A DNA stretch of 64,000 nucleotides from contig NZ_CP097800.1 of NCBI RefSeq assembly GCF_000612545.2, positions 868,001-932,000 of the forward strand, written 5' to 3'. The notes beneath the pieces were generated by a model. That model saw only the letters and a list, made by a program, of their open reading frames with translations, made no database searches and had not been told where the DNA came from. The stretch is from Streptomyces sp. PCS3-D2 (GTDB lineage Bacteria; Actinomycetota; Actinomycetes; Streptomycetales; Streptomycetaceae). Both the position numbers and the translations under genes were made by a program. Below are positions 1 through 64,000 of this stretch, one piece after another; position 1 is the stretch's first letter, and every line of letters begins with the position of its first letter.

Positions 1-1
1 C

Positions 2-130
2 CCGCCCGTCCCCGTCCACTGCGACCTCGCCGCCGCCCTGGCCGCCCACGGGGCGCAGGAAACGGTCAAGCGGTGGAGCACCGATGGCTGGCACGCCCCG
101 CCGTCCCCCGGGGAACCCTCCCTCGCATGA
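2..130 (+). CDS. C-terminal end of an unrecognised protein (partial)
   Basis: An open frame enters from the left edge and stops with TGA at 128-130, giving a 42-residue tail that includes PPVPVHCDLAAALAAHGA. Codon third positions are nearly all G/C, as in the neighbouring genes, so I take it as the 3' end of a real gene. The tail is too short to name a family. A hairpin at 282-300 may terminate it. Confidence 0.45.
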   Translation, partial: PPVPVHCDLAAALAAHGAQETVKRWSTDGWHAPPSPGEPSLA

Positions 131-281
131 GACCAGCCGTATCCCCCTCTCGCCAGGACTCACCAGGAGAGGACGGGGACACCGGAACCACGAGCGACGT
201 CAGGCGCGGCATCCTGGCCGCCGGCAACCGCCTCGCCTCCGCCCTGAGGGGTACGTCGGACGGAGCCCGAAGGAAGTGGGG

Positions 282-300
282 CCCGGTCCGCAGGACCGGG
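282..300. terminator. Possible hairpin terminator
   Basis: A perfect 8-bp inverted repeat (CCCGGTCC, three-base loop, GGACCGGG) lies 150 bases after the stop of the partial first gene. No T-run follows, which is usual for Streptomyces terminators, so the call rests on the stem alone. The rest of 131-453 shows no supportable gene. Confidence 0.3.
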
Positions 301-453
301 TTCCCCACCAGGCCCGACCGGCGGCGAGGTCCATGCCGGTGGACCGCACGTCACCAGGGGCACCCACCGGGACCCGACTTGCAGGGATCTGCAATCGTGG
401 AGGTCACAGGTGTGAGGAGGGCGAACGGATGCCCCACGAAGGAGCGGTCCCGG

Positions 454-828
454 GTGGATGAGATGGGTAGTCACGGCAAGGCCACGCAGGCGAGTACGCC
501 GCTGTACCAGCTGAAGTCCGAGTTCTTCAAGACGCTCGGGCACCCGGTCCGCATCCGCGTGCTGGAGCTCCTGTCCGTACGTGAGCACGCGGTCGCGGAG
601 ATGCTGCCGGAGGTCGGGGTGGAGGCCGCGAGCCTCTCGCAGCAGCTGGCCGTCCTGCGCAAGGCCAACCTGGTGGTCACCCGCCGGGAAGGGTCGAACG
701 TCCACTACTCGCTCGCCGACTCCCGGATCGCCGAACTCCTGGGGGTCGCCCGCAGCATCCTCTCCGGCGTCCTGGAAGGCCAGGCCGAGCTCCTGGCGGA
801 CCTGCGCGCCAGCCGGACCGGCCCGTAG
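454..828 (+). CDS. ArsR/SmtB-type winged-helix repressor
   Basis: A 124-residue ArsR-family DNA-binding protein. The winged helix runs over about residues 15-95 (FFKTLGHPVRIRVLELL, then SLSQQLAVLRKANLVVTRRE as recognition helix and wing, then VHYSLAD). No CxC or other cysteine metal site of the classic ArsR/CadC type is visible, so the ligand is unknown. I chose GTG 454 because AAGGAG at 439-444 is well spaced from it; ATG 463 is the alternative. The open frame continues upstream to 73 without composition support. Proteins of this subtype are often next to SulP anion transporters in Streptomyces, but none is visible here. Confidence 0.85.
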   Translation: MDEMGSHGKATQASTPLYQLKSEFFKTLGHPVRIRVLELLSVREHAVAEMLPEVGVEAASLSQQLAVLRKANLVVTRREGSNVHYSLADSRIAELLGVARSILSGVLEGQAELLADLRASRTGP

Positions 829-988
829 CCGGTACGCCACGGTGACGCCTCGGGCTGGGCCCGCGCCGCGTGCGGCGGCCGCCCTGCCGTCTGTGCGGGT
901 GCACCGCGTCCGTCACCCCGGAAGCCCGTCCGTGGTTCCCCGCCCTGCCCGGACAGGACGCCCGAATCGGAGCCCTCCGGATCACACG

Positions 989-1189
989 TCAGCTCCAGGG
1001 GCCGGGCTGGGGAACCGGCGCGGGGCCCGGGGGCGGGGGTACCGGGTCCGGCTCGGGGACGGGACCGGGTACGGGCGGCACCGGGCGCGGGATCGGCTCG
1101 GGGTCCGGGAACGGGCTGGGCGCCGGTGTCGGGTCGGGCTCGGGGGCCGGCGGCTGCGTGTCTTCGAGTTTTCGCACCATGTACGGCAC
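989..1189 (-). CDS. Possible small proline/acidic low-complexity protein
   Basis: A 66-codon frame starting MPYMVRKLEDTQPP followed by alternating Pro-Glu/Asp-Pro repeats. The DNA is a G/C-rich degenerate hexamer repeat whose other strand would read Gly-Ser/Thr repeats. It may be a genuine small Pro-rich protein or simply a repeat tract; no domain is recognisable. Region 829-988 holds no gene I can support. Confidence 0.2.
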   Translation of the reverse strand: MPYMVRKLEDTQPPAPEPDPTPAPSPFPDPEPIPRPVPPVPGPVPEPDPVPPPPGPAPVPQPGPWS

Positions 1190-1216
1190 TTTCCCGCGAT
1201 TGCGCCCCGTACGCCC

Positions 1217-1852
1217 CTATCGTGCGGTCGAGCGGGCGAGCGCGGCGGCGAGGCCCGGCCCGGGGCTGGCCAGCACGGGGATCCCGGTCGTGGCCAGCTC
1301 GGCCGCCCCGGCCATCGACGCCTGGGCCAGGACGATCACGTCCGCGCCGGTGACGGCGTCGGCGGCCTCCGCCACCTGGGCGAGGTAGCGGGCCGTGTCA
1401 CCCGCCTCGAAGCTCGCCCAGGCGCCGGCGACCAGGTGCGTGCGCACGGACACGGGTCGCCCCGCAGCCTCCTCGGCGAGCAGCTCAACGGTCGGGGCGA
1501 AGGTCGACGCCAGGGCTGCGAGGACCGCGATCCGCGGGCCGGTGCGCACGGCAGCGGCCGCCATCGGCCGGTCCACCCGCAGCACCGCGGAACCCAGAGC
1601 CGGAACCAGCGCCTCGGCGGTCGCCCCGATGGTGGAGCAGGTGACCAGCACGGGGCCCGGCCCGGCTGCGGCGAGCAACTCCAGCAGGGCCGGAGCCACG
1701 GACCGGGGCCCGTGCGCGCGGGCCCGGTCCAGCAGCTCCGGCACCACCAGATGCCGCAGGACCGCCCCGGGGTGGTGCCGGTCGCGCAGCGCGTCGAAGA
1801 CGGGGACGTGCACGGGCGAGGTGTGCAGCAGGGTCAGGTCACAGCCGGTCAC
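1217..1852 (-). CDS. Asp/Glu racemase superfamily protein
   Basis: A 211-residue protein resembling aspartate/glutamate/hydantoin racemases and arylmalonate decarboxylases. It begins VTGCDLTLLHTSPVHVPVF; the first catalytic-type Cys/Thr segment is VLVTCSTIGATAEAL and the second half has the ADVIVLAQASMAGAA segment. The expected second cysteine is replaced by Ala-Gln-Ala in that segment, so racemase chemistry is uncertain and a decarboxylase or isomerase role is possible. GTG 1852 is chosen because it overlaps the end of the preceding small gene by 14 bases, implying translational coupling; the frame is open further upstream. It is downstream of panD on the same strand, suggesting shared aspartate metabolism. 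Confidence 0.7.
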   Translation of the reverse strand: MTGCDLTLLHTSPVHVPVFDALRDRHHPGAVLRHLVVPELLDRARAHGPRSVAPALLELLAAAGPGPVLVTCSTIGATAEALVPALGSAVLRVDRPMAAAAVRTGPRIAVLAALASTFAPTVELLAEEAAGRPVSVRTHLVAGAWASFEAGDTARYLAQVAEAADAVTGADVIVLAQASMAGAAELATTGIPVLASPGPGLAAALARSTAR

Positions 1853-2006
1853 AGCGGGCCGGAATCGACGACCGGATGCACCGCACCGAGGCGTGGGGCG
1901 GCTCGGCGAGCACGAAGGAGGCGATGTACCCGACCGCCGTCCCGTCCTCGACGGCAAGCCGCCGCCAGGCCTTGCGCTTGTTCCGGAACCCGAGCGGTGA
2001 GCTCAT
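1839..2006 (-). CDS. Small unrecognised protein between panD and racemase gene
   Basis: A 55-codon frame (MSSPLGFRNKRKAWRRLAVE then a hydrophobic stretch GYIASFVLAEPP) with almost exclusively G/C third positions. It starts 38 bases after the panD stop and overlaps the racemase-like gene start by 14 bases, so it fits an operon. An upstream in-frame GTG at 2018 is better spaced from an AAGGAG at about 2032-2037 and is an alternative start. I recognise no family. Confidence 0.45.
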   Translation of the reverse strand: MSSPLGFRNKRKAWRRLAVEDGTAVGYIASFVLAEPPHASVRCIRSSIPARCDRL

Positions 2007-2043
2007 GCTCCGCGGCACGCAATTCCCCGGCTCCTTGTGGGGC

Positions 2044-2466
2044 TCACCGGACGGCCACGGCCTGGGGGCTGCGCTCCTGGTCCGTTCCCGGTACCGGCGC
2101 GGAGGGGTCGGCGCCCAGTTCGACGATCCGGTTGTCTGCGTCGACGTGCACGACGCGCGGCTTCAGCACCCGGGCCTCGGCGTCCTCGACCTGCGCGTAG
2201 CTGATGAGGATGACGAGGTCCCCGGGGTGCACGAGGTGCGCGGCGGCGCCGTTGATCCCGATCACCCCGGATCCGCGCTCGCCCTCAATGACGTAGGTCT
2301 CCAGCCTCGCCCCGTTGGTGATGTCCACGATGTGGACGAGCTCCCCGGGGAGCAGGTCGGCGGCGTCCAGCAGGTCGGCGTCCACGGTCACGGACCCGAC
2401 GTAGTGCAGGTCGGCCTGGGTGACGGTGGCCCGGTGAATCTTGGACTTGAACATGGTGCGCAGCAT
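2044..2466 (-). CDS. panD: Aspartate 1-decarboxylase (pyruvoyl enzyme)
   Basis: PanD makes beta-alanine from L-aspartate for pantothenate and CoA. The protein is 140 residues, close to the usual length. It opens [20 protein letters not shown] and has the self-cleavage site Gly24-Ser25 in YVGSVTVD; Ser25 becomes the pyruvoyl group. [17 protein letters not shown] and [15 protein letters not shown] are typical core segments. The AGGAG at 2473-2477 is correctly placed for the ATG. Its leader contains a small CCTGC/GCAGG hairpin. The leader and first eight codons recur at 40576-40653. It lies 1.5 kb from the end of the biosynthetic operon on the same strand, so a supply role for beta-alanine is possible but not shown. 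Confidence 0.95.
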
Positions 2467-3379
2467 GTTGGTCTCCTGTAAGACGGCTCCCTGCCTGCTT
2501 TCTGCAGGTCAAGGGCGTTCTGCACTCTACACCGGCAGGCATCGGATCGGAGATCTAAAGGAAAATCCACTGCCTCGGACGAGAAGGCTCCTGGCCTGCA
2601 CTTCCGTAGGCACCGGGCTGTTGCGACGCTGCCGACCAGCGTCGCATCGGACAGCCGCTTTGGACTGTGGGGGGGGGGACCGATGCTGACCAGATGCTGA
2701 CTTTCCTGACGGTACGTCACGCAGATCGGGAGGGCTCAGGCCGACTCGCTTCCCCAAGGAGCACCTCAGGCTTGCCTACCGTGATCAAGCAACCGGTCAC
2801 CGCGAGCCAGGTCGCACCCTCTGCGTCCGGGGGCCGACTGCCGTACTGCCATGACGCAGTTCAACCGGTCCTTCGCTCGGCCGCAGACGGTACCGGCTGA
2901 GTTGTCCGGGCCCCGAACTGGACCCGGCTGTTGGGATTCGAAACGAGCGAGGAGACGCCCCGCGCACAGGCGACACGCGCCCGCAACCGCAGCACGAAGA
3001 AGAGACCGAAGGTGAGCTCCTCCTCCCCACCTACCTCCCAGCCGCCCTCGTACGACGTTCCGGGTTCCTGATCCACGGCGGATCAATAGCGGCCGCTCAC
3101 GCTCCCGTTCCGCCGTAGCGGCCGCACGAGGCGCCCTCCCCCTGGACGTAGCGGGAGCACGATCGACGGAACGACGCCGCGCCACACGGCACCGGCCCGC
3201 GCGGTGACATCGCGTACGCGGCGAGCCGCTGGTACCGAGCACCGCACCCTCCGCCTCGCCCCGCAACGGATCCTCTTCCTCTTCGGCGAAATGGACCGCA
3301 CCGAAGGACGCATCGAGGACACTGTCCGGCGTTATGGAAGGTCCGCCGACATCGCAGCCGGACTCGGTGGTCGAGGAGC
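2467..3379. other. Gene-free stretch with a G-run and short repeats
   Basis: About 900 bases without a frame I can support; local GC is lower and codon bias is absent in all frames. It holds the panD leader, a run of ten G at about 2669-2678, and two copies of TGCTGAC spaced 11 bases apart at 2684-2701. The same 11-base unit is repeated at 40482-40525. Confidence 0.5.
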
Positions 3380-3585
3380 AGGCTCACGCGCTGCTCGGCG
3401 TGCGGTAGCCGGACCGACGCCGGGGATGGCGTCCATCCGCTCCACCAGCCCCGGCCCCGGCCGGGTGCTGTCACCGCCGCCATCGGGACCGTCGGGGACG
3501 GGCAGGTTCTCGATCGCGCTGGTGATCCGGGCGGACAGCTTGTCGATCTGGGGTGTCCGACCCGTCACGCTGACGCCGGGCCCGG
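3380..3585 (-). pseudogene. IS110-family transposase remnant
   Basis: The minus strand reads TGRTPQIDKLSARITSAIEN, then ERMDAIPGVGPATARRA. This matches the spacer and helix-hairpin-helix-like (IPGVGP) region of the C-terminal Transposase_20 domain of IS110 elements. The RuvC-like N-terminal domain and the catalytic serine region are missing, so it is a fragment. It sits just beyond the 3' end of the biosynthetic operon and may mark an old recombination edge. Confidence 0.5.
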
Positions 3586-3627
3586 ACAGCGGTGCTGTCT
3601 CGTAACGACTGCCGGGCGGGAAACACA

Positions 3628-3657
3628 GGGGGAGCCCGGCACGCGCCGGGCTCCCCC
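3628..3657. terminator. Strong 13-bp hairpin, likely bidirectional terminator
   Basis: A perfect 13-bp stem (GGGGGAGCCCGGC / GCCGGGCTCCCCC) with a four-base loop, 290 bases past the last gene of the biosynthetic operon. It is the only strong hairpin downstream of that operon, so it is the best candidate for its transcription end. The 3658-3947 stretch between them has no supportable gene. Confidence 0.65.
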
Positions 3658-3947
3658 AGGTGGATGCGGTGTGGCCCTGGGCGTCACTCAATGTAGTGGG
3701 GTGGGCATTGAGGTCCTCGGCTACGTCGATTTCGCGCCGCATTCGGGCTGCCGGAATGTCTCGGTGCGACCGTCGGAGCTTGAGCGCGACTTGGATTCCG
3801 ATGGTTTTGTGCGTCGCAGCGAAGGTGGCGGCCTGACCTCCCTCCTTCATACCTACCCGGTCCATGGCGTAGTCCGTGCGCACACCTCGGGCAGCTGCCT
3901 GCACAGCGGAACACTCACCTGGCGGCGCAGGGAGCTCTCCGGCCCGG

Positions 3948-5036
3948 CTATCGGAGACGGTCGACCAGGGTTGCCGATGACCGGCGGCCCCGGTAGCGGG
4001 CGGCCGCGGAGAGGAAGGCGTCGTTCTCCTCCGGCAGACCGACGGTGACGCGGACGCCGTCGCCGGGGAAGGCCCGGACGAGCACGCCGCGGCGGGCGCA
4101 GAAGTCGGCGAAATCGCCGGCCTCCTCCCCCAGCGGCAGCCATACGAAGTTGGCCTGCGAAGGGGTCACCGAGTGGCCGTCGCGGGTCAACAGGGACTGC
4201 AGACGCTGCCGTTCGCGGACGATCGCGGCGGAGCGCGAGCGCACCTCCTCGGGGCGGTCGAGTGCGGCGAGGGCGGCGGCCTGGGCGAGCCTGCTGACCG
4301 CGAAGGGGACGGCCACCTTGTGGACGGCGGACACCACGGCAGGCGCGGCCACGCAGTAGCCGATGCGCACGCCGGCAAGCCCGTACGCCTTCGAGAAGGT
4401 GCGCAGCACGGCCACGTTCGGGCGGTGCCGGGCCAGTGCGATGCCGTCGGGCACGTCGGGATCGTCGACGAACTCCCGGTACGCCTCGTCGAGTACGACC
4501 AGGACCCGGTCGGGGAGGCGGTCGAGGAAGTCGCCCAGTGCGCGGCCCCGGACCGCGGTCCCGGTGGGGTTGTTGGGGTTGCAGACGAAGACGACGCGGG
4601 TGTCGCGGGTGACGGCGGCGAGCATCGCATCCAGGTCGTGCCTGTGTCCGGCGTCCAGGGGGACGGTGCGGGCTCGTAGTCCGGCGACCCTGGCGAAGAC
4701 CGGATAGGCGTCGAAGGACCGCCAGGCGCACAGGACTTCGTCGCCCGGGCCGCAGAACGCCTGGATGAGATCGCGGCAGAGGCTCACCGACCCGCAGCCG
4801 ACGGCGATCCCCTCCTCGGGGACGGCCAGGTCGTCGGCCAGGCGGCCGACCAGGGTGTCGGAGAACCACTGCGGGTAGCGGTGGCCTTCGACGGCGGCGC
4901 GGGTGATGGCCTCGATGACGGCGGGCGGGGGCGGCAGCGGCCCCTCGTTGGAGTTGAGCACGATGGCGTCGGGCGCCGTGCCGGGAATGTTGTAGTCGGG
5001 CACGGCGGCCAGGTCGGCTCTGATGGCAACACCCAT
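3948..5036 (-). CDS. HisC-like fold-type I aminotransferase, last gene of biosynthetic operon
   Basis: A 362-residue class I/II PLP aminotransferase resembling histidinol-phosphate aminotransferase. Seen: LNSNEGPLPPPPAVIEA near the N-terminus, VFVCNPNNPTGTAV, VLDEAYREF with the PLP-contacting Asp, RTFSKAYGLAGVRIGY with the Schiff-base Lys, and a C-terminal RAFPGDGVRVTVG. The usual HisC N-terminal NENPY-type motif is altered to NSNEG. In a biosynthetic operon it is more likely to transaminate a precursor amino acid or keto acid than to serve histidine synthesis. It follows the ATP-grasp gene after 27 bases; GAGGAG precedes the ATG. Confidence 0.85.
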   Translation of the reverse strand: MGVAIRADLAAVPDYNIPGTAPDAIVLNSNEGPLPPPPAVIEAITRAAVEGHRYPQWFSDTLVGRLADDLAVPEEGIAVGCGSVSLCRDLIQAFCGPGDEVLCAWRSFDAYPVFARVAGLRARTVPLDAGHRHDLDAMLAAVTRDTRVVFVCNPNNPTGTAVRGRALGDFLDRLPDRVLVVLDEAYREFVDDPDVPDGIALARHRPNVAVLRTFSKAYGLAGVRIGYCVAAPAVVSAVHKVAVPFAVSRLAQAAALAALDRPEEVRSRSAAIVRERQRLQSLLTRDGHSVTPSQANFVWLPLGEEAGDFADFCARRGVLVRAFPGDGVRVTVGLPEENDAFLSAAARYRGRRSSATLVDRLR

Positions 5037-5063
5037 GGGGCTCCTCGGAGTATGCGGGCGCAG

Positions 5064-6389
5064 TCAGTTCGGGGCGAGTCGGAACACGTCGTCGGCCAGC
5101 AGCCGGATGCGGCGTTGGTCGGCGAGGAGCTCCTCCTGGCTGTCGCCGGTCAGGAAGACGCGCAGCGGGCTGGACAGCAGGTCGACGGTGGGGCGCATCC
5201 GGTCGCCCGGGGCCAGCCGGGGCACGGCCAGGTGCACCGTTTCCAGGGCACGGATGCGGGCCAGGGCGTGCTCGTCGACGGCCTCGACGAGCCCGCCGCG
5301 GGTGGTCCGCACGTGGACGACCATCCCCGCCCGGTGCTTGCGGTACAGGGTGTCGCCGGGGTGTTCGCGCCGGTACTCCTCGGGGCGTACGCAGGCGAGT
5401 GCGAGCAGGTCGGCCTGGTTCCCGTCGAGGCAGGAGTCGTGGTGGCCCGGGTCCATGATGCCGTCGAGCCTCGCGCCCACCTCGACGAGTACCGGCCCGG
5501 CGGCGGTCATCATGATCTCCGCGTGGGCGGCGCCGAACCGGATGTCCAGAGCGTCGAGGACGGTGTCCAGATAGGTGACGAGGGGTTCGACCTGTGGCGC
5601 GTCGGGGTCGATCAGAACGTCGCGGTCGTAGACCGGCCGGGTGCCGACGAGGGTCTTGTCGTAGCGCCAGACGCCGCAGACATGCCGTGCGCCGCCGGGA
5701 CCTCGGACGACGTCCACGATGTATTCGGTGCCGTCCAGGAAGGACTGGGCGAGCAACTCGTCGTTGTGCCGGCCGAAGATGTCCCGACTTCCGAGGATCT
5801 CGGCGGCGGCGGCGCGGACCTCGTCCGGGCCTCGGCAGACGGAGACCTTGTCGGTGGAGGCCGAGCTGAGCGGTTTGACGACGACCGGGTATCCGGTGGT
5901 CCGCGCCCAAGCGAGCACTTCCGCCGCATCGTCGGTCTTCAGCTGGTCGGCGCAGCGGATGTCGGCGGCGCGCAGTGCCTCGATCATGCGGTACTTGTCG
6001 CGGCGCAGCGCGGAGGTAGCCGACGGGTTGCCGGGCAGGCCCAGCAGTTCGGCCGTCCGGTCGGCCGGCGGGACACCGGTCTCCTGGCCGGGGAGCACCC
6101 CGCAGGGGTGGTAGGAGGCCAGCTCCTTCACCGTACGGGCGGGGTCGGCCCCGTCCTGGACCACGTTGGCCAGGTACGGGCGCAGGTCCGGCGGGGGTAC
6201 GCAGTTCAGGAACTCGGGGGTGCTCTGGAGGTGTACGACGTCCGCGCCGAGCTTGCGGAAGGCGGCGGGCAGGTACTTGCCGACCGAGTAGCCGTCGACG
6301 ATCACGCCGACGGGCGTTGTGCCACGCCGGTCGTGCGGAACGGCGTACGGGTGTGCGTGGTGGCCGGGGTGGTCGGGGGCGGTGGGCAT
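5064..6389 (-). CDS. ATP-grasp carboxylate-amine ligase
   Basis: A 441-residue ATP-grasp protein of the type that joins a carboxylate to an amine through an acyl phosphate (the BacD/amino-acid-ligase group is the nearest general class). Seen: an N-terminal PreATP-grasp segment GVIVDGYSVGKYLPAAFRK, the RDKYRMIEALRAADI segment, nucleotide-binding VVVKPLSSASTDKVSVC, and metal-binding HAEIMMTAAGPVLVEVGARL. The start ATG 6389 has GAGAGGA six bases upstream; the open frame continues further but into non-coding sequence. Beside an MFS exporter and aminotransferases it is likely to form an amide or peptide bond on the cluster product or an intermediate. Confidence 0.85.
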   Translation of the reverse strand: MPTAPDHPGHHAHPYAVPHDRRGTTPVGVIVDGYSVGKYLPAAFRKLGADVVHLQSTPEFLNCVPPPDLRPYLANVVQDGADPARTVKELASYHPCGVLPGQETGVPPADRTAELLGLPGNPSATSALRRDKYRMIEALRAADIRCADQLKTDDAAEVLAWARTTGYPVVVKPLSSASTDKVSVCRGPDEVRAAAAEILGSRDIFGRHNDELLAQSFLDGTEYIVDVVRGPGGARHVCGVWRYDKTLVGTRPVYDRDVLIDPDAPQVEPLVTYLDTVLDALDIRFGAAHAEIMMTAAGPVLVEVGARLDGIMDPGHHDSCLDGNQADLLALACVRPEEYRREHPGDTLYRKHRAGMVVHVRTTRGGLVEAVDEHALARIRALETVHLAVPRLAPGDRMRPTVDLLSSPLRVFLTGDSQEELLADQRRIRLLADDVFRLAPN

Positions 6390-6445
6390 CGCGGGTCCTC
6401 TCTTCGTGGGCGGGCGGGGGCCGTCGGCCGGGTGCCGGAGCCCGC

Positions 6446-7285
6446 TCACGCGGCGGCGACGCTGACGCGGTGGACGGTCCGGGAGACGCCGGGCGGCAGG
6501 TCGGTGGCGACGTGGTAGGTGGTGGCTGTCTTCCACAGCAGCAGGTCGTGCGGGGTCCAGCGGTGGGTGTAGCTCCGGTTGGGGTCGGCCAGGAGGGTGT
6601 CGACGAGGTCGAAGAACGCCTCGTTCTCGTTGGCGTCGAGGCCGACGACCCGGTCCATGTAGGCGCGGGCGGCGTACAGGAAGCGGCGGCCGGTGTGCGG
6701 GTCGCGGCGGACGACGGAGTGTTCGACGGCCGGGTACTGGCGGGCGATGAGGGCCCGTACCTCGGCGATGGACAGGCCCACGTGCTCGGGGGCGATGCGC
6801 TGCTGTTTGGTGAGGGTGTGCAGCCCGACGCGGTCCTCCAGGAAGGTGCGCCACTGCTCGGGCAGCCGGTCGTAGACGTCGGCGGCGCTCGCGAAGACGG
6901 TGTGGCCGTGGTCCTCGGGCACGTGGACGCCGTGCAGCACGGTGTAGGCGGAGGGGTCGGCGTCGAAGGAGGAGTCCTGGTGCCAGAAGTGGCCGACCCG
7001 CTCGATCCCGACCGGCAGGCCGTCCTTGCGCTCGTTGGAGGAGACGAGGATCTCGGCGAACTCGGGGTGGCGCCAGTCGGCGAGGAGGAAGGGGACGGGG
7101 CGGCCGATGCGGGCGGCGAGGCCGATCTGCTGCCGGGGGGTGAGTTCGATGCCGCGGACGACGACGAGGTCGCGCCGGTGCAGGGAGTCGACGACGTCTG
7201 CGAAGACCTCCGGGCGGGTGAGTTCGGCGTGGGTGAGTCCGCTGTACTCGACGCCGATGAAGGGGGTCAGGTCACGCTTGAGCAC
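6446..7285 (-). CDS. TauD/TfdA-family Fe(II)/2-oxoglutarate dioxygenase
   Basis: A 279-residue TauD-type oxygenase. The iron ligands are HQD in GHFWHQDSSFDADPS (about residue 97) and the His of TATTYHVATD near the C-terminus; the 2-oxoglutarate-binding Arg is in SRTVHRVSV. The usual W-D-N-R before the distal His is W-K-T-A here. Probable role: hydroxylation or desaturation of an amino-acid unit or the released product. GTG 7285 is preceded by AAGGAG with ideal spacing and overlaps the restored reading frame of the MFS gene by 19 bases. Without correcting that gene's frameshift, the two form one unbroken 683-codon frame. Confidence 0.88.
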   Translation of the reverse strand: MLKRDLTPFIGVEYSGLTHAELTRPEVFADVVDSLHRRDLVVVRGIELTPRQQIGLAARIGRPVPFLLADWRHPEFAEILVSSNERKDGLPVGIERVGHFWHQDSSFDADPSAYTVLHGVHVPEDHGHTVFASAADVYDRLPEQWRTFLEDRVGLHTLTKQQRIAPEHVGLSIAEVRALIARQYPAVEHSVVRRDPHTGRRFLYAARAYMDRVVGLDANENEAFFDLVDTLLADPNRSYTHRWTPHDLLLWKTATTYHVATDLPPGVSRTVHRVSVAAA

Positions 7286-8497
7286 GGTTTCTCCTTGTGC
7301 CAGGTGTACGGGTTGGTGCGGGCCGCGAGCAGCAGCAGGCAGGCGGCGCAGACCGCCGCTCCGGCGGCCGCCCACGGGGCGCCCGGGGGCCGAGATGTGC
7401 AGGGCGAGTTGCGGGGCCGCGATGAAGGCCAGGTTGACGCCGCCGGAGTACAGGCCCATGTTGCGGTCGGCGGCCGGGCCGGAGAGCCGGCTGACGTAGG
7501 CGAGCAGGCCGGGGAAGACGACGATCTCCCCCGCCGTCCACACGAGGGTGGCGAGCACCAGCTCCGGCCCGCTGTCGGCAAGGGCCATGAGCAGGAACCC
7601 GGTGCCCCCGAGCGCGTAGCCGCTCAGCAGCGTCGCCAGGTGTCCGACGCGTGCCATGCGGATGTTGAGCGGGACCTCGAACAGGACGATCCCGACGGCG
7701 TTGACGGTGAAGACGACGCCGGCCCAGTAGCCGGGCAGGCCGAGGCCGACGATGACGTAGGCGCCGACGAAGACCGAGGGCAGCGCGTAGGCCAGCTGGA
7801 TGGGCAGCGAGAGGCCGAACACGCTCCAGAACCGGGTGCGTTCGGCCGTCGTCTGCCGGACCGGGCCGCGCGGGCGGGTCCCGTGGCCCGGTCCGCCGAC
7901 GGCGGCGTCCGGTCCGGCGGCGGGCCGGCGTTCGCCGCAGTGGTGCAGGAACGCCGCAGCCGCGAGGACGCACAGGGCGTTGGCCCAGAACACGGCGTGC
8001 GGGTCGAGGGCGTAGAGCAGGGCCCCGAGGAGCGGGCCGGCCGACAGTCCGAGGTTGATGGCGAGCCGGTAGCAGGAGAAGGCGACCTTGCGCTGCTCGG
8101 GCGGTGACCCGGCGATCGTGGCAGCGTAGGCCGCCGGGGTGACGATCTCGTACGCGAACCCCCAGATCAGCACCACCGTGATGAGCGCGGGCAGGCCGTT
8201 CAGCAGCGGCACCACCGTGACCGCGGCGGCGCCCAGCAGGAAGCCGCCCCGCATCAGGGCGTACGGGTGCAGCCTCGCGAGGAGCCGTCCGGCGGCCAGG
8301 TCCGCGGCGAGGGCGCCGACCCCGAAGGTGGTGACGGCCAGGCCCGCCTCGGCCGCTTCCAGACCTCCGCGGCCCAGCAGGTACGGGGTGAGGAAGGGGT
8401 AGGCCATGGTGCCGGTGCGGAAGATCAGGGTGGTGAGGAACAGGGTCCGCAGGGGCGGGGCGAGCCCGGCCACCGTCCGCAGGGTCTCAGCCGGCAC
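7267..8497 (-). CDS. MFS drug-type exporter with an apparent frameshift near its 3' end
   Basis: A 12-helix-type MFS transporter. It begins with GTG at 8497 (protein MPAETLRTVAGLAPPLRTLF), overlapping the upstream gene by 11 bases. Eleven hydrophobic segments can be followed to NLAFIAAPQLALHISAP. There the frame changes: the missing last helix (AAAGAAVCAACLLLLAART) and a stop at 7267 are in the next frame. Removing one base from the C5G3/C3G5 run at about 7380-7390 restores a normal protein of about 409 residues. As written, the frame instead runs through into the TauD gene. Likely role: export of the cluster product and self-protection. Either a sequencing error or a real mutation would explain it. 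Confidence 0.75.
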
Positions 8498-9899
8498 GGC
8501 GGGTCCCGGCCGGCCTCCGGGCGAACACGGCGGCGGGGTTGAACAGGCCTGCCGGGTCGAGGGCGTCCTTGAGGTCGCGGTGCACGCGCAGGGCGACCGG
8601 GCCCAGTTCGCGTTCCAGCCAGTCCTGCTTGAGCTTGCCGACTCCGTGCTCGCCGGTGATAGTGCCGCCGAGGGACAGGGCGAGGGCCAGAATCGCGTCG
8701 AACGCCGTCCGGGCGCGGGCGTACTGCTCGGCGTCGTCGCCGTCGTAGAGGACCGTGGGGTGCATGTTGCCGTCGCCCGCGTGGCCGACGACCGCGACGG
8801 TCAGCCCCGCGTCGGCGCCGATCCGCGTACAGCCCTCGATCAGATCGGCGATGAGGGTGCGGGGCACGGCCACGTCCTCGGTCATGCAGGCGCCCCGGGC
8901 TTCGAGGGCGGCGAGGCTCACCCGGCGGGCACGCAGCAGCAGGGCGCCCTCCGCCGCGTCCTGCGTGGCGTGCGTGTACACCGCGCCGGCTTGCCGGAAC
9001 ACGCTTTCCATCTGGTCGAGTTCGGCTTCGCGGGTGCCTTCCGGCGCGTCGGACTGGCAGAGCAGCAGGGCTTGGTCGCCTTCGCCAGCGAGCTCGGTGC
9101 CGAGGTAGGCAGACGAGGCCCGCAGGGAGGTCGCGTCCATGATCTCCATGAGGGAGGGCACGAGGCCGGCCCGGACGATCCGGCTGACGCTGGCTCCCGC
9201 CCGGGCCACCGAGTCGAAGGCCGCGATGACGGTGCCGGGCGCGGAGGGCAGCGGGCGCAGGGCGAGAGTGGCCCGCGTGATGACCCCGAGGGTGCCCTCG
9301 CTGCCGACGAGGAGGCGGGTGAGGTCGTAGCCCGCGACGCCCTTGACGGTGCGGCGGCCGGTGCGCAGGAGGGAGCCGTCGGCGAGGACCGCGTCCAGGC
9401 CGAGGACGTAGTCGCCGGTGACCCCGTACTTGCCGCAGCACAGGCCGCCCGCGTTGGTGGCCAGGTTCCCGCCGAGGGTGCACGTGTCGAGGCTGGAGGG
9501 GTCGGGCGGGTAGTACAGGCCGTGGGCGGCGGCGGCCGTCTTCAGGTCCTGGTTGACGACGCCGGGTTCGACTACGGCGATCCGGTTGTCCGGGTCGAGT
9601 TCGAGGATCCGGTTCATCCGCGTGGTGGCCAGGACGACGCAGCCGTCGACGGCGTTGGCTGCGCCGGTCAGGCCCGTTCCGGCGCCCCGGGGAACGATCG
9701 GGACGCCGGCCGCCGCGCAGGCCCGTACGCATGCTCGCACCTGCTCGGCCGAGGCGGGCAGGACCACCGCGAGCGGCCGGCCGTACGGGGCGAGCGGCAT
9801 CATGTCGTGGGCATATCCGGTGGTGACGTCCGGGTCGGTGACCAGGGCGCCCTCGCCGTCGAGGGCGGCGCGGAGGGCGTCCAGCAGGGAGGCGGTCAT
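8487..9899 (-). CDS. GlcD-type FAD-linked 2-hydroxyacid oxidase/dehydrogenase
   Basis: A 470-residue VAO-type flavoprotein. The FAD-binding PCMH domain is at about residues 35-215 (VVLPASAEQVRACVRACAAA, PIVPRGAGTGLTGAANA, the pyrophosphate-binding GNLATNAGGLCCGKYG, LLVGSEGTLGVITRATL). The C-terminal domain ends VGHAGDGNMHPTVLYD and TGEHGVGKLKQDWL, as in glycolate oxidase GlcD and D-lactate dehydrogenases. It has an ATGA overlap with the ferredoxin gene. Substrate is probably a D-2-hydroxy acid; in context it may produce a 2-keto acid for transamination by one of the aminotransferases. Confidence 0.88.
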   Translation of the reverse strand: MTASLLDALRAALDGEGALVTDPDVTTGYAHDMMPLAPYGRPLAVVLPASAEQVRACVRACAAAGVPIVPRGAGTGLTGAANAVDGCVVLATTRMNRILELDPDNRIAVVEPGVVNQDLKTAAAAHGLYYPPDPSSLDTCTLGGNLATNAGGLCCGKYGVTGDYVLGLDAVLADGSLLRTGRRTVKGVAGYDLTRLLVGSEGTLGVITRATLALRPLPSAPGTVIAAFDSVARAGASVSRIVRAGLVPSLMEIMDATSLRASSAYLGTELAGEGDQALLLCQSDAPEGTREAELDQMESVFRQAGAVYTHATQDAAEGALLLRARRVSLAALEARGACMTEDVAVPRTLIADLIEGCTRIGADAGLTVAVVGHAGDGNMHPTVLYDGDDAEQYARARTAFDAILALALSLGGTITGEHGVGKLKQDWLERELGPVALRVHRDLKDALDPAGLFNPAAVFARRPAGTRRAG

Positions 9900-10108
9900 G
9901 CCGGCCGCCCGCCGGGGGTGGTGACGAGGATCGCCCGGGCGGGGCACAGGTCGGCAGCCTCCAGGACGGCGTCGGCGAGGTGCGCGGCCGGTTCCGGGTC
10001 CAGCAGCAGGACGATGCCGTCGGTCTCGTCCTGGTCGAAGACCGTGGCGGCGGACAGGACGCAGTGGCCGGCGCCGACACAGCGCTCGGGATCGAGGGTG
10101 ACCTTCAC
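9896..10108 (-). CDS. 3Fe-4S ferredoxin, partner of the adjacent P450
   Basis: A 70-residue small ferredoxin (VKVTLDPERCVGAGHCVLSA, then ADLCPARAILV). The C-x5-C spacing with a third Cys before Pro is the pattern of actinobacterial 3Fe-4S ferredoxins that feed electrons to cytochromes P450. GTG 10108 has AAGGAG eight bases upstream. It lies 38 bases downstream of the P450 gene, as expected for a redox pair. Confidence 0.9.
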   Translation of the reverse strand: MKVTLDPERCVGAGHCVLSAATVFDQDETDGIVLLLDPEPAAHLADAVLEAADLCPARAILVTTPGGRPA

Positions 10109-10146
10109 GGGGTCGGCTCCTTCGGTACGGGGGACGGGCGGCGGGG

Positions 10147-11383
10147 TCACCAGGTCACGGGCAGGGCGTGCAGCCCGTACACGGCCATGTCGGACTTGAA
10201 GCGGATCTCCTCCACGGGTACGGACGTGCGCAGCGTCGGGATCCGGCGGGCCACGGCCGCGTAGGCCTCCTGGAGTTCCACGCGGGCCAGCGACTGGCCC
10301 ATGCACTGGTGGGGCCCGTACCCGAACGCGAGGTGGCCGTGCGCGCGGGAGGCGGGGTCGAACCGCTCGCCGGCGGGGAAGCGTGCGGGGTCCCGGTTGG
10401 CGACGTTGATGGCGGCGACGGCGCCCTCCCCGGCCCGTACGAGCCGGTCGCCGACCTCCACGTCCTCGACAGCGATCCGGCGGATGCCGCGCTGGACCAC
10501 GGTGAGGTGGCGCAGCATCTCCTCGACGGTGTCGGCGAGCAGCTCGGGGTCGTCGTCGTCCGTGCCGAGGGCGGCGAAGTGGTCGGGGTGGCGCAGCAGT
10601 GTCAGTACCCCGAGGGAGATCATGTTGGCGGTGGTGTCGTGGCCGGCGGTGAGCAACAGGAGTGCCATGGCGGCGAGTTGGCGCCCGGTCATGGTCCCGT
10701 CGGGCAGGTGGCGGGCGGCCATGCGGCCGATGAAGCCGTCGCGCGGTTCCCGTTCGGCGGCGGCGACGAGCTCCTCCAGGTAGTCCTGGAGGGCCTGCCG
10801 GGCGGCGGCGGCGCTCTCGGTGGTACCGGCGACGACGTTCATGGTGTGGGTCAGGCCGCGGAAGAGTTCGCGGTCTTCGAAGGGCACCCCGAGGAATTCG
10901 CAGATGACGGTGAGCGCGACGGGCAGGGCCAGGTCGGCCACCAGGTCGGCCTCTGTGCCGCGGAGCATCCGGTCCAGGCAGTCGTCGATGACGGCGCGGA
11001 CGGCGGGGCGCCACTGCTCGGCCCGTTTGACGGTGAACTCGCCGAGTGCCAGGCGCCGTAGGGCGTCGTGGCGCGGGTTGTCCATGACGAGCAGGGTCGG
11101 CTCGACGGCGGTCTCGGCGAGGGCGACGGCGCTGGACAGTGGGTAGCCGGGGCGGCTCTTGTCGGCGCTGAACCGGGGGTCGGACAGCACGGTACGGGCG
11201 TCGTCGAAACCCGTGAACAGCCAGGGGCGGACCCCGTTCCACAGCGTCACGCGGGGCACGGTGCCCGCCTCCCGGATGGCGGTGGCCTCCCGGGGCGGGG
11301 TGAACGGGCACTGCCGGTCCATGGGGTAGTGCGGGTCGGTCGTCGGGTCGGCCATCGGGTCGGTCGTCGCGTCGGCCATCGGG

Positions 11384-11391
<8 letters not shown>
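10147..11391 (-). CDS. Cytochrome P450 monooxygenase
   Basis: A 414-residue bacterial class I P450. Seen: I-helix oxygen-activation motif TAGHDTTAN, ExxR in EEMLRHL, and the heme-thiolate loop FGYGPHQCMGQSLAR. It starts at ATG 11391, overlapping the NRPS stop by 8 bases. The N-terminus is unusual: MTDPMADATTDPMADPTTDP is a repeated peptide encoded by near-identical 15-24-base units at about 11335-11391, so internal starts (ATG 11355 or others) are possible. Likely to hydroxylate or cross-link a carrier-bound or released product. Confidence 0.92.
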
Positions 11392-17880
<6,489 letters not shown>

Positions 17881-17884
<4 letters not shown>

Positions 17885-18306
17885 GGAGCCGGGGTCACCT
17901 CCTGCGGGGCGCGTTCGAGGGCCTCGACGACGCTGGCGGTGTCGAAGAGGTCGAGGTAGCGGGAGATCAGTCCATCGCGGACGGTGAACACGTTCATCCA
18001 CTGGGCCTCGTAGCGCGCCTCGTTGGCCAGGACCAGGGTGCGGCTCACGCCCAGCACCACGATCCGGTCCCCGGCGTCGAGGTAGTCGTAGGCCTCGCAC
18101 TCCTGGACCCGGATCAGCTCGCGGACGATGGCGAAGAACTCGCGGAAGCCCTCGACGCCGCGGTAGACGCCGGCCCACGGCAGCGAGGCGGGGCCGTGGT
18201 AGACCCATTCGAAGTCGGGGGCGAGCAGCAGCTCGATGTCGGCGAGGCGGCCCTCGTCGAACAACCGGAAGAAGGTGCGGATCACTTCCACGTTCTGTGT
18301 GCTCAT
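17881..18306 (-). CDS. SnoaL-like / NTF2-fold protein
   Basis: A 141-residue single-domain NTF2-like protein: MSTQNVEVIRTFFRLFDEGR, then LLAPDFEWVYHGPA, GVEGFREFFAIVRELI and WMNVFTVRDGLISRYLDLFD, the typical alpha+beta cone fold of SnoaL/ketosteroid-isomerase relatives. These act as cyclases, isomerases, hydroxylase partners or binding proteins; the specific role is not deducible. Both ends overlap neighbours by 4 bases (ATGA and GTGA), so it is translationally coupled between the two-domain aminotransferase and the NRPS. Confidence 0.85.
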
Positions 18307-20510
18307 GCGTTGTTCCTCGAATAGGCGGGGGTGGGGGTGCGCGGCGTACGCCGCTTCGGCCGGCCGGACAGGCGCTGGCCCAGCCGGAACAGGGCGGCGT
18401 GGGCGAGGAGCCGGACCGGACCGGTGCGGGAGAGCCGGCGGGCGCTGCGCATGACCTGGCGGATCTCCCGCTCGGTGGCGGTCAGCGGCAGCAGGAACAC
18501 GTCGTAGACGACGAAGGCGCGGGCGCGGTTGATCCACCAGAGGATGAGGGCGTACGTCATCCACTCGCCTTCGGGGTCGACGAAGCGGCCGAGGACTCCG
18601 GGTACGCGTGGTTCGAACCGGCCGAGCATGCCCTCGGCGAAGCGGCGGCCGACCACTCCGCGCGGCCCGTCGTCCATGGCCGCGAGCCCGGCGCGCACCA
18701 GGTCCGACAAGGCCCCGACGCGTTCGGGCAGGCCCAGGGCGTCGACCTGGCCGATGGCCTGGAGGGCGAAGTGGGCGCCCAAACCGTGGGCGTGGTGGGT
18801 GCGCAGTTCCTCGACCAGCAGCGGGTTGGTCCTGCGCGCGGCCTCTTGGACCTCGTCGGATACGAGGGCGGCGCCGGTGGGGAAACAGCCGTAACTCAGT
18901 GCCTTGGACAGGCTCATGAGGTCGATGTAGGGGAGCCGGCCGTGGTGGGCGAAGCGAGTGCCGCACCGGTAGTAGGACGTCAGGACCTCGTCGACGCCGA
19001 CGAGGTAGCCGTGCTGGGCCCGGCCCTCGGTGACGGTGTCGAGGAGGGGGCCGGGGATCGCGGTGTAGGCGTCGGAACTGCCATGGACCAGTTCGATCCA
19101 CACGAGTCCGATGTCGCCCCCGGCCGCCTCCTCGCGGAACTCGTCGACGGCGTGCGGGGTGAAGGGGTCGATGTAGCGGATGTCGTCGTAGAGGGGGCCG
19201 AAGGGCGCGCGGGTGCGGTCGGCGGCGGTGGCCAGCAGGGAGACGAGGGTCTTGCCGCCGTAGTTGTGCTTGAAGACGACGATGCGCCGCTGCCGGGGGC
19301 GGGCGAGGCGGGCCAGGGTGATGGCGCTCTCCACCGCGGACGCGCCGCTGACGGCGGGGAAGGTGTGGGGCAGGCCGGTTTCCCGGGCCAGGACCTCTTC
19401 GAGCTCGCGGACGTGGCCCCGGGCCGGGTCGTGGCCCCGTACGACGTCGGTCAGGGCATCGGCGGGGTTGTGGCCGGCCACGCCGAGCCCGGCTCCGCAG
19501 AGCCCGTCGACCAGGTCCAGTTCGCGGCCCGAGTCGAGGCGGACGGTGAGCCGGGAGCCCTTGGCGCGGACGACGTTCAGCGCGCCGTGCAGCTTGCGCT
19601 GCATGCGCGCCGCCATCGGGTTCACGTGGCGGGCGTACAGGTCGAGGGTGGCCTGCCGGTCTGCGGCGGCCGCCGCGAGGACGCGGTGCACCGGGGCGGC
19701 GGCGTCCCAGCGGGGCAGCAGCCGGGCGATGACGGCGCGCATGGCGACGGTGTTGCCGCCGTAGGTGTTGGAATGCAGGAATCCGGTCTGCGGGGTGGTC
19801 CACGGCTCGAACGTGTCGTGAGTGCCGGTGAAGGCGCCGAACGGGACCTCGTGCCCGGTGAGGGATTCGCCGAGGACGACGAGGTCGGGGCGGAGCGCGG
19901 TGACGGCGGGGTCCGCCGGGCTGTCCGGGGCGATGTCGCTGAGGTCGACGACGATGCGGGCTCCGGTGGCGCGCGCGGTGCGGGCCAGTTCGGCGACGGC
20001 GGCCCGGGCGCTGTCGTCGAGGAGTTCGGGGGCGCGTACGACGAGCCCGCACACCGGGGTGCCGGTGCCCTGCAGGGCGGAGCGCAGGCCGTCCACGGTG
20101 GTGTGGGTGAGGAGGCCGGGGGCGAGGGCGAGGTCGGGGCCTTCGGCGAGGGGGTCGGCGCGGCGGGCGAGGGTGCCGTCAGGGTCGAGAACGAGGACCC
20201 GGCCTCGGTGGACGGCGGCGGTCGCGGCGGCGCGGTGGCGCAGCAGTTTGACGGCGCCGTGCAGGGCCTCGTAGCGGGAGTTGGCGAAGAAACTGCGGTA
20301 GCGGGTGCCGGCCGGGCGGTCGCCCAGTTCCCGGACGAACTCGCTGAGGAGGTGGCCGGCCTGCGCGGATTCGGCGGTCACGAACCAGGACGGCATGGCG
20401 AAGACGGGCTGTTCCTGCGCGATGAGGTCGGCCAGGATGCCGAGGGTCTGCGGGCCGGCCGGGCGCAGGTGCGACACGGGGCCGGGTGGGGCCTGGGGGT
20501 TCGGGTTCAT
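18303..20510 (-). CDS. Tandem class III aminotransferase: degenerate N-terminal half plus catalytic C-terminal half
   Basis: 735 residues, about 1.7 times the normal length. The C-terminal half (about 330-735) is a class III aminotransferase: LDLVDGLCGAGLGVAGHNP, FKHNYGGKTLVSLL, LVGVDEVLTSYYRCG with the PLP-contacting Asp, and DLMSLSKALSYGCFPTGAA with the Schiff-base Lys at about 536. The N-terminal half looks like a second copy of the PLP domain: FFANSRYEALHGAVKLLRHR matches the substrate helix, but the Lys position reads LVVLGESLTGHEVPFGA (Glu for Lys), so it should be catalytically dead. Functional classes include transamination and aminomutation; it could aminate the aldehyde released by the NRPS. 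ATG 20510 is chosen as the first start after non-coding sequence. The stop overlaps the SnoaL start (ATGA). Confidence 0.8.
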   Translation of the reverse strand: MNPNPQAPPGPVSHLRPAGPQTLGILADLIAQEQPVFAMPSWFVTAESAQAGHLLSEFVRELGDRPAGTRYRSFFANSRYEALHGAVKLLRHRAAATAAVHRGRVLVLDPDGTLARRADPLAEGPDLALAPGLLTHTTVDGLRSALQGTGTPVCGLVVRAPELLDDSARAAVAELARTARATGARIVVDLSDIAPDSPADPAVTALRPDLVVLGESLTGHEVPFGAFTGTHDTFEPWTTPQTGFLHSNTYGGNTVAMRAVIARLLPRWDAAAPVHRVLAAAAADRQATLDLYARHVNPMAARMQRKLHGALNVVRAKGSRLTVRLDSGRELDLVDGLCGAGLGVAGHNPADALTDVVRGHDPARGHVRELEEVLARETGLPHTFPAVSGASAVESAITLARLARPRQRRIVVFKHNYGGKTLVSLLATAADRTRAPFGPLYDDIRYIDPFTPHAVDEFREEAAGGDIGLVWIELVHGSSDAYTAIPGPLLDTVTEGRAQHGYLVGVDEVLTSYYRCGTRFAHHGRLPYIDLMSLSKALSYGCFPTGAALVSDEVQEAARRTNPLLVEELRTHHAHGLGAHFALQAIGQVDALGLPERVGALSDLVRAGLAAMDDGPRGVVGRRFAEGMLGRFEPRVPGVLGRFVDPEGEWMTYALILWWINRARAFVVYDVFLLPLTATEREIRQVMRSARRLSRTGPVRLLAHAALFRLGQRLSGRPKRRTPRTPTPAYSRNNA

Positions 20511-20674
20511 GACGCCATCTCGCTCGTGGGAGGGATCCCGGCGGCGGGTGTCCGCGGGACCCGGTGTTCTTGGCAGAACCGGTTGCGGGGTCGGCCACGG
20601 CGCGCGGCCGGCGGTACCGAGGCCGGGCGAAGGCCGATCAGCGGGCCGGCACCGGGCAGGGCCGGGCGGCGGGG

Positions 20675-20820
20675 GCGCGCTGTCAGGTGCACTTGCCCGC
20701 CGCCCCGGACCCCAGGAGACCGCGACACACACGGCGCCGGACTCCACACCGTCGGCAGAACTGCCGCCGGCCAGGACCGGGCGACGGGGAGCGCGCTGTC
20801 AGGTACGCTTCCCCGCCGCC
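20675..20820. repeat. Imperfect direct repeat in the only large gap of the operon
   Basis: Two copies of a unit of about 30 bases (GCGCGCTGTCAGGT, then CCCGCCGCCC) at 20675-20706 and 20791-20820, 116 bases apart, between the GH35-like gene and the two-domain aminotransferase gene. The second copy abuts the GH35 stop. The gap 20511-20827 holds no gene I can support. It breaks an otherwise overlapping gene series, so it may carry an internal promoter or terminator. Confidence 0.4.
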
Positions 20821-20827
20821 CGGGGTG

Positions 20828-22738
20828 TCAGGAGGCCGTGACGCGCTTCGCGTCGGCCTCTTCGCCGGCCCAGATGAGGGCGACGGGGGTCGTGGACGGC
20901 TCCGCGGGGGTGGCGAGCCAGCCCGTGAGTGCGCCGTCCTGGGTGACGAGGACCGCGGCGGAGCCGGCGGGCAGCTCCAGCGTCCAACCACTGCCGGTGA
21001 CCCGGTCGTCCGCGTCGGTGGGGTTGAACGCGCCGATGACGCGGACGCCGCCGGGGCCGGAGCGGCTCAGGACGCGGGCCCGGCCGTGCGCCGTGGTCCA
21101 GCGCGGCCCGGCCGGGGCCGGGAGCGTGGCGGCGAACGCGGCGACGAACGCGGCGACCGCGCCCCCGGCGGGCTGGTCGGCCGGGAGCCTCAGTTCGCCG
21201 GGGAGGTCGCCCTCGGGGTGCCCGGCCCGCAGCACGGCGACGGGGACGGGGGTGCCGTCGGCGGCGGGCGCGGGCTGCTCGTCAAGCCAGCCGAGACCGA
21301 TCAGCCGCCCGGAGTCGGCCAGTTGACGGTGCACGGCGTCGGCGAGCTCTGCGAGGACCGTGCCGCCGGTGCGCTGCCAGGCCCCGGTCTGGGGCAGGGC
21401 CCGGTCTACGAGGACCACCGCGTCGCGGTCCAGGACGCTGCCGGTCAGCAGGTCACCGTGGCGTTCGAGGAACGCGGCCAGCAGCCGCAGGCCCTCGGCG
21501 TTGGCCTGGTGGGAGCCGGCCTCGGCGAGCGGCGCACCCGGGGTGTACGGCGGTGCGTGCAGGCCGGGATCGACACCTTCGGCGCGCAGTCCGTCGGGGT
21601 CCATGTCGACCAGGGGGCCCCAGTTCTCCGTGGCGCAGGCGGTGTAGACGCTGATGGTGGTGGAGCCCAGCAGGAGGGCCAGCAGGGCGTTGAAGACGGG
21701 GGTCGCCGGCCGGGCGAAGGACGCGTCGGTCCAGGTGAAGCCCCAGTTCGCCTCGACCACGTCGGTGCCGCCGAGGAGGATCCCGGCCAGGTGGGAGCCG
21801 AAGGCGGCGGTCTCCCGCGCCGGATTGCCGATCCATTCGGTGTGGCCGACGAAGTACCCGGAGCCCTGGATGGCGCGCTGCCGGGCTGCCCAGGCGTCGA
21901 AGGCGGCGCGCGGTGCGGTGACCCCGGTGAGGGGGACGTTGGCCAGCCGGGCCGGGCCTTCGGGGAAGAGCGCGGAGATCCGGTCCCACAGGCCGACGAT
22001 GCCGTGCCCGGACCACCGGGACCACAGCTGTCGCGTGGCGCTGGTCCACCGGGTGACGTCCTCGGAGGCGAGGGCGGCCTCGTCGGTCAGGCCGTGGCCG
22101 GTGAGCCAGTGGGCGAAGGCGCGGCGGGCGGCCGGCGAGGCGTCCTGGGCGTCCACGGGGAGGTGGGCGTCTCCGCAGGTGCCTTCGTTGCCGAGTTGGA
22201 GGGCGACGACGGGGCCGTCGGGGGCGGTGGCCCCGGCGACGACCTCGTCGGCGACGGCCTTCAGCCAGGTCTCCGTCTCGGCCTGGACGGCCGGGTCGAG
22301 GAGGCTGGGCAGCGGCTTGCCCTGGGAGGTGAGGACGGTGCCGTCGAGCCCCTGATAGGGGGTGTGTCCGGGGCCGCAGAGCCGGTCGGGCAGCCCGCCG
22401 AGCTGGACCTCGGCGTGGATGAAGGGGCCGGGCTTGAGGAGGACGCCCAGTCCGGCGGCCGCGGCGAGCTCCAGCAGTCCGACGACGTCGCGCTGAGGGT
22501 CGGTCTTCCCGGTGAAGTCGAAGGAGGGACCCCCCTCGCCGAGGGGCCCGCCGGTCTCGTGGAAGCGCCAGGGGAGGTAGCAGGACACGACGTCAACGCC
22601 CAGGGCGCGCAGTTCGCGCAGGTTGGCGGCCCAGTTGGCGGGGTCGGCCCGGTAGTAGGGGTACTCGCCGACGACGACGGGCCGGCGGGTGCCGGGGACG
22701 AGCGCCTCGGCGAGTGCGGCGCGCGGCGTGGGACTCAT
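20828..22738 (-). CDS. GH35-like beta-galactosidase, intracellular
   Basis: 636 residues with a GH35-type TIM barrel. Seen: GEYPYYRADPANWAANLREL, VSCYLPWRFHE, VLLKPGPFIHAEVQLGGLP, and VVALQLGNEGTCGD with acid/base Glu185. GYFVGHTEWIG carries the probable nucleophile Glu301. Both catalytic acids are present. C-terminal beta-rich domains follow (about 430-636). No signal peptide is visible, so it acts in the cytoplasm. It has ATGA overlap with the dehydrogenase gene. A glycosidase inside a putative azasugar operon could be a resistant decoy or target, a trimming enzyme for a glycosylated intermediate, or a catabolic leftover; these cannot be told apart from sequence. Confidence 0.82.
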   Translation of the reverse strand: MSPTPRAALAEALVPGTRRPVVVGEYPYYRADPANWAANLRELRALGVDVVSCYLPWRFHETGGPLGEGGPSFDFTGKTDPQRDVVGLLELAAAAGLGVLLKPGPFIHAEVQLGGLPDRLCGPGHTPYQGLDGTVLTSQGKPLPSLLDPAVQAETETWLKAVADEVVAGATAPDGPVVALQLGNEGTCGDAHLPVDAQDASPAARRAFAHWLTGHGLTDEAALASEDVTRWTSATRQLWSRWSGHGIVGLWDRISALFPEGPARLANVPLTGVTAPRAAFDAWAARQRAIQGSGYFVGHTEWIGNPARETAAFGSHLAGILLGGTDVVEANWGFTWTDASFARPATPVFNALLALLLGSTTISVYTACATENWGPLVDMDPDGLRAEGVDPGLHAPPYTPGAPLAEAGSHQANAEGLRLLAAFLERHGDLLTGSVLDRDAVVLVDRALPQTGAWQRTGGTVLAELADAVHRQLADSGRLIGLGWLDEQPAPAADGTPVPVAVLRAGHPEGDLPGELRLPADQPAGGAVAAFVAAFAATLPAPAGPRWTTAHGRARVLSRSGPGGVRVIGAFNPTDADDRVTGSGWTLELPAGSAAVLVTQDGALTGWLATPAEPSTTPVALIWAGEEADAKRVTAS

Positions 22739-23772
22739 GCGTCCGCCCCTTCGTGCGGAGGTACGAGGACGACCTTCAGGGCGGTGTACTCGGCGCCGGG
22801 GACGGCGGCGAGGGCCTTGAACGCCTCTTCGTGGTCGGCGAGGGCGAAGCGGTGGGTGACCACGCGCTCCAGCGGCAGCTGCCGGGCCAGCTCGACGGCC
22901 TTGGGGAAGATCATGCTGTTGTAGTCGCCGGCGCCGATGATCTGCAGGCCGCGCTGGAGCAGGGTGAGCGGCCGGACGGTGGCGGAGGCGTTGCTGTTGA
23001 AGCCCATGACGACGACGCGGCCGCGAACGGCGGCGTAGCCGATGCTCTGCTCCAGGAGGTTGCCCACGGAGTCGACGACGAGGTCGCCTCGCTCGGTGAG
23101 GGCGGGGTCGTCGGGGGTGTGGACGGTGACGCGGCCTCCGAACTCGGGGGCGTCGAAGATCTCCTGGCCGAGCCGGCCGCGTACGGGGTCGGGCTCCACG
23201 AGGAGGACGGTGGCACCGTACCGCTGGGCGGCCATGGCGGTGACGACGCCCATGGGGCCGCCACCGACGACGACGGCGGTCTCGCCCGCCGCCAGGCGGC
23301 CGGCATCGATGTTGTTGAGTGCGCAGGCGAGCGGTTCGACGACGACGGCGCGGTCGAAGTCCATGTCCTCGGGGATGGCGTGGAAGAAGAGCTCGGGGAG
23401 GCGGATGAACTCGGCGAAGGAGCCGTCGTAGTCCAGGCCGACCTCGGTGCCGGCCTTGCGGCCGCAGAAGTTCCAGTGGCCTTCGAGGCAGGTGGGGCAG
23501 TTGCCGCAGTACAGGGTGGGGTTGACGATGACCCGGTCGCCGACGGCGAAGCGGGTGACGCCCGGGCCGGTGGAGTCGACGACGCCGACGGCCTCGTGGC
23601 CCATGACGACACCGGTCTCGGCCGGGAACTTGCCCACGAGGACGCTGCGGTCGGTACCGCAGATGCCGCTCTGGGTGACGCGGATGACGATGTCGTCCGC
23701 GGCCAGGGGTTCCGGCTTGGGGTGGTCGACGAGGGCGAGCGTGCGGTCTGCGGTCAGCGTCAGCGCCTTCAT
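22735..23772 (-). CDS. Zinc-dependent polyol dehydrogenase (GutB1-like position in azasugar signature)
   Basis: A 345-residue medium-chain Zn dehydrogenase of the sorbitol/threonine dehydrogenase group. Catalytic Zn ligands are in SGICGTDRS and MGHEAVGVV. A four-cysteine structural Zn lobe reads CGNCPTCLEGHWNFC. The Rossmann motif is VVVGGGPMGVV. In the azasugar pathway GutB1 oxidises the terminal hydroxyl of 2-amino-2-deoxymannitol, and the amino aldehyde closes to an iminosugar; that role is inferred here from gene order and family. Both ends overlap neighbouring genes by 4 bases (ATGA). Confidence 0.87.
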   Translation of the reverse strand: MKALTLTADRTLALVDHPKPEPLAADDIVIRVTQSGICGTDRSVLVGKFPAETGVVMGHEAVGVVDSTGPGVTRFAVGDRVIVNPTLYCGNCPTCLEGHWNFCGRKAGTEVGLDYDGSFAEFIRLPELFFHAIPEDMDFDRAVVVEPLACALNNIDAGRLAAGETAVVVGGGPMGVVTAMAAQRYGATVLLVEPDPVRGRLGQEIFDAPEFGGRVTVHTPDDPALTERGDLVVDSVGNLLEQSIGYAAVRGRVVVMGFNSNASATVRPLTLLQRGLQIIGAGDYNSMIFPKAVELARQLPLERVVTHRFALADHEEAFKALAAVPGAEYTALKVVLVPPHEGADA

Positions 23773-24740
23773 GATTCCTCCGTCACGGGCGCGGCGGCGG
23801 CGCGGCCCAGGTCCCAGCGGATGGTGTCGAGCAGTTGCTTGTGGAGCTCGGGGGTGGCGGCGGCGATGCAGGACTTCTGGTTCATCGGGCCGAGGTCCAC
23901 CAGCGAGGTGGAGCCGAGGTCGTCGCCGTAGGCGTCCGTGATGACGACGCCGGCTTGCCGGGCGAGGTAGACGACGGCGGCGATGTCGTAGGGGAAGAGG
24001 TGCAGGATCGAGCCGCGGCCGACGCGCAGGAACGCCTCTTCGGTGTCCGGGTGGTCGCGCAGGACGCGGTTGCCGATGTCGACGTAGGCGTCGAGCTGCC
24101 CGGTGATGATGCGGGAGATGGAAAAGGTGCTGCTGTTGAAGACGAAGATGCCGCCGGTGTTGGCCGAACTGTCCACGAGGTGGCCGTACGCCTGGGTCAT
24201 CAGGTCCATCGGGTGGCCGTTGAACTCGATCGACCAGAACATGTGGGTCGGGTCGGTGTTCCGGCTCAGCCGCGGGACCGGGGTGGTGAATCCGCCGCTG
24301 TCGAGGCCGTCGGTGTCGTCGCCGTACAGCCACGCGCCGCTCTTGATCTCGACCAGGCAGGCGGCGTCGACGTCGGCGAGGGTGGGCTTGCCGTCCCCGT
24401 AGGGGGCGGCCGCGATGGACACCATGCCCATTTCGAGACCGGCCGAGGTGGGACGGGTGCCGTCGATGGGGTCGACGACCAGGAGGACCTGCGGGTCGGG
24501 GGCGAGCTCGACGTAGGAGCCGTCCTCGGTGTAGAGCGCCGCGGGTACGTGGGCGTGTTCGCGCAGGTAGTCCAGTACGGCTTTCTCCGCCACCTCGTCG
24601 ACGTCGAACTGGGCGTCGCCGCCAGGCGAGTCGCCGTGCACGCTGCGTTCGCGGCCGGTGGCCTCGTAAGCGAGGAGTTCGGCGCGGACGTGCTGCCCGA
24701 GGGAGACGAGCAGCCGCTTCATCGGGTTGTCGGCGGTCAT
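23769..24740 (-). CDS. Inositol-monophosphatase-family phosphatase (Yktc1-like position)
   Basis: A 323-residue member of the IMPase/FBPase superfamily. The metal-binding motifs are YTEDGSY (standing for the GEE/GDE motif) and VVDPIDGTRPTSAG. The C-terminal Asp motif is weaker (FPYDIAAVVYLARQAG). In the azasugar pathway Yktc1 removes phosphate from 2-amino-2-deoxymannitol 6-phosphate. The family, and the position between an aminotransferase and a polyol dehydrogenase, fit that step; substrate is inference. ATGA overlaps at both ends. Confidence 0.85.
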   Translation of the reverse strand: MTADNPMKRLLVSLGQHVRAELLAYEATGRERSVHGDSPGGDAQFDVDEVAEKAVLDYLREHAHVPAALYTEDGSYVELAPDPQVLLVVDPIDGTRPTSAGLEMGMVSIAAAPYGDGKPTLADVDAACLVEIKSGAWLYGDDTDGLDSGGFTTPVPRLSRNTDPTHMFWSIEFNGHPMDLMTQAYGHLVDSSANTGGIFVFNSSTFSISRIITGQLDAYVDIGNRVLRDHPDTEEAFLRVGRGSILHLFPYDIAAVVYLARQAGVVITDAYGDDLGSTSLVDLGPMNQKSCIAAATPELHKQLLDTIRWDLGRAAAAPVTEES

Positions 24741-26005
24741 CGGGCCAGCTCCGAGAGGAAGAGGTTCTCCAGCTTGTCGCAGATCTCCTCGGCCTGGTCC
24801 ATGGTGAGGATCAGCGGCGGGCGGATCTTGAGGACGTTGCCGTAGCCGTACCGCGAGGTGCGCAGGATCAGGCCGTGGTCCATGGCTTGGGCGGCCAGGT
24901 GGTTGGTGAGCTTCACGGCGGGCCTGCCGTCGGCTTCGGCGATCTCGAAGCCGATCATCAGTCCGACGCCGCGGACGTCCACGATCTGCGGGTAGCGGCG
25001 CTTCATGTCGTGGAGGCGTTCCATGATGTAACCACCCGTGCGGGTGACGTTCGCCAGGAATTCGGGCTGCCGCACGATGTCGAGGGTGGCGTTGGCCGCC
25101 GCGGCGGCCAGCAGGTTGGCGCCGTAGGTGAACGAGTGGTGGTTCGCGGGGAGGCCGGCGAGCCGCTCGTTGGTGATGATGGCGGCGACCTGCGCGCCCG
25201 ATCCGCCGAGGCCCTTGGCCGTGGTGATGGCATCGGGTTCGACGTCGAAGTACTGGGCCGCGAACATGTGGCCGGTACGACCGATGCCCGTCTGGATCTC
25301 GTCGAATATGAGGGCGATGTTCTGCTCGTCGCAGAAGGCGCGCAGTTTCTGCATGTAGCCGTCCGGCGGGACGATGTTGCCGCCGTTTCCGGATATCGGC
25401 TCGATGAGGACGGCGGCGACCCGGCCGGAGCTGGCGTATTCGACGAAGTCGTCGAGCCGGTCCACGCACATCATCCCGCAAGAGCCCTCCTTCTGCCCGT
25501 AGAAGCAGCGGAAGCAGTACGGGTCGGGGACCTGGAGGGTGCCGGGAAAGAGGTTGGGGAACGGCTCGCGGCGGAACGCGTTGCCCGACATCGACGTCAT
25601 CATCATCGTCTGCCCCACGTGACTGCGGAACAGCGTGATGACCTCGGACTTGCCGGTGGCCATCTGGGCCATCTTGATGGCGCCCTCGTTGGCGGCCGAG
25701 CCGCCCGAGACCTTGGGGTGCACCTTCGTCAGGTTGTCCGGGGAAACCTCCGCTAACCGCTGGACCAGGCCGTTGACCGGTTCACTCTGGTAGGAGGAGG
25801 TGATGTGGACCACCTTGTCGAGCTGGTCCTTCATCGCGGCGACGACGGCCGGGTGGGAGTATCCCAGGCTCAGGTTGAACGTGGCCGACGCGCAGTCGAG
25901 GTAGCTCTTCCCGTCCTCGTCGTAGAGGTAGACACCCTCACCCCGCGCCATCTTGTAGTCGCTGACGGGGTAATAGATGTGCTCGGTGACATCCTTGGTT
26001 TCCAT
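24737..26005 (-). CDS. Class III aminotransferase (GabT1-like position), first gene of the biosynthetic operon
   Basis: 422 residues, normal length. Seen: YLDCASATFNLSLGYSHP, GGSAANEGAIKMAQ, VLIEPISGNGGNI, IFDEIQTGIGRTG (Asp235) and TTAKGLGGSGAQ (Schiff-base Lys264). A cysteine-rich insert CFRCFYGQKEGSCGMMC at about 164-180 is unusual and could bind metal. In azasugar pathways GabT1 aminates C2 of fructose 6-phosphate; that substrate is inferred from the two genes that follow. GAGAGGGA precedes the ATG. The upstream 245 bases carry a putative operator, and the gene heads a run of tightly coupled genes. Confidence 0.87.
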   Translation of the reverse strand: METKDVTEHIYYPVSDYKMARGEGVYLYDEDGKSYLDCASATFNLSLGYSHPAVVAAMKDQLDKVVHITSSYQSEPVNGLVQRLAEVSPDNLTKVHPKVSGGSAANEGAIKMAQMATGKSEVITLFRSHVGQTMMMTSMSGNAFRREPFPNLFPGTLQVPDPYCFRCFYGQKEGSCGMMCVDRLDDFVEYASSGRVAAVLIEPISGNGGNIVPPDGYMQKLRAFCDEQNIALIFDEIQTGIGRTGHMFAAQYFDVEPDAITTAKGLGGSGAQVAAIITNERLAGLPANHHSFTYGANLLAAAAANATLDIVRQPEFLANVTRTGGYIMERLHDMKRRYPQIVDVRGVGLMIGFEIAEADGRPAVKLTNHLAAQAMDHGLILRTSRYGYGNVLKIRPPLILTMDQAEEICDKLENLFLSELAR

Positions 26006-26250
26006 CGGTCCCTCTCACACGGGTCGTTCGTGAACGTTGAGGTATGGACGGCGGAATGCAACTCGCGTCCAAGTGAAAAGAATTGGGCTACGGCTTGCTG
26101 CCGGTGGGGGGCGGCCTGGATATTTCACCCGATGCAGACAGGGGATCTCACGGCGGCGCCTTCTCTTTCATAAGATCACATCCCAACTCGCCCTGACAAG
26201 CGACCTTTTGGAGATGTGGATCTCTTTTACGATCCGGATTCTCCAATTCC
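26006..26250. promoter_or_regulatory. Promoter region of the biosynthetic operon with DeoR-type operator word
   Basis: A 245-base stretch of lower GC between the operon's first gene and the end of the GPP34-like gene. GTGAACGTTGA at 26030-26040, 25 bases before the start codon, also occurs (inverted) at 28753-28763 in front of the MFS gene and near the DeoR gene. Its placement suits a repressor site overlapping the transcription start. No clear -35/-10 pair is recognised. Confidence 0.5.
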
Positions 26251-26859
26251 CTATCCGGGAAATGCGAGAGCGCCGGCGGAGCCGGTCAGAGAATGGGACA
26301 CCGCCGTCGCCGCACGGGCGGCGGGCAGCCCCGCGGGCCCCAGCGCGGCTACGGCCCGCAGCGTGCGCCGGGACGCCTCGTCCCGGGTCAGGCCGGGCCA
26401 GCACAGGTCGTGCAGTCCGGACGCCGCGATCAGGGCGCCCGCGGCCACCGCGTGCGGTGCGGAGCGGTCGGGGTCCTCCACCGACCGCCGCACCCGTCTC
26501 AGCGCTTCGGGGGGCCGGATGCCTGCTCGCCCGCCGGGCGACTGCCCGCCGCCCGGGTACCTCCCCGGGCGGGGGGCGGCGAGCGCCGCGGGACCCAGGC
26601 GTTCCACCCAGTCGGACGGCGCCCGGTCCCGGGCGGAGGCCTCGATATGCGTCAGGAACGCGTCCAGCACCGGGTCGCCGTTTCGGCCCCGCCCTGTCAG
26701 CCGGACCCGGTCGCCGGACAGGTCCAGCCAGCCGGCCAGCGCGCCCTGGAGGAGCATCGCGCCGGCGAGGCCCCTGCCCGTCTCGGTCTCGCGGCGCGGT
26801 GGCGGGAAGCTGCCGTGCGCGGCGGCGCACAGGGCGTAGAACTGCGCCAGCGTCGTCAC
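26251..26859 (-). CDS. GPP34-family (Golgi phosphoprotein 3-like) protein
   Basis: 202 residues resembling the actinobacterial GPP34 family: MLLQGALAGWLDLSGDRVRL, then GDPVLDAFLTHIEAS, followed by helical segments (DWVERLGPAAL; TLRAVAALGPAGLPAARAAT). Eukaryotic GOLPH3 binds PI4P; the bacterial role is unknown. The start GTG 26859 overlaps the stop of the HAD gene (GTGA), so it is the last gene of the MFS-HAD-GPP34 group. The wider open frame reaching 27087 overlaps the HAD gene and is rejected. Confidence 0.6.
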   Translation of the reverse strand: MTTLAQFYALCAAAHGSFPPPRRETETGRGLAGAMLLQGALAGWLDLSGDRVRLTGRGRNGDPVLDAFLTHIEASARDRAPSDWVERLGPAALAAPRPGRYPGGGQSPGGRAGIRPPEALRRVRRSVEDPDRSAPHAVAAGALIAASGLHDLCWPGLTRDEASRRTLRAVAALGPAGLPAARAATAVSHSLTGSAGALAFPG

Positions 26860-27458
26860 GTCAACGCCGCCTCCAGCGCGTCCAGCACCCCTTCGGGCGA
26901 GGTGAACACATGGCCGTGGAGGCCCAGTTTGCGTGCGGCGTGCACGTTCTCGGCCCGGTCGTCGACGAACAGGATCTCCTCCGGAGGCAGTCCGAGCTCG
27001 CGCACGCACCACTCGTAGGCGGCGGGCTCGGGCTTGGCGCTGCCGATCCGGCAGGACAGTCCGCGGACCGCGAACCGCTCCAGCCACGGCTGGGTGGCCT
27101 CGTACCGGACGGCCAGGTCCTCGGGGATGTTGGAGAGGAGGCCGAGCACGAACCCTCTGTCGTCGAGGTCGCCGAGGAGGTCCACGGCTCGCTGGTCGAC
27201 CTCGCTCCAGCTGACGAGGTCAGCGGCGGTCAGCTCCTCGGTCAGCCGCCGGTCGAGCGGGATGCCCAGGTCCGCGAAGACCGCCTGCCAGTAGCCGGGC
27301 CCGGTGACCTCGCCGCGGTCATAGGGGGGCCGCTGCGACCAGTACGCCGCCCAGAAGCGGTCGGGGTCGCCACCAGCCGTGCGTTCCAGAGCGGTGATGG
27401 ACTCGGGCGACTGGACACGCGCGATGACACCGAACATGTCGAAGAGGACGGCTTTCAT
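26856..27458 (-). CDS. HAD-superfamily phosphatase
   Basis: 200 residues of the HAD subfamily IA type. Motif I is VLFDMFGVIA, so the second Asp of DxD is replaced by Met-Phe-Gly (D-M-F), as in some HAD IA-v3 hydrolases. Motif II is LLSNI, motif III is GSAKPEPAAYEWC, and motif IV is ILFVDDRAENVHAA. Probable substrate is a sugar phosphate or similar metabolite. It sits 32 bases after the FucP-like MFS gene and is coupled to the GPP34 gene, under the same putative DeoR control. Confidence 0.85.
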   Translation of the reverse strand: MKAVLFDMFGVIARVQSPESITALERTAGGDPDRFWAAYWSQRPPYDRGEVTGPGYWQAVFADLGIPLDRRLTEELTAADLVSWSEVDQRAVDLLGDLDDRGFVLGLLSNIPEDLAVRYEATQPWLERFAVRGLSCRIGSAKPEPAAYEWCVRELGLPPEEILFVDDRAENVHAARKLGLHGHVFTSPEGVLDALEAALT

Positions 27459-27490
27459 CCTTCGGTTCCTCACGTTGCGTTGTACGGGTT

Positions 27491-28717
27491 TCAGAGTGTG
27501 GTGACGGATTCCGCACGCCCGGGGTCCCGTGGGCGGGACACGCCGCCGGGGTCGGGGGCGTTGCGGCGCAGCCACAGGCTCAGCACGCCGCAGACGACGG
27601 CGAGCAGGAACAGCAGCAGCGGCACCGTCTTGACGTCCATCGCGTCGATCACGGCACCCAGCACCGGCGGGAAGGCCACGCCGCCGATCATCGAGGCGGC
27701 GATCACATAGGCGCCGGCGGCGGCCACGCCGGGCACGGCGCGGTTCAGCCAGGGCAGGCAGGTCGGGAAGATCGGCGCGATCATCAGGCCAACTCCGAGG
27801 TAGGCGTACGGGGCGAAGGCCGGAACGGTCGCAAGGAGCAGGAAGCCGGCCATACCGGCGCAGCAGACAGTGAGGATCGACGGCGCGGACCAGCGCAGGC
27901 TGATCGGCGCGGCGACGAACCGGCCGATGGTCATGGCGGCCCAGTAGGCGGAGGTCGCGGTCGCGGCGGTGGCGGCGCCGTATCCGACGGCTTCGAGGTG
28001 GGTGGGCTCCCAGCCTCCGACGCCGGTCTCGATGGCGACGTGCAGGACGTAGATCCCGATGAACACCGCGATGATCGGAAGCACCCGCGCGCCGCCCGCT
28101 GGGGCGCCTTCCGCCGGGGCCGGGGCGGGCTCCCGGAGGGCCACCCCGCCGAGGGTGACGAGGATCAGCAGGCTGACCACGCCGGTGCCGACGAAGATCT
28201 CCGGGTAGCTGTCCGCCCCGAGCCAGCCGATCAGGGCGGGGCCGGCGATGGCGCCGATGCCGAAGTGCCCGTTCAGTAGGTTGAGCATGGCGGTGCTGCG
28301 GTGGCCGAACCCGACGGCGAAGAGCTGGTTGAGTCCGTAGTCGATGCCGCCGAAGCCCAGGCCGATGACGAACGTGCCGGCGAGGGCGAGGGTCCAGCTC
28401 GGGGAGAAGGCGAAGACGGCCGCACCTACGGCCATGAGTACGTAGGAGCCGCCGAGCAGCACCCGGTTGTTCAGGCGGCCCCGCAGGAGGTGATAGATCA
28501 GCACTCCGAGGAGGGCGCCGACGAAGTGCGCGCTGAGGCTGAGCCCGGCCACGGCCGGACTGATGCCGAATTCGTCCCGCAGTGCGGGGATCGCCGGACC
28601 GTAGAGCGCCTGGAGGGCGCCGATCACCACGAATGCCATGCACGACGCGACGATCGCGACGGTGCTGAGGAGGGGCTTCCCCCCTTCCGGCAGATCGGCC
28701 TCAGTGGTGGCAGTCAT
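27491..28717 (-). CDS. MFS transporter, FucP-like sugar permease
   Basis: 408 residues with about 12 hydrophobic segments, starting MTATTEADLPEGGKPLLSTV. The FVIGLGFGGIDYGLNQLFAV and LNLLNGHFGIGAIAGPALIG segments resemble fucose/glucose permeases of the FHS group. GGAGAG precedes ATG 28717; an in-frame ATG at 28729 has no better ribosome site. It leads the MFS-HAD-GPP34 group and is divergent from the DeoR gene across 167 bases with operator-like words. It may import a hexose or polyol precursor, or export an iminosugar. Confidence 0.85.
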   Translation of the reverse strand: MTATTEADLPEGGKPLLSTVAIVASCMAFVVIGALQALYGPAIPALRDEFGISPAVAGLSLSAHFVGALLGVLIYHLLRGRLNNRVLLGGSYVLMAVGAAVFAFSPSWTLALAGTFVIGLGFGGIDYGLNQLFAVGFGHRSTAMLNLLNGHFGIGAIAGPALIGWLGADSYPEIFVGTGVVSLLILVTLGGVALREPAPAPAEGAPAGGARVLPIIAVFIGIYVLHVAIETGVGGWEPTHLEAVGYGAATAATATSAYWAAMTIGRFVAAPISLRWSAPSILTVCCAGMAGFLLLATVPAFAPYAYLGVGLMIAPIFPTCLPWLNRAVPGVAAAGAYVIAASMIGGVAFPPVLGAVIDAMDVKTVPLLLFLLAVVCGVLSLWLRRNAPDPGGVSRPRDPGRAESVTTL

Positions 28718-28884
28718 GGCTCTCCTCATCGGTCATAGCCGAATGAACACGATCAACGTTCACAACAGCATGAAGTTCACACCGTTCCCCTCACGTTACA
28801 CATCTGCAATGTTCGTTTCAACAGTTTAGGTGTGCGAACGCGCATCAGAAGCCCCGCCGCAGCATCTGTGCTAAAAGCAGACAC
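28718..28884. promoter_or_regulatory. Divergent promoter region with repeated operator-like words
   Basis: Between the MFS gene and the DeoR gene. TCAACGTTCAC at 28753-28763 is the reverse complement of the word at 26030-26040. A related TGAAGTTCAC lies at 28771-28780, and further GTTC/GAAC half-sites follow (28810-28840). The stretch is notably AT-richer than its neighbours. These fit a DeoR autoregulatory operator region; the exact consensus is inferred. Confidence 0.55.
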
Positions 28885-29652
28885 ATGAACGTGATGGAGA
28901 GGCACAAGTTCGTCGTGGGACTGCTGATGCAGCAGAACCGCGCGACGGTGGCCGAGCTGGCCCAGGCCACCGGGGCGTCCGAGATGACCATCCGCCGGGA
29001 CCTGGAGGTACTCGAGTCCCGGGGGGCCCTGCGCCGGGTGCGCGGCGGCGCCGTGAGCAGCCTGCCCGGCGGCGTCGAGCCCCCGTACGCGATCCGGGCC
29101 ATGTCCGGATCGCAGGCGAAGGAGCGCCTCGCACACGCCGTGGTCGAACTGCTCACCGACGGCGAGACCGTCGCACTGGACACGGGCACGACGGCTGTCG
29201 CCATTGCAAAGTCCATGGCGGACCGCCAGTTCACCGTCGCACCCCTCTCACTGCACGCGGCCTTCACCCTGTCCGCGTTCCCGGGCATCCAACTGGTGAT
29301 GCCCGGCGGGCAGGTGCGCCCCGAGGAGCTGTCCTTCTACGGCCACACACCCGTGCAGACCTTCAAGGACCTGTGCTTCGACACGTTCATCCTGGGGTGC
29401 TGCGGCGTCGACCCCGTTCAGGGAGCGACCGCCTACAACCTCGACGACGTACAGGTGAAGCGTGCGGCGGTCGCCTCGGCGCAGCGCGTGATCCTGGTCG
29501 CGACCGCCGACAAGATCGGCCGTGCGGCGCTGGGCCGCATCTGTTCCATGAAGGAGATCGCCCTCGTCGTCACGGACGCCCCCGCGGACTCCCCCGCGGT
29601 CGAAGTACTGCGTGACCAGGGAGTCGAGGTGGTCCACCCGGCGGAGGACTGA
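28885..29652 (+). CDS. DeoR/GlpR-family sugar-phosphate-responsive repressor
   Basis: 255 residues. The N-terminal DeoR helix-turn-helix is MERHKFVVGLLMQQNRATVA, then TGASEMTIRRDLEVLESRGA and RRVRGGAV. The C-terminal DeoR sensor domain has VALDTGTTAVAIAKSM, PGGQVRPEELSFYG and FILGCCGVDPVQGATAYN. These repressors usually release DNA on binding a phosphosugar or polyol phosphate. It is divergent from the MFS-HAD-GPP34 group, and an identical 11-base word precedes the biosynthetic operon. It is therefore the likely local regulator of both, possibly sensing a hexose phosphate that feeds the azasugar genes. Confidence 0.92.
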   Translation: MNVMERHKFVVGLLMQQNRATVAELAQATGASEMTIRRDLEVLESRGALRRVRGGAVSSLPGGVEPPYAIRAMSGSQAKERLAHAVVELLTDGETVALDTGTTAVAIAKSMADRQFTVAPLSLHAAFTLSAFPGIQLVMPGGQVRPEELSFYGHTPVQTFKDLCFDTFILGCCGVDPVQGATAYNLDDVQVKRAAVASAQRVILVATADKIGRAALGRICSMKEIALVVTDAPADSPAVEVLRDQGVEVVHPAED

Positions 29653-29773
29653 GCCCGGCAGTCGACCCGGCGGCTCCGACGGGCGGGGCCGGCCGGTCAT
29701 CTCGGAATTATCTGAACGCACCCCTCCTGCTACACGGCGCGCAGCCGGGATCGGCGCGTCCCGCTCAGCATCG

Positions 29774-29858
29774 GGGGCGGGGCAGCCCCCCGCCAATGGG
29801 GGACGACTGTCGTCTTGGCGACTGTCGGAAAGACGACAGCAAGAACTTGCCGCAAGTT
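29774..29858. promoter_or_regulatory. Hairpin and two palindromes between two regulator genes
   Basis: In the 431-base gap after the DeoR gene there is a GC hairpin (GGCGGGG / CCCCGCC, 29776-29794) that may terminate the DeoR transcript. It is followed by a perfect 10-bp inverted repeat (CTGTCGTCTT 29807-29816 / AAGACGACAG 29830-29839) and a perfect palindrome AACTTGCCGCAAGTT (29844-29858). The last two look like regulator binding sites, perhaps for the LuxR/TrmB-like gene at 30084. No gene is seen in 29653-30083. Confidence 0.45.
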
Positions 29859-30083
29859 TCTGGCAGCCCTGCGCACGTTCCGGCCATACCCGAGCGGTCC
29901 TCGAGTCCAGCCCATCTCCGCATGCCGCTCACCGAGATGCCCGGTGTTTCAAGGATCTTGAGCCACTCTCCGGCCGGTATCCGCACACCCGAAGCGTGGC
30001 CGATACACGTTCCCGGGGCGGCGGGCCGGGGCGGAGTCTCCTAGCATCGCGATTGCGACGGATGCGAACGAGAGGGCAGCCAC

Positions 30084-31169
30084 ATGACACGAGCCGCGTT
30101 GACACGCCCACAGGACCGTGACCGACCCCGCGAGCTCACACCCGAAGAGATAGACCTCTACCGGGAGTTCGCGGAACACGGCCCCCTCCAGTCGGACCAG
30201 GTGCTCACCCGGTCCCGCAGTCTCGACGTCCTCGTCTCCAGCGGCCTCGTCCAGCAGGTCGGCCCCGACTGCTTCGCGGCAACCAACCCCACCGACGTAT
30301 CGGCGCAGTTGCTCAAACGGTGGGAGGAGCGCGTACAGGGAGCCCAGCTCGACCTGCTGCGCATGCGGGGGCAGCTCGCGGAACTGGCCATCGTGCACGC
30401 CTCACGCCAACGGACTCTGGCGGGACCGCCGCTGGAGCGCATCGAGTCATCGGAGGAGCTCCAGCGCATGATCGACAGCCAGTCCGCCGCATGCACGCAG
30501 GAGGTGCTCTGCGCGCAGCCGGGCGGCCCCCTGCCTGCGGCCGGGCTGCGCCACGCCCGGGACCGGGACCTGCTCTCCCGGGGCGTCCGCGTGCGCACGC
30601 TGTACCAGCACTCGGCCCGCTTCGACCCGCCGACCGTGCGGTACGAAGAGGAGCTGGCGGCTCTCGGTGCCGAAGCCAGAACGGTCTCCGGCGGCCTGGC
30701 CGGCTGCCTGGTCTTCGACCGGTCCCTGCTCGCACTCCCCTTCCAGGAACCGACGGGCGGGGCGCTGCTCGTTCGCAGCCCGGAACTGGTCGCCTTCGTC
30801 GCCGAGATGTTCAACGTGCTGTGGGCGACGGGCGAGCACATCGGCAAACCGCGCGAGAAGGCTTTCATCCAGGATGTCGCCGACCAGGCAAAACGCTCCA
30901 TACTGCGGCACCTGATGGGGGGCGACGACGACCGCGTCACGGCCCGCGCCCTCGGCATCTCGGTGCGCACCTGTCAGCGTCACGTCTCCGCCATCATGCG
31001 CCAGTTGGGTGCGACGAGCCGCTTCCAGCTTGGCTACCTCGCCCACCGGCATGGGCTGCTCGAACCCGACGGCCCGGAGACCGCCCGCACGGATGTCCCG
31101 ACATCGATGTCAACCCCCGCACTGGCACCGGCTGCCGCTGCCGAGCCCCCGGGGTGCTCCACGGACTGA
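30084..31169 (+). CDS. TrmB/LuxR-type helix-turn-helix regulator
   Basis: 361 residues. An N-terminal TrmB-like winged region (LTPEEIDLYREFAEHGPLQS; LDVLVSSGLVQQ) is followed by a coiled segment and a middle domain resembling the phospholipase-D-like ligand domain of this actinobacterial family (VRVRTLYQHSARFDPPTVRY; SLLALPFQ). A C-terminal LuxR-type HTH (ILRHLMGGDDDRVTARALG; ISVRTCQRHVSAIMRQLG) ends the folded part, and a Pro/Ala tail follows. Such regulators often sit beside secondary metabolite genes. It stands alone, between the DeoR gene and an IS3 element, so its target is not clear. Confidence 0.85.
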   Translation: MTRAALTRPQDRDRPRELTPEEIDLYREFAEHGPLQSDQVLTRSRSLDVLVSSGLVQQVGPDCFAATNPTDVSAQLLKRWEERVQGAQLDLLRMRGQLAELAIVHASRQRTLAGPPLERIESSEELQRMIDSQSAACTQEVLCAQPGGPLPAAGLRHARDRDLLSRGVRVRTLYQHSARFDPPTVRYEEELAALGAEARTVSGGLAGCLVFDRSLLALPFQEPTGGALLVRSPELVAFVAEMFNVLWATGEHIGKPREKAFIQDVADQAKRSILRHLMGGDDDRVTARALGISVRTCQRHVSAIMRQLGATSRFQLGYLAHRHGLLEPDGPETARTDVPTSMSTPALAPAAAAEPPGCSTD

Positions 31170-31198
31170 GGCGTCCCCCGGAGTGCGGACACAGGGGC

Positions 31199-32098
31199 TC
31201 ATGCCGCGATTGAGAGTTTAGCCGCTCGCAGATGCTGCTGTTCGAACTCCACCGGCGAGAGGTAGTCGAGTGCGTTGTGGCGCCTGCGGGCGTTGTAGTA
31301 GGTGAGCCACTGGAAGATCTCCAGCCTCGCCTGACGCATCGTCGAAAGCGGCCTCTTGTGCATCGTCTCCCTCGTGAGTCCCTGCCAGAACGACTCGGCG
31401 AGGGCGTTGTCATAGCTCGAGCCGACCCGGCCCATGCTCCTGCGAATCCCGAAACCGTCGCAGACCTGCGCGAACGCGGCGGCGGTGGCCTGCGAACCCC
31501 TGTCCGCGTGGAAGACCACCCTGTCCACGTGGCCGCCGCGGGTCGTCACCGCCATCGTCAGGGCGTCGATGACCAGCTCGGCACGCATATGCGAGGCCAT
31601 CGAGTAGCCGAGCACCCGGCGTGAGCAGACGTCCAGGACGCAGGCCAGATACAGCCACCACCCGCCGACCCGCACATATGTGATGTCGCCGCACCACTTC
31701 TCGTCCAGGCGCCCGGCGGAGAAGTCACGGCGGACGAGGTCCGGGGCGGGCGGGGCGAGCCGGTCCGGGACCGTGGTGCGCTTGCGCCGACGCAGGTGAC
31801 GGCCCTCGATCCGGTTCAGGCGCATCAGCCGCTCGACGCGCTTGCGGTTGACGGCATGCCCGAATCCCCGCAGCTCGGCATGGACACGGCGCACCCCGTA
31901 CGTTCCCTTGTGCATGGTGTGGACCTCGCGGATCTCCGCGACCAGGGCGTCGTCAGCGGCCTGTCGCTCCGCTCGGGCCTTCGCACCGTCGATCCACCGG
32001 TAGTAACCCGACCACGAGACCTGAAGAACCCGGCATATCCGCTGAACGCCGAAGACCTCGGCGTGGGCGGAGACGAAGTCCCAGCGGTGGGTCTTCAC
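31199..32098 (-). CDS. IS3-family transposase OrfB (DDE integrase)
   Basis: About 299 residues from GTG 32098. It has the HTH_21 region (GTYGVRRVHAELR) and an rve integrase core with the DDE residues: Asp in WCGDITYVRVGGWW, Asp in VVFHADRGSQ and Glu in YDNALAESFWQGL. The C-terminus is YYNARRRHNALDYLSPVEFE. It is normally produced as an OrfAB fusion by -1 frameshifting; the OrfA stop and the OrfB GTG overlap (GTGA), which also allows coupled translation. The frame is intact. Confidence 0.95.
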   Translation of the reverse strand: MKTHRWDFVSAHAEVFGVQRICRVLQVSWSGYYRWIDGAKARAERQAADDALVAEIREVHTMHKGTYGVRRVHAELRGFGHAVNRKRVERLMRLNRIEGRHLRRRKRTTVPDRLAPPAPDLVRRDFSAGRLDEKWCGDITYVRVGGWWLYLACVLDVCSRRVLGYSMASHMRAELVIDALTMAVTTRGGHVDRVVFHADRGSQATAAAFAQVCDGFGIRRSMGRVGSSYDNALAESFWQGLTRETMHKRPLSTMRQARLEIFQWLTYYNARRRHNALDYLSPVEFEQQHLRAAKLSIAA

Positions 32099-32451
32099 TT
32101 CATCTCCTTCGCGAAATAGGCCGCCGCCCGCCGCAGAATCTCCCGCTCGAGTTCCCACTCCTTCTCCGCCTTGCGCAGCCGGCCGCTCTCCGCCCGCAGC
32201 CGGGCCAGCTCCTCATCCCGGCTCTCTCCAGCCGGCTCGCCATGGCCGTGACGGCGACCCGCCTGTTCGTCGGCCTGACGCACCCGGCTCCGCAGCGTCT
32301 CACCAGTCACCCCGACATCCGCCGCCACCGCCGCATACGTACGCTTCCCACCCCCCGCGCGATACAGCGGGACCGCATCGTTCCTGAACTCCGCCGGATA
32401 CGGAGACTTCCGTCCCACCAGGACACCCTTCCCCAGATCTGCAAGATCCAT
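32095..32451 (-). CDS. IS3-family transposase OrfA (HTH)
   Basis: About 118 residues. A helix-turn-helix of the HTH_Tnp_1 type is followed by a leucine-zipper-like helix (LRAESGRLRKAEKEWELE). The segments RKSPYPAEFRNDAVPLYRAG and YAAVAADVGVTGETLRSRVR are typical of IS3 OrfA. ATG 32451 lies just inside the right inverted repeat; a start at 32466 would fall within it. Confidence 0.9.
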   Translation of the reverse strand: MDLADLGKGVLVGRKSPYPAEFRNDAVPLYRAGGGKRTYAAVAADVGVTGETLRSRVRQADEQAGRRHGHGEPAGESRDEELARLRAESGRLRKAEKEWELEREILRRAAAYFAKEMK

Positions 32452-32469
32452 TGTCAGAGTGTCCACACC

Positions 32470-32795
32470 GCCGGGGGCACCTCACTGGTCGGCAACCCCC
32501 GCCACCACGACAACATCGCGCGCAAACTCGCCCGGGCGCAGCGCCAGATGGCCCGCCGCCACGTCAAGGGCGCCCGGCAGCAGTCCAAGGGGTTCCAGGA
32601 CGCCCGGGACCGGGTGGCCAGGCTCCAGGCGCAGCTCGCCGCCCGCCGCGTCACCGGCCTGCACCTGATCTCCAAGCGGCTCGTCCAGCAGTACAGCGAG
32701 ATCGCGCTGGAGACCCTCAACACCAAGGGCATGACCCGCTCCGCGAAAGGCACCCTGGGCCGGCCCAGCCGCAACGTGCGAGCGTCGCGACGACG
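32470..32795 (+). pseudogene. TnpB (IS200/IS605 OrfB) fragment
   Basis: The plus strand reads IARKLARAQRQMARRHVKGA, QDARDRVARLQAQLAARR and HLISKRLVQQYSEIALETLN, then TKGMTRSAKGT. This is the central part of the TnpB family, including the I-x-x-E-x-LN catalytic segment with Leu in place of Ile. The N-terminal half is cut off exactly at the IS3 right end and the C-terminal zinc-finger/RuvC part is missing. It therefore cannot encode an active nuclease. No right-end guide-RNA region is recognisable. Confidence 0.75.
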
Positions 32796-33030
32796 TGGAT
32801 GGGCGCCGGCCAAGTGGTGGGTCGCGTGGCGTACCGCGATCCACCGACAGGCTTGTTCACCACCATGCCAAGCGATCAACCGCCGCTCCGCAGTCATACG
32901 GCCAATGGCCTGTGGCCCACTCCCCGAGGCCGGTGATCGCTGGCCAGAACTCTTCCGCACCTTTAGACCGATTTAGCGATCAAGGTACGGTTTCCCTTTT
33001 GGGGCTGATCAGCGGGAGGGGACACAGTTC

Positions 33031-33465
33031 ATGGGACTAGTTGCGGAGATTGCGGCGTACCGGGAGGAGAGGGGGGATCCTGGGCGCCTGGTGGGTGAGT
33101 TTCGAAGGGCCCTGCTCCTGCTCCCGCGCACGGACGGCAGCACCGGTTCCGGTGTCCAGGGTGGGCTGATGTCTGCGCTGTCGGGTGGTGTCCGATGGCT
33201 GTACGCGTTCACGGACGAGGACTCCCTTGCACGGTTCGTACGGGCGCGTGGTGAGGGGGATCGGGAGTGGCCGTATCTGGTGATGCTCGGCGGCCGGCTG
33301 GTGGATGCGGTCGTGCCGCAGTCGGATCGTCCGATGGGGGTCGCGGTCAACGTGGCGGACGGAGACGGGGCGATGCTGTTCCCGCCGGTCTCCGGGATCG
33401 TCCCGGCTCCGTTCGCCGTGGACCTGGGGCAGGACACCCACAGTGACCGCGGAGTGAGGGTCTGA
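33031..33465 (+). CDS. SseB-like N-terminal domain protein, first gene of toxin locus
   Basis: 144 residues resembling the SseB N-terminal fold common next to actinobacterial ESX/RHS toxin genes: GEFRRALLLLPRTDG, VRWLYAFTDEDSLARFV and a final MLFPPVSGIVPAP. Not secreted by visible signal. GGGAGGGG precedes the ATG. The stop overlaps the next start (TGATG). Likely an accessory (chaperone or adaptor) for export of the following proteins; this is inference from position. Confidence 0.65.
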   Translation: MGLVAEIAAYREERGDPGRLVGEFRRALLLLPRTDGSTGSGVQGGLMSALSGGVRWLYAFTDEDSLARFVRARGEGDREWPYLVMLGGRLVDAVVPQSDRPMGVAVNVADGDGAMLFPPVSGIVPAPFAVDLGQDTHSDRGVRV

Positions 33466-34031
33466 TGGCGGGCGACGGTGACCTCGAGGTCTCGCCGCAG
33501 GCGGTCGCGGCGATCCAGACCGGCCTGCGGGCGGCGATATCGGAGTTGCGTGAATCCGGGGACGCGGCAGGTGCCTCGCAGGGCGCGGGCTTCGAGAACC
33601 TGTCGATGACGGGGATGGAGACCGGGCACGCAGGGCTGGCAGCGGACTTCGAGGACTTCTGCGAGCGCTGGGAGTGGGGGGTGCGCGCCCTGGTGCAGGA
33701 CGCGTCGACGCTCGCGGCGAACCTGGGGATCGCGGCAGGGACACTGTGGGAGGAGGACCAATACATCCAGGGCTCCTTCAAGGTCGCCGTGAACGCCGCA
33801 TACGGCAACCCATATGCCGGCGAGGACGAGATCGAGCAGAAGAAGTGGGGCGACATCTTCCGCGCGGACGTCTTCAAGCCGGACTACAGCGATGAGTCGT
33901 TCGACAAGAGCGACAAGGACATGGAGCAGACCTGGTCGGACACCAAGGACACGGTGACCTCGAACGGCAGGATCGGCTCGTTGAAGGACCTGCTGGACCA
34001 GTCCCGCGGGCACGATGGGGGGAACGGATAG
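33465..34031 (+). CDS. WXG/ESX-associated small helical protein
   Basis: 188 residues. The N-terminal part is helical (AVAAIQTGLRAAISELRES), followed by an ERWEWGVRALVQDASTLAAN helix resembling WXG100/EspC-type secretion partners, and an acidic, polar C-terminal third (KSDKDMEQTWSDTKDTV). No signal peptide. It is coupled to both neighbours with zero gap, so it probably travels with or chaperones the RHS toxin through a type VII system. Family assignment is by pattern only. Confidence 0.6.
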   Translation: MAGDGDLEVSPQAVAAIQTGLRAAISELRESGDAAGASQGAGFENLSMTGMETGHAGLAADFEDFCERWEWGVRALVQDASTLAANLGIAAGTLWEEDQYIQGSFKVAVNAAYGNPYAGEDEIEQKKWGDIFRADVFKPDYSDESFDKSDKDMEQTWSDTKDTVTSNGRIGSLKDLLDQSRGHDGGNG

Positions 34032-37000
34032 ATGGGCTGGCGGGATTTCGTTCCGGACTCGGCGGAAGACTGGATCGAGGATCGTGCCGAGGACGTCGGT
34101 GACTTCGTCGAATGGGGCGGTGACAAGGCTGCCGAATTCGCCGACGACATTGGCGCGCACGATGCGGGCAACTGGGTCCGCGACAAGAGCCGCTCCGCCG
34201 CGAACCAGCTCGGCGCGGATGTCGCCGAACTCGAACTCGGCCAGACCGAGGACCCGAAGCGGCTGGTCTACGGCAGTGCTGCCAAGATCCGGGAGCAGGT
34301 CGCCCACCTGACCGACTTCAAGGCGGCTTTTGAATCTGTCGGCAACGGCCTGAAGAACCTCACCGAGCCCGACGGGCTCAAGGGAGCGGCAGCCACCGCG
34401 TTCCGGGAGTCCGTCGCGAAGGAGCCGCCACGCTGGTTCAAGGCGGCTGACGCTTTCGGCAAGGCCGCCAGCTCCATGAACCGGTTCGCAGAGACTGTCG
34501 AGTGGGCCCAGGGCAAGGCCAAAGAGGCGCTGGAGGACTACAAAGCGGCGTTGAAGGCCTCCCAGGACGCGTTCGACACGCACGAGAAGCTCCGCACGAC
34601 CTACAACGACGCTGTGAGGGCGAAGTCGGAGCACCTGCCGCCGCGGCCGTCGGAGACGTACCCCGACCCCGGGAAGGAGATGGCCAAGGCAGCGCAGGAG
34701 AAACTCAACAGCGCCCGCAGACAGCGCAACGAGCAGGCCGAGACCGCCGCGGCGGCCGTCCGTACGGCGCGGGATGCCGCCCCGCCCAAGCCGTCGTACA
34801 GCAAGCAGCTCGGCGACGGCCTCGACTACCTCGACCTGGCCTCCACGCACCTGGTCGGCGGTGTGCTCAAGGGCACTGCTGGCATGGCCAACTTCGGCCG
34901 CAGCCTGAACCCGTTCGACCCGTACAACCTGACCCACCCGGCCGAGTACCGCACCAACTTGAACTCGACCGCGGCCGGCCTCGTCGTCATGGCCAACGAC
35001 CCGTGGGGTGCCGGCAAGCAAATGCTCGACGAGTTCATGAAGGACCCTTTCGAGGGACTCGGCAAGCTCATACCCGAAGTCATCGGCTCCAAGGGCACCG
35101 GCGCCGCCAAGAAGCTCACCACCACCGCCAAGCACCTCGACGACGCAGCCTCTGCCACGCGGGCACGCAGACTCGCAGAGGACGGACCGGAGGGGGCCCA
35201 TAGCACTGCGGACGGCGACCGCACCGTGGGCGGCGACCCGGTGGACCTCGCCACCGGTCGTATGTTCCTGCCACAGACCGATGTCGAGCTGCCCGGCATC
35301 CTGCCCCTCGTCTTCACCCGCCGCACGGAATCCGGTTGCATGGTCGGCCGCTTCTTGGGGGCTGCGTGGACGTCCACCGTCGACGAGCGCCTGGAGATCG
35401 ATGCGACCGGTGTCGTGCACATCACTGCCGAAGGCCTGCTGATCACCTACCCGCATCCGGCTCCGGGCCTGCCCACACAGCCGGAGCACCGAAGGGCGCG
35501 CACTCTTCTGGCCCGTGATGCCGTCGGCGACTACACGGTCACCGACTCCGACAACGGGGTGGTTCGTCGCTTCACCTCGCCGTCCGGCAGCAAACCCGGA
35601 GACGACGGTCAAGCCTGGCTGACCGAAGTCACCGACCGCAACGGCCACACCATCGCCATCGACCGTGCAGAGGACGGTCTGCCGTCGGCACTGGTGCACT
35701 CGGCCGGGCACCACTTGAAGCTGACGGCATCCAACGGCTTGATCACCGCCGTGTCCCTGGCCGGCGCAGGCGAAGCCGATGCCGACTTGCTCCTAATCAA
35801 CTACGGCTATGAGGAGGGCAACCTCGCCACGGTCACCAAGCCTTCGGGCGCCACCACCACCTTCGTCTACGACGACCGCCGCCGCGTCATCGCCTGGATC
35901 GATTCCAACGGCAGCCGCTATGACTACGTCTACGACGACCGCGACCGTGTGGTGGCAGAGGGCGGGGAAGCCGGACACGTCCGCCTCACTCTGGCCTACA
36001 CCGACCCTGACCCTGCAACGGGCCACCACACCACCACGCTGACCACACCCGACGGACACGCAACACGCCACGTATTCGGCCCCGGCTGCAAGCTCTTGGC
36101 CGTGACCGACCCGCTCGGCCACAGCACCCGCTACGCATACGATCCTCGCGGCAACCTGCTGTCCCGCACCGACCCCCTGGGCCACACGACAACCTTTTCG
36201 TACGACGAGGACGGTCGGCTCGTCCGTGCCGTGCGCCCTGACGGGAACGAGCTACGCACCGTCCGCGGCATCTTCGGGCTGCCCGTAGAGGTCGTCTCGT
36301 CGGACGGCGCGCGCACGCTTCTGCAGTACGACGAACGTGGCAACCTCACAGCAGTCACCGACCCGGCCGGCGCCATCACTCGCTACACGTATGACCACGC
36401 CGGCCGCCTCGCGTCAGTCACAGACGCCGAAGGAGCGACGAGCAGCGTCGTGTGCGACGCGGCTGGACTGTCTCTGAGGGTGACCGCTCCGACCGGAGCC
36501 GTGACTCTGACGGAACGGGATGTCCTCGGCCGTCCCGTCCGCCTCACCGATCCGGAGGGCGGCGTCACCCGCCTGGAGTGGCACACCGACGGGCAACTCG
36601 CCCGGCGTACCGGCCCGGACGGGGCCACGGAGTCGTGGACGTACGACGGCGAGGGCAACCTGCTGACCCGCTCCGACTCGGCGGGCGGGGTCACCCGCTT
36701 CGAGTACACCCACTTCGACCTACCGGTCGCCCGCACCGGGCCCGACGGCGCACGCTACGAATTCGAGCATGATGCCGCCCTGCGCCTGACGCGTGTCACG
36801 GATCCCCGGGGGCGGGGGTGGACCTACACGTACGACGCCGCTGACAACATCATCGCCGAAACCGACTTCGACGGCCGTACGCTCACCTACCGGATGGACG
36901 CCGCAGGCCGGTTGGCGGCCCGCGCGGACGTGCTCGGCGGGACGATCGCTTTCGAACGCGACCAGCTCGGCCAGGTCGTCCGCAAATGCGTCGACGGCCG

Positions 37001-38669
37001 GGCGACGACCTACGCCTACGACAGGGCCGGACGCCTGCTGGAGGCAGTCGGACCGGACGCGGAGCTTCGCTACCAGTACGACCGTCGCGGACTCACCAAG
37101 ACCGAGCTGGTCGACGGCCGCCCCATGAGCTACGCCTACGACGTCCTGGGCCGCCGTACAAGCCGAGTCACACCTACGGGCCATGCGACCTCCTACTCCT
37201 ACGGTGCGGACGGGCAAGTCCAATCGCTCATCACCGGAGGCCGGCGCGTAGGTTTTTCCCACGACAACGCCGGGCGCGAATTGGAGCGTGTCTTCGGCGA
37301 CACGGTCACCATGACGTCCGCGTGGGACGCAGTCGGCAGGCTCTCGGCACAGCACGTCACCGCCGGAGAGCGCTCCGTCAACCGGCGCGCCTACGCCTAC
37401 CGTGCCGACGGACGCCTCCTCTCCGTCACGGACGGAATGTCCGGCACACGTACCTTCGACCTCGACCGTGCGGGCCGGGTCACCGCCGTGCACGCCCAGG
37501 ATTGGACGGAGCGGTACGCGTACGACGACACCGGCAATCAGACGTGGGCGTCTTGGCCGACAGGCCATCCCGGTGGGGAGGCTACTGGGCCGCGCACCTA
37601 CACCGGCACGGCTCTCGACCGTGCCGGGGACGTCCGCTTCGAGCACGACGCGCTCGGCCGGGTCACCCTCCGCCAGAAGCCTCGGCTCTCCCGTAAGCCG
37701 GACACCTGGCGCTACACGTGGGACGCGGAGGACCGCCTCACGGCGGTGACCACCCCGGACGGCGCCCGCTGGAGGTACCGCTACGACCCCCTCGGCCGGC
37801 GCACCGCGAAACAGCTTCTGGCTGCCGATGGCGAGAGCGTGGCCGAGGAGATCCGGTTCACCTGGGACGGCCTCACCCTGTGCGAGCAAGCCAGCCACCG
37901 GCCGGACCAGCCTCACACGGTCACCCTCACCTGGGACCATCTGGGCGACACTCCCCTGTCCCAGACCGAGCGCATCCTCACGGCGGACGACCGCCAGGAG
38001 GAGATCGACCGCCGCTTCTTTGCCATCGCCACGGATCTCGTCGGCACGCCCACCGAACTCATCGACGAAGCGGGCGACATCGCATGGCGCAGCCGGGCCA
38101 CTTTGTGGGGCACCACCGCTTGGGCCCGCGACAGCGGCGCGTACACCCCCCTGCGCTTCCCTGGTCAGTACTACGACCCCGAGACCGGCGTCCACTACAA
38201 CGTTTTCCGCCACTACGACCCGGAAACTGCTCGCTATCTCACACTCGACCCGCTGGGACTGGGTCCTGCCCCCAACCCCGCCACGTATGTGGAAAATCCT
38301 CACTCCTGGACCGATCCCCTGGGGCTTGCCCCGTGTCCGCGGGGTGCTTGGGAGGAGAAGGCCGACTTCTCCTCCCAGAAGGTCATGAGTAAAAAGTTCC
38401 ACGCTCATGCGGGGGATTTCCTGGACAACCCCGGAAATCTGAACAAGGCAAATCTGCAGCGGTTCGAACAGGCCATGCGTGAACATATGACAGCCGACGG
38501 AACAAAGATTTACCGATTCGACTACAGAGGCCAGGGGCAAGCCGTCGGATTCATCGATACGGCATCCCAGAAGATGGTCATGCTGCACGCCGATGGTACA
38601 TTCTGGTCTGCCTGGAAGCTGGGCGATAAACAGTTCCAGGGAATCATCGACAAAGGGTTTCTGTGGTGA
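34032..38669 (+). CDS. RHS-repeat polymorphic toxin with colicin-D-like tRNase tip
   Basis: 1545 residues. The N-terminus (about 1-360) is a helical type VII secretion signal region with a coiled coil (AQGKAKEALEDYKAALKASQ). A DUF6531-type linker follows (VGGDPVDLATGRMFLPQTDV). RHS/YD repeats run from about 560 to 1370 (for example YDDRRRVIAWIDSNGSRYDY), and the RHS core ends YFR-type: PGQYYDPETGVHYNVFRHYD, RYLTLDPLGLG, with the DPLGLAPCPRG autocleavage boundary. The last about 105 residues (KKFHAHAGDFLDNPGNLNKA ... MLHADGTFWSAWKLG) match the colicin D anticodon-nuclease family, with the conserved K-x-H-A-x-D-F. The tip is less GC-rich than the cage, as expected for a swapped toxin module. 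Confidence 0.88.
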   Translation: MGWRDFVPDSAEDWIEDRAEDVGDFVEWGGDKAAEFADDIGAHDAGNWVRDKSRSAANQLGADVAELELGQTEDPKRLVYGSAAKIREQVAHLTDFKAAFESVGNGLKNLTEPDGLKGAAATAFRESVAKEPPRWFKAADAFGKAASSMNRFAETVEWAQGKAKEALEDYKAALKASQDAFDTHEKLRTTYNDAVRAKSEHLPPRPSETYPDPGKEMAKAAQEKLNSARRQRNEQAETAAAAVRTARDAAPPKPSYSKQLGDGLDYLDLASTHLVGGVLKGTAGMANFGRSLNPFDPYNLTHPAEYRTNLNSTAAGLVVMANDPWGAGKQMLDEFMKDPFEGLGKLIPEVIGSKGTGAAKKLTTTAKHLDDAASATRARRLAEDGPEGAHSTADGDRTVGGDPVDLATGRMFLPQTDVELPGILPLVFTRRTESGCMVGRFLGAAWTSTVDERLEIDATGVVHITAEGLLITYPHPAPGLPTQPEHRRARTLLARDAVGDYTVTDSDNGVVRRFTSPSGSKPGDDGQAWLTEVTDRNGHTIAIDRAEDGLPSALVHSAGHHLKLTASNGLITAVSLAGAGEADADLLLINYGYEEGNLATVTKPSGATTTFVYDDRRRVIAWIDSNGSRYDYVYDDRDRVVAEGGEAGHVRLTLAYTDPDPATGHHTTTLTTPDGHATRHVFGPGCKLLAVTDPLGHSTRYAYDPRGNLLSRTDPLGHTTTFSYDEDGRLVRAVRPDGNELRTVRGIFGLPVEVVSSDGARTLLQYDERGNLTAVTDPAGAITRYTYDHAGRLASVTDAEGATSSVVCDAAGLSLRVTAPTGAVTLTERDVLGRPVRLTDPEGGVTRLEWHTDGQLARRTGPDGATESWTYDGEGNLLTRSDSAGGVTRFEYTHFDLPVARTGPDGARYEFEHDAALRLTRVTDPRGRGWTYTYDAADNIIAETDFDGRTLTYRMDAAGRLAARADVLGGTIAFERDQLGQVVRKCVDGRATTYAYDRAGRLLEAVGPDAELRYQYDRRGLTKTELVDGRPMSYAYDVLGRRTSRVTPTGHATSYSYGADGQVQSLITGGRRVGFSHDNAGRELERVFGDTVTMTSAWDAVGRLSAQHVTAGERSVNRRAYAYRADGRLLSVTDGMSGTRTFDLDRAGRVTAVHAQDWTERYAYDDTGNQTWASWPTGHPGGEATGPRTYTGTALDRAGDVRFEHDALGRVTLRQKPRLSRKPDTWRYTWDAEDRLTAVTTPDGARWRYRYDPLGRRTAKQLLAADGESVAEEIRFTWDGLTLCEQASHRPDQPHTVTLTWDHLGDTPLSQTERILTADDRQEEIDRRFFAIATDLVGTPTELIDEAGDIAWRSRATLWGTTAWARDSGAYTPLRFPGQYYDPETGVHYNVFRHYDPETARYLTLDPLGLGPAPNPATYVENPHSWTDPLGLAPCPRGAWEEKADFSSQKVMSKKFHAHAGDFLDNPGNLNKANLQRFEQAMREHMTADGTKIYRFDYRGQGQAVGFIDTASQKMVMLHADGTFWSAWKLGDKQFQGIIDKGFLW

Positions 38670-39469
38670 CTGGTTCAGAGTACAAGGCTTCCGATCCGCG
38701 GGGCGTCCTCGGCTCGGACGGGGCTTTCGCCCCGAGTTGGCTGCGGGACAAGTCCGTGGCACCGCTGCCTGCAGGTGTCCGCCTCGATGCGGCGCTGGCT
38801 CGTCGGATCGCGGCGGGGTGCCGCGCGGTCGGTGCAGCAAACATGCTTGCCTCTCAGCTCGCGGGCAGCCTCAGGGAAACGGCAGGTGCGGAGTTCCGGC
38901 CGACCGCCCCCGCACCCGGATTGGAGGTCCCCCCTCCGTTCTTGCTCAGCACACCCGATCTGCAGGGAGCCGTTCTGTTCTCCGAACCGGGCTACGCGTT
39001 GATCGCGGGAACCGCGCCGTTCATGGCAGCCGCAGTCGGCGAAGGCGCCGATACGGCACGCGCACGCTTCGGCCGGTATGCGCGCACCCTCGCGGACCGC
39101 CACCCCCACCTGCCGGCAGTGGCCGCCGCATATGCGCCTGAGCACAGGACAGCGTCCCGCACGGACGACATCGACCCGTCGAGTGCTGCGGCGCGACATG
39201 TGACGCTACTGGACGCCCTCACCGCCGGAACGTGCAGCGCACGCGACTTCGCAGACGGCTGGTGGGAAGCTCGACGCGCTTCCCTTGCGAACGGCGAACG
39301 CATCCAAGGGCCTCTCAGCGATCTCTTCGACCGGGTATTCATGATCCTTGAGGACTACGCTTACGACCCTGAATTCGCCGAGCCCGGAGATCTCGACGAT
39401 GCCGAGGTCGAGGCAGGTGTGCGCGCGGCCTGGGAGGGCTTCCGGCACGAGCAAGCCGACCGGCTCTGA
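38663..39469 (+). CDS. Colicin-D-type immunity protein with extra N-terminal domain
   Basis: 268 residues (GTG 38663, or GTG 38666, which gives a GTGA overlap with the toxin stop). The C-terminal about 90 residues (LLDALTAGTCSARDFADGWW; FDRVFMILEDYAYDPEFAEP; DLDDAEVEAGVRAAWEG) resemble the helical colicin D immunity family that covers the tRNase active site. The N-terminal about 170 residues are of no family I recognise. Placement directly behind a colicin-D-like toxin tip strongly supports the immunity role. Confidence 0.75.
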   Translation: MVTGSEYKASDPRGVLGSDGAFAPSWLRDKSVAPLPAGVRLDAALARRIAAGCRAVGAANMLASQLAGSLRETAGAEFRPTAPAPGLEVPPPFLLSTPDLQGAVLFSEPGYALIAGTAPFMAAAVGEGADTARARFGRYARTLADRHPHLPAVAAAYAPEHRTASRTDDIDPSSAAARHVTLLDALTAGTCSARDFADGWWEARRASLANGERIQGPLSDLFDRVFMILEDYAYDPEFAEPGDLDDAEVEAGVRAAWEGFRHEQADRL

Positions 39470-39479
39470 GCGAGCCGCG

Positions 39480-40001
39480 ACGAGAGCGAGGTCACGGGGA
39501 GACGGGGCCGCGATCCGCCCGTCGCGCGGACCCGGCCTCGGACCAGGGCCGGGGAAGCACGCGGCAGCCAGCGCCAGGAGGTCACCGAGCGCGGCGACAT
39601 CGCCGGCGCCCGCCTCCGCTCCGGCGCGGGCCCATGGCGGCGGGAACCTCCGCCCCCGGTCGTCGAACCGGCGAGGACGGCGGGGTGGCTGCGGACCACC
39701 ACATACACACCTCCTCCGTCGGCCGGCGCGCAGCGCTTTCGACGGAGGAGTCCAGGAGCAGCGCAGGCCCCGCGAGCACCATGCGGCCGAGGTCGTCGAC
39801 GCCGAGGGAGAACGGGAACGAACGGCGCATCCAGCGTCCGGACCGCCTCCCGCCCCGCCGGCACCGCAGCTGGGACGTCGAGCACGCTGCGCAGCTCGGC
39901 CCACCACTGCTCAGGCCCGGGCCCGTGAAAGGACGCCCCAGTATCTCCGGGCAGGCCCCGGGAATGCCCTGGCTGATCCCCCAGGCCTTGAGCTCAGCCA
40001 T
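39480..40001 (-). pseudogene. Frameshifted remnant of an unrecognised protein
   Basis: Coding-like minus-strand stretches lie in successive frames: ATG 40001 MAELKAWGISQGIPGACPEI, then WWAELRSVLDVPAAVPAGRE, then FPFSLGVDDLGRMVLAGPAL (DSSVESAARRPTEEVCMWW), then DVAALGDLLALAAACFPGPG. Several frame changes are needed to join them, so the gene is broken. No family is recognised. Position behind the immunity gene suggests a decayed extra immunity or toxin-locus gene, but that is a guess. Confidence 0.4.
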
Positions 40002-40481
40002 ATGTGCCTGAAAGACTCGAACCCTCTCAGGCTAACCCGACAAAGCGGGACGTCTCACTCAAGGCTGACAGAGAGGGCAGCACGCCCCCGGCCTGCGACA
40101 CCATCGCGCGGCCGCCGCCCTCGATGCGGACACGCGGGTACGACCCGATACGCTTCTTCACCTGGAGAGTGCTTCTTTCCGTGCAGCCAACAGGACCCTT
40201 AGACAAGTCCCATCGTTGCAGTTCAGTAGCACTCTCCGCTTATTTGATCAAGCCTCGGACACCCCACCTCGTGAAAGCGCGAGGCTAAGGAGACGAGGGC
40301 TGTCGCCGCCGTCGTCCGGTGGATGACTGCACCCGTGTCGCTGGCGAGGACGGCCGGGCGCGGCCTCACCGACGTCGGGTTCCACGCGACAGCGGGCCGT
40401 TACGACGCACCGGCACGGCCCTGCGCCAGCAACATGCGCGACTGCCGACTGGCGTGCCCCGCGAACAACTCAAAGGGCTGA

Positions 40482-40525
40482 TGCTGACCATTTGCTGACC
40501 ATTTGCTGACCATTTGCTGACCAGA
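40482..40525. repeat. 11-bp tandem repeat, four copies
   Basis: TGCTGACCATT is repeated three times without change, followed by a fourth unit TGCTGACCAGA. The identical fourth-type unit occurs at 2684-2694 near the panD leader, also with an 11-base period. Confidence 0.9.
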
Positions 40526-40575
40526 GCCCGGCTACCACGCCATTGACCTGCGGAAACGTCCAGATGTCAGATGTG

Positions 40576-40653
40576 GGACTTGAACATGGTGCGCAGCATG
40601 CGGAAACTCCCGGTTCGTCTGCTCCCTGCCTGCTTCCTGCAGGTCAAGGGCGT
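40576..40653 (-). pseudogene. Truncated copy of panD leader and first codons
   Basis: The first 25 bases (40576-40600) are identical to 2443-2467 and encode MLRTMFKS on the minus strand, after which the copy diverges and stops within two codons. A second block of 33 bases (40621-40653) matches 2486-2518 with one mismatch and contains the same leader hairpin (CCTGC/GCAGG). The intervening bases differ. Confidence 0.75.
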
Positions 40654-41277
40654 CCCGGCAGCCTACAACCATGCGCATCTTCGGTCAGCTGTTCCCGGGT
40701 CTTTCAGGACTCCTACCGACCTCCCGCCGATTCTTCTGACGCATCACCAGACAGCGCAGGCACCGCCCAGAACTGCGCTGTTCGCGATCACGAGCCGGAA
40801 GCCGACCCTGGTGGTCTCCAGGGAGCCGGAGACGGCGGGCCGCCCGGTCGGGGCGTGGAGTGGGCGGAACGCGCCTGCGGGAAGCCACCCCCGCATGGGA
40901 CCGGACAGCGATGGGGTCGTCCTTCTCTGCGAGCGATACGAGCGGTCCAACCGCTGGGCCGACGTGGTCGCGGTCCGCCGGGACCTGCTGCCGGGGAACG
41001 TAATCGGTGTGATCACCGCACGCTGCAACGGTATGCCGAAGCGCCCGGACCGGGTGCATGGGTGAGTCGGTGAGCGAAACCTCGTCGCCCTGCTCAGCAC
41101 GGTACACACCGGAACGCACGTCTACCCCTCCGAGAGGGTCACGTCCGTCATGGGAAGGGACCTCTACCTCGTCGACCCGGTCGTGACAGCGCCGGCCAGG
41201 CGGCCGATCGGACCGTCGCCCGCAGCACCGCACTCGGCCGGGATCAGGACAGGGATCGCGGCCGAACGGCGGGGACG

Positions 41278-41295
41278 GAGGGCCAGGTGGCCCTC
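41278..41295. promoter_or_regulatory. Perfect palindrome upstream of universal stress gene
   Basis: GAGGGCCA-GG-TGGCCCTC, 98 bases before the start codon of the tandem universal stress protein. The GGGCC...GGCCC arms are of the type bound by DevR/DosR-like response regulators in actinobacteria; assignment is inference. Confidence 0.4.
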
Positions 41296-41393
41296 TGCGG
41301 CGGCGCCCGTCCCGCCGATGCTGGGGAGGAGAAGAGGCCGGCGGCCCGGAAACGGACCGGCCGGGCCCGTCGAACCGCAGGGAGGCAGCCCCC

Positions 41394-42266
41394 ATGACCC
41401 GCGCTATCACCGTCGGAGTGGACGGATCGGAGGAAAGTCTGGCTGCGGCCGACTGGGCTGCACGCGAGGCCGGGCTCCGCCAGGTTCCGCTGCGCATCGT
41501 GCACGCCTGGCTGTGGCACCCGCTGGACGTACCCGTCGTCCAGGACGAGGCGGCCCAGGCCGAGTCCGCCAACGCCGTGCTGCGTCAGGCCGAGGCGCAC
41601 GTGGCCGGACGGCACCCGGAACTGACGGTCACGGCCGAGGTGGTGCACGACACCGCGGTCGCCGCACTGGTCCGTGAGGCGGAACGGTCCGACATGCTGG
41701 TGCTAGGGTCGCGCGGGCACGGCGCTCTGCTGGGCTTCCTTCTTGGCTCGTACGGACAGCAGGTGATCGCCTCCGCGAACCGGCCGGTGGTGTCCGTCCG
41801 GACCGGGGACGGCACGGTGCTTCCCCCGGAGGGCGGCGAGGTCGTCGTGGGCCAGCAGGGGACACCTGAGGACAGCGACGCGGTGCTCGCGTTCGCCTTC
41901 GAGGCTGCGGCCGCGCGCGGCGCCGCCGTTCGAGCGGTACGGGCCTGGAGCCTGCCGCCCGTCTACGCCTACGGGCCGGGCCAGATGCGCGTGGTCGACG
42001 AGGCCGGAGGGCTGGAGCCGTTCGAGCAGAAGGCGCTGGCGCGGTCACTCGCTCCCTGGCGCGCACGGTACCCGGACGTGCCGGTCGTCGAGCACGTCGA
42101 GATCGGCAGCGGTGGGCAGGTGCTGCTGTCGGCAGCCTCGAACGCGCAGTTGCTCGTGGTCGGTCGCCGGGCACGCCGCACGCCCGTCGGTACGCGTATC
42201 GGGTCGGTCGCTCACGCAGCGCTGCACCACGCCCGCTGCCCCGTCGCCGTCGTGCCGCACGCCTGA
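41394..42266 (+). CDS. Tandem-domain universal stress protein
   Basis: 290 residues with two UspA folds. Domain 1 starts AITVGVDGSEESLAAADWAA and has the ATP-loop-like LVLGSRGHGALLGFLLGS. Domain 2 ends LLVVGRRARRTPVGTRIGSV AHAALHHARCPVAVVPHA-like, with a weaker first half. Domain 1 keeps the G-x2-G-x9-G-S/T-like nucleotide motif; domain 2 has lost part of it. GGGAGG precedes the ATG. Together with the ribosome hibernation factor that follows it suggests a dormancy or hypoxia regulon. Confidence 0.92.
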   Translation: MTRAITVGVDGSEESLAAADWAAREAGLRQVPLRIVHAWLWHPLDVPVVQDEAAQAESANAVLRQAEAHVAGRHPELTVTAEVVHDTAVAALVREAERSDMLVLGSRGHGALLGFLLGSYGQQVIASANRPVVSVRTGDGTVLPPEGGEVVVGQQGTPEDSDAVLAFAFEAAAARGAAVRAVRAWSLPPVYAYGPGQMRVVDEAGGLEPFEQKALARSLAPWRARYPDVPVVEHVEIGSGGQVLLSAASNAQLLVVGRRARRTPVGTRIGSVAHAALHHARCPVAVVPHA

Positions 42267-42540
42267 TGTCCCCGCCCCACCGCCGCGGGCAAGGCGACCG
42301 GGGCCCGCTCGCCGCCGCGCTCCGCCCCACGCCGCGCCGCCGGGACGCCTCGCGGTGTGGGGTCGGGGCCCGTCGACTCACCCGTGCGTGGTCTGCAGGC
42401 CGAACGGCCCGGTCCGGCCGTCCGGAGGTCCCGGGCTCGCGGATGGTGCGGGTACCAGTGGCCCTGTGGTCGGGCCCGGACGGCTCTGTCCCGGAGTGGC
42501 CGCCGACCGACAGGCTGGGAGCAATCGAGGAGGAGTTCTC

Positions 42541-43341
42541 ATGAGCGGTCTCAGGGCCAGCCGGACAGCCGACGTCAAGGTCCGCAACCGAGGGCAGGTG
42601 CCCGATGGCGCGGACGTCTACGCCGAGGAGAAGGTCCTCGCGGTGATCGGCCACGTACGCGAACCGGTGCTGGCCGCGCGGGTGAAGCTCACGCAAGCCG
42701 CCAACGCGTCGGTGATCCGTCCGGCCACGGCTCAGGCCGTGGTGGACGTCAACGGCCGGCCCGTACGGGCCCACGTGACCGCGAGCACCATGTTCGAAGC
42801 GGTCGACCTCTTGCAGAAGCGCCTGGCCGCCAGGCTGGCCCGGCCACGGCGGGCCGTGGTCGGGGCCGGCCTTCACGGCAGCGACCCGCACACGCGGGCA
42901 GGGTGGGCCGGCCCCGACCACGGCCCGCGCCCGCACCGTCATCACCTTCCCGCCGAGGAGAGCCGCATCGTGCGGCACAAGTCCTTCAGCCTGGACCGCC
43001 AGACGCCCGAGGACGCCGTGATCGACCTGGAAGCCATGGACCACGACTTCTGGCTTTTCACGGACCTGGCCTCCGGGCGCGACAGCGTCGTCTACCGCGA
43101 CGCCCTCACCGGGCGGCACCGCATGGCTTCGCTCGCACCCCTGGGCCAGGAACGGGAGGTCGACGGCCTGCTCGGGGTGAGCACGGTTCCCGTGCCGACC
43201 AGCAGTGTGGCCGAGGCCGTCTCACGGTTGCACCTCACCGGGCTGCCCTTCGTCTTCTTCAAGGACACGGCCACCGGCCGCGGCGTCGTGCTCTACCACC
43301 GCTACGACGGCCACTACGGGCTGATCACGCCGTCGCGGTGA
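42541..43341 (+). CDS. Ribosome hibernation promoting factor (HPF/RaiA family) with two C-terminal domains
   Basis: 266 residues. The N-terminal S30AE/HPF domain (about 8-100; KVRNRGQVPDGADVYAEEKV and VDVNGRPVRAHVTASTMFEA) is joined by a His/Gly-rich linker. A C-terminal dimerisation domain follows (IVRHKSFSLDRQTPEDAVID; DHDFWLFTDLASGRDSVVYR), and then a second related copy (VPTSSVAEAVSRLHLTGLPF; VFFKDTATGRGVVLYHRYDG). Standard long HPF has one such domain. GGAGGAG precedes the ATG. Role: dimerises or inactivates 70S ribosomes in stress. Confidence 0.88.
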   Translation: MSGLRASRTADVKVRNRGQVPDGADVYAEEKVLAVIGHVREPVLAARVKLTQAANASVIRPATAQAVVDVNGRPVRAHVTASTMFEAVDLLQKRLAARLARPRRAVVGAGLHGSDPHTRAGWAGPDHGPRPHRHHLPAEESRIVRHKSFSLDRQTPEDAVIDLEAMDHDFWLFTDLASGRDSVVYRDALTGRHRMASLAPLGQEREVDGLLGVSTVPVPTSSVAEAVSRLHLTGLPFVFFKDTATGRGVVLYHRYDGHYGLITPSR

Positions 43342-43450
43342 CACGTTCCGGGCTGCGCCGCCGGCACGGGCCCGGTCCGTGCCGTGCTCCTCCGGCCGGT
43401 CCCCGGCCCGCTCCCGCCGCCCATCCGAAGTCCCTTCCCCCGGAGCAACC

Positions 43451-44026
43451 ATGTTACGTACCGTCATCGCCGCCGTGGACGGCTCGGCCGCATCGCTGGC
43501 CGCCGCGGAGTGGGCCGCCCGCGAGGCGCGGATGCGCCGTCTGCCCCTGCACGTCGTGCACGTTCTGCAGGACTGGTCACAGCAGTTCGCGCACGCTCCC
43601 TACGCCGGAGTGAACACGCTGCCCGATGGAGGTTCGACCGCCGGGCAGCAGTGGGCCCGGCGGCTCCCCCATGACGCGTCCGACCGGTTGCGGGAGCGAC
43701 ACCCCGGTCTGGAGATTCCGGTGGTCGAGGGGTACGACCCCGGGGCGGCCGACCCGGGCCACGGTGTCGCGCTGGGACTCCGTGAGGCGGGCGTGCTCAC
43801 CGACGTCCTGCGGTCGTGGCGGGGCATGTTCCCCCAGGTCGAGGTCAAGGAGCAGTGCATGGTGGGCCGACCCGCGGGCCATCTTGTGGAAGCGTCGGAG
43901 GACGCCTCGCTGCTGGTCGTCGGACGGCGCATACGCCGGGCGGCGGTCGGAGCGCACATCGGCCCGGTCACGCACGCGGTGCTGCACCACGCCAGGACGC
44001 CCGTGGCGGTCGTCCCTCACCTCTGA
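43451..44026 (+). CDS. Shortened universal stress protein
   Basis: 191 residues. It opens like a full UspA domain (TVIAAVDGSAASLAAAEWAA REARMRR-type) and closes like the second domain of the tandem protein (LLVVGRRIRRAAVGAHIGPV; AVLHHARTPVAVVPHL). The middle, which would hold the end of domain 1 and the start of domain 2, is much shorter than in the neighbour at 41394. It looks like an internally deleted tandem Usp. GGAG precedes ATG 43451. Confidence 0.8.
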   Translation: MLRTVIAAVDGSAASLAAAEWAAREARMRRLPLHVVHVLQDWSQQFAHAPYAGVNTLPDGGSTAGQQWARRLPHDASDRLRERHPGLEIPVVEGYDPGAADPGHGVALGLREAGVLTDVLRSWRGMFPQVEVKEQCMVGRPAGHLVEASEDASLLVVGRRIRRAAVGAHIGPVTHAVLHHARTPVAVVPHL

Positions 44027-44297
44027 GCGTCGCGGGCCGCACCGTGACACGGGGCCTCGGCGGTCCGCCTCGTTCACCGGCACCAGGAGTCGCAGGGCGA
44101 ACCGGCGCTGATGCGTCGGCGCGTGGTACGGCGGCCACGGGCAGCGGTGCGGCACGCTGCGCGCGACGGCGCGCGGGGGCATCGCTTCCCCGCGGAGGGG
44201 CGGCCGGGATGGGCGTGCGGAGCGGGTGTCCGCGATCTGAGTGCGGACGCCCGCCCGGCCAGGGGAGCGGCACGGGCGGGGTCGCCGGTGTCCCGGC
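44027..44297. other. Intergenic, no gene seen
   Basis: A convergent gap between the shortened universal stress gene and the roadblock operon. GC-rich, no strong hairpin or coding frame that I can support. Confidence 0.5.
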
Positions 44298-44735
44298 CTA
44301 CAGTTGCCCGTTTTCCCGCAGGACCCTGCGGGCCTGGGCGAAGAGCATCCCCACATTCACGGTCTTGCGGCAGACGACCACGGCGACCACTTCGTCGGCG
44401 CTGTCGATCCGCATGAAGAGGTGGGTCAGGTTGTCGCTGTTGACCAGAATCTCCTGGAAGTAGTGGCGGTCGCTCACGATCCCGCGACGCTCCTTGAAGA
44501 TCCCTTCGATCATCACCACGTTGCGGCCCTGGAACATGTCCAGGGTCGCCGCCGCCAGCATGTCGAGGACTTCCGCCGGATGGGAGTCGACGGTCTCCAC
44601 GGACAGCAGCATGCCGGTCGACATGTCGATGACTCCCGCAGCCACACAGTCGGGAACCTCCGCGCGCATCCTCTTGACCAGGCTCGTGACCTGCTCGGAC
44701 ATGCTCTGGCGTCCTTGGGCCCCTGCGCCGCTCAT
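44298..44735 (-). CDS. Roadblock/LC7-like protein
   Basis: 145 residues: MSGAGAQGRQSMSEQVTSLV, then a roadblock-type alpha/beta core (DCVAAGVIDMSTGMLLSVET, AAATLDMFQGRNVVMIEGIF) and HLFMRIDSADEVVAVVVCRK. AAGGAG lies five bases before ATG 44735. It is third in a minus-strand group with another roadblock protein and a DUF4388-like protein. Roadblock proteins typically control small GTPases (MglA-type), but none is present nearby. Confidence 0.75.
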   Translation of the reverse strand: MSGAGAQGRQSMSEQVTSLVKRMRAEVPDCVAAGVIDMSTGMLLSVETVDSHPAEVLDMLAAATLDMFQGRNVVMIEGIFKERRGIVSDRHYFQEILVNSDNLTHLFMRIDSADEVVAVVVCRKTVNVGMLFAQARRVLRENGQL

Positions 44736-44776
44736 CGTGCTCCTTCGTTGTCTGTGTCGTTGTTCCAGCACACCGG

Positions 44777-45175
44777 TCAGCGGTCCTCGGCCTGCGTGTC
44801 CGCAGAGGTGAGAAGTGCGGTCAGGCGCTGTAGGGAGGCCTGGGTCTCGGCATGGAGGCGCGCGATGTCCAGGCCGGCGTCGCCGAGCACCCCGATCAGG
44901 GCCATGTCTCCGACGGCCTGGGCGACGAGGTAGCCGTCGGTGTACCTCGACACGGTGTGGTGGAGCAGCCCCTTGCTCGTCATGGCCCCGGCCCTGCGAG
45001 CGATACTGAGGGTCGCCGCGGTGAGCGCGGCCAGGCACTCCGGGTCCGCGACGTCGTCGGTCTCGGCCGTGATCAGCAGACCGTCGGCGGAGGCCACCAC
45101 GACGTCGGTGACGCCGACGACCCGGTCCCGCAGCTCCCGCATCTCGGTGACGAGCTGCGCATTCCTGGTTGTCAC
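44777..45175 (-). CDS. Roadblock/LC7-like protein
   Basis: 132 residues from GTG 45175: VVGVTDVVVASADGLLITAE, CLAALTAATLSIARRAGAMT, GYLVAQAVGDMALIGVLGDA, the standard roadblock/LC7 layout as in actinobacterial conservon proteins. Separated by 41 bases from both neighbours' reading frames, so co-transcription is likely. Confidence 0.82.
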   Translation of the reverse strand: MTTRNAQLVTEMRELRDRVVGVTDVVVASADGLLITAETDDVADPECLAALTAATLSIARRAGAMTSKGLLHHTVSRYTDGYLVAQAVGDMALIGVLGDAGLDIARLHAETQASLQRLTALLTSADTQAEDR

Positions 45176-45215
45176 GATTCTCCTGTTGTGCTTGGCGTGG
45201 TACGTGTCAGAGGGC

Positions 45216-46130
45216 TCAACGGTTCCCGGCCGGGGGCTCGGCCAGGAGCGTCGGCGGGGGCCGCCAGCACTCGGCCGCAGGCCTCAGTGGCAGCACCTCG
45301 TTGATGCCGCTCGCACCGGGACGGCGTTGCGGCAGCTGCTTCTGCGCCGTCCGGCTGCCGATGGGATCGGGATCCGGGACGGGTAGTGCGGGGCTCTGCA
45401 CCCCGCCCGGTACCACCGTCTCCATCAGGCCTTCGCCCATCAGACGCGAGACCTCGACGGTGACGGCGTACAGGCTCCGGCCGAGCAGGAAAGCGATGTC
45501 CCGGACGGTGCGGCGGCCGTTCGCCCGCAGCAGGATCTCCCTGCGCTCACCTGCGGCCGTGTCGGCGAGCCGTGCCGAGCCGGCAAGAGTCCGGGCAAGC
45601 CGGCTGCGGAACGGGGAGAGGCGCTGCGCAAGAGCGCCGAGGACCCGGATCCGCCTTCCCGCCTCTTCCACCAGCCATTCCGGCTCGATGCCGTCCGGGG
45701 CGGCCAGGCGGCAGGCATCGGCATCCTGCTCGAAGGTGAAGCCGTCGATCCGGCCCATCCCCAAGGCCAGCGCTCCGTCCAGCGCGGCCATCACACACAT
45801 CAGTTGCAGTTCCGCACTGCCGACCAGGTCCTGGGCGATCAGCAAAGCCCCGACCCGGCCGTCCGCGGCACACGACCGGGTGGCCGACACCCAGTCGGCC
45901 TCGGTCACCCGGCCCGATCGCAGGAGCAGCGTCTCGACTCCCGGGGCCCCGGGTGAAGCCACTTCGACGAGGGCACCACACCGGATGTGGAAGGATCCTC
46001 CGGGTTCCCCCGACACCACCAGCGCCCCGGAGAGCCGGCGCTGCGACACCTCGGTGAGTGCCCTGGCCAGGTCGAGCCCCGTCGCTCTTGATGGTTTCCG
46101 GCGTGGTGCCGGTACATCAATTTCTGACAT
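45216..46130 (-). CDS. DUF4388-like signalling protein
   Basis: 304 residues. The first about 150 (LARALTEVSQRRLSGALVVS; GGSFHIRCGALVEVASPGAP; LLIAQDLVGSAELQLMCVMA) follow the PATAN/DUF4388 pattern found in bacterial signalling proteins. The second part has a winged-helix-like segment (REILLRANGRRTVRDIAFLL) and a disordered Pro-rich tail. It is first in the operon with two roadblock proteins, a combination suggesting a small-GTPase-type polarity or sensing module. Confidence 0.6.
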   Translation of the reverse strand: MSEIDVPAPRRKPSRATGLDLARALTEVSQRRLSGALVVSGEPGGSFHIRCGALVEVASPGAPGVETLLLRSGRVTEADWVSATRSCAADGRVGALLIAQDLVGSAELQLMCVMAALDGALALGMGRIDGFTFEQDADACRLAAPDGIEPEWLVEEAGRRIRVLGALAQRLSPFRSRLARTLAGSARLADTAAGERREILLRANGRRTVRDIAFLLGRSLYAVTVEVSRLMGEGLMETVVPGGVQSPALPVPDPDPIGSRTAQKQLPQRRPGASGINEVLPLRPAAECWRPPPTLLAEPPAGNR

Positions 46131-46586
46131 GTTCCTGCAATCAGCCGCTCTCCGTGGACGCCGCGACTGGGAACCACCTGCGCCAGCCCGGTGATCGCAC
46201 TGTAGCCAGACGGGCCGATCATCCGATGAAAAGTCTCAGCAATGATCGCTTTATGACGTCAACCGACCATTTGTGCATCGTTCATGACGCTCCCCGCCCC
46301 ACTGATCCTGGCAGCGGCCCGCCGCGTCTGCTCACCTGTTGGCTTGTTGGCCTGCTCGCCTGCGGTCATGGCGATGCCCGACGCCGTCCGGAGGCGCCGA
46401 GCAGGAGGCGACGCCCGATGTGCGCGTCCGCCGGGCAGCCCGGACCGACACCGGAGTGAACAGTGCACCCCGGCGCCGCCCGCCTCGTGGACGACAGGCC
46501 GGGCGGCGCCGGACGCCCGGACGTTGCGCTCGCCGTTCTCCCCTACCGGCTGGTCGCCCGGCCCGCGGGCCCCGGCGGACGGATGG
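46131..46586. other. Intergenic, no gene seen
   Basis: About 455 bases between the DUF4388-like gene and the iron ABC transporter. Contains the short degenerate repeat of TTGGC/CCTG units at about 46337-46368; frames in both strands lack codon bias. The start of the DUF4388 operon should have its promoter here. Confidence 0.4.
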
Positions 46587-47633
46587 TCACGCGGGGGTGG
46601 GGTGGAGGGTCGCCTCTCCCGTGACCCTGATGCCGGTGCGCTCACCGGGGGACGCGGGTGCGGGACCCGGAACGCGGACGTCGATGGGTGCCTCCACCCC
46701 GTCCAGGGTGACGGTGACCATCGCGTCGTGGCCGTAGTACCGGACGTCCGTCACCGTGCCGCGGGCCTCCGCCGACGTGATGTCGGTCAGCTGGATCTGT
46801 TCGGGCCGGAGCAGCACCGTGCCCTCACGTACGCCTCCGGGCGGGTCGGCCAGCCGGACGCGGCCGAGCGCGGTGGTCGCCGCGCCCCTGTCCACGGTGC
46901 CCGCGACGAGTACCGCGTCACCGACGAAGGCCGCCACCCAAGGGTCCGCGGGTCGGCGGTAGATCTCGTGCGGCGTGTCGCACTGGGCCACCCTCCCCTT
47001 CCGTACGACGGCGACGAGGTCGGCCGCGGACAGGGCCTCCTGCTGATCGTGCGTGACCAGTACCGCGGTGGCTCCGGTCGCTTGCAGGGCAGCCCGCACA
47101 TCGGCGCGTACGCCGGACCGCAGGGCGCTGTCGAGGGCGTTGAACGGCTCGTCGAGCAGTACCAGTTGAGGCTGCGGGGCCAGGGCGCGGGCGAGGGCGA
47201 TGCGCTGTTGCTGGCCGCCGGAGAGCTCGTGCGGCATGCGGTCGCCGAAGCCGGCGAGTCCGACCAGCTCCAGCATCTCCTCGACGCGCAGGCGCCGCGC
47301 ACCCCGGTCCAGGCCGGCCAGGCCGAAGGCGACGTTGCGCGCCACGCTGAGGTGCGGGAACAGGGCGCCTTCCTGCGGGACGATCCCGATGCGGCGGCGT
47401 TCGGGCGGAAGGTGCGTTCCCGGGCCGCTGAGAGTGCGGTCGCCGATGGTGACGGTGCCCGCGTCGGCGCGCAGGAAGCCGGCGATGATGCGCAGCAGGG
47501 TGGTCTTGCCGCAGCCGGAGGGCCCGAGTACGGCGACGAGGGCTCCGGCGGGGACGGTGAGATCGAGTCCGTCGAGAACGGTGGCGTTCGGTCCGTACGC
47601 CTTGGCCAGCCCCGTGATCTGGAGATCGGTCAT
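46587..47633 (-). CDS. Iron(III) ABC transporter ATP-binding protein
   Basis: 348 residues. Walker [14 protein letters not shown]-loop, signature [17 protein letters not shown], Walker [13 protein letters not shown] and the His switch [13 protein letters not shown]-terminal TOBE-like regulatory domain (about 245-348) is typical of FbpC/AfuC and related uptake ATPases. ATG 47633 overlaps the permease stop (ATGA). It powers import by the upstream permease and binding protein; the operon is preceded by an iron box. Confidence 0.93.
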
Positions 47634-49219
47634 GTGCGCTGCCTTCCGAGGAGGTAGGACGGTACGGCGGCCAGCAGGATCAGCGCCGCGGCGTAGGGGG
47701 CCGCGGCGGCGAAGGATCCGGTGCCGGTCTCCGTCCAGAGGCGGGTGGCCAGGGTGTCCATGCCGGTGGGGCGCAGCAGGAGGGTGGCGGGGAGCTCCTT
47801 CATGCAGACCACGAAGGTCAGCGCCGCTCCCGCGAGCACTCCGGGCGCTGCCAGCGGCACCGTCACCTCGCGCAGCACCTTCAAGGGGGAGCGCCCCAGC
47901 GAGCGGGCGACGTCCTCCAGCACCGGCGGGGACTGCAGCACGGCCGCACGCGTGCCGGCGACCGCGACCGGCAGGAAGAGCACCGCGTACGCGCAGACCA
48001 GCAGCGGCAGTTCCTGGTAGAGAGGTTCCGCGTACCGGACCGCGAAGAAGACGAGGGACAGCGCGACGGTGATCCCGGGCAGGGCGTGCCCGGCATACGC
48101 GGACTGCTCCAGCAGGGAGGCCGGCCGGCCGCGGTACCGGGCCGCGATCACGCCGACCGGCAGGGCGAGGAGGGTGGTGAGCGCGGCTCCGGCGGCGGCG
48201 ACGCCGAGGGTCGTGCCGGCGGTGTCGAGGAGTCCGGCCGGATCCCAGGTGGCGGAGTCGCCGACGGCGAGCCAGTACCCGAGCGTGGCCAGCGGGGTGA
48301 GGACGGCGATGGCCGTGACGGCCGTGCACCAGAGCAGCGCGGGGCCACGCCAGCGGCCGAGCGGTGCGGGGACCGCGAGGCGCGCGGTGCCGGTTCCGGT
48401 CCTGGCATGGCCCGCACGGCCGCGGGTGCGGGCCTCGGCGGCCACGAGCAGGATGGTCATGACCACCAGGACGACGCTGAGCGCGGCGGCCGGGGTGCGA
48501 TCGAAGCTGGCCCGGTAGGAGGTGTAGATGCCGCGCGTGAAGGTGTCGTAGCGCATCAGCGAGACGGCGCCGAAGTCGGAGAACACGTACAGCGCGACCA
48601 GGACGGATCCCCCGGCGGCCGCCGGGCGCAGCTGCGGCAGGGTGACGCGCAGGAAGGTCCGCAGCGGTCCGTGGCCGAGCGAGCGGGAGACCTCCTCCTG
48701 TGCCGGATCGGTGCCGCGCAGCGCGGCCGTGACCGGGAGGTAGACGTACGGAAAGCTCACCAGGGTCAGGGCGAGCGCGGCCCCGGCGAAGCCCGCGACG
48801 TCGGGGAAGACGGAGAGCCAGGCGAACGCGGCGACGTAGCTGGGCACGGCCAGCGGCAGGGTCACCAGCACCGACCAGGCCCGGGCGCCGGGCAGCGCGG
48901 TCCGTACGGTGAGCCAGGCCAGCGAGACACCGAGCAGCAGCGCTGCGGTCACCACCACTGCGGCCAGCCCCAGACTGCGGCCGAGGAGTTGAGCGGTGCG
49001 CTCGTTGGCGATGACGTCCCAGGCGAAGGCGGGACCGCGCTCCAGGGAGCGGACGGCGAGATAGCCGAGGGGCAGCAGCGCGAACACGGCGGCGACGGCG
49101 GCGGGAACGAGCAGGGCGGCGGGCGGGCGGCTCCCGGCACGCGGCCGCCCGGCCGGCGGGGTGACGCCGGTCGGGCGGGCGGCCGGATCCGTCCGCGAGA
49201 CGGGATCCGTCGAGTGCAT
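47630..49219 (-). CDS. Iron(III) ABC transporter permease (FbpB type, fused two halves)
   Basis: 529 residues with about 12 membrane helices in two homologous halves. Each has an EAA loop ([20 protein letters not shown] in the first, [20 protein letters not shown] in the second), as in FbpB/SfuB iron permeases. The ATG at 49219 is 5 bases after the stop of the binding-protein gene. Inner-membrane channel for iron delivered by the lipoprotein. Confidence 0.93.
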
Positions 49220-49224
49220 GACGC

Positions 49225-50244
49225 TCAGACCATCCCGGCGTCCTGCAGCATCTTCAGGGTCTCCTGAAGAGATTCGAGCCTGCCGAGGTCGATCCGGGGG
49301 GCTTCGAGGGAGTTCAGCGGCGGCAGGTCCTCGACGGTGCTGGTGACGCCGGAGGCGAGGGGGTACTCCTTGGTGTCCTCGGCGAAGTACTTCTGCGCCT
49401 TCTCCGAGAGGAGGAAGTCGACGGCCTTCTGGGCCGCCGGCACCTGGTCGCTGCCCTTGATGACGCCGACTCCGGCCGCGTTGACCAGCGAGCCCGGATC
49501 GCCGCCGGGCAGGAAGTGGATCTTCGCGCCGACCTTGCCCTCGCCCTTCTCGGCGACCCGCGCGTACCAGTAGTAGTGGTTGATCAAGCCGAGGGAGACC
49601 TCGCCCCTGCCCACGGCGTCCAGCACCTTGAGGTTGTTCTCGTACACCTTCGGCTGGTTGGCCTTGAGTCCCTTGAGCCAGGCCCGGGTGGCGTCGTCGC
49701 CTTCGAGGACGCGCATGCCGGTGACGAACGCCTGGAAGGAGGCGTTCGTCGGGACGTAGCCGACCCTGCCCTTCCACTCCGGCTTGACCAGGTCGTGCAC
49801 GCTGTCCGGCACCTTCGCGACCTGGCCGGGGTGGTACGCGAGGACCCGGACCCGGCCGGAGGTGCCCACCCAGTCACCCGCGCCGCCGCGGAACGCCTGG
49901 TCGACCTTGTCGAGCGAGGCCTGGGGCAGTTCCTCCAGCAGCCCCTTGGTGGCGAGGGCTCCGAGCGCGCCGGCGTCCTGCGAGAAGAACAGGCCGGCCT
50001 TGGTCTTGCCGCCCTCCTCCTGGATCTGGGCGGCCAGCTCCGCGCTCTCGCCGTAGCGGACGGCGACCGTGGTGCCGACGGCCTTCTCCAGGTCGTCCAG
50101 GAGCGGCTTGATCAGCTTCTCGTTGCGGCCCGAGTAGATCACGAGCCCGGCGTCGTCCTCGTCGACGCCGCAGCCGGCGACAGCGGGGAGGAGGAGCGCT
50201 GCCGCGAAGAGCGCGGTCAAGCGTCGGGCCAAGGGGCGTCGCAT
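49225..50244 (-). CDS. Iron(III)-binding lipoprotein of ABC importer
   Basis: 339 residues. An Arg-rich start, a hydrophobic stretch and lipobox LLLPAVAGCG give a lipid-anchored protein. The mature part (LVIYSGRNEKLIKPLLDDLE; YGESAELAAQIQEEG; GLFFSQDAGALGAL; GLINHYYWYARVAEKG with the Tyr-Tyr ferric ligand pair) is the FbpA/FutA ferric-binding family. It leads the operon and lies downstream of an iron box at 50296-50314. Confidence 0.93.
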   Translation of the reverse strand: MRRPLARRLTALFAAALLLPAVAGCGVDEDDAGLVIYSGRNEKLIKPLLDDLEKAVGTTVAVRYGESAELAAQIQEEGGKTKAGLFFSQDAGALGALATKGLLEELPQASLDKVDQAFRGGAGDWVGTSGRVRVLAYHPGQVAKVPDSVHDLVKPEWKGRVGYVPTNASFQAFVTGMRVLEGDDATRAWLKGLKANQPKVYENNLKVLDAVGRGEVSLGLINHYYWYARVAEKGEGKVGAKIHFLPGGDPGSLVNAAGVGVIKGSDQVPAAQKAVDFLLSEKAQKYFAEDTKEYPLASGVTSTVEDLPPLNSLEAPRIDLGRLESLQETLKMLQDAGMV

Positions 50245-50295
50245 GGAAAGCCTTCCTGCATGGGCAGCGGAGATGAATCCCGAACACCACATAGC

Positions 50296-50314
50296 TAAGG
50301 TAAAGCTAACCTAA
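50296..50314 (-). promoter_or_regulatory. Iron box (DmdR/IdeR) for the iron ABC operon
   Basis: On the minus strand the site reads TTAGGTTAGCTTTACCTTA, close to the actinobacterial iron-box consensus TTAGGTTAGGCTAACCTAA. It lies about 52 bases before the binding-protein start codon. Repression in iron-replete cells is expected. Confidence 0.85.
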
Positions 50315-50455
50315 AGGTCAAGAGTGACGCACACAACGTCCGGCGGCTCCGAGGCCTCGCCGGGACGGCGGCGGAGCCGACCCTACCGCTTGTTTTCCCA
50401 AGGATCTTCATCGGGCCCCCACCGACGACCCGTGACACCTCTGTGACTATCCACC

Positions 50456-50474
50456 GAGGTAAGCCTTTCCTAAG
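50456..50474 (+). promoter_or_regulatory. Second iron box, for the divergent adenylation/acyltransferase gene
   Basis: GAGGTAAGCCTTTCCTAAG, whose reverse complement (CTTAGGAAAGGCTTACCTC) fits the iron-box pattern with two or three mismatches. It ends only 8 bases before the GTG start at 50483, so bound repressor would block initiation. Confidence 0.65.
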
Positions 50475-50482
50475 ATGCGCAC

Positions 50483-53104
50483 GTGACAGCCCCCTCCGAC
50501 CTGCTCCCCGACACCCGGACCGTCCCGTTCGCACTCGGCCTCGCCGCGCACGGCGACCGCACGGCGGTCATCACCGCCGACGGCCCGACGACGTACCGCG
50601 AACTCGCCGCGCGGGTGGACGAGACCGTGCACCGCCTCGGACGGGAACGCCGCCTGGTCCTGCTCGCCGGCGCGAACACGCTCGACGCCCTCGTCGTCCA
50701 CCTCGCGGCCCTCGCTTCCGGTCACCCCGTCCTGCTCGCGCCCGGCGGCCACCCCGAGGCCCTGCAGTCACTGATCGACGCGTACGACCCGGACGTCGTG
50801 GCCCGTCCCGACGGCGGGAAGTGGGTGCTCGACGAACGGCGCACGGTCTCGGCCCACACCCTGCACCCGGACCTCGCCCTGCTGCTGAGTACCTCCGGCT
50901 CCACCGGATCGCCCAAGCTCGTCCGGTTGTCGCACGAGAACCTCCAGTCCAATGCGGAGTCGATCGCCGAGTACCTGGGGATCCGGGACACCGACCGCGC
51001 GGCCACGACCCTGCCGATGCACTACTGCTACGGGCTTTCGGTCATCCACAGCCATCTGCTGCGCGGTGCCGGGCTGATCCTCACCGGCCTGTCCGTCGCG
51101 GACAGCTGCTTCTGGGAGCTGTTCCGCAGCTGCCACGGGACGACGTTCGCAGGCGTGCCGTACACCTTCGACCTCTTGGACCGGGTCGGCTTCGACACGA
51201 TGGAGCTCCCCCACCTGCGCTACGTGACCCAGGCCGGCGGACGGCTGGCACCCGAACGGGTCGAGCATTACGCGGCTCTCGGCCACGCTGCCGGCTGGGA
51301 GTTGTTCGTGATGTACGGCCAGACGGAGGCGACCGCCCGCATGGCCTACCTGCCGCCGCACCTGACCCGGACCCATCCCGGGGCCGCGGGGATACCGATC
51401 CCCGGCGGCTCCTTCCGTCTCCGCACCGTCCCCGACCGGCCCGGCGCGGACACCGGCGAACTGGTCTACACGGGCCCCAATGTGATGCTCGGCTACGCGC
51501 ACTCACCGGAGGACCTCGCCCTGGGCAGGACCGTGGACGAGCTCGCCACCGGCGACATAGCCCGGCTCTCCCCCGACGGACTCTACGAAATCGTGGGCCG
51601 CCGCAGCCGATTCGTGAAGATCCTCGGTCTGCGGATCGACCCCGGTCAGGTCGAAACCGTGCTCGCACGGAACGGCATCACGGCCGCGTGCGCGGGCGAC
51701 GACGAAGCGCTCGTCGTCGCAGCCGTCGCTGCACACGAAGCCGACACGGGGCCGATTCGAAAGCTCGTGGCGGACGCGTGCGGCCTGCCGGCGCACGCCG
51801 TCCAGGTCCGCATCGTGGCCGAACTGCCCCGCCTGGCCTCCGGCAAGCCCGACTACCGGGCGGTGCGCGAACTACGCCACTGCGCCGGTGCGGCCCCGCA
51901 CGGAACCGGGCCCGCCGCGGGCACGGACTCCGAGGACCTGTGCGCCCTCTACGCTTCGGTCCTCGACCGGCCCCGGGGGGAGGTGACCCGCAACAGCACC
52001 TTCGTCGGTCTGGGCGGCGACTCGCTCTCGTACGTGGAGATGTCCCTCCAGCTCGAAGAGCGCCTCGGTCACCTGCCCGCTGACTGGCACACGACGCCGA
52101 TCGGCGAGCTCAAGCCGCCCGAGCCGCAGCAGGTCCGATCACACCGGCGCACCCTGGAAACCAGCGTCGCCCTGCGCGCCATGGCGATCTTCTGCATCGT
52201 GGGCTCGCACATCCACGTCTTCGGGATCAAGGGCGGCGCACACTTGCTGCTCGCCCTCGCGGGCTACAACTTCGCCCGCTTCCACCTGACCGCCGCCGCC
52301 CGCCGAGAGCGCGTCCGCCGCATCTGGACCAGCATCGGCCGCGTCGCCCTGCCGAGCATCGCCTGGATCGGGCTGATCCTGCTCCTGAACGACGACTACA
52401 CCCTGGCCAATCTCGCCCTGCTCGACAGCGTCCTCGGGCCGGAGGACAGCAAGACGGGTATGCACTTCTGGTTCATCGAGGCCCTGGTCTACATCCTGGT
52501 CGCCGCTGTCGGCCTCCTCGGCCTGCCCCTCGTGGACCGGGTGGAGCGGCGCTTCCCGTACGGCCTGCCGCTGACGATCGCGGCCCTGGGCCTGCTCACC
52601 CGCTACGACCTCCTCGGTCTCCCGGCCCGTGCCGAGATCCCGGACGCCATCACGGTCTTCTGGTTGTTCGCCCTGGGCTGGGCGGCGGCGAAGGCCGCCA
52701 CCGCGCGCCGGCGGCTGGCGGTCACCGCCGCGGCGCTGGCGACGGTGCCCGGCTTCTTCCCCGGCGACCCCGGACGGGAAGCGATCATCGTCGCCGCCTT
52801 CGCGCTCCTGGTGTGGGTCCCCGCGCTGCCCGGCCACGAACGCGCCAACCGACTGGCCGGTCTCCTGGCAAGCAGCTCGCTGTACATCTACCTGACGCAC
52901 TGGCAGATCTTCCCTCTGATCGCAGGGTTCTCCAGGCACCTGGCGTTCGCGGCCTCCCTGGTGTTCGGCATCGCCTACGCGGCCGGCGTCACCCGGCTGA
53001 CGCGAGGATTCCGCCTCTCCGGCTGCCTGGCCGCCCTGCGCACCGGCCGGAGCGGCGGGCGGAAACCGGCGACCGCCGCCGACCGGCGCGTGCAGGTGCA
53101 CTGA
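50483..53104 (+). CDS. Adenylation-carrier-membrane acyltransferase fusion
   Basis: 873 residues. An N-terminal AMP-binding/adenylation domain (about 1-460; LLSTSGSTGSPKLVRLSHEN, MYGQTEATARMAYLPP, ELATGDIARLSPDG, LPRLASGKPDYRAV with the A10 Lys) is followed by a carrier domain (STFVGLGGDSLSYVEMSLQL, Ser attachment site). The C-terminus is a polytopic acyltransferase-3 domain (about 555-865; LRAMAIFCIVGSHIHVFGIK, then about ten hydrophobic segments). It should activate an acyl or amino acid, load it on the carrier and transfer it at the membrane. GTG 50483 is the only start compatible with the iron box position. Substrate unknown. Confidence 0.85.
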   Translation: MTAPSDLLPDTRTVPFALGLAAHGDRTAVITADGPTTYRELAARVDETVHRLGRERRLVLLAGANTLDALVVHLAALASGHPVLLAPGGHPEALQSLIDAYDPDVVARPDGGKWVLDERRTVSAHTLHPDLALLLSTSGSTGSPKLVRLSHENLQSNAESIAEYLGIRDTDRAATTLPMHYCYGLSVIHSHLLRGAGLILTGLSVADSCFWELFRSCHGTTFAGVPYTFDLLDRVGFDTMELPHLRYVTQAGGRLAPERVEHYAALGHAAGWELFVMYGQTEATARMAYLPPHLTRTHPGAAGIPIPGGSFRLRTVPDRPGADTGELVYTGPNVMLGYAHSPEDLALGRTVDELATGDIARLSPDGLYEIVGRRSRFVKILGLRIDPGQVETVLARNGITAACAGDDEALVVAAVAAHEADTGPIRKLVADACGLPAHAVQVRIVAELPRLASGKPDYRAVRELRHCAGAAPHGTGPAAGTDSEDLCALYASVLDRPRGEVTRNSTFVGLGGDSLSYVEMSLQLEERLGHLPADWHTTPIGELKPPEPQQVRSHRRTLETSVALRAMAIFCIVGSHIHVFGIKGGAHLLLALAGYNFARFHLTAAARRERVRRIWTSIGRVALPSIAWIGLILLLNDDYTLANLALLDSVLGPEDSKTGMHFWFIEALVYILVAAVGLLGLPLVDRVERRFPYGLPLTIAALGLLTRYDLLGLPARAEIPDAITVFWLFALGWAAAKAATARRRLAVTAAALATVPGFFPGDPGREAIIVAAFALLVWVPALPGHERANRLAGLLASSSLYIYLTHWQIFPLIAGFSRHLAFAASLVFGIAYAAGVTRLTRGFRLSGCLAALRTGRSGGRKPATAADRRVQVH

Positions 53105-53160
53105 GCGCCCGCACGCCCCGTGCGCCGAAGGCCGAGTGCACGAGGACCGAGGGCTCTGCC

Positions 53161-53433
53161 GTGACGGACGGACCCGCCCTGCTCTGCTGGCTCGTCCTCA
53201 ACGCCTTCGCCACCGCCCCCGTCGACACCCTCACCTGGGAAGCCCCCTACGACCTGGGCCGGATCGTGTGCCTCCTCGCGGCCGCCTGCAGCGGAACCGT
53301 CCTCGCCCGACTCTCCCACGCCCGCTCCGCCTACCACCGGGTGACCCCGCAGCCGCCGGGCCCGCGGCAGCCCGCACCCTCGCGGGCCGTCACGACGCCT
53401 CCGCCTTCCGGCGCGGGCGCCGGGCCCGGGTGA
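53161..53433 (+). CDS. Possible small membrane protein
   Basis: 90 codons from GTG 53161: PALLCWLVLNAFATAPVDTL, a second hydrophobic segment GRIVCLLAAACSGTVLARLS, then a Pro-rich tail. Third positions are G/C-rich. It lies 56 bases after the acyltransferase fusion on the same strand. No family recognised. Confidence 0.45.
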   Translation: MTDGPALLCWLVLNAFATAPVDTLTWEAPYDLGRIVCLLAAACSGTVLARLSHARSAYHRVTPQPPGPRQPAPSRAVTTPPPSGAGAGPG

Positions 53434-53464
53434 CCACGAGGATCCGCGGGGCGGTGGCTGGTGG

Positions 53465-54535
53465 TCATCCCCCGCCCCCTTCGGCACCGACGGCGGCCAG
53501 GAATCGCTCCTGGTCGGCCAGGAACCCCTCGGCGAACAGGGACCGGGGCGCGCACAACGCGGTCAGGGCCAGGCGCAGCGGCGAGTTCTCCACGGCATGT
53601 CCGACCATGCCGTGGGTGGCGTCGGGGTAGTGGGCGACGCGCAGGGCCGGTCCGGGCAGCAGGCGGCGGTACGCGGCCTCGGTCTCGGCGGTGTCGACGT
53701 TGAGGTCGTGTCCGGCGAGCACCAGCAGGACGGGGGTGCCGCGCAGGGCCGGCAGGTCGGAGCTCGCGTCGACCGTGTGGTTCCTGGAGACGAACCGCCA
53801 GCGGGCTGCGGTCATGCCCTGCGGGTCGCCGACGGCGCGGAGGTACTCCTCGTAGGAGGCTCCGCGCCGGAGGAGTTCCAGGACGGTCTCGCGGCGGCCC
53901 AGGGCGGTGGCGACTTCCGCGTCGGACGCCCCGTCCCGCTCCAGTTCGGCAAGGAGGTTGTAGCGGCCCTGCCGGTGCCAGTTGACGGCGGGTGAGACGG
54001 CGATCGCGAACCGGACACCGCGGTCCCTGGCGGCGATCTTGGGCAGGACCCAGCCGGCCTGGCTGGCACCCCACAGTCCGACCCTGTCGCCGTCGACGTC
54101 CGGGCGCTGCCGGGCCCAGGCGATCGCGGCGGCGGCTTCGGCGGCGCGGTCGTCCATGCTCTGGTCGAGCCAGTCGCCGGGCGCACCGCCGACGCCCGGT
54201 TTGTTCCAGGACAGCGAGGCGTACCCGGCACGGGCGAAGGCCTCCCACATCGGGCGGTAGAAGGTGTCGTGGGTGGCGTCCACCGGCCCGTCACCGTGTA
54301 CGAACACCACCAGCGGGAAGGGCCCCTTGCCCCGCTCGGGCAGGGCAAGGACGCCGTCCAGTGCGCGCCCGTCCTGACGTATCACCACCTGTTCCTCGCG
54401 CAGTTCGTAGGTGTTCTGCCACACCACCAGCCCGCCCAGACCCGCCGCCACGACGGCCAGCGCGGCCAGCGCCGCGAGCACGGCCCGCAGCACCCGGCGC
54501 CGCCGCGGCGAGCGCACCGCACGCACGCGTTCCAT
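53465..54535 (-). CDS. Membrane-anchored alpha/beta hydrolase
   Basis: 356 residues. An N-terminal helix (LRAVLAALAALAVVAAGLGG) anchors it. The hydrolase core has an oxyanion segment VVFVHGDGPVDATHD, the nucleophile elbow GLWGASQAGWV, the acid near VLAGHDLNVD and the His in YPDATHGMVG. This fits the dienelactone-hydrolase/prolyl-oligopeptidase-like S9-type esterases. Divergent from the GNAT gene. Confidence 0.85.
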   Translation of the reverse strand: MERVRAVRSPRRRRVLRAVLAALAALAVVAAGLGGLVVWQNTYELREEQVVIRQDGRALDGVLALPERGKGPFPLVVFVHGDGPVDATHDTFYRPMWEAFARAGYASLSWNKPGVGGAPGDWLDQSMDDRAAEAAAAIAWARQRPDVDGDRVGLWGASQAGWVLPKIAARDRGVRFAIAVSPAVNWHRQGRYNLLAELERDGASDAEVATALGRRETVLELLRRGASYEEYLRAVGDPQGMTAARWRFVSRNHTVDASSDLPALRGTPVLLVLAGHDLNVDTAETEAAYRRLLPGPALRVAHYPDATHGMVGHAVENSPLRLALTALCAPRSLFAEGFLADQERFLAAVGAEGGGG

Positions 54536-54564
54536 CCGCCCCCCAAAGAACTATCGATTCACTA

Positions 54565-54587
54565 ACGGTCGTTCTTCATTCGACCGT
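54565..54587. promoter_or_regulatory. Inverted repeat between hydrolase and GNAT/PaaX genes
   Basis: ACGGTCG (54565-54571), nine bases, CGACCGT (54581-54587), in the AT-rich divergent promoter region. A likely operator for the PaaX-type regulator encoded in the same locus. Confidence 0.5.
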
Positions 54588-54634
54588 ATTATGTTCATAC
54601 GAAAACTGCCATGCGTAGACCGCGAGGAGGACTC

Positions 54635-55291
54635 ATGGAACCGGCAGCAGAATCCGAGGCGGAATCCGCGGCGGTCGTGATCCGGCGCGGCGTGCCGCGC
54701 GGGGCCGAGGCGCAGGTCGCCGAGCTGTACTGGGAGGCCTTCGGCCGCAAGCTCGGCGCCGCCCTGGGCCCGCCCGAGCGCGGCCGGGACTTCATCGCCG
54801 CCCATCTCCACCACGACCGCGGCGTCGTCGCCCTCACCCCGGGCGGCGACCGTGTCGTGGGCGTGGCCGGCTACCGGCTCGGCGGACGCGCGCTGACGGG
54901 CGGCGGCCTGCGCGAGGTGCTCGGCTCCTACGGGCCCTTCCGCGGCCTGCCCCGGCTCGCTGTCCTGGCCCTGCTCGAACGCACCCCGGAGCCGGGGGAA
55001 CTGGTGATGGACGGGATCGCCGTCGACCCCGCGCACCGCGGCACGGGCATCGGCAGCCGCCTGCTGACGGAGGTCGCGGCCCTCGCGGCCGAACACCGGT
55101 GCACCCGCGTCAGACTGGACGTCATCGACGTCAACCCCCGGGCCCGGGCCCTGTACGAGCGGCACGGCTTCAGCGCCGTGCGGACCGAGCAGACCCCGTA
55201 CCTGAAGCGTCTCATGGGCTTCGGCGCGGTGACCACGATGCACCGAGCAGCCGGGGCACGCCCCGGCCACACCAGGGAGCAGCAGCGATGA
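54635..55291 (+). CDS. GNAT-family acetyltransferase
   Basis: 218 residues, ATG 54635 with GAGGAGG upstream. The acetyl-CoA-binding motif A is LVMDGIAVDPAHRGTGIGSR; motif B is ARALYERHGFSAVRTEQTPY. The in-frame ATG at 54611 has no ribosome site. The stop overlaps the PaaX-like start (ATGA), so the two are co-translated. Substrate unknown. Confidence 0.9.
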   Translation: MEPAAESEAESAAVVIRRGVPRGAEAQVAELYWEAFGRKLGAALGPPERGRDFIAAHLHHDRGVVALTPGGDRVVGVAGYRLGGRALTGGGLREVLGSYGPFRGLPRLAVLALLERTPEPGELVMDGIAVDPAHRGTGIGSRLLTEVAALAAEHRCTRVRLDVIDVNPRARALYERHGFSAVRTEQTPYLKRLMGFGAVTTMHRAAGARPGHTREQQR

Positions 55292-56220
55292 CGAACCGAC
55301 CCGCGGCAGAGCCCGCCACCCCGGGCATCGGGACCCGGACCCTGGTGTTCGCCCTCGTCCGCGAGGACGGCACCGTCGACGCGGGCGAGCTGTACGACGT
55401 CGCCGAAACCCTCGGCATGACCGACCAGCAGGTCCGCCTCTGCCTCAAACGGCTCGTCGCCGAAGGCCGGTTCACCCAGGAGGGACGCGGCCGCAAGGCA
55501 CGCCTGCGCGCCACCGCCGACCCGACGGGCGCCGTCGCACCGGACGTCGAGTACGTCCGCCACGCCTACCGGCAGGACCGGGGCCTCGCCCCCTGGGACG
55601 GCAGTTGGCACCTGTTCGCCTTCGCCATCCCCGAGACCGCCCGGCAGTCCCGGGACGCCCTGCGCGACACCCTCCTGCACCTCGGTGCCGCCCCGCTCCA
55701 GGGCGGCCTGTACGTCGCCGCGCACGCGATCGGCGACCTCGTGGAGGCTCACGCCCGCCACCTCGGCGTCCTGCCCTCGCTCACCCGCCTCACCAGCCGG
55801 GACCTGCGAGTCGGTGAGGAGCGGGATCCCGCGCGGCTGGCCGCCCTCCTGTGGCCGCTCGACGCGATCGCCGAGCGGTACGAGGCGCTGGCCGGACTCG
55901 CCGCGGCCCGCCTGTCCGCTCCGGGCCGGCCCACCGGCACGGAGCGGCTGAGGTACGCCATCGAGCTCGCGGCGGCCTTCACCGCCGCCATGGAACCCGA
56001 CCCCCTGCTGCCCCCGGAGCTGCTGCCCCGGCCCTGGCCCGGCGCCCGCGCCCGCGCCCTGGCCGCCCGGTGCTGGGAAGCCCTGGGGGACGGCGCCCCG
56101 GACCGCGGCAGTCCGCGCCTGTTCCGCCTCTACGGCGAAGCCCTCGACACCCGGCCACCCGCCACCCTGGCCCCGGCGCGGACGACGGATGGCCCGGACG
56201 AACCTCCACGGAGCGGTTGA
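55288..56220 (+). CDS. PaaX-family transcriptional repressor
   Basis: 310 residues. An N-terminal winged helix (TLVFALVREDGTVDAGELYD; LGMTDQQVRLCLKRLVAEGR) is followed by the PaaX central domain (WDGSWHLFAFAIPETARQSR; LRDTLLHLGAAPLQGGLYVA) and the C-terminal helical domain. PaaX proteins repress phenylacetate-type catabolic genes and respond to acyl-CoA thioesters, but no such genes are here. It probably autoregulates through the inverted repeat at 54565-54587. Confidence 0.85.
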   Translation: MTNRPAAEPATPGIGTRTLVFALVREDGTVDAGELYDVAETLGMTDQQVRLCLKRLVAEGRFTQEGRGRKARLRATADPTGAVAPDVEYVRHAYRQDRGLAPWDGSWHLFAFAIPETARQSRDALRDTLLHLGAAPLQGGLYVAAHAIGDLVEAHARHLGVLPSLTRLTSRDLRVGEERDPARLAALLWPLDAIAERYEALAGLAAARLSAPGRPTGTERLRYAIELAAAFTAAMEPDPLLPPELLPRPWPGARARALAARCWEALGDGAPDRGSPRLFRLYGEALDTRPPATLAPARTTDGPDEPPRSG

Positions 56221-56300
56221 ACCCGCCGATCGCGGGGACGCGCCGAGCGGCGGACGGCGCTCCCCGCTGCCGACACGCCGGAGAGGTTGGAAGATGGATT

Positions 56301-59147
56301 ATGACCGTCTTCCTGGGACACCTGCGGCGCGTGCTGCCCGGCTCGGCCAAGCGCTCCGCCGCCGCCTCCCCAGAGCCGCACCCGGAAGATCGGCAGGAGC
56401 CGCGGGGAGGCGCCCGGACCCGGGAGAGCGGGGAGCGTCGGCCGCAGCGGCTGTCGGCCCTGCTGAGCGCGCGCAGCGTGGCCGGCGAGGTGTTTCTCCT
56501 CCAGCTCGTCCTGGTGGTGCTCCTGGTCGCGGCAGCGGTGGTGGCCCTCGTGGTGCAGGCCCGCAGCGACGCCATGTTGGACGCCCGGCACCGTACGCTC
56601 GCCGCCGCCGGTACGTTCGCGGAGTCCCCCGGCATCGTCGCCGCCCTGCGCAGTCCCGATCCGAGCGCCGTGCTCCAGCCCAGCGCCCAGGCGGCGCAGA
56701 AGGTCGCCGGTGTGGACGGCATCAACGTGTACACCCTCGACGGGGTCACCGTCGCCCACCGGGACCCCCGGCAGATCGGCAAGCGCGTGGTCGGCCCCTT
56801 CTCCAGGGCGGCGGCCGGCAACGCCTTCACCGAGACGTTCGAGGGCTCCCTGGGGCAGTCCGTGGTCTCGGCGGTCCCCGTCAAGGACTCCGAGGGCCGG
56901 GTCATCGCCGTCGTGTCCTCCCCGGTCACCGTCTCGAACGTGCAGAGCATGGTCAACCGGCAGCTGCCGGTGGTCCTCGGCGCCGCCGCCCTGGTGCTCG
57001 CCCTGTCCGCGGGCGGGACGGCCCTGGTGAGCCGTCGGCTGCTGCGCCGCACCCACGGCCTGGGGCCGGCGGAGATGACGCGGATGTACGAGCACCACGA
57101 CGCGGTGCTGCACGCGGTGCGGGAAGGCGTACTGATCGTCGGCGACGGCGGGCGCCTGCTGCTGGCCAACGACGAGGCGCGGCGTCTCCTGGAGCTGCCG
57201 GCGGACGCGGAGGGGCGGCCCGTCACGGAGCTGGGCCTGGAGCAGGCGACCGCCGCGTCGATCGCCTCGGGCCGTACCGCCACGGACGAGCTGCACGTGG
57301 CGGCCGACCGACTGCTGGCGGTGAACATCCGGCCCACCGCCCCCTTCGGGCAGGCCGGGACCGTGGTCACCCTGCGGGACACCACCGAGCTGCGGGCGCT
57401 CTCCGGCCGCGCCGAGGTGGCCCACGAGCGGCTGAAGCTGCTCTACGACGCGGGGGTGCGCATCGGTACGACGCTGGACGTGGAGCGCACCGCCGGGGAA
57501 CTGGCGGAGGTGGCGGTCCCGAGATTCGCCGACATCGCCTCGGTCGATCTGCTGGACCCGGTGCTGCACGGTGACGAGCCTCCCGAACCGGGCACGGAGA
57601 TGCGCCGGACCGCCGTGGTCGCCGCGATGGACACCCATCCGCTCTACCCCGTCGGCGAGCTGATCCGGTTCGTCCCCACGAGCCCCATGGCGATCGGGGT
57701 GGCCGGGGAGCACTCGGTACGGGTGGCGGACCTGCGAGGCAGCCGCGACTGGATGGCCCAGGACCCCGTGCGTTCGCAGCGCATGCTGGACCGGGGCGTC
57801 CACTCCGTGATCGCCGTTCCGCTGCGGGCCCGCGGCGTGCTGCTGGGGATGGCCGGCTTCTGGCGGGTCGAGCCCTCTCCGGCGTTCGAGGAGGAGGACG
57901 TGTCCTTCGCCGAGGAGCTGACCGCCCGGGCGGCCCTCTCCATCGACAACGCCCGCCGCTTCACGCGCGAGCACACCATGGCCGTCACGCTGCAGCGCAG
58001 CCTGTTGCCCCGGGGCGTGCCGGACCAGTCCGCGGTCGAGGTCGCCCACCGCTACCTGCCCGCCCAGGCGGGGGTGGGCGGCGACTGGTTCGACGTCATC
58101 CCGCTGCCCGGCGCCCGGGTGGCCCTGGTGGTGGGCGATGTCGTGGGGCACGGCCTGCACGCCGCCGCCACGATGGGCAGGCTGCGCACCGCCATGCACA
58201 ACTTCTCGACGCTCGACCTGCCCGCGGACGAGCTCCTGAGTCACCTGGACGAACTGGTCGCCCACATCGACACCGACGAGGGCGCCGGTGAGCAGGAGTG
58301 GCAGGGGCTGACCGGCGCCACCTGCCTGTGCGCCGTCTACGACTCCGTCTCCGGGCAGGTGACCGCCGCGACCGCCGGGCACCCGGGCCTCGCCGTCGTC
58401 CATCCCGACGGGACGGTTTCCTTCCCCGACCTTCCGGTCGCTCCGCCGCTGGGCCTGGGCGCCGGTCTGCCCATGGACACCGCGACGCTCACCGTGCCGG
58501 AAGGGTCCCAACTGGTGCTCTTCACCGACGGGCTGCTGGAGAGCCGCGACCAGGACGTCGACACGGGTCTGGCGGCACTCGGTGCGGCCCTCGCCGGGCC
58601 CGCCAGGACCCCGGAGGAGACCTGTGCGGCGGTGATCGGCGCGATGCTGCCGAGTCGGCAGAGTGACGACATCGCGCTGCTGGTGGCCCGCACCCGGCGG
58701 CTGGATCCCGGCCGGATCGCCGAGTGGGAGGTGGAGTCCGATCCGGCAGCGGTGTCCCCGGTGCGCAACGCCTGCGCCCGCCGGCTGGCGGAATGGGGCC
58801 TGGAGGACATCGCCTTCACCACGGAGCTCATCCTGAGCGAGCTGATCACCAACGCCGTCCGCTACGGGTCGCAGCCCATCCGGGTGCGACTGCTGTACGA
58901 CCGCAGCCTGGTCTGCGAGGTGTCCGACGGGTCCAGCACCTCCCCCCACCTGAGACGGGCCGAGGAGACCGACGAGGGCGGGCGCGGCTTGTTCCTGGTC
59001 GCGCAGTTCGCCGAGCGGTGGGGCACCCGCTACACCGCCCGCGGGAAGATCATCTGGAGTGAGCAGGCCCTCCAGGCCGGATCCGCCACGGCCGGGGAGG
59101 ATCTGGGGGCGGCGCTGCTCGCGGCCTGGGACGACGAGCCCTTCTGA
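56301..59147 (+). CDS. Membrane sensor with PAS, GAF, SpoIIE phosphatase and HATPase domains
   Basis: 948 residues. TM helix at about 68-90, extracytoplasmic sensor of the sCache type (NVYTLDGVTVAHRDPRQIGK), second TM (LPVVLGAAALVLALSAGGTA), PAS (AVREGVLIVGDGGRLLLAND), GAF (MLDRGVHSVIAVPLRARGVL), PP2C SpoIIE domain (VGGDWFDVIPLPGARVALVV; GDVVGHGLHAAATMGRLRTA; LLVARTRRLD) and a C-terminal HATPase_c2 anti-sigma kinase domain (LILSELITNAVRYG; GRGLFLVAQFAERWG). The full partner-switching output is in one chain. ATG 56301 has only a weak ribosome site. Confidence 0.9.
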   Translation: MTVFLGHLRRVLPGSAKRSAAASPEPHPEDRQEPRGGARTRESGERRPQRLSALLSARSVAGEVFLLQLVLVVLLVAAAVVALVVQARSDAMLDARHRTLAAAGTFAESPGIVAALRSPDPSAVLQPSAQAAQKVAGVDGINVYTLDGVTVAHRDPRQIGKRVVGPFSRAAAGNAFTETFEGSLGQSVVSAVPVKDSEGRVIAVVSSPVTVSNVQSMVNRQLPVVLGAAALVLALSAGGTALVSRRLLRRTHGLGPAEMTRMYEHHDAVLHAVREGVLIVGDGGRLLLANDEARRLLELPADAEGRPVTELGLEQATAASIASGRTATDELHVAADRLLAVNIRPTAPFGQAGTVVTLRDTTELRALSGRAEVAHERLKLLYDAGVRIGTTLDVERTAGELAEVAVPRFADIASVDLLDPVLHGDEPPEPGTEMRRTAVVAAMDTHPLYPVGELIRFVPTSPMAIGVAGEHSVRVADLRGSRDWMAQDPVRSQRMLDRGVHSVIAVPLRARGVLLGMAGFWRVEPSPAFEEEDVSFAEELTARAALSIDNARRFTREHTMAVTLQRSLLPRGVPDQSAVEVAHRYLPAQAGVGGDWFDVIPLPGARVALVVGDVVGHGLHAAATMGRLRTAMHNFSTLDLPADELLSHLDELVAHIDTDEGAGEQEWQGLTGATCLCAVYDSVSGQVTAATAGHPGLAVVHPDGTVSFPDLPVAPPLGLGAGLPMDTATLTVPEGSQLVLFTDGLLESRDQDVDTGLAALGAALAGPARTPEETCAAVIGAMLPSRQSDDIALLVARTRRLDPGRIAEWEVESDPAAVSPVRNACARRLAEWGLEDIAFTTELILSELITNAVRYGSQPIRVRLLYDRSLVCEVSDGSSTSPHLRRAEETDEGGRGLFLVAQFAERWGTRYTARGKIIWSEQALQAGSATAGEDLGAALLAAWDDEPF

Positions 59148-59267
59148 GGCCGGTGCGGTACGTCGCCCGGAGGACCGGCGGCGGCGCGGCCCGCCGGGAC
59201 TGCGCTGTCGCGGCCGACGCACGTACGCTGGCCTGGATCAGTACGTGCCGCCCGTTATGGAGCGTTT

Positions 59268-60413
59268 GTGCCCGGACCCCGTCTCCGCACCGCTGCCGTC
59301 GCCGCTTGCCTCGGCCTCGCCGCGGGACCCCTCGGCGCCTGCGGGGACAAGCCCCCCGCAGCGCCCAGGGCACCCGCGGTGGCGACCTCGGCCGCGGACG
59401 CGGGCGGCATGGCGGCGCTCACCGCCGCGGCCAGGAAGGAAGGGGTCCTCAACACCATCGCGCTCCCCTCCGACTGGGCGGGCTACGGGGAGCTGATCGA
59501 CGGCTTCCAGAAGAAGTACGGGATCCGGGTCATCGTGGAGAACCCGGAGGGCTCCAGCCAGGACGAGATCGACGCCCTCAAGGAGCACCGGCGCGACGGA
59601 ACCGCCCCGGACGTGATCGATGTGGGCGGCACCTTCGCGCCGGGTGCGGCCCGGCAGGGTCTGCTCACCCCGTACGAGGTCGCCCCGTACGACGACATCC
59701 CCGACGAGCAGAAGGACCCCCGGGCCCGCTGGTACAACAACTACGGCGGTTACGTCTCGATCGGCTGCGACGCCAAGCGTGTCAAGACCTGCCCCGCGAC
59801 CTTCGCCGACCTGCGCAAACCCGAGTACAAGGGCCAGGTCTCGCTCAACGGCGACCCCACCAAATCGGGCTCCGCCTTCGCCGGGGTGTACGCGGCGGCC
59901 CTGGCGAACGGGGGCTCCTTCGACAACATCCAGCCCGGCATCGACTTCTTCGCCGAGCTCAGCAGGAACGGCAACTTCATCCCGGTCGAGTCCACTCCGG
60001 CGACGATCGAGCAGGGGCGGACGCCGATCAGCATCGACTGGGACTTCCTCAACCTCGGGTATGCCGACGAGTTCCGCCGCAAGGGCGCGGACCTGGACTG
60101 GCGGACCTCCATCCCCTTCGACGGCAGCTTCGCCCAGTACTACGCGCAGGGGATCAACAAGGACGCCCCGCACCCCGCGGCGGCGCGGCTGTGGCAGGAG
60201 TACCTGTTCAGCCCGGAGGGCCAGAACATCCGGCTCGGGGCGTACGCGCGACCGGTGCTCATGAAGTCCATGCAGGAGAACGGCACCCTCGACAAAGCCC
60301 TGGCGGAGATGCTGCCCACGGTCGAGGGCACACCGGCATTCCCGACCGAGCAGCAGCAGGCGAAGGCGGGCAGGACCGTCGACCGGAAGTGGGCCGAGGC
60401 CGTCTCCGGCTGA
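59268..60413 (+). CDS. Solute-binding lipoprotein (PotD/AfuA-like), orphan
   Basis: 381 residues from GTG 59268 with GGAG upstream. Signal and lipobox LGLAAGPLGACG. The binding fold (KEGVLNTIALPSDWAGYGEL; DVIDVGGTFAPGA; GQVSLNGDPTKSGSAFAGVY; TPISIDWDFLN) resembles extracellular protein family 1/13 binding proteins for iron or polyamines. No permease or ATPase follows, so it must serve a transporter encoded elsewhere. Confidence 0.85.
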   Translation: MPGPRLRTAAVAACLGLAAGPLGACGDKPPAAPRAPAVATSAADAGGMAALTAAARKEGVLNTIALPSDWAGYGELIDGFQKKYGIRVIVENPEGSSQDEIDALKEHRRDGTAPDVIDVGGTFAPGAARQGLLTPYEVAPYDDIPDEQKDPRARWYNNYGGYVSIGCDAKRVKTCPATFADLRKPEYKGQVSLNGDPTKSGSAFAGVYAAALANGGSFDNIQPGIDFFAELSRNGNFIPVESTPATIEQGRTPISIDWDFLNLGYADEFRRKGADLDWRTSIPFDGSFAQYYAQGINKDAPHPAAARLWQEYLFSPEGQNIRLGAYARPVLMKSMQENGTLDKALAEMLPTVEGTPAFPTEQQQAKAGRTVDRKWAEAVSG

Positions 60414-60590
60414 CGGCCCCGAACTGACGCGACCGGAGGCCCGGGGCCCGCCGGTGCCGTACGAGACCGGCCGCCGGGCCCCGGGCTGCGGCGTACGCGG
60501 CACGGACCTACGCTGAACCGGTGACCGGCCGCACCGGAGGCAGGGTGTCACCAGGCGCCATCCGGCGGCGGCCCGAGGAGGTGACGCCGG

Positions 60591-61340
60591 ATGTCCGCAT
60601 CCCGGGCAGCAGCCGCGGCCCGCCGCGCGGCCGTGGGAACCGCCAGTCTGATCGTGTTCGCGGGCGCCGGTACGGGCACCGCCCTGGCCGACGACAACGG
60701 CATGGCCGACAAGAGCGCACAGGCCATCGCCGAGGCCTCCCGCACGGCGATGTCGAAGGTCACCTCCATGCGCATGGTGGCCAAGGTGTCGGAGGGCGCG
60801 GGCACCACCGCGCTGGACATCCGGTTCGACGATGCGGGCGACTGCGTCGGCACCGTCACTCCTCCCGGCGGCTCCGGCAAGGCGGACGTCGTCAAACGCG
60901 GCAACGACGTGTGGATGAAGCTCGACGACGACCTGCTGCGGGCCCAAGTACCGGCCGAGGCGGCCGAGGACGCGATCGCGTTGATCAACGGCCGCTACCT
61001 GCACGGCACCACGGACAACATCATGCTGCGCGATTTCGCCCAGTTCTGCGATCTCGACTACTTCAAGTCGGAGTTCTCCTCGAAACCGGCGAACGAGCAG
61101 CTGACGAAGGGCGCGCGCACCACCGTCGACGGCCGTCCGGCCATCACGGTCACCGGAAAGCGCGGCGGGGACACCGGCAGCTACCAGGTGTCCACGCAGG
61201 ACGAGCCGTACCTCCTGCGCGTCCAGGGCACCAAGGCGTCCGGCGAGCGTGTGGAGGCCACCTTCTCCGCCTTCGACGAGCCCGTCCGGCCCGAGCCTCC
61301 CGCAGCCGCCGACTCGGTCGAGCTGTCGAAGCTCCAGTAA
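60591..61340 (+). CDS. Secreted LppX/LprG-like protein
   Basis: 249 residues. Signal peptide with A-L-A-D cleavage (GTGTALADDN), then a beta-rich domain: AMSKVTSMRMVAKVSEGAGT, DIRFDDAGDCVGTVTPPGGS, DVWMKLDDDLL, TVDGRPAITVTGKRGGDT. The layout resembles LppX/LprAFG lipid-binding folds common in actinobacteria, though no lipobox Cys is seen. The AGGAGG in front of the ATG is a strong ribosome site. Confidence 0.7.
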   Translation: MSASRAAAAARRAAVGTASLIVFAGAGTGTALADDNGMADKSAQAIAEASRTAMSKVTSMRMVAKVSEGAGTTALDIRFDDAGDCVGTVTPPGGSGKADVVKRGNDVWMKLDDDLLRAQVPAEAAEDAIALINGRYLHGTTDNIMLRDFAQFCDLDYFKSEFSSKPANEQLTKGARTTVDGRPAITVTGKRGGDTGSYQVSTQDEPYLLRVQGTKASGERVEATFSAFDEPVRPEPPAAADSVELSKLQ

Positions 61341-61372
61341 CGCGGCCGCGCAAGGGCAACGGCTGGAAGCCG

Positions 61373-62188
61373 TCAGACCCGGGAGCGGTAGGCCCGCATG
61401 GCCAGGGGCACGAAGACGATCGCGATGCCCGCCGCCCAGACCAGGGACCACATGATCGGCTCCCCTGCGGGGGTGCCGAGCAGCAGTCCGCGGAAGGCGT
61501 CCGACAGCTGGGTGACGGGATTGACGTTCACCCAGGCCTGGAGCCAGCCGGGCATCGTGTCGACCATCACGAAGGCACTGCTCGTGAAGGTGATCGGGAA
61601 GATCAGCGTGAAGGCGAAGACCTGCACTTTCTCCGCGTCGCCGGCCAACATCCCGATCAGGACGGCCGTCCACGAGACGGCCGCGGCAAAGATCAGGAGC
61701 AGCAGGATCCCGCCGGCGAAACCGGCGACACCGCCGGTGATCTCAAAGCCCAGCAGGGTGCCCAGAGCGATCATGAGGAGCATCGCCCAGAGCTGTTTGG
61801 CCAGGTCGGCCGCGATCCGCCCGAGGAGGGGTGCCGAGCGGGCGACGGGCAGGCTGCGGAGGCGGTCGAAGACCCCCTTGGTGAGGTCGATGTTCAGCGC
61901 CATCGCCGTGTACATGCTCATGAAGAGCGTGTTCTGGACGATGATCCCGGCGAGGGCGTACTGGAGGTATGCCTGCGGGGATCCGGCCATCTGTCCGCCG
62001 AAGACGTAGGTGAACAGGAAGACGAACATGATCGGCGAGATGCTGTAGTCGACGAGCTCCAGCGGATTGTGCTTGACGGAGACCAGGCTGCGCCAGGCGA
62101 GCGTCGCGGTCTGCCGCAGGGCCGCCAGGGGGCGTACCCGGCCACTGCCGCCGAGCGCGCCGGTCACGGGTGTGGAGGCGGTGGTCAC
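61373..62188 (-). CDS. ABC-2 type exporter permease (DrrB-like)
   Basis: 271 residues with about six helices. Seen: ATLAWRSLVSVKHNPLELVD, PIMFVFLFTYVFGGQMAGS and VFDRLRSLPVARSAPLLGRI, the ABC2_membrane signature of DrrB-type drug exporters. GTG 62188 overlaps the stop of the ATPase gene (GTGA). Forms the channel for the partner ATPase. Confidence 0.92.
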   Translation of the reverse strand: MTTASTPVTGALGGSGRVRPLAALRQTATLAWRSLVSVKHNPLELVDYSISPIMFVFLFTYVFGGQMAGSPQAYLQYALAGIIVQNTLFMSMYTAMALNIDLTKGVFDRLRSLPVARSAPLLGRIAADLAKQLWAMLLMIALGTLLGFEITGGVAGFAGGILLLLIFAAAVSWTAVLIGMLAGDAEKVQVFAFTLIFPITFTSSAFVMVDTMPGWLQAWVNVNPVTQLSDAFRGLLLGTPAGEPIMWSLVWAAGIAIVFVPLAMRAYRSRV

Positions 62189-63201
62189 GGCAGGCTCCCC
62201 GCGGTCGCGTACTGCTCGTCGCCCCCGCCCCCGCCCCCGTCCGGGCCCCCGTCGCCCGGTGCCGTCGGCGACTGGGCCCGGTGGCCGGTCAGGACCATGA
62301 ACACCTCGTCGAGCGACGAGCGCCGCAGGGTCAGCTCCGCCACCCCGATGCCCGCCCGGTCCAGCCGCCGGACCACGCTCGGCATCAGCTCCGGGTCCTT
62401 GACGGGCACGGTGATCCCGCCACCCTCGATCTCCGCCAGGGGGCCCGCTTCCTCGGCGATCAGGGCATGGGCGGTGGCGAGGTCCTCGGCCCGAGCCGGC
62501 CGCAGCTGGAGGACCTGCCCGCCGACCTGCGCCTTCAGCTCGTCGGGCGTGCCGTCGGCGATGACCGTGCCCTTGTCGATCACGACGATGCTGTCGGCCA
62601 GCCGGTCCGCCTCGTCCAGGTACTGCGTGGTCAGCAGCACCGTGACGCCCTCGGCCACCCATCCGCGCAGCATGTCCCACACCTCACCACGGCTGTGCGG
62701 GTCGAGTCCGGTGGTCGGCTCGTCCAGGAAGAGGATCTGCGGCCGCCCCACCAGGCTCGCCGCGAGGTCGAGACGCCGCCGCATGCCACCCGAGTACGTC
62801 TTGGCGGCCCGTCCCGCCGCCTCGATCAACCGGAAGCGGTCGAGCAGCTCGGCGGCCCGGGACCGGGCCGCGCCGCGCGGCATGCCCAGCAGTCGACCGA
62901 TCATCAGCAGGTTCTCCGTGCCGGTCAGGTTCTCGTCGACGGCGGCGTACTGGCCGGTGAGCCCGATCACCGAGCGGACCCGGCCCGCCTCCCGGACGAC
63001 GTCGTAGCCGGCGACCTCCGCGCGGCCCTCGTCCGGCCGGAGGAGGGTGGCGAAGATCCGGACGGCGGTCGTTTTGCCCGCGCCGTTGGGCCCGAGCAGG
63101 CCGAGGACGCTGCCGACGGGCACTTGGAGGTCCACGCCGGCCAGTGCACGCGTCTGCTTGAACCGCTTCGCCAGGCCCTCGGCCCGGATCGCGTACTGCA
63201 T
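62185..63201 (-). CDS. ABC exporter ATPase (DrrA-like)
   Basis: 338 residues. Walker A GPNGAGKTTAVR, signature YSGGMRRRLDLAASLVG, Walker B ILFLDEPTTGLDPHSRG, D-loop and a C-terminal DrrA-type domain (GIGVAELTLRRSSLDEVFMV). A Gly/Asp-rich tail ends the protein. ATG 63201 is used; GTG 63210 is an in-frame alternative. With the permease it forms a drug- or lipid-type exporter. A palindrome (63252-63265) lies just upstream. Confidence 0.93.
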   Translation of the reverse strand: MQYAIRAEGLAKRFKQTRALAGVDLQVPVGSVLGLLGPNGAGKTTAVRIFATLLRPDEGRAEVAGYDVVREAGRVRSVIGLTGQYAAVDENLTGTENLLMIGRLLGMPRGAARSRAAELLDRFRLIEAAGRAAKTYSGGMRRRLDLAASLVGRPQILFLDEPTTGLDPHSRGEVWDMLRGWVAEGVTVLLTTQYLDEADRLADSIVVIDKGTVIADGTPDELKAQVGGQVLQLRPARAEDLATAHALIAEEAGPLAEIEGGGITVPVKDPELMPSVVRRLDRAGIGVAELTLRRSSLDEVFMVLTGHRAQSPTAPGDGGPDGGGGGGDEQYATAGSLP

Positions 63202-63251
63202 GGAGATCACCCCGTACGGGAGGGACGTGCTGCTGCCACTTCCCTCAACTG

Positions 63252-63265
63252 TGACGCACGTCACT
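63252..63265. promoter_or_regulatory. Palindrome in the divergent promoter of exporter and nucleoside hydrolase
   Basis: GTGACG-CA-CGTCAC, a perfect 6-bp inverted repeat 50 bases before the exporter start and 190 bases before the nucleoside hydrolase gene. Resembles a TetR- or GntR-type operator; the cognate regulator is not in the window. Confidence 0.4.
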
Positions 63266-63452
63266 GACATTGTCCGGTCGGTCGCCCCGTACTGTTCGGC
63301 CGCGGTGAGCACGCCCACGGCTGTTCGCGGGCCTCTCGCCCTCCGTTCGCCGCGCCGGCCGGCGCAAACGGCGTGTGCCGGCCCGTCGGTGCGCACACTG
63401 GATCCGGTGGCCCGCGCCGCAGCGGCGGCGGACCGAGGAGAGGTGTCCGGCC

Positions 63453-64000
63453 TTGAGTGCTCCCGTCTCTTTTCCTGTTCCTGTTCCTGTTCCTGCCCCC
63501 GTCCCGATCGTCATCGACTGCGACCCGGGCCATGACGACGCCCTGGCGATCCTCCTCGCGGCGGGCGACCCAGGGGTCGAGCTGCTGGCCGTCACCACGG
63601 TGGCGGGCAACCAGACCGTGGAGAAAACCACTCTGAACGCCCTGCGGGTGTGCACCGTCGCCGGTATCACGGGGGTCCCGGTCGCCGCCGGGTGCGCGGG
63701 GCCGCTGGTGGAGACGCTGCGGGTCGCCGAGGACGTGCACGGGGTGTCGGGGCTGGACGGCCCCCGTTTCCCCGAGCCGTCCCTGACGGCCCGGCCCGAG
63801 CACGCCGTGGAACTGCTGCGACGGGTGCTGGCCGAGCACCCGGAGCCGGTCACCCTGGTACCGACGGCGCCGCTGACGAACATCGCCCTGCTGCTGACCC
63901 GGTACCCCGAGCTCACGGGCCGGATCAGGGAGATCGTGCTGATGGGCGGTTCCACGGACCGGGGGAACCGGACCCCGGCCGCCGAGTTCAACATCCACAC
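63453..64000 (+). CDS. Nucleoside hydrolase (IunH family), 3'-truncated by window edge
   Basis: 182 residues are visible from a TTG start at 63453 preceded by GAGGAGAGG. The calcium/ribose-binding DCDPGHDDALAILLAAG motif is diagnostic; VTTVAGNQTVEKTTLNALRV, VTLVPTAPLTNIALLL and EIVLMGGS follow. It hydrolyses N-glycosidic bonds of nucleosides for salvage. The N-terminus carries PVPVPVPVPAPVP encoded by a TTCCTG tandem repeat (about 63471-63498). The stop codon lies beyond the window. Confidence 0.92.
   Translation, partial: MSAPVSFPVPVPVPAPVPIVIDCDPGHDDALAILLAAGDPGVELLAVTTVAGNQTVEKTTLNALRVCTVAGITGVPVAAGCAGPLVETLRVAEDVHGVSGLDGPRFPEPSLTARPEHAVELLRRVLAEHPEPVTLVPTAPLTNIALLLTRYPELTGRIREIVLMGGSTDRGNRTPAAEFNIH

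Follow-up and report, generated by a model that had tools for sequence, protein, structure and literature searches.

An azasugar-type gene trio with a coupled GH35-like gene lies beside a separable NRPS unit in Streptomyces sp. PCS3-D2

The closest described counterpart of the azasugar genes analysed here is the GabT1-YktC1-GutB1 set of Bacillus velezensis/amyloliquefaciens, with which the locus shares the order aminotransferase (AT), IMPase-family phosphatase and Zn-dependent dehydrogenase (DH). The enzymes acting after these three in DNJ formation have not been identified so far (PMC8382821). For Streptomyces, the main text of PMC8466323 gives canonical gabT1-yktC1-gutB1 clusters, with the trio in the same order as here, for 73 of 2062 genomes, and places the trio of S. 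nojiriensis JCM 3382, which produces NJ/DNJ, in region 20, typed as 'NRPS, NRPS-like'; glycoside hydrolases, glycosyl hydrolases and galactosidases are not mentioned in that main text. By this account a trio inside an NRPS region has a precedent.

Further relatives are loci of Chitinophaga (DAB-1) and Paenibacillus polymyxa, in which an AT 45-47% identical to ours is adjacent to a DH; the P. polymyxa locus has the order AT-DH-HAD, unlike that of the window, and the AT and DH of both fall on other branches than the window's (the Chitinophaga loci compared were those of C. filiformis and CF118, not of the characterised C. pinensis). On the peptide side, the AusA-type dipeptide NRPS (aureusimine) has the A-T-C-A-T-R domain order and the reductase domain in common with the NRPS reported here. 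AusA loci are not known to include tailoring genes of the kind found next to this NRPS.

The window, i.e. the whole analysed stretch of 64,000 nucleotides, probably holds two separable units side by side: a canonical azasugar locus and an independent orphan NRPS cluster. The relevant features are:

28885..29652, plus strand: DeoR-family regulator, divergent (PF00455, E 2.6e-39; PF08220)
27491..28717, minus strand: MFS transporter, MFS1 (PF07690, E 1.5e-28)
26856..27458, minus strand: HAD-family phosphatase (PF00702, E 8.1e-14)
26251..26859, minus strand: GPP34-family protein (PF05719, E 2e-13)
24737..26005, minus strand: class III aminotransferase AT, GabT1 type (PF00202, E 2.4e-94)
23769..24740, minus strand: IMPase-family phosphatase, YktC1 type (PF00459, E 4.5e-15)
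22735..23772, minus strand: Zn-dependent aminopolyol dehydrogenase DH, GutB1 type (PF08240, E 3.6e-27; PF00107, E 1.6e-7)
20828..22738, minus strand: GH35-like protein, coupled to the trio as a fourth gene (PF01301, E 1e-21, residues 14-118)
20511..20827, no strand: 317-bp gap between the azasugar and NRPS units (ORF coordinates)
18303..20510, minus strand: AT2, PigE-like class III aminotransferase opening the NRPS unit (PF00202, E 8.4e-28)
17881..18306, minus strand: SnoaL-like protein (PF12680, E 6.7e-14)
11384..17884, minus strand: NRPS, domains A-T-C-A-T-R (domain profile searches)
10147..11391, minus strand: cytochrome P450 (PF00067)
9896..10108, minus strand: 4Fe-4S ferredoxin (PF13459)
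8487..9899, minus strand: GlcD-type FAD-linked oxidase (PF02913, PF01565)
6446..8497, minus strand: MFS transporter and TauD dioxygenase in a single reading frame (PF07690, PF02668)
5064..6389, minus strand: ATP-grasp ligase, dapdiamide-synthase-like (NF005543, E 1.1e-90; NF041595, E 8e-58)
3948..5036, minus strand: AT3, class I/II aminotransferase closing the NRPS unit (PF00155, E 1.2e-54)

Pfam matches and coordinates confirmed the AT, IMPase and Zn dehydrogenase at 22735-26005 on the minus strand, in this order, and each neighbouring pair in AT-IMPase-DH-GH35 overlaps by 4 bp. The trio had been taken to open an operon; however, the MFS1, HAD and GPP34 genes come before the AT on the same strand, the end of the GPP34 gene lying 245 bp from the AT start. 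The gene run had also been thought to continue into the NRPS. The strand is indeed shared and NRPS, P450, TauD and ATP-grasp genes are present, but the 317-bp gap between the GH35-like gene and AT2 breaks the coupling, with overlapping genes on both of its sides (4-8 bp between neighbours in AT2-SnoaL-NRPS-P450). A scan of this gap gave 0 promoter and 0 terminator consensus matches, such a scan being uninformative for Streptomyces. The first unit is composed of DeoR / MFS-HAD-GPP34-AT-IMPase-DH-GH35, and the second of AT2-SnoaL-NRPS-P450-Fd-GlcD-MFS-TauD-ATP-grasp-AT3.

Among 44 genomes of the genus Bacillus an azasugar-type AT was found in 9, and in all nine loci the order of the trio is identical and its spacing nearly equal to that of the window. 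The window AT is 61-63% and the IMPase 54-57% identical to their counterparts in these loci (for the IMPase, the one neighbouring the AT), while the DH reaches only 31-33%, a value which we counted against an azasugar assignment. Compared with the Bacillus cluster, the window adds the HAD, GPP34 and DeoR genes and the coupled GH35-like gene, and the MFS matches at the Bacillus loci share no more than 20-22% identity with the window's. A phosphatase (PF00459 or HAD) and a PF00107/PF08240 dehydrogenase, both expected beside the AT in an azasugar cluster, are present, the former as PF00459 (E 4.5e-15). In BLAST searches the DH scored 161-199 bits against the neighbours in Bacillus, Paenibacillus, Pseudobutyrivibrio, Chitinophaga, G186 and NBC_00715, 83-89 bits against two paralogues of its own genome and 47 bits against Actinoallomurus.

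The published azasugar AT consensus, SGNxFRxxxFPN..LxVPxPYCxRC, was compared with the AT. The stretch SGNAFRREPFPNLFPGTLQVPDPYCFRC has every fixed letter of it, with a spacer 2 shorter than printed, and is of the same length as in the 9 Bacillus sequences. The strict letters occur in only 6 of the 39 rows of the AT branch described below, and no Bacillus row (of 9) has them, which makes the consensus a loose one; PYCxRC is kept in 35 of the 39, and VPxPYCxRC is absent from all 16 other class III aminotransferases compared. In a quick tree, with an outgroup chosen by us and long outgroup branches, the window AT was placed on a 39-row azasugar-type branch (SH-aLRT 99; this branch includes ATs without partner genes), apart from 16 other class III aminotransferases. 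The Bacillus rows of this tree represent the genus to which B. sonorensis belongs and do not include the characterised FZB42 protein. In the IMPase and DH trees the window falls in the same Streptomyces group as in the AT tree. Judged by sequence, AT, IMPase and DH are members of the azasugar three-gene family described in the literature; gene order and spacing as in Bacillus, the AT phylogeny and the consensus letters all bear out the original prediction of a GabT1-Yktc1-GutB1 set. A catabolic or housekeeping AT was considered and rejected: the 14 other matches in the own genome are weaker (the 7 strongest 30-34% identical), and the class III outgroups branch elsewhere.

Azasugar-type ATs were found in 20 of 393 genomes of the genus. 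A plasmid search matched the AT in 14 records (best identity 45%), and AT2 in one record (29.5%). A motif scan of genome contigs, with motifs that are common, gave 6 loci at 46% or more among the 80 listed.

We infer the chemistry of the first unit from these family assignments. The AT would introduce the amino group at C2 of a ketose phosphate, for which fructose 6-phosphate is the likeliest candidate; the IMPase phosphatase would free O6 and the dehydrogenase would oxidise C6, after which the amino aldehyde would ring-close to a mannojirimycin/nojirimycin-type azasugar. MFS1 may export the azasugar, and the DeoR protein may sense a sugar phosphate. A product other than a piperidine azasugar, i.e. 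a pyrrolidine (cf. DAB-1, Chitinophaga) or an aminocyclitol-type amine, appears unlikely. The 50% similarity of the validamycin enzyme ValM to GabT1 (PMC8382821), the ATs 61-68% identical to the window's without a nearby IMPase or DH match (S. aureus NRRL B-1941, G324, P. cymbidii) and the divergence of the window DH speak for such a product; the closeness of the IMPase to the Bacillus one (54-57%) and the unchanged gene order argue against it, as do the separate branch of the Chitinophaga and P. polymyxa ATs and the lack of an IMPase match in those three loci.

The NRPS shows the A-T-C-A-T-R order of the AusA type, and its match to NF047350 has an E-value of 5e-254, yet 846 of the 2500 bits of the cut-off. 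By-eye reading of its substrate codes yielded no confident substrate. For AT2, the PigE model was the best NCBIfam match, far under the cut-off (121 of 850 bits); for the ATP-grasp protein, NF005543 scored just above its cut-off and NF041595 below. The second unit would release a dipeptide aldehyde, which AT2 probably aminates before further tailoring.

With AT2 as the marker, the NRPS unit was detected in 6/393 genomes of the genus, 3/249 of the family, 1/396 of the phylum (the own genome only) and 1/35 of the genus of G469; these samples overlap and together comprise 8 distinct genomes with the unit. AT3 is the last protein of the window that is matched in the other 7 loci. The two units adjoin in 6 of the 8 genomes. 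In G012 both are present but 1.18 Mb apart: its NRPS unit runs from AT2 to AT3 between genes otherwise foreign to the cluster, and the single MFS-TauD frame of the window corresponds there to two overlapping ORFs. G469, a 150-contig assembly from another genus, has the NRPS unit and no azasugar AT match at E<=1e-60. Conversely, 6 of 11 canonical trio loci (G012, G366, G210, G036, G048 and G014) are without an adjoining NRPS unit; in G036 and G048, weak partial NRPS matches (31-32% identity over 18-20% of the query) lie 14-16 kb downstream. The azasugar and NRPS halves are therefore not always found together.

These genomes bear directly on the proposed hybrid, in which an azasugar would be joined to the reductively released dipeptide, e.g. 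by the ATP-grasp ligase or AT2, to give one product. Its author had named an NRPS portion conserved without the trio as evidence against it, and this arrangement is seen in G469 and, with the trio 1.18 Mb away, in G012. The expected conserved co-occurrence holds for the 6 of 8 genomes in which the units adjoin on the same strand, and G012 retains both units despite their separation; it fails in G469 and in the distant placement in G012. Together with the 317-bp gap, these two genomes led us to reject a single-product hybrid as the main reading, and the NRPS-free trio loci also count against it; we regard it as very improbable.

Adjacency is kept at NRPS identities from 85% down to 62% (the latter in G146 and G327) and in 6/8 genomes, so a functional link may exist. 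Two independent pathways may be kept together for one function, with a glycosidase inhibitor being more effective in combination with a peptide aldehyde or amine. An azasugar-type AT was present in 6/6 NRPS-unit genomes of the genus, as against 20/393 overall, which fits this idea. However, the ATs of the NRPS-linked loci and of G012 form a single clade (7 rows of the AT tree), so that the adjacency may reflect one event and the co-occurrence statistics are not independent, all six lying within it; moreover, G469 carries one unit only. Joint function is a real, albeit minor, possibility. The binding-pocket motifs of the NRPS are much alike with or without an azasugar unit (8 loci compared). 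The most likely history is a single ancestral event that brought an NJ/DNJ-type azasugar locus next to an orphan A-T-C-A-T-R dipeptide locus. These data correct the attractive hybrid hypothesis: since the NRPS portion is also found as a stand-alone cluster, it can be mined and expressed separately. A literature search by title and start of abstract, covering few subscription journals, found no azasugar-NRPS or azasugar-glycosidase gene link.

The new element at the locus is the GH35-like gene coupled to the azasugar trio, which provides the pathway with a concrete candidate part. The earlier description had passed over this gene (20828-22738), which overlaps the dehydrogenase gene by 4 bp. In the 393 genus genomes, each of the 9 near-full-length homologues comes immediately after a trio. 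Of the 12 canonical Streptomyces loci examined, 10 (9/11 and G599) have such a coupled gene behind the trio. One Firmicute GH35-like homologue lies near an azasugar-type aminotransferase and a dehydrogenase. The PF01301 match is limited to residues 14-118; Glu185, which falls on the NE motif in an alignment with GH35 proteins, is kept in 10/10 sequences, and Glu301, assigned by eye as the candidate nucleophile, is Ser in 2/10. Translationally coupled to the azasugar pathway, the protein may act on the product or protect against it, and a glycosidase-like protein beside a glycosidase-inhibiting product class makes self-resistance directly testable. It might instead serve Streptomyces azasugar biosynthesis as a fourth, dedicated enzyme, with the NRPS unit as a co-selected partner, a possibility to which we give a low probability. 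Here a TIM-barrel glycosidase relative would be reused for azasugar glycosylation or for one of the steps for which, according to PMC8382821, no enzyme has been identified; candidate steps would be C2 epimerisation, e.g. by water loss and re-addition at C1, or a reaction leading to the 1-deoxy form.

The genes upstream of the trio are conserved to different degrees. Of the 10 other canonical loci, 9 have a HAD match (the exception is G014, whose contig begins 1.8 kb upstream), as has G599; MFS1 was matched in 7 of the 10 (not in G036, G048 and G014) and in G599, and GPP34 in 4 (G227, G269, G012 and G146) and in G599. A DeoR-like ORF, as read by eye, is also located upstream in G012, G366, G210, G036, G599 and G146.

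The genes for the class III aminotransferase (AT, GabT1 type), the IMPase-family phosphatase (YktC1 type) and the Zn dehydrogenase (DH, GutB1 type) lie exactly where predicted in Streptomyces sp. PCS3-D2 (G000; 7.63 Mb, 3 contigs; other G-numbers denote compared genomes), with 4-bp overlaps. This trio does not head the gene run, as had been proposed, since MFS, HAD phosphatase and GPP34-family genes precede it on the same strand; beyond these lies a divergent DeoR regulator gene. Downstream, the DH gene is overlapped by 4 bp by a GH35-like gene, followed by a 317-bp gap and the AT2-SnoaL-NRPS-P450 genes (AT2 being a PigE-like class III aminotransferase), in which neighbouring genes overlap by 4 to 8 bp. 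The features of the region are:

1217-1957, minus strand, weak match to Asp/Glu racemase, outside the NRPS unit, downstream of its last gene
2044-2466, minus strand, PanD (aspartate decarboxylase), likewise downstream of the last NRPS-unit gene
3948-20510, minus strand, NRPS unit, from AT2 to a class I/II aminotransferase (AT3)
20828-22738, minus strand, GH35-like gene
22735-26005, minus strand, AT-IMPase-DH trio
31199-32158, minus strand, transposase-like protein (HTH_21 and rve integrase domains; presumably IS3-type), roughly 1.5 kb past the DeoR gene
34032-38669, plus strand, RHS-repeat protein of 1545 aa that carries a T7SS signal domain and ends in a colicin D-like domain

The PanD and racemase-like genes had no match in the other regions compared around azasugar-type ATs of the genus. 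At 6446-8497, MFS and TauD form a single 683-aa frame, which in G012 is represented by two overlapping ORFs; a frameshift or sequencing error is probable.

The assignment of the trio to the azasugar set was borne out by the available sequence tests, i.e. Bacillus synteny, consensus letters and an AT tree. Among 44 Bacillus-genus genomes, reached through B. sonorensis, 9 carry the AT (61-64% identity), and in all 9 the order AT-IMPase-DH is the same as in the window, with IMPase and DH matches beginning near +1255 and +2184 (+1265 and +2233 in the window). Identities to these nine loci are 54-57% for IMPase and 31-33% for DH, the latter being similar in size to the 33% reported for DH of S. subrutilus and B. 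velezensis (PMC8382821). Every fixed letter of the published AT consensus is present in the window AT; the strict letters occur in 6 of 39 compared AT rows, none of them from Bacillus. In a tree built by a quick method, with no bootstrap and with long outgroup branches, one branch (SH-aLRT 99) unites 39 azasugar-type ATs apart from 16 other class III ATs. Cysteines 164, 167, 176 and 180, invariant in all 20 aligned azasugar-type ATs of the genus, are a possible metal site. By analogy with published Bacillus work (PMC8382821) and S. lavendulae feeding (PMC6713920), fructose 6-phosphate would be aminated at C2, dephosphorylated, oxidized at C6 and cyclized.

An AT match at 1e-60 was found in 115 of 393 genus genomes, and 20 (own included) reach at least 46% identity. 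With a match limit of 1e-8 for partners near the ATs, 11 of these 20 have the trio in its contiguous, canonical form, in 4 the three genes are all present but dispersed, 1 has AT and DH only and 4 have AT alone (one on a 5.7-kb contig). In G366 (L048/L217), an 893-aa ORF, whose start, judged by eye, we take to resemble a lanthipeptide synthetase, lies between the HAD and AT genes; it is absent from this place in G012, G210 and G036. The trio is already known in Streptomyces: 73 canonical clusters were reported in 2062 genomes, and in S. nojiriensis JCM 3382, a reported producer of NJ and DNJ, it lies inside an 'NRPS, NRPS-like' region (PMC8466323).

At 1e-20, 11 of the 393 genomes contain a match to the GH35-like protein. 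Nine of these matches are near full length with at least 45% identity, all directly after a trio (that of G014 spans residues 15-533, in a 649-aa ORF), and two are short, to longer GH35 proteins. A tenth trio-linked copy was found in G599, and in Pseudobutyrivibrio xylanivorans a homologue of 647 aa (25% across 67% of the query; E 2e-50) begins 3.8 kb away from an azasugar-type AT, a DH lying in between. The linkage is not strict, as G036 and G048 carry the trio without this gene; no description of the linkage was found in a literature search of partial coverage. The N-terminal part matches GH35 enzymes, and the top relatives of solved structure are a beta-1,2-glucosyltransferase, an exo-beta-glucosaminidase and beta-galactosidases. 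The acid/base Glu185 is invariant in 10 of 10 aligned proteins, and the candidate nucleophile Glu301 is replaced by Ser in G014 and Pseudobutyrivibrio. Resistance, glycosyl transfer or a post-trio step are all candidate roles; enzymes for C2 epimerization and 1-deoxygenation are described as seemingly not clustered with the trio and not yet identified (PMC8382821).

The NRPS (A-T-C-A-T-R) has the architecture of AusA, with TGxTGxxG and YxxxK conserved in its reductase domain, and would release a dipeptide aldehyde, which AT2 may then aminate. AT2, the marker for the NRPS unit, was found in 6/393 genus, 3/249 family and 1/396 phylum (own only) genomes and in 1/35 genomes of the genus of G469; the draws overlap, and the total is 8 distinct genomes. 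In six (G000, G227, G269, G599, G327 and G146), the unit lies directly downstream of the GH35-like gene. G012 carries the azasugar and NRPS units on one contig, at 5.22 and 6.40 Mb, the latter unit starting with AT2 and ending with AT3. The two genes preceding it have orthologues in G000, G227, G269 and G599, where no other gene of the G012 region, NRPS unit included, was matched within 15-kb stretches. G469, of another genus, encodes the ten NRPS-unit proteins (53-72% identity) and showed no azasugar AT at 1e-60 in an assembly of 150 contigs. Conversely, canonical trios without an adjoining NRPS unit occur in G012, G366, G210, G036, G048 and G014; NRPS similarity in G036 and G048 is limited to weak, partial matches at a distance of 14-16 kb, and in G014 a P450 was matched (46%). 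Both A-domain specificity motifs are nearly unchanged across all 8 NRPS loci, G469 included. The azasugar-dipeptide hybrid of the original prediction is therefore disfavoured: the NRPS portion is kept without an azasugar AT match in G469 and separately from the trio in G012, trios without an adjoining NRPS unit exist, and the motifs hardly change. Conservation of the NRPS portion away from the trio is the outcome that the prediction itself had named as refuting it. Adjacency does, however, persist down to 62% NRPS identity. Since the AT rows of the NRPS-linked genomes and G012 form a single 7-row clade, it is best counted as one joining event and one later separation; the hypergeometric value for co-occurrence (8e-9) ignores this kinship and was not counted as proof.

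AT similarity alone is no proof of an azasugar pathway: S. aureus NRRL B-1941, G324 and Paenibacillus cymbidii have ATs of 61-68% identity near which neither IMPase nor DH was matched. These GabT1-like ATs (L081, L082; G324) have another neighbourhood in common, which may represent a different, cross-phylum pathway using an azasugar-type aminotransferase. By eye, it includes a protein of 411-419 aa with 'IGGGFRT' at its start, one resembling a kinase and one of 522-523 aa whose start, 'PTPNGRMHIGHG' or similar, looks synthetase-like.
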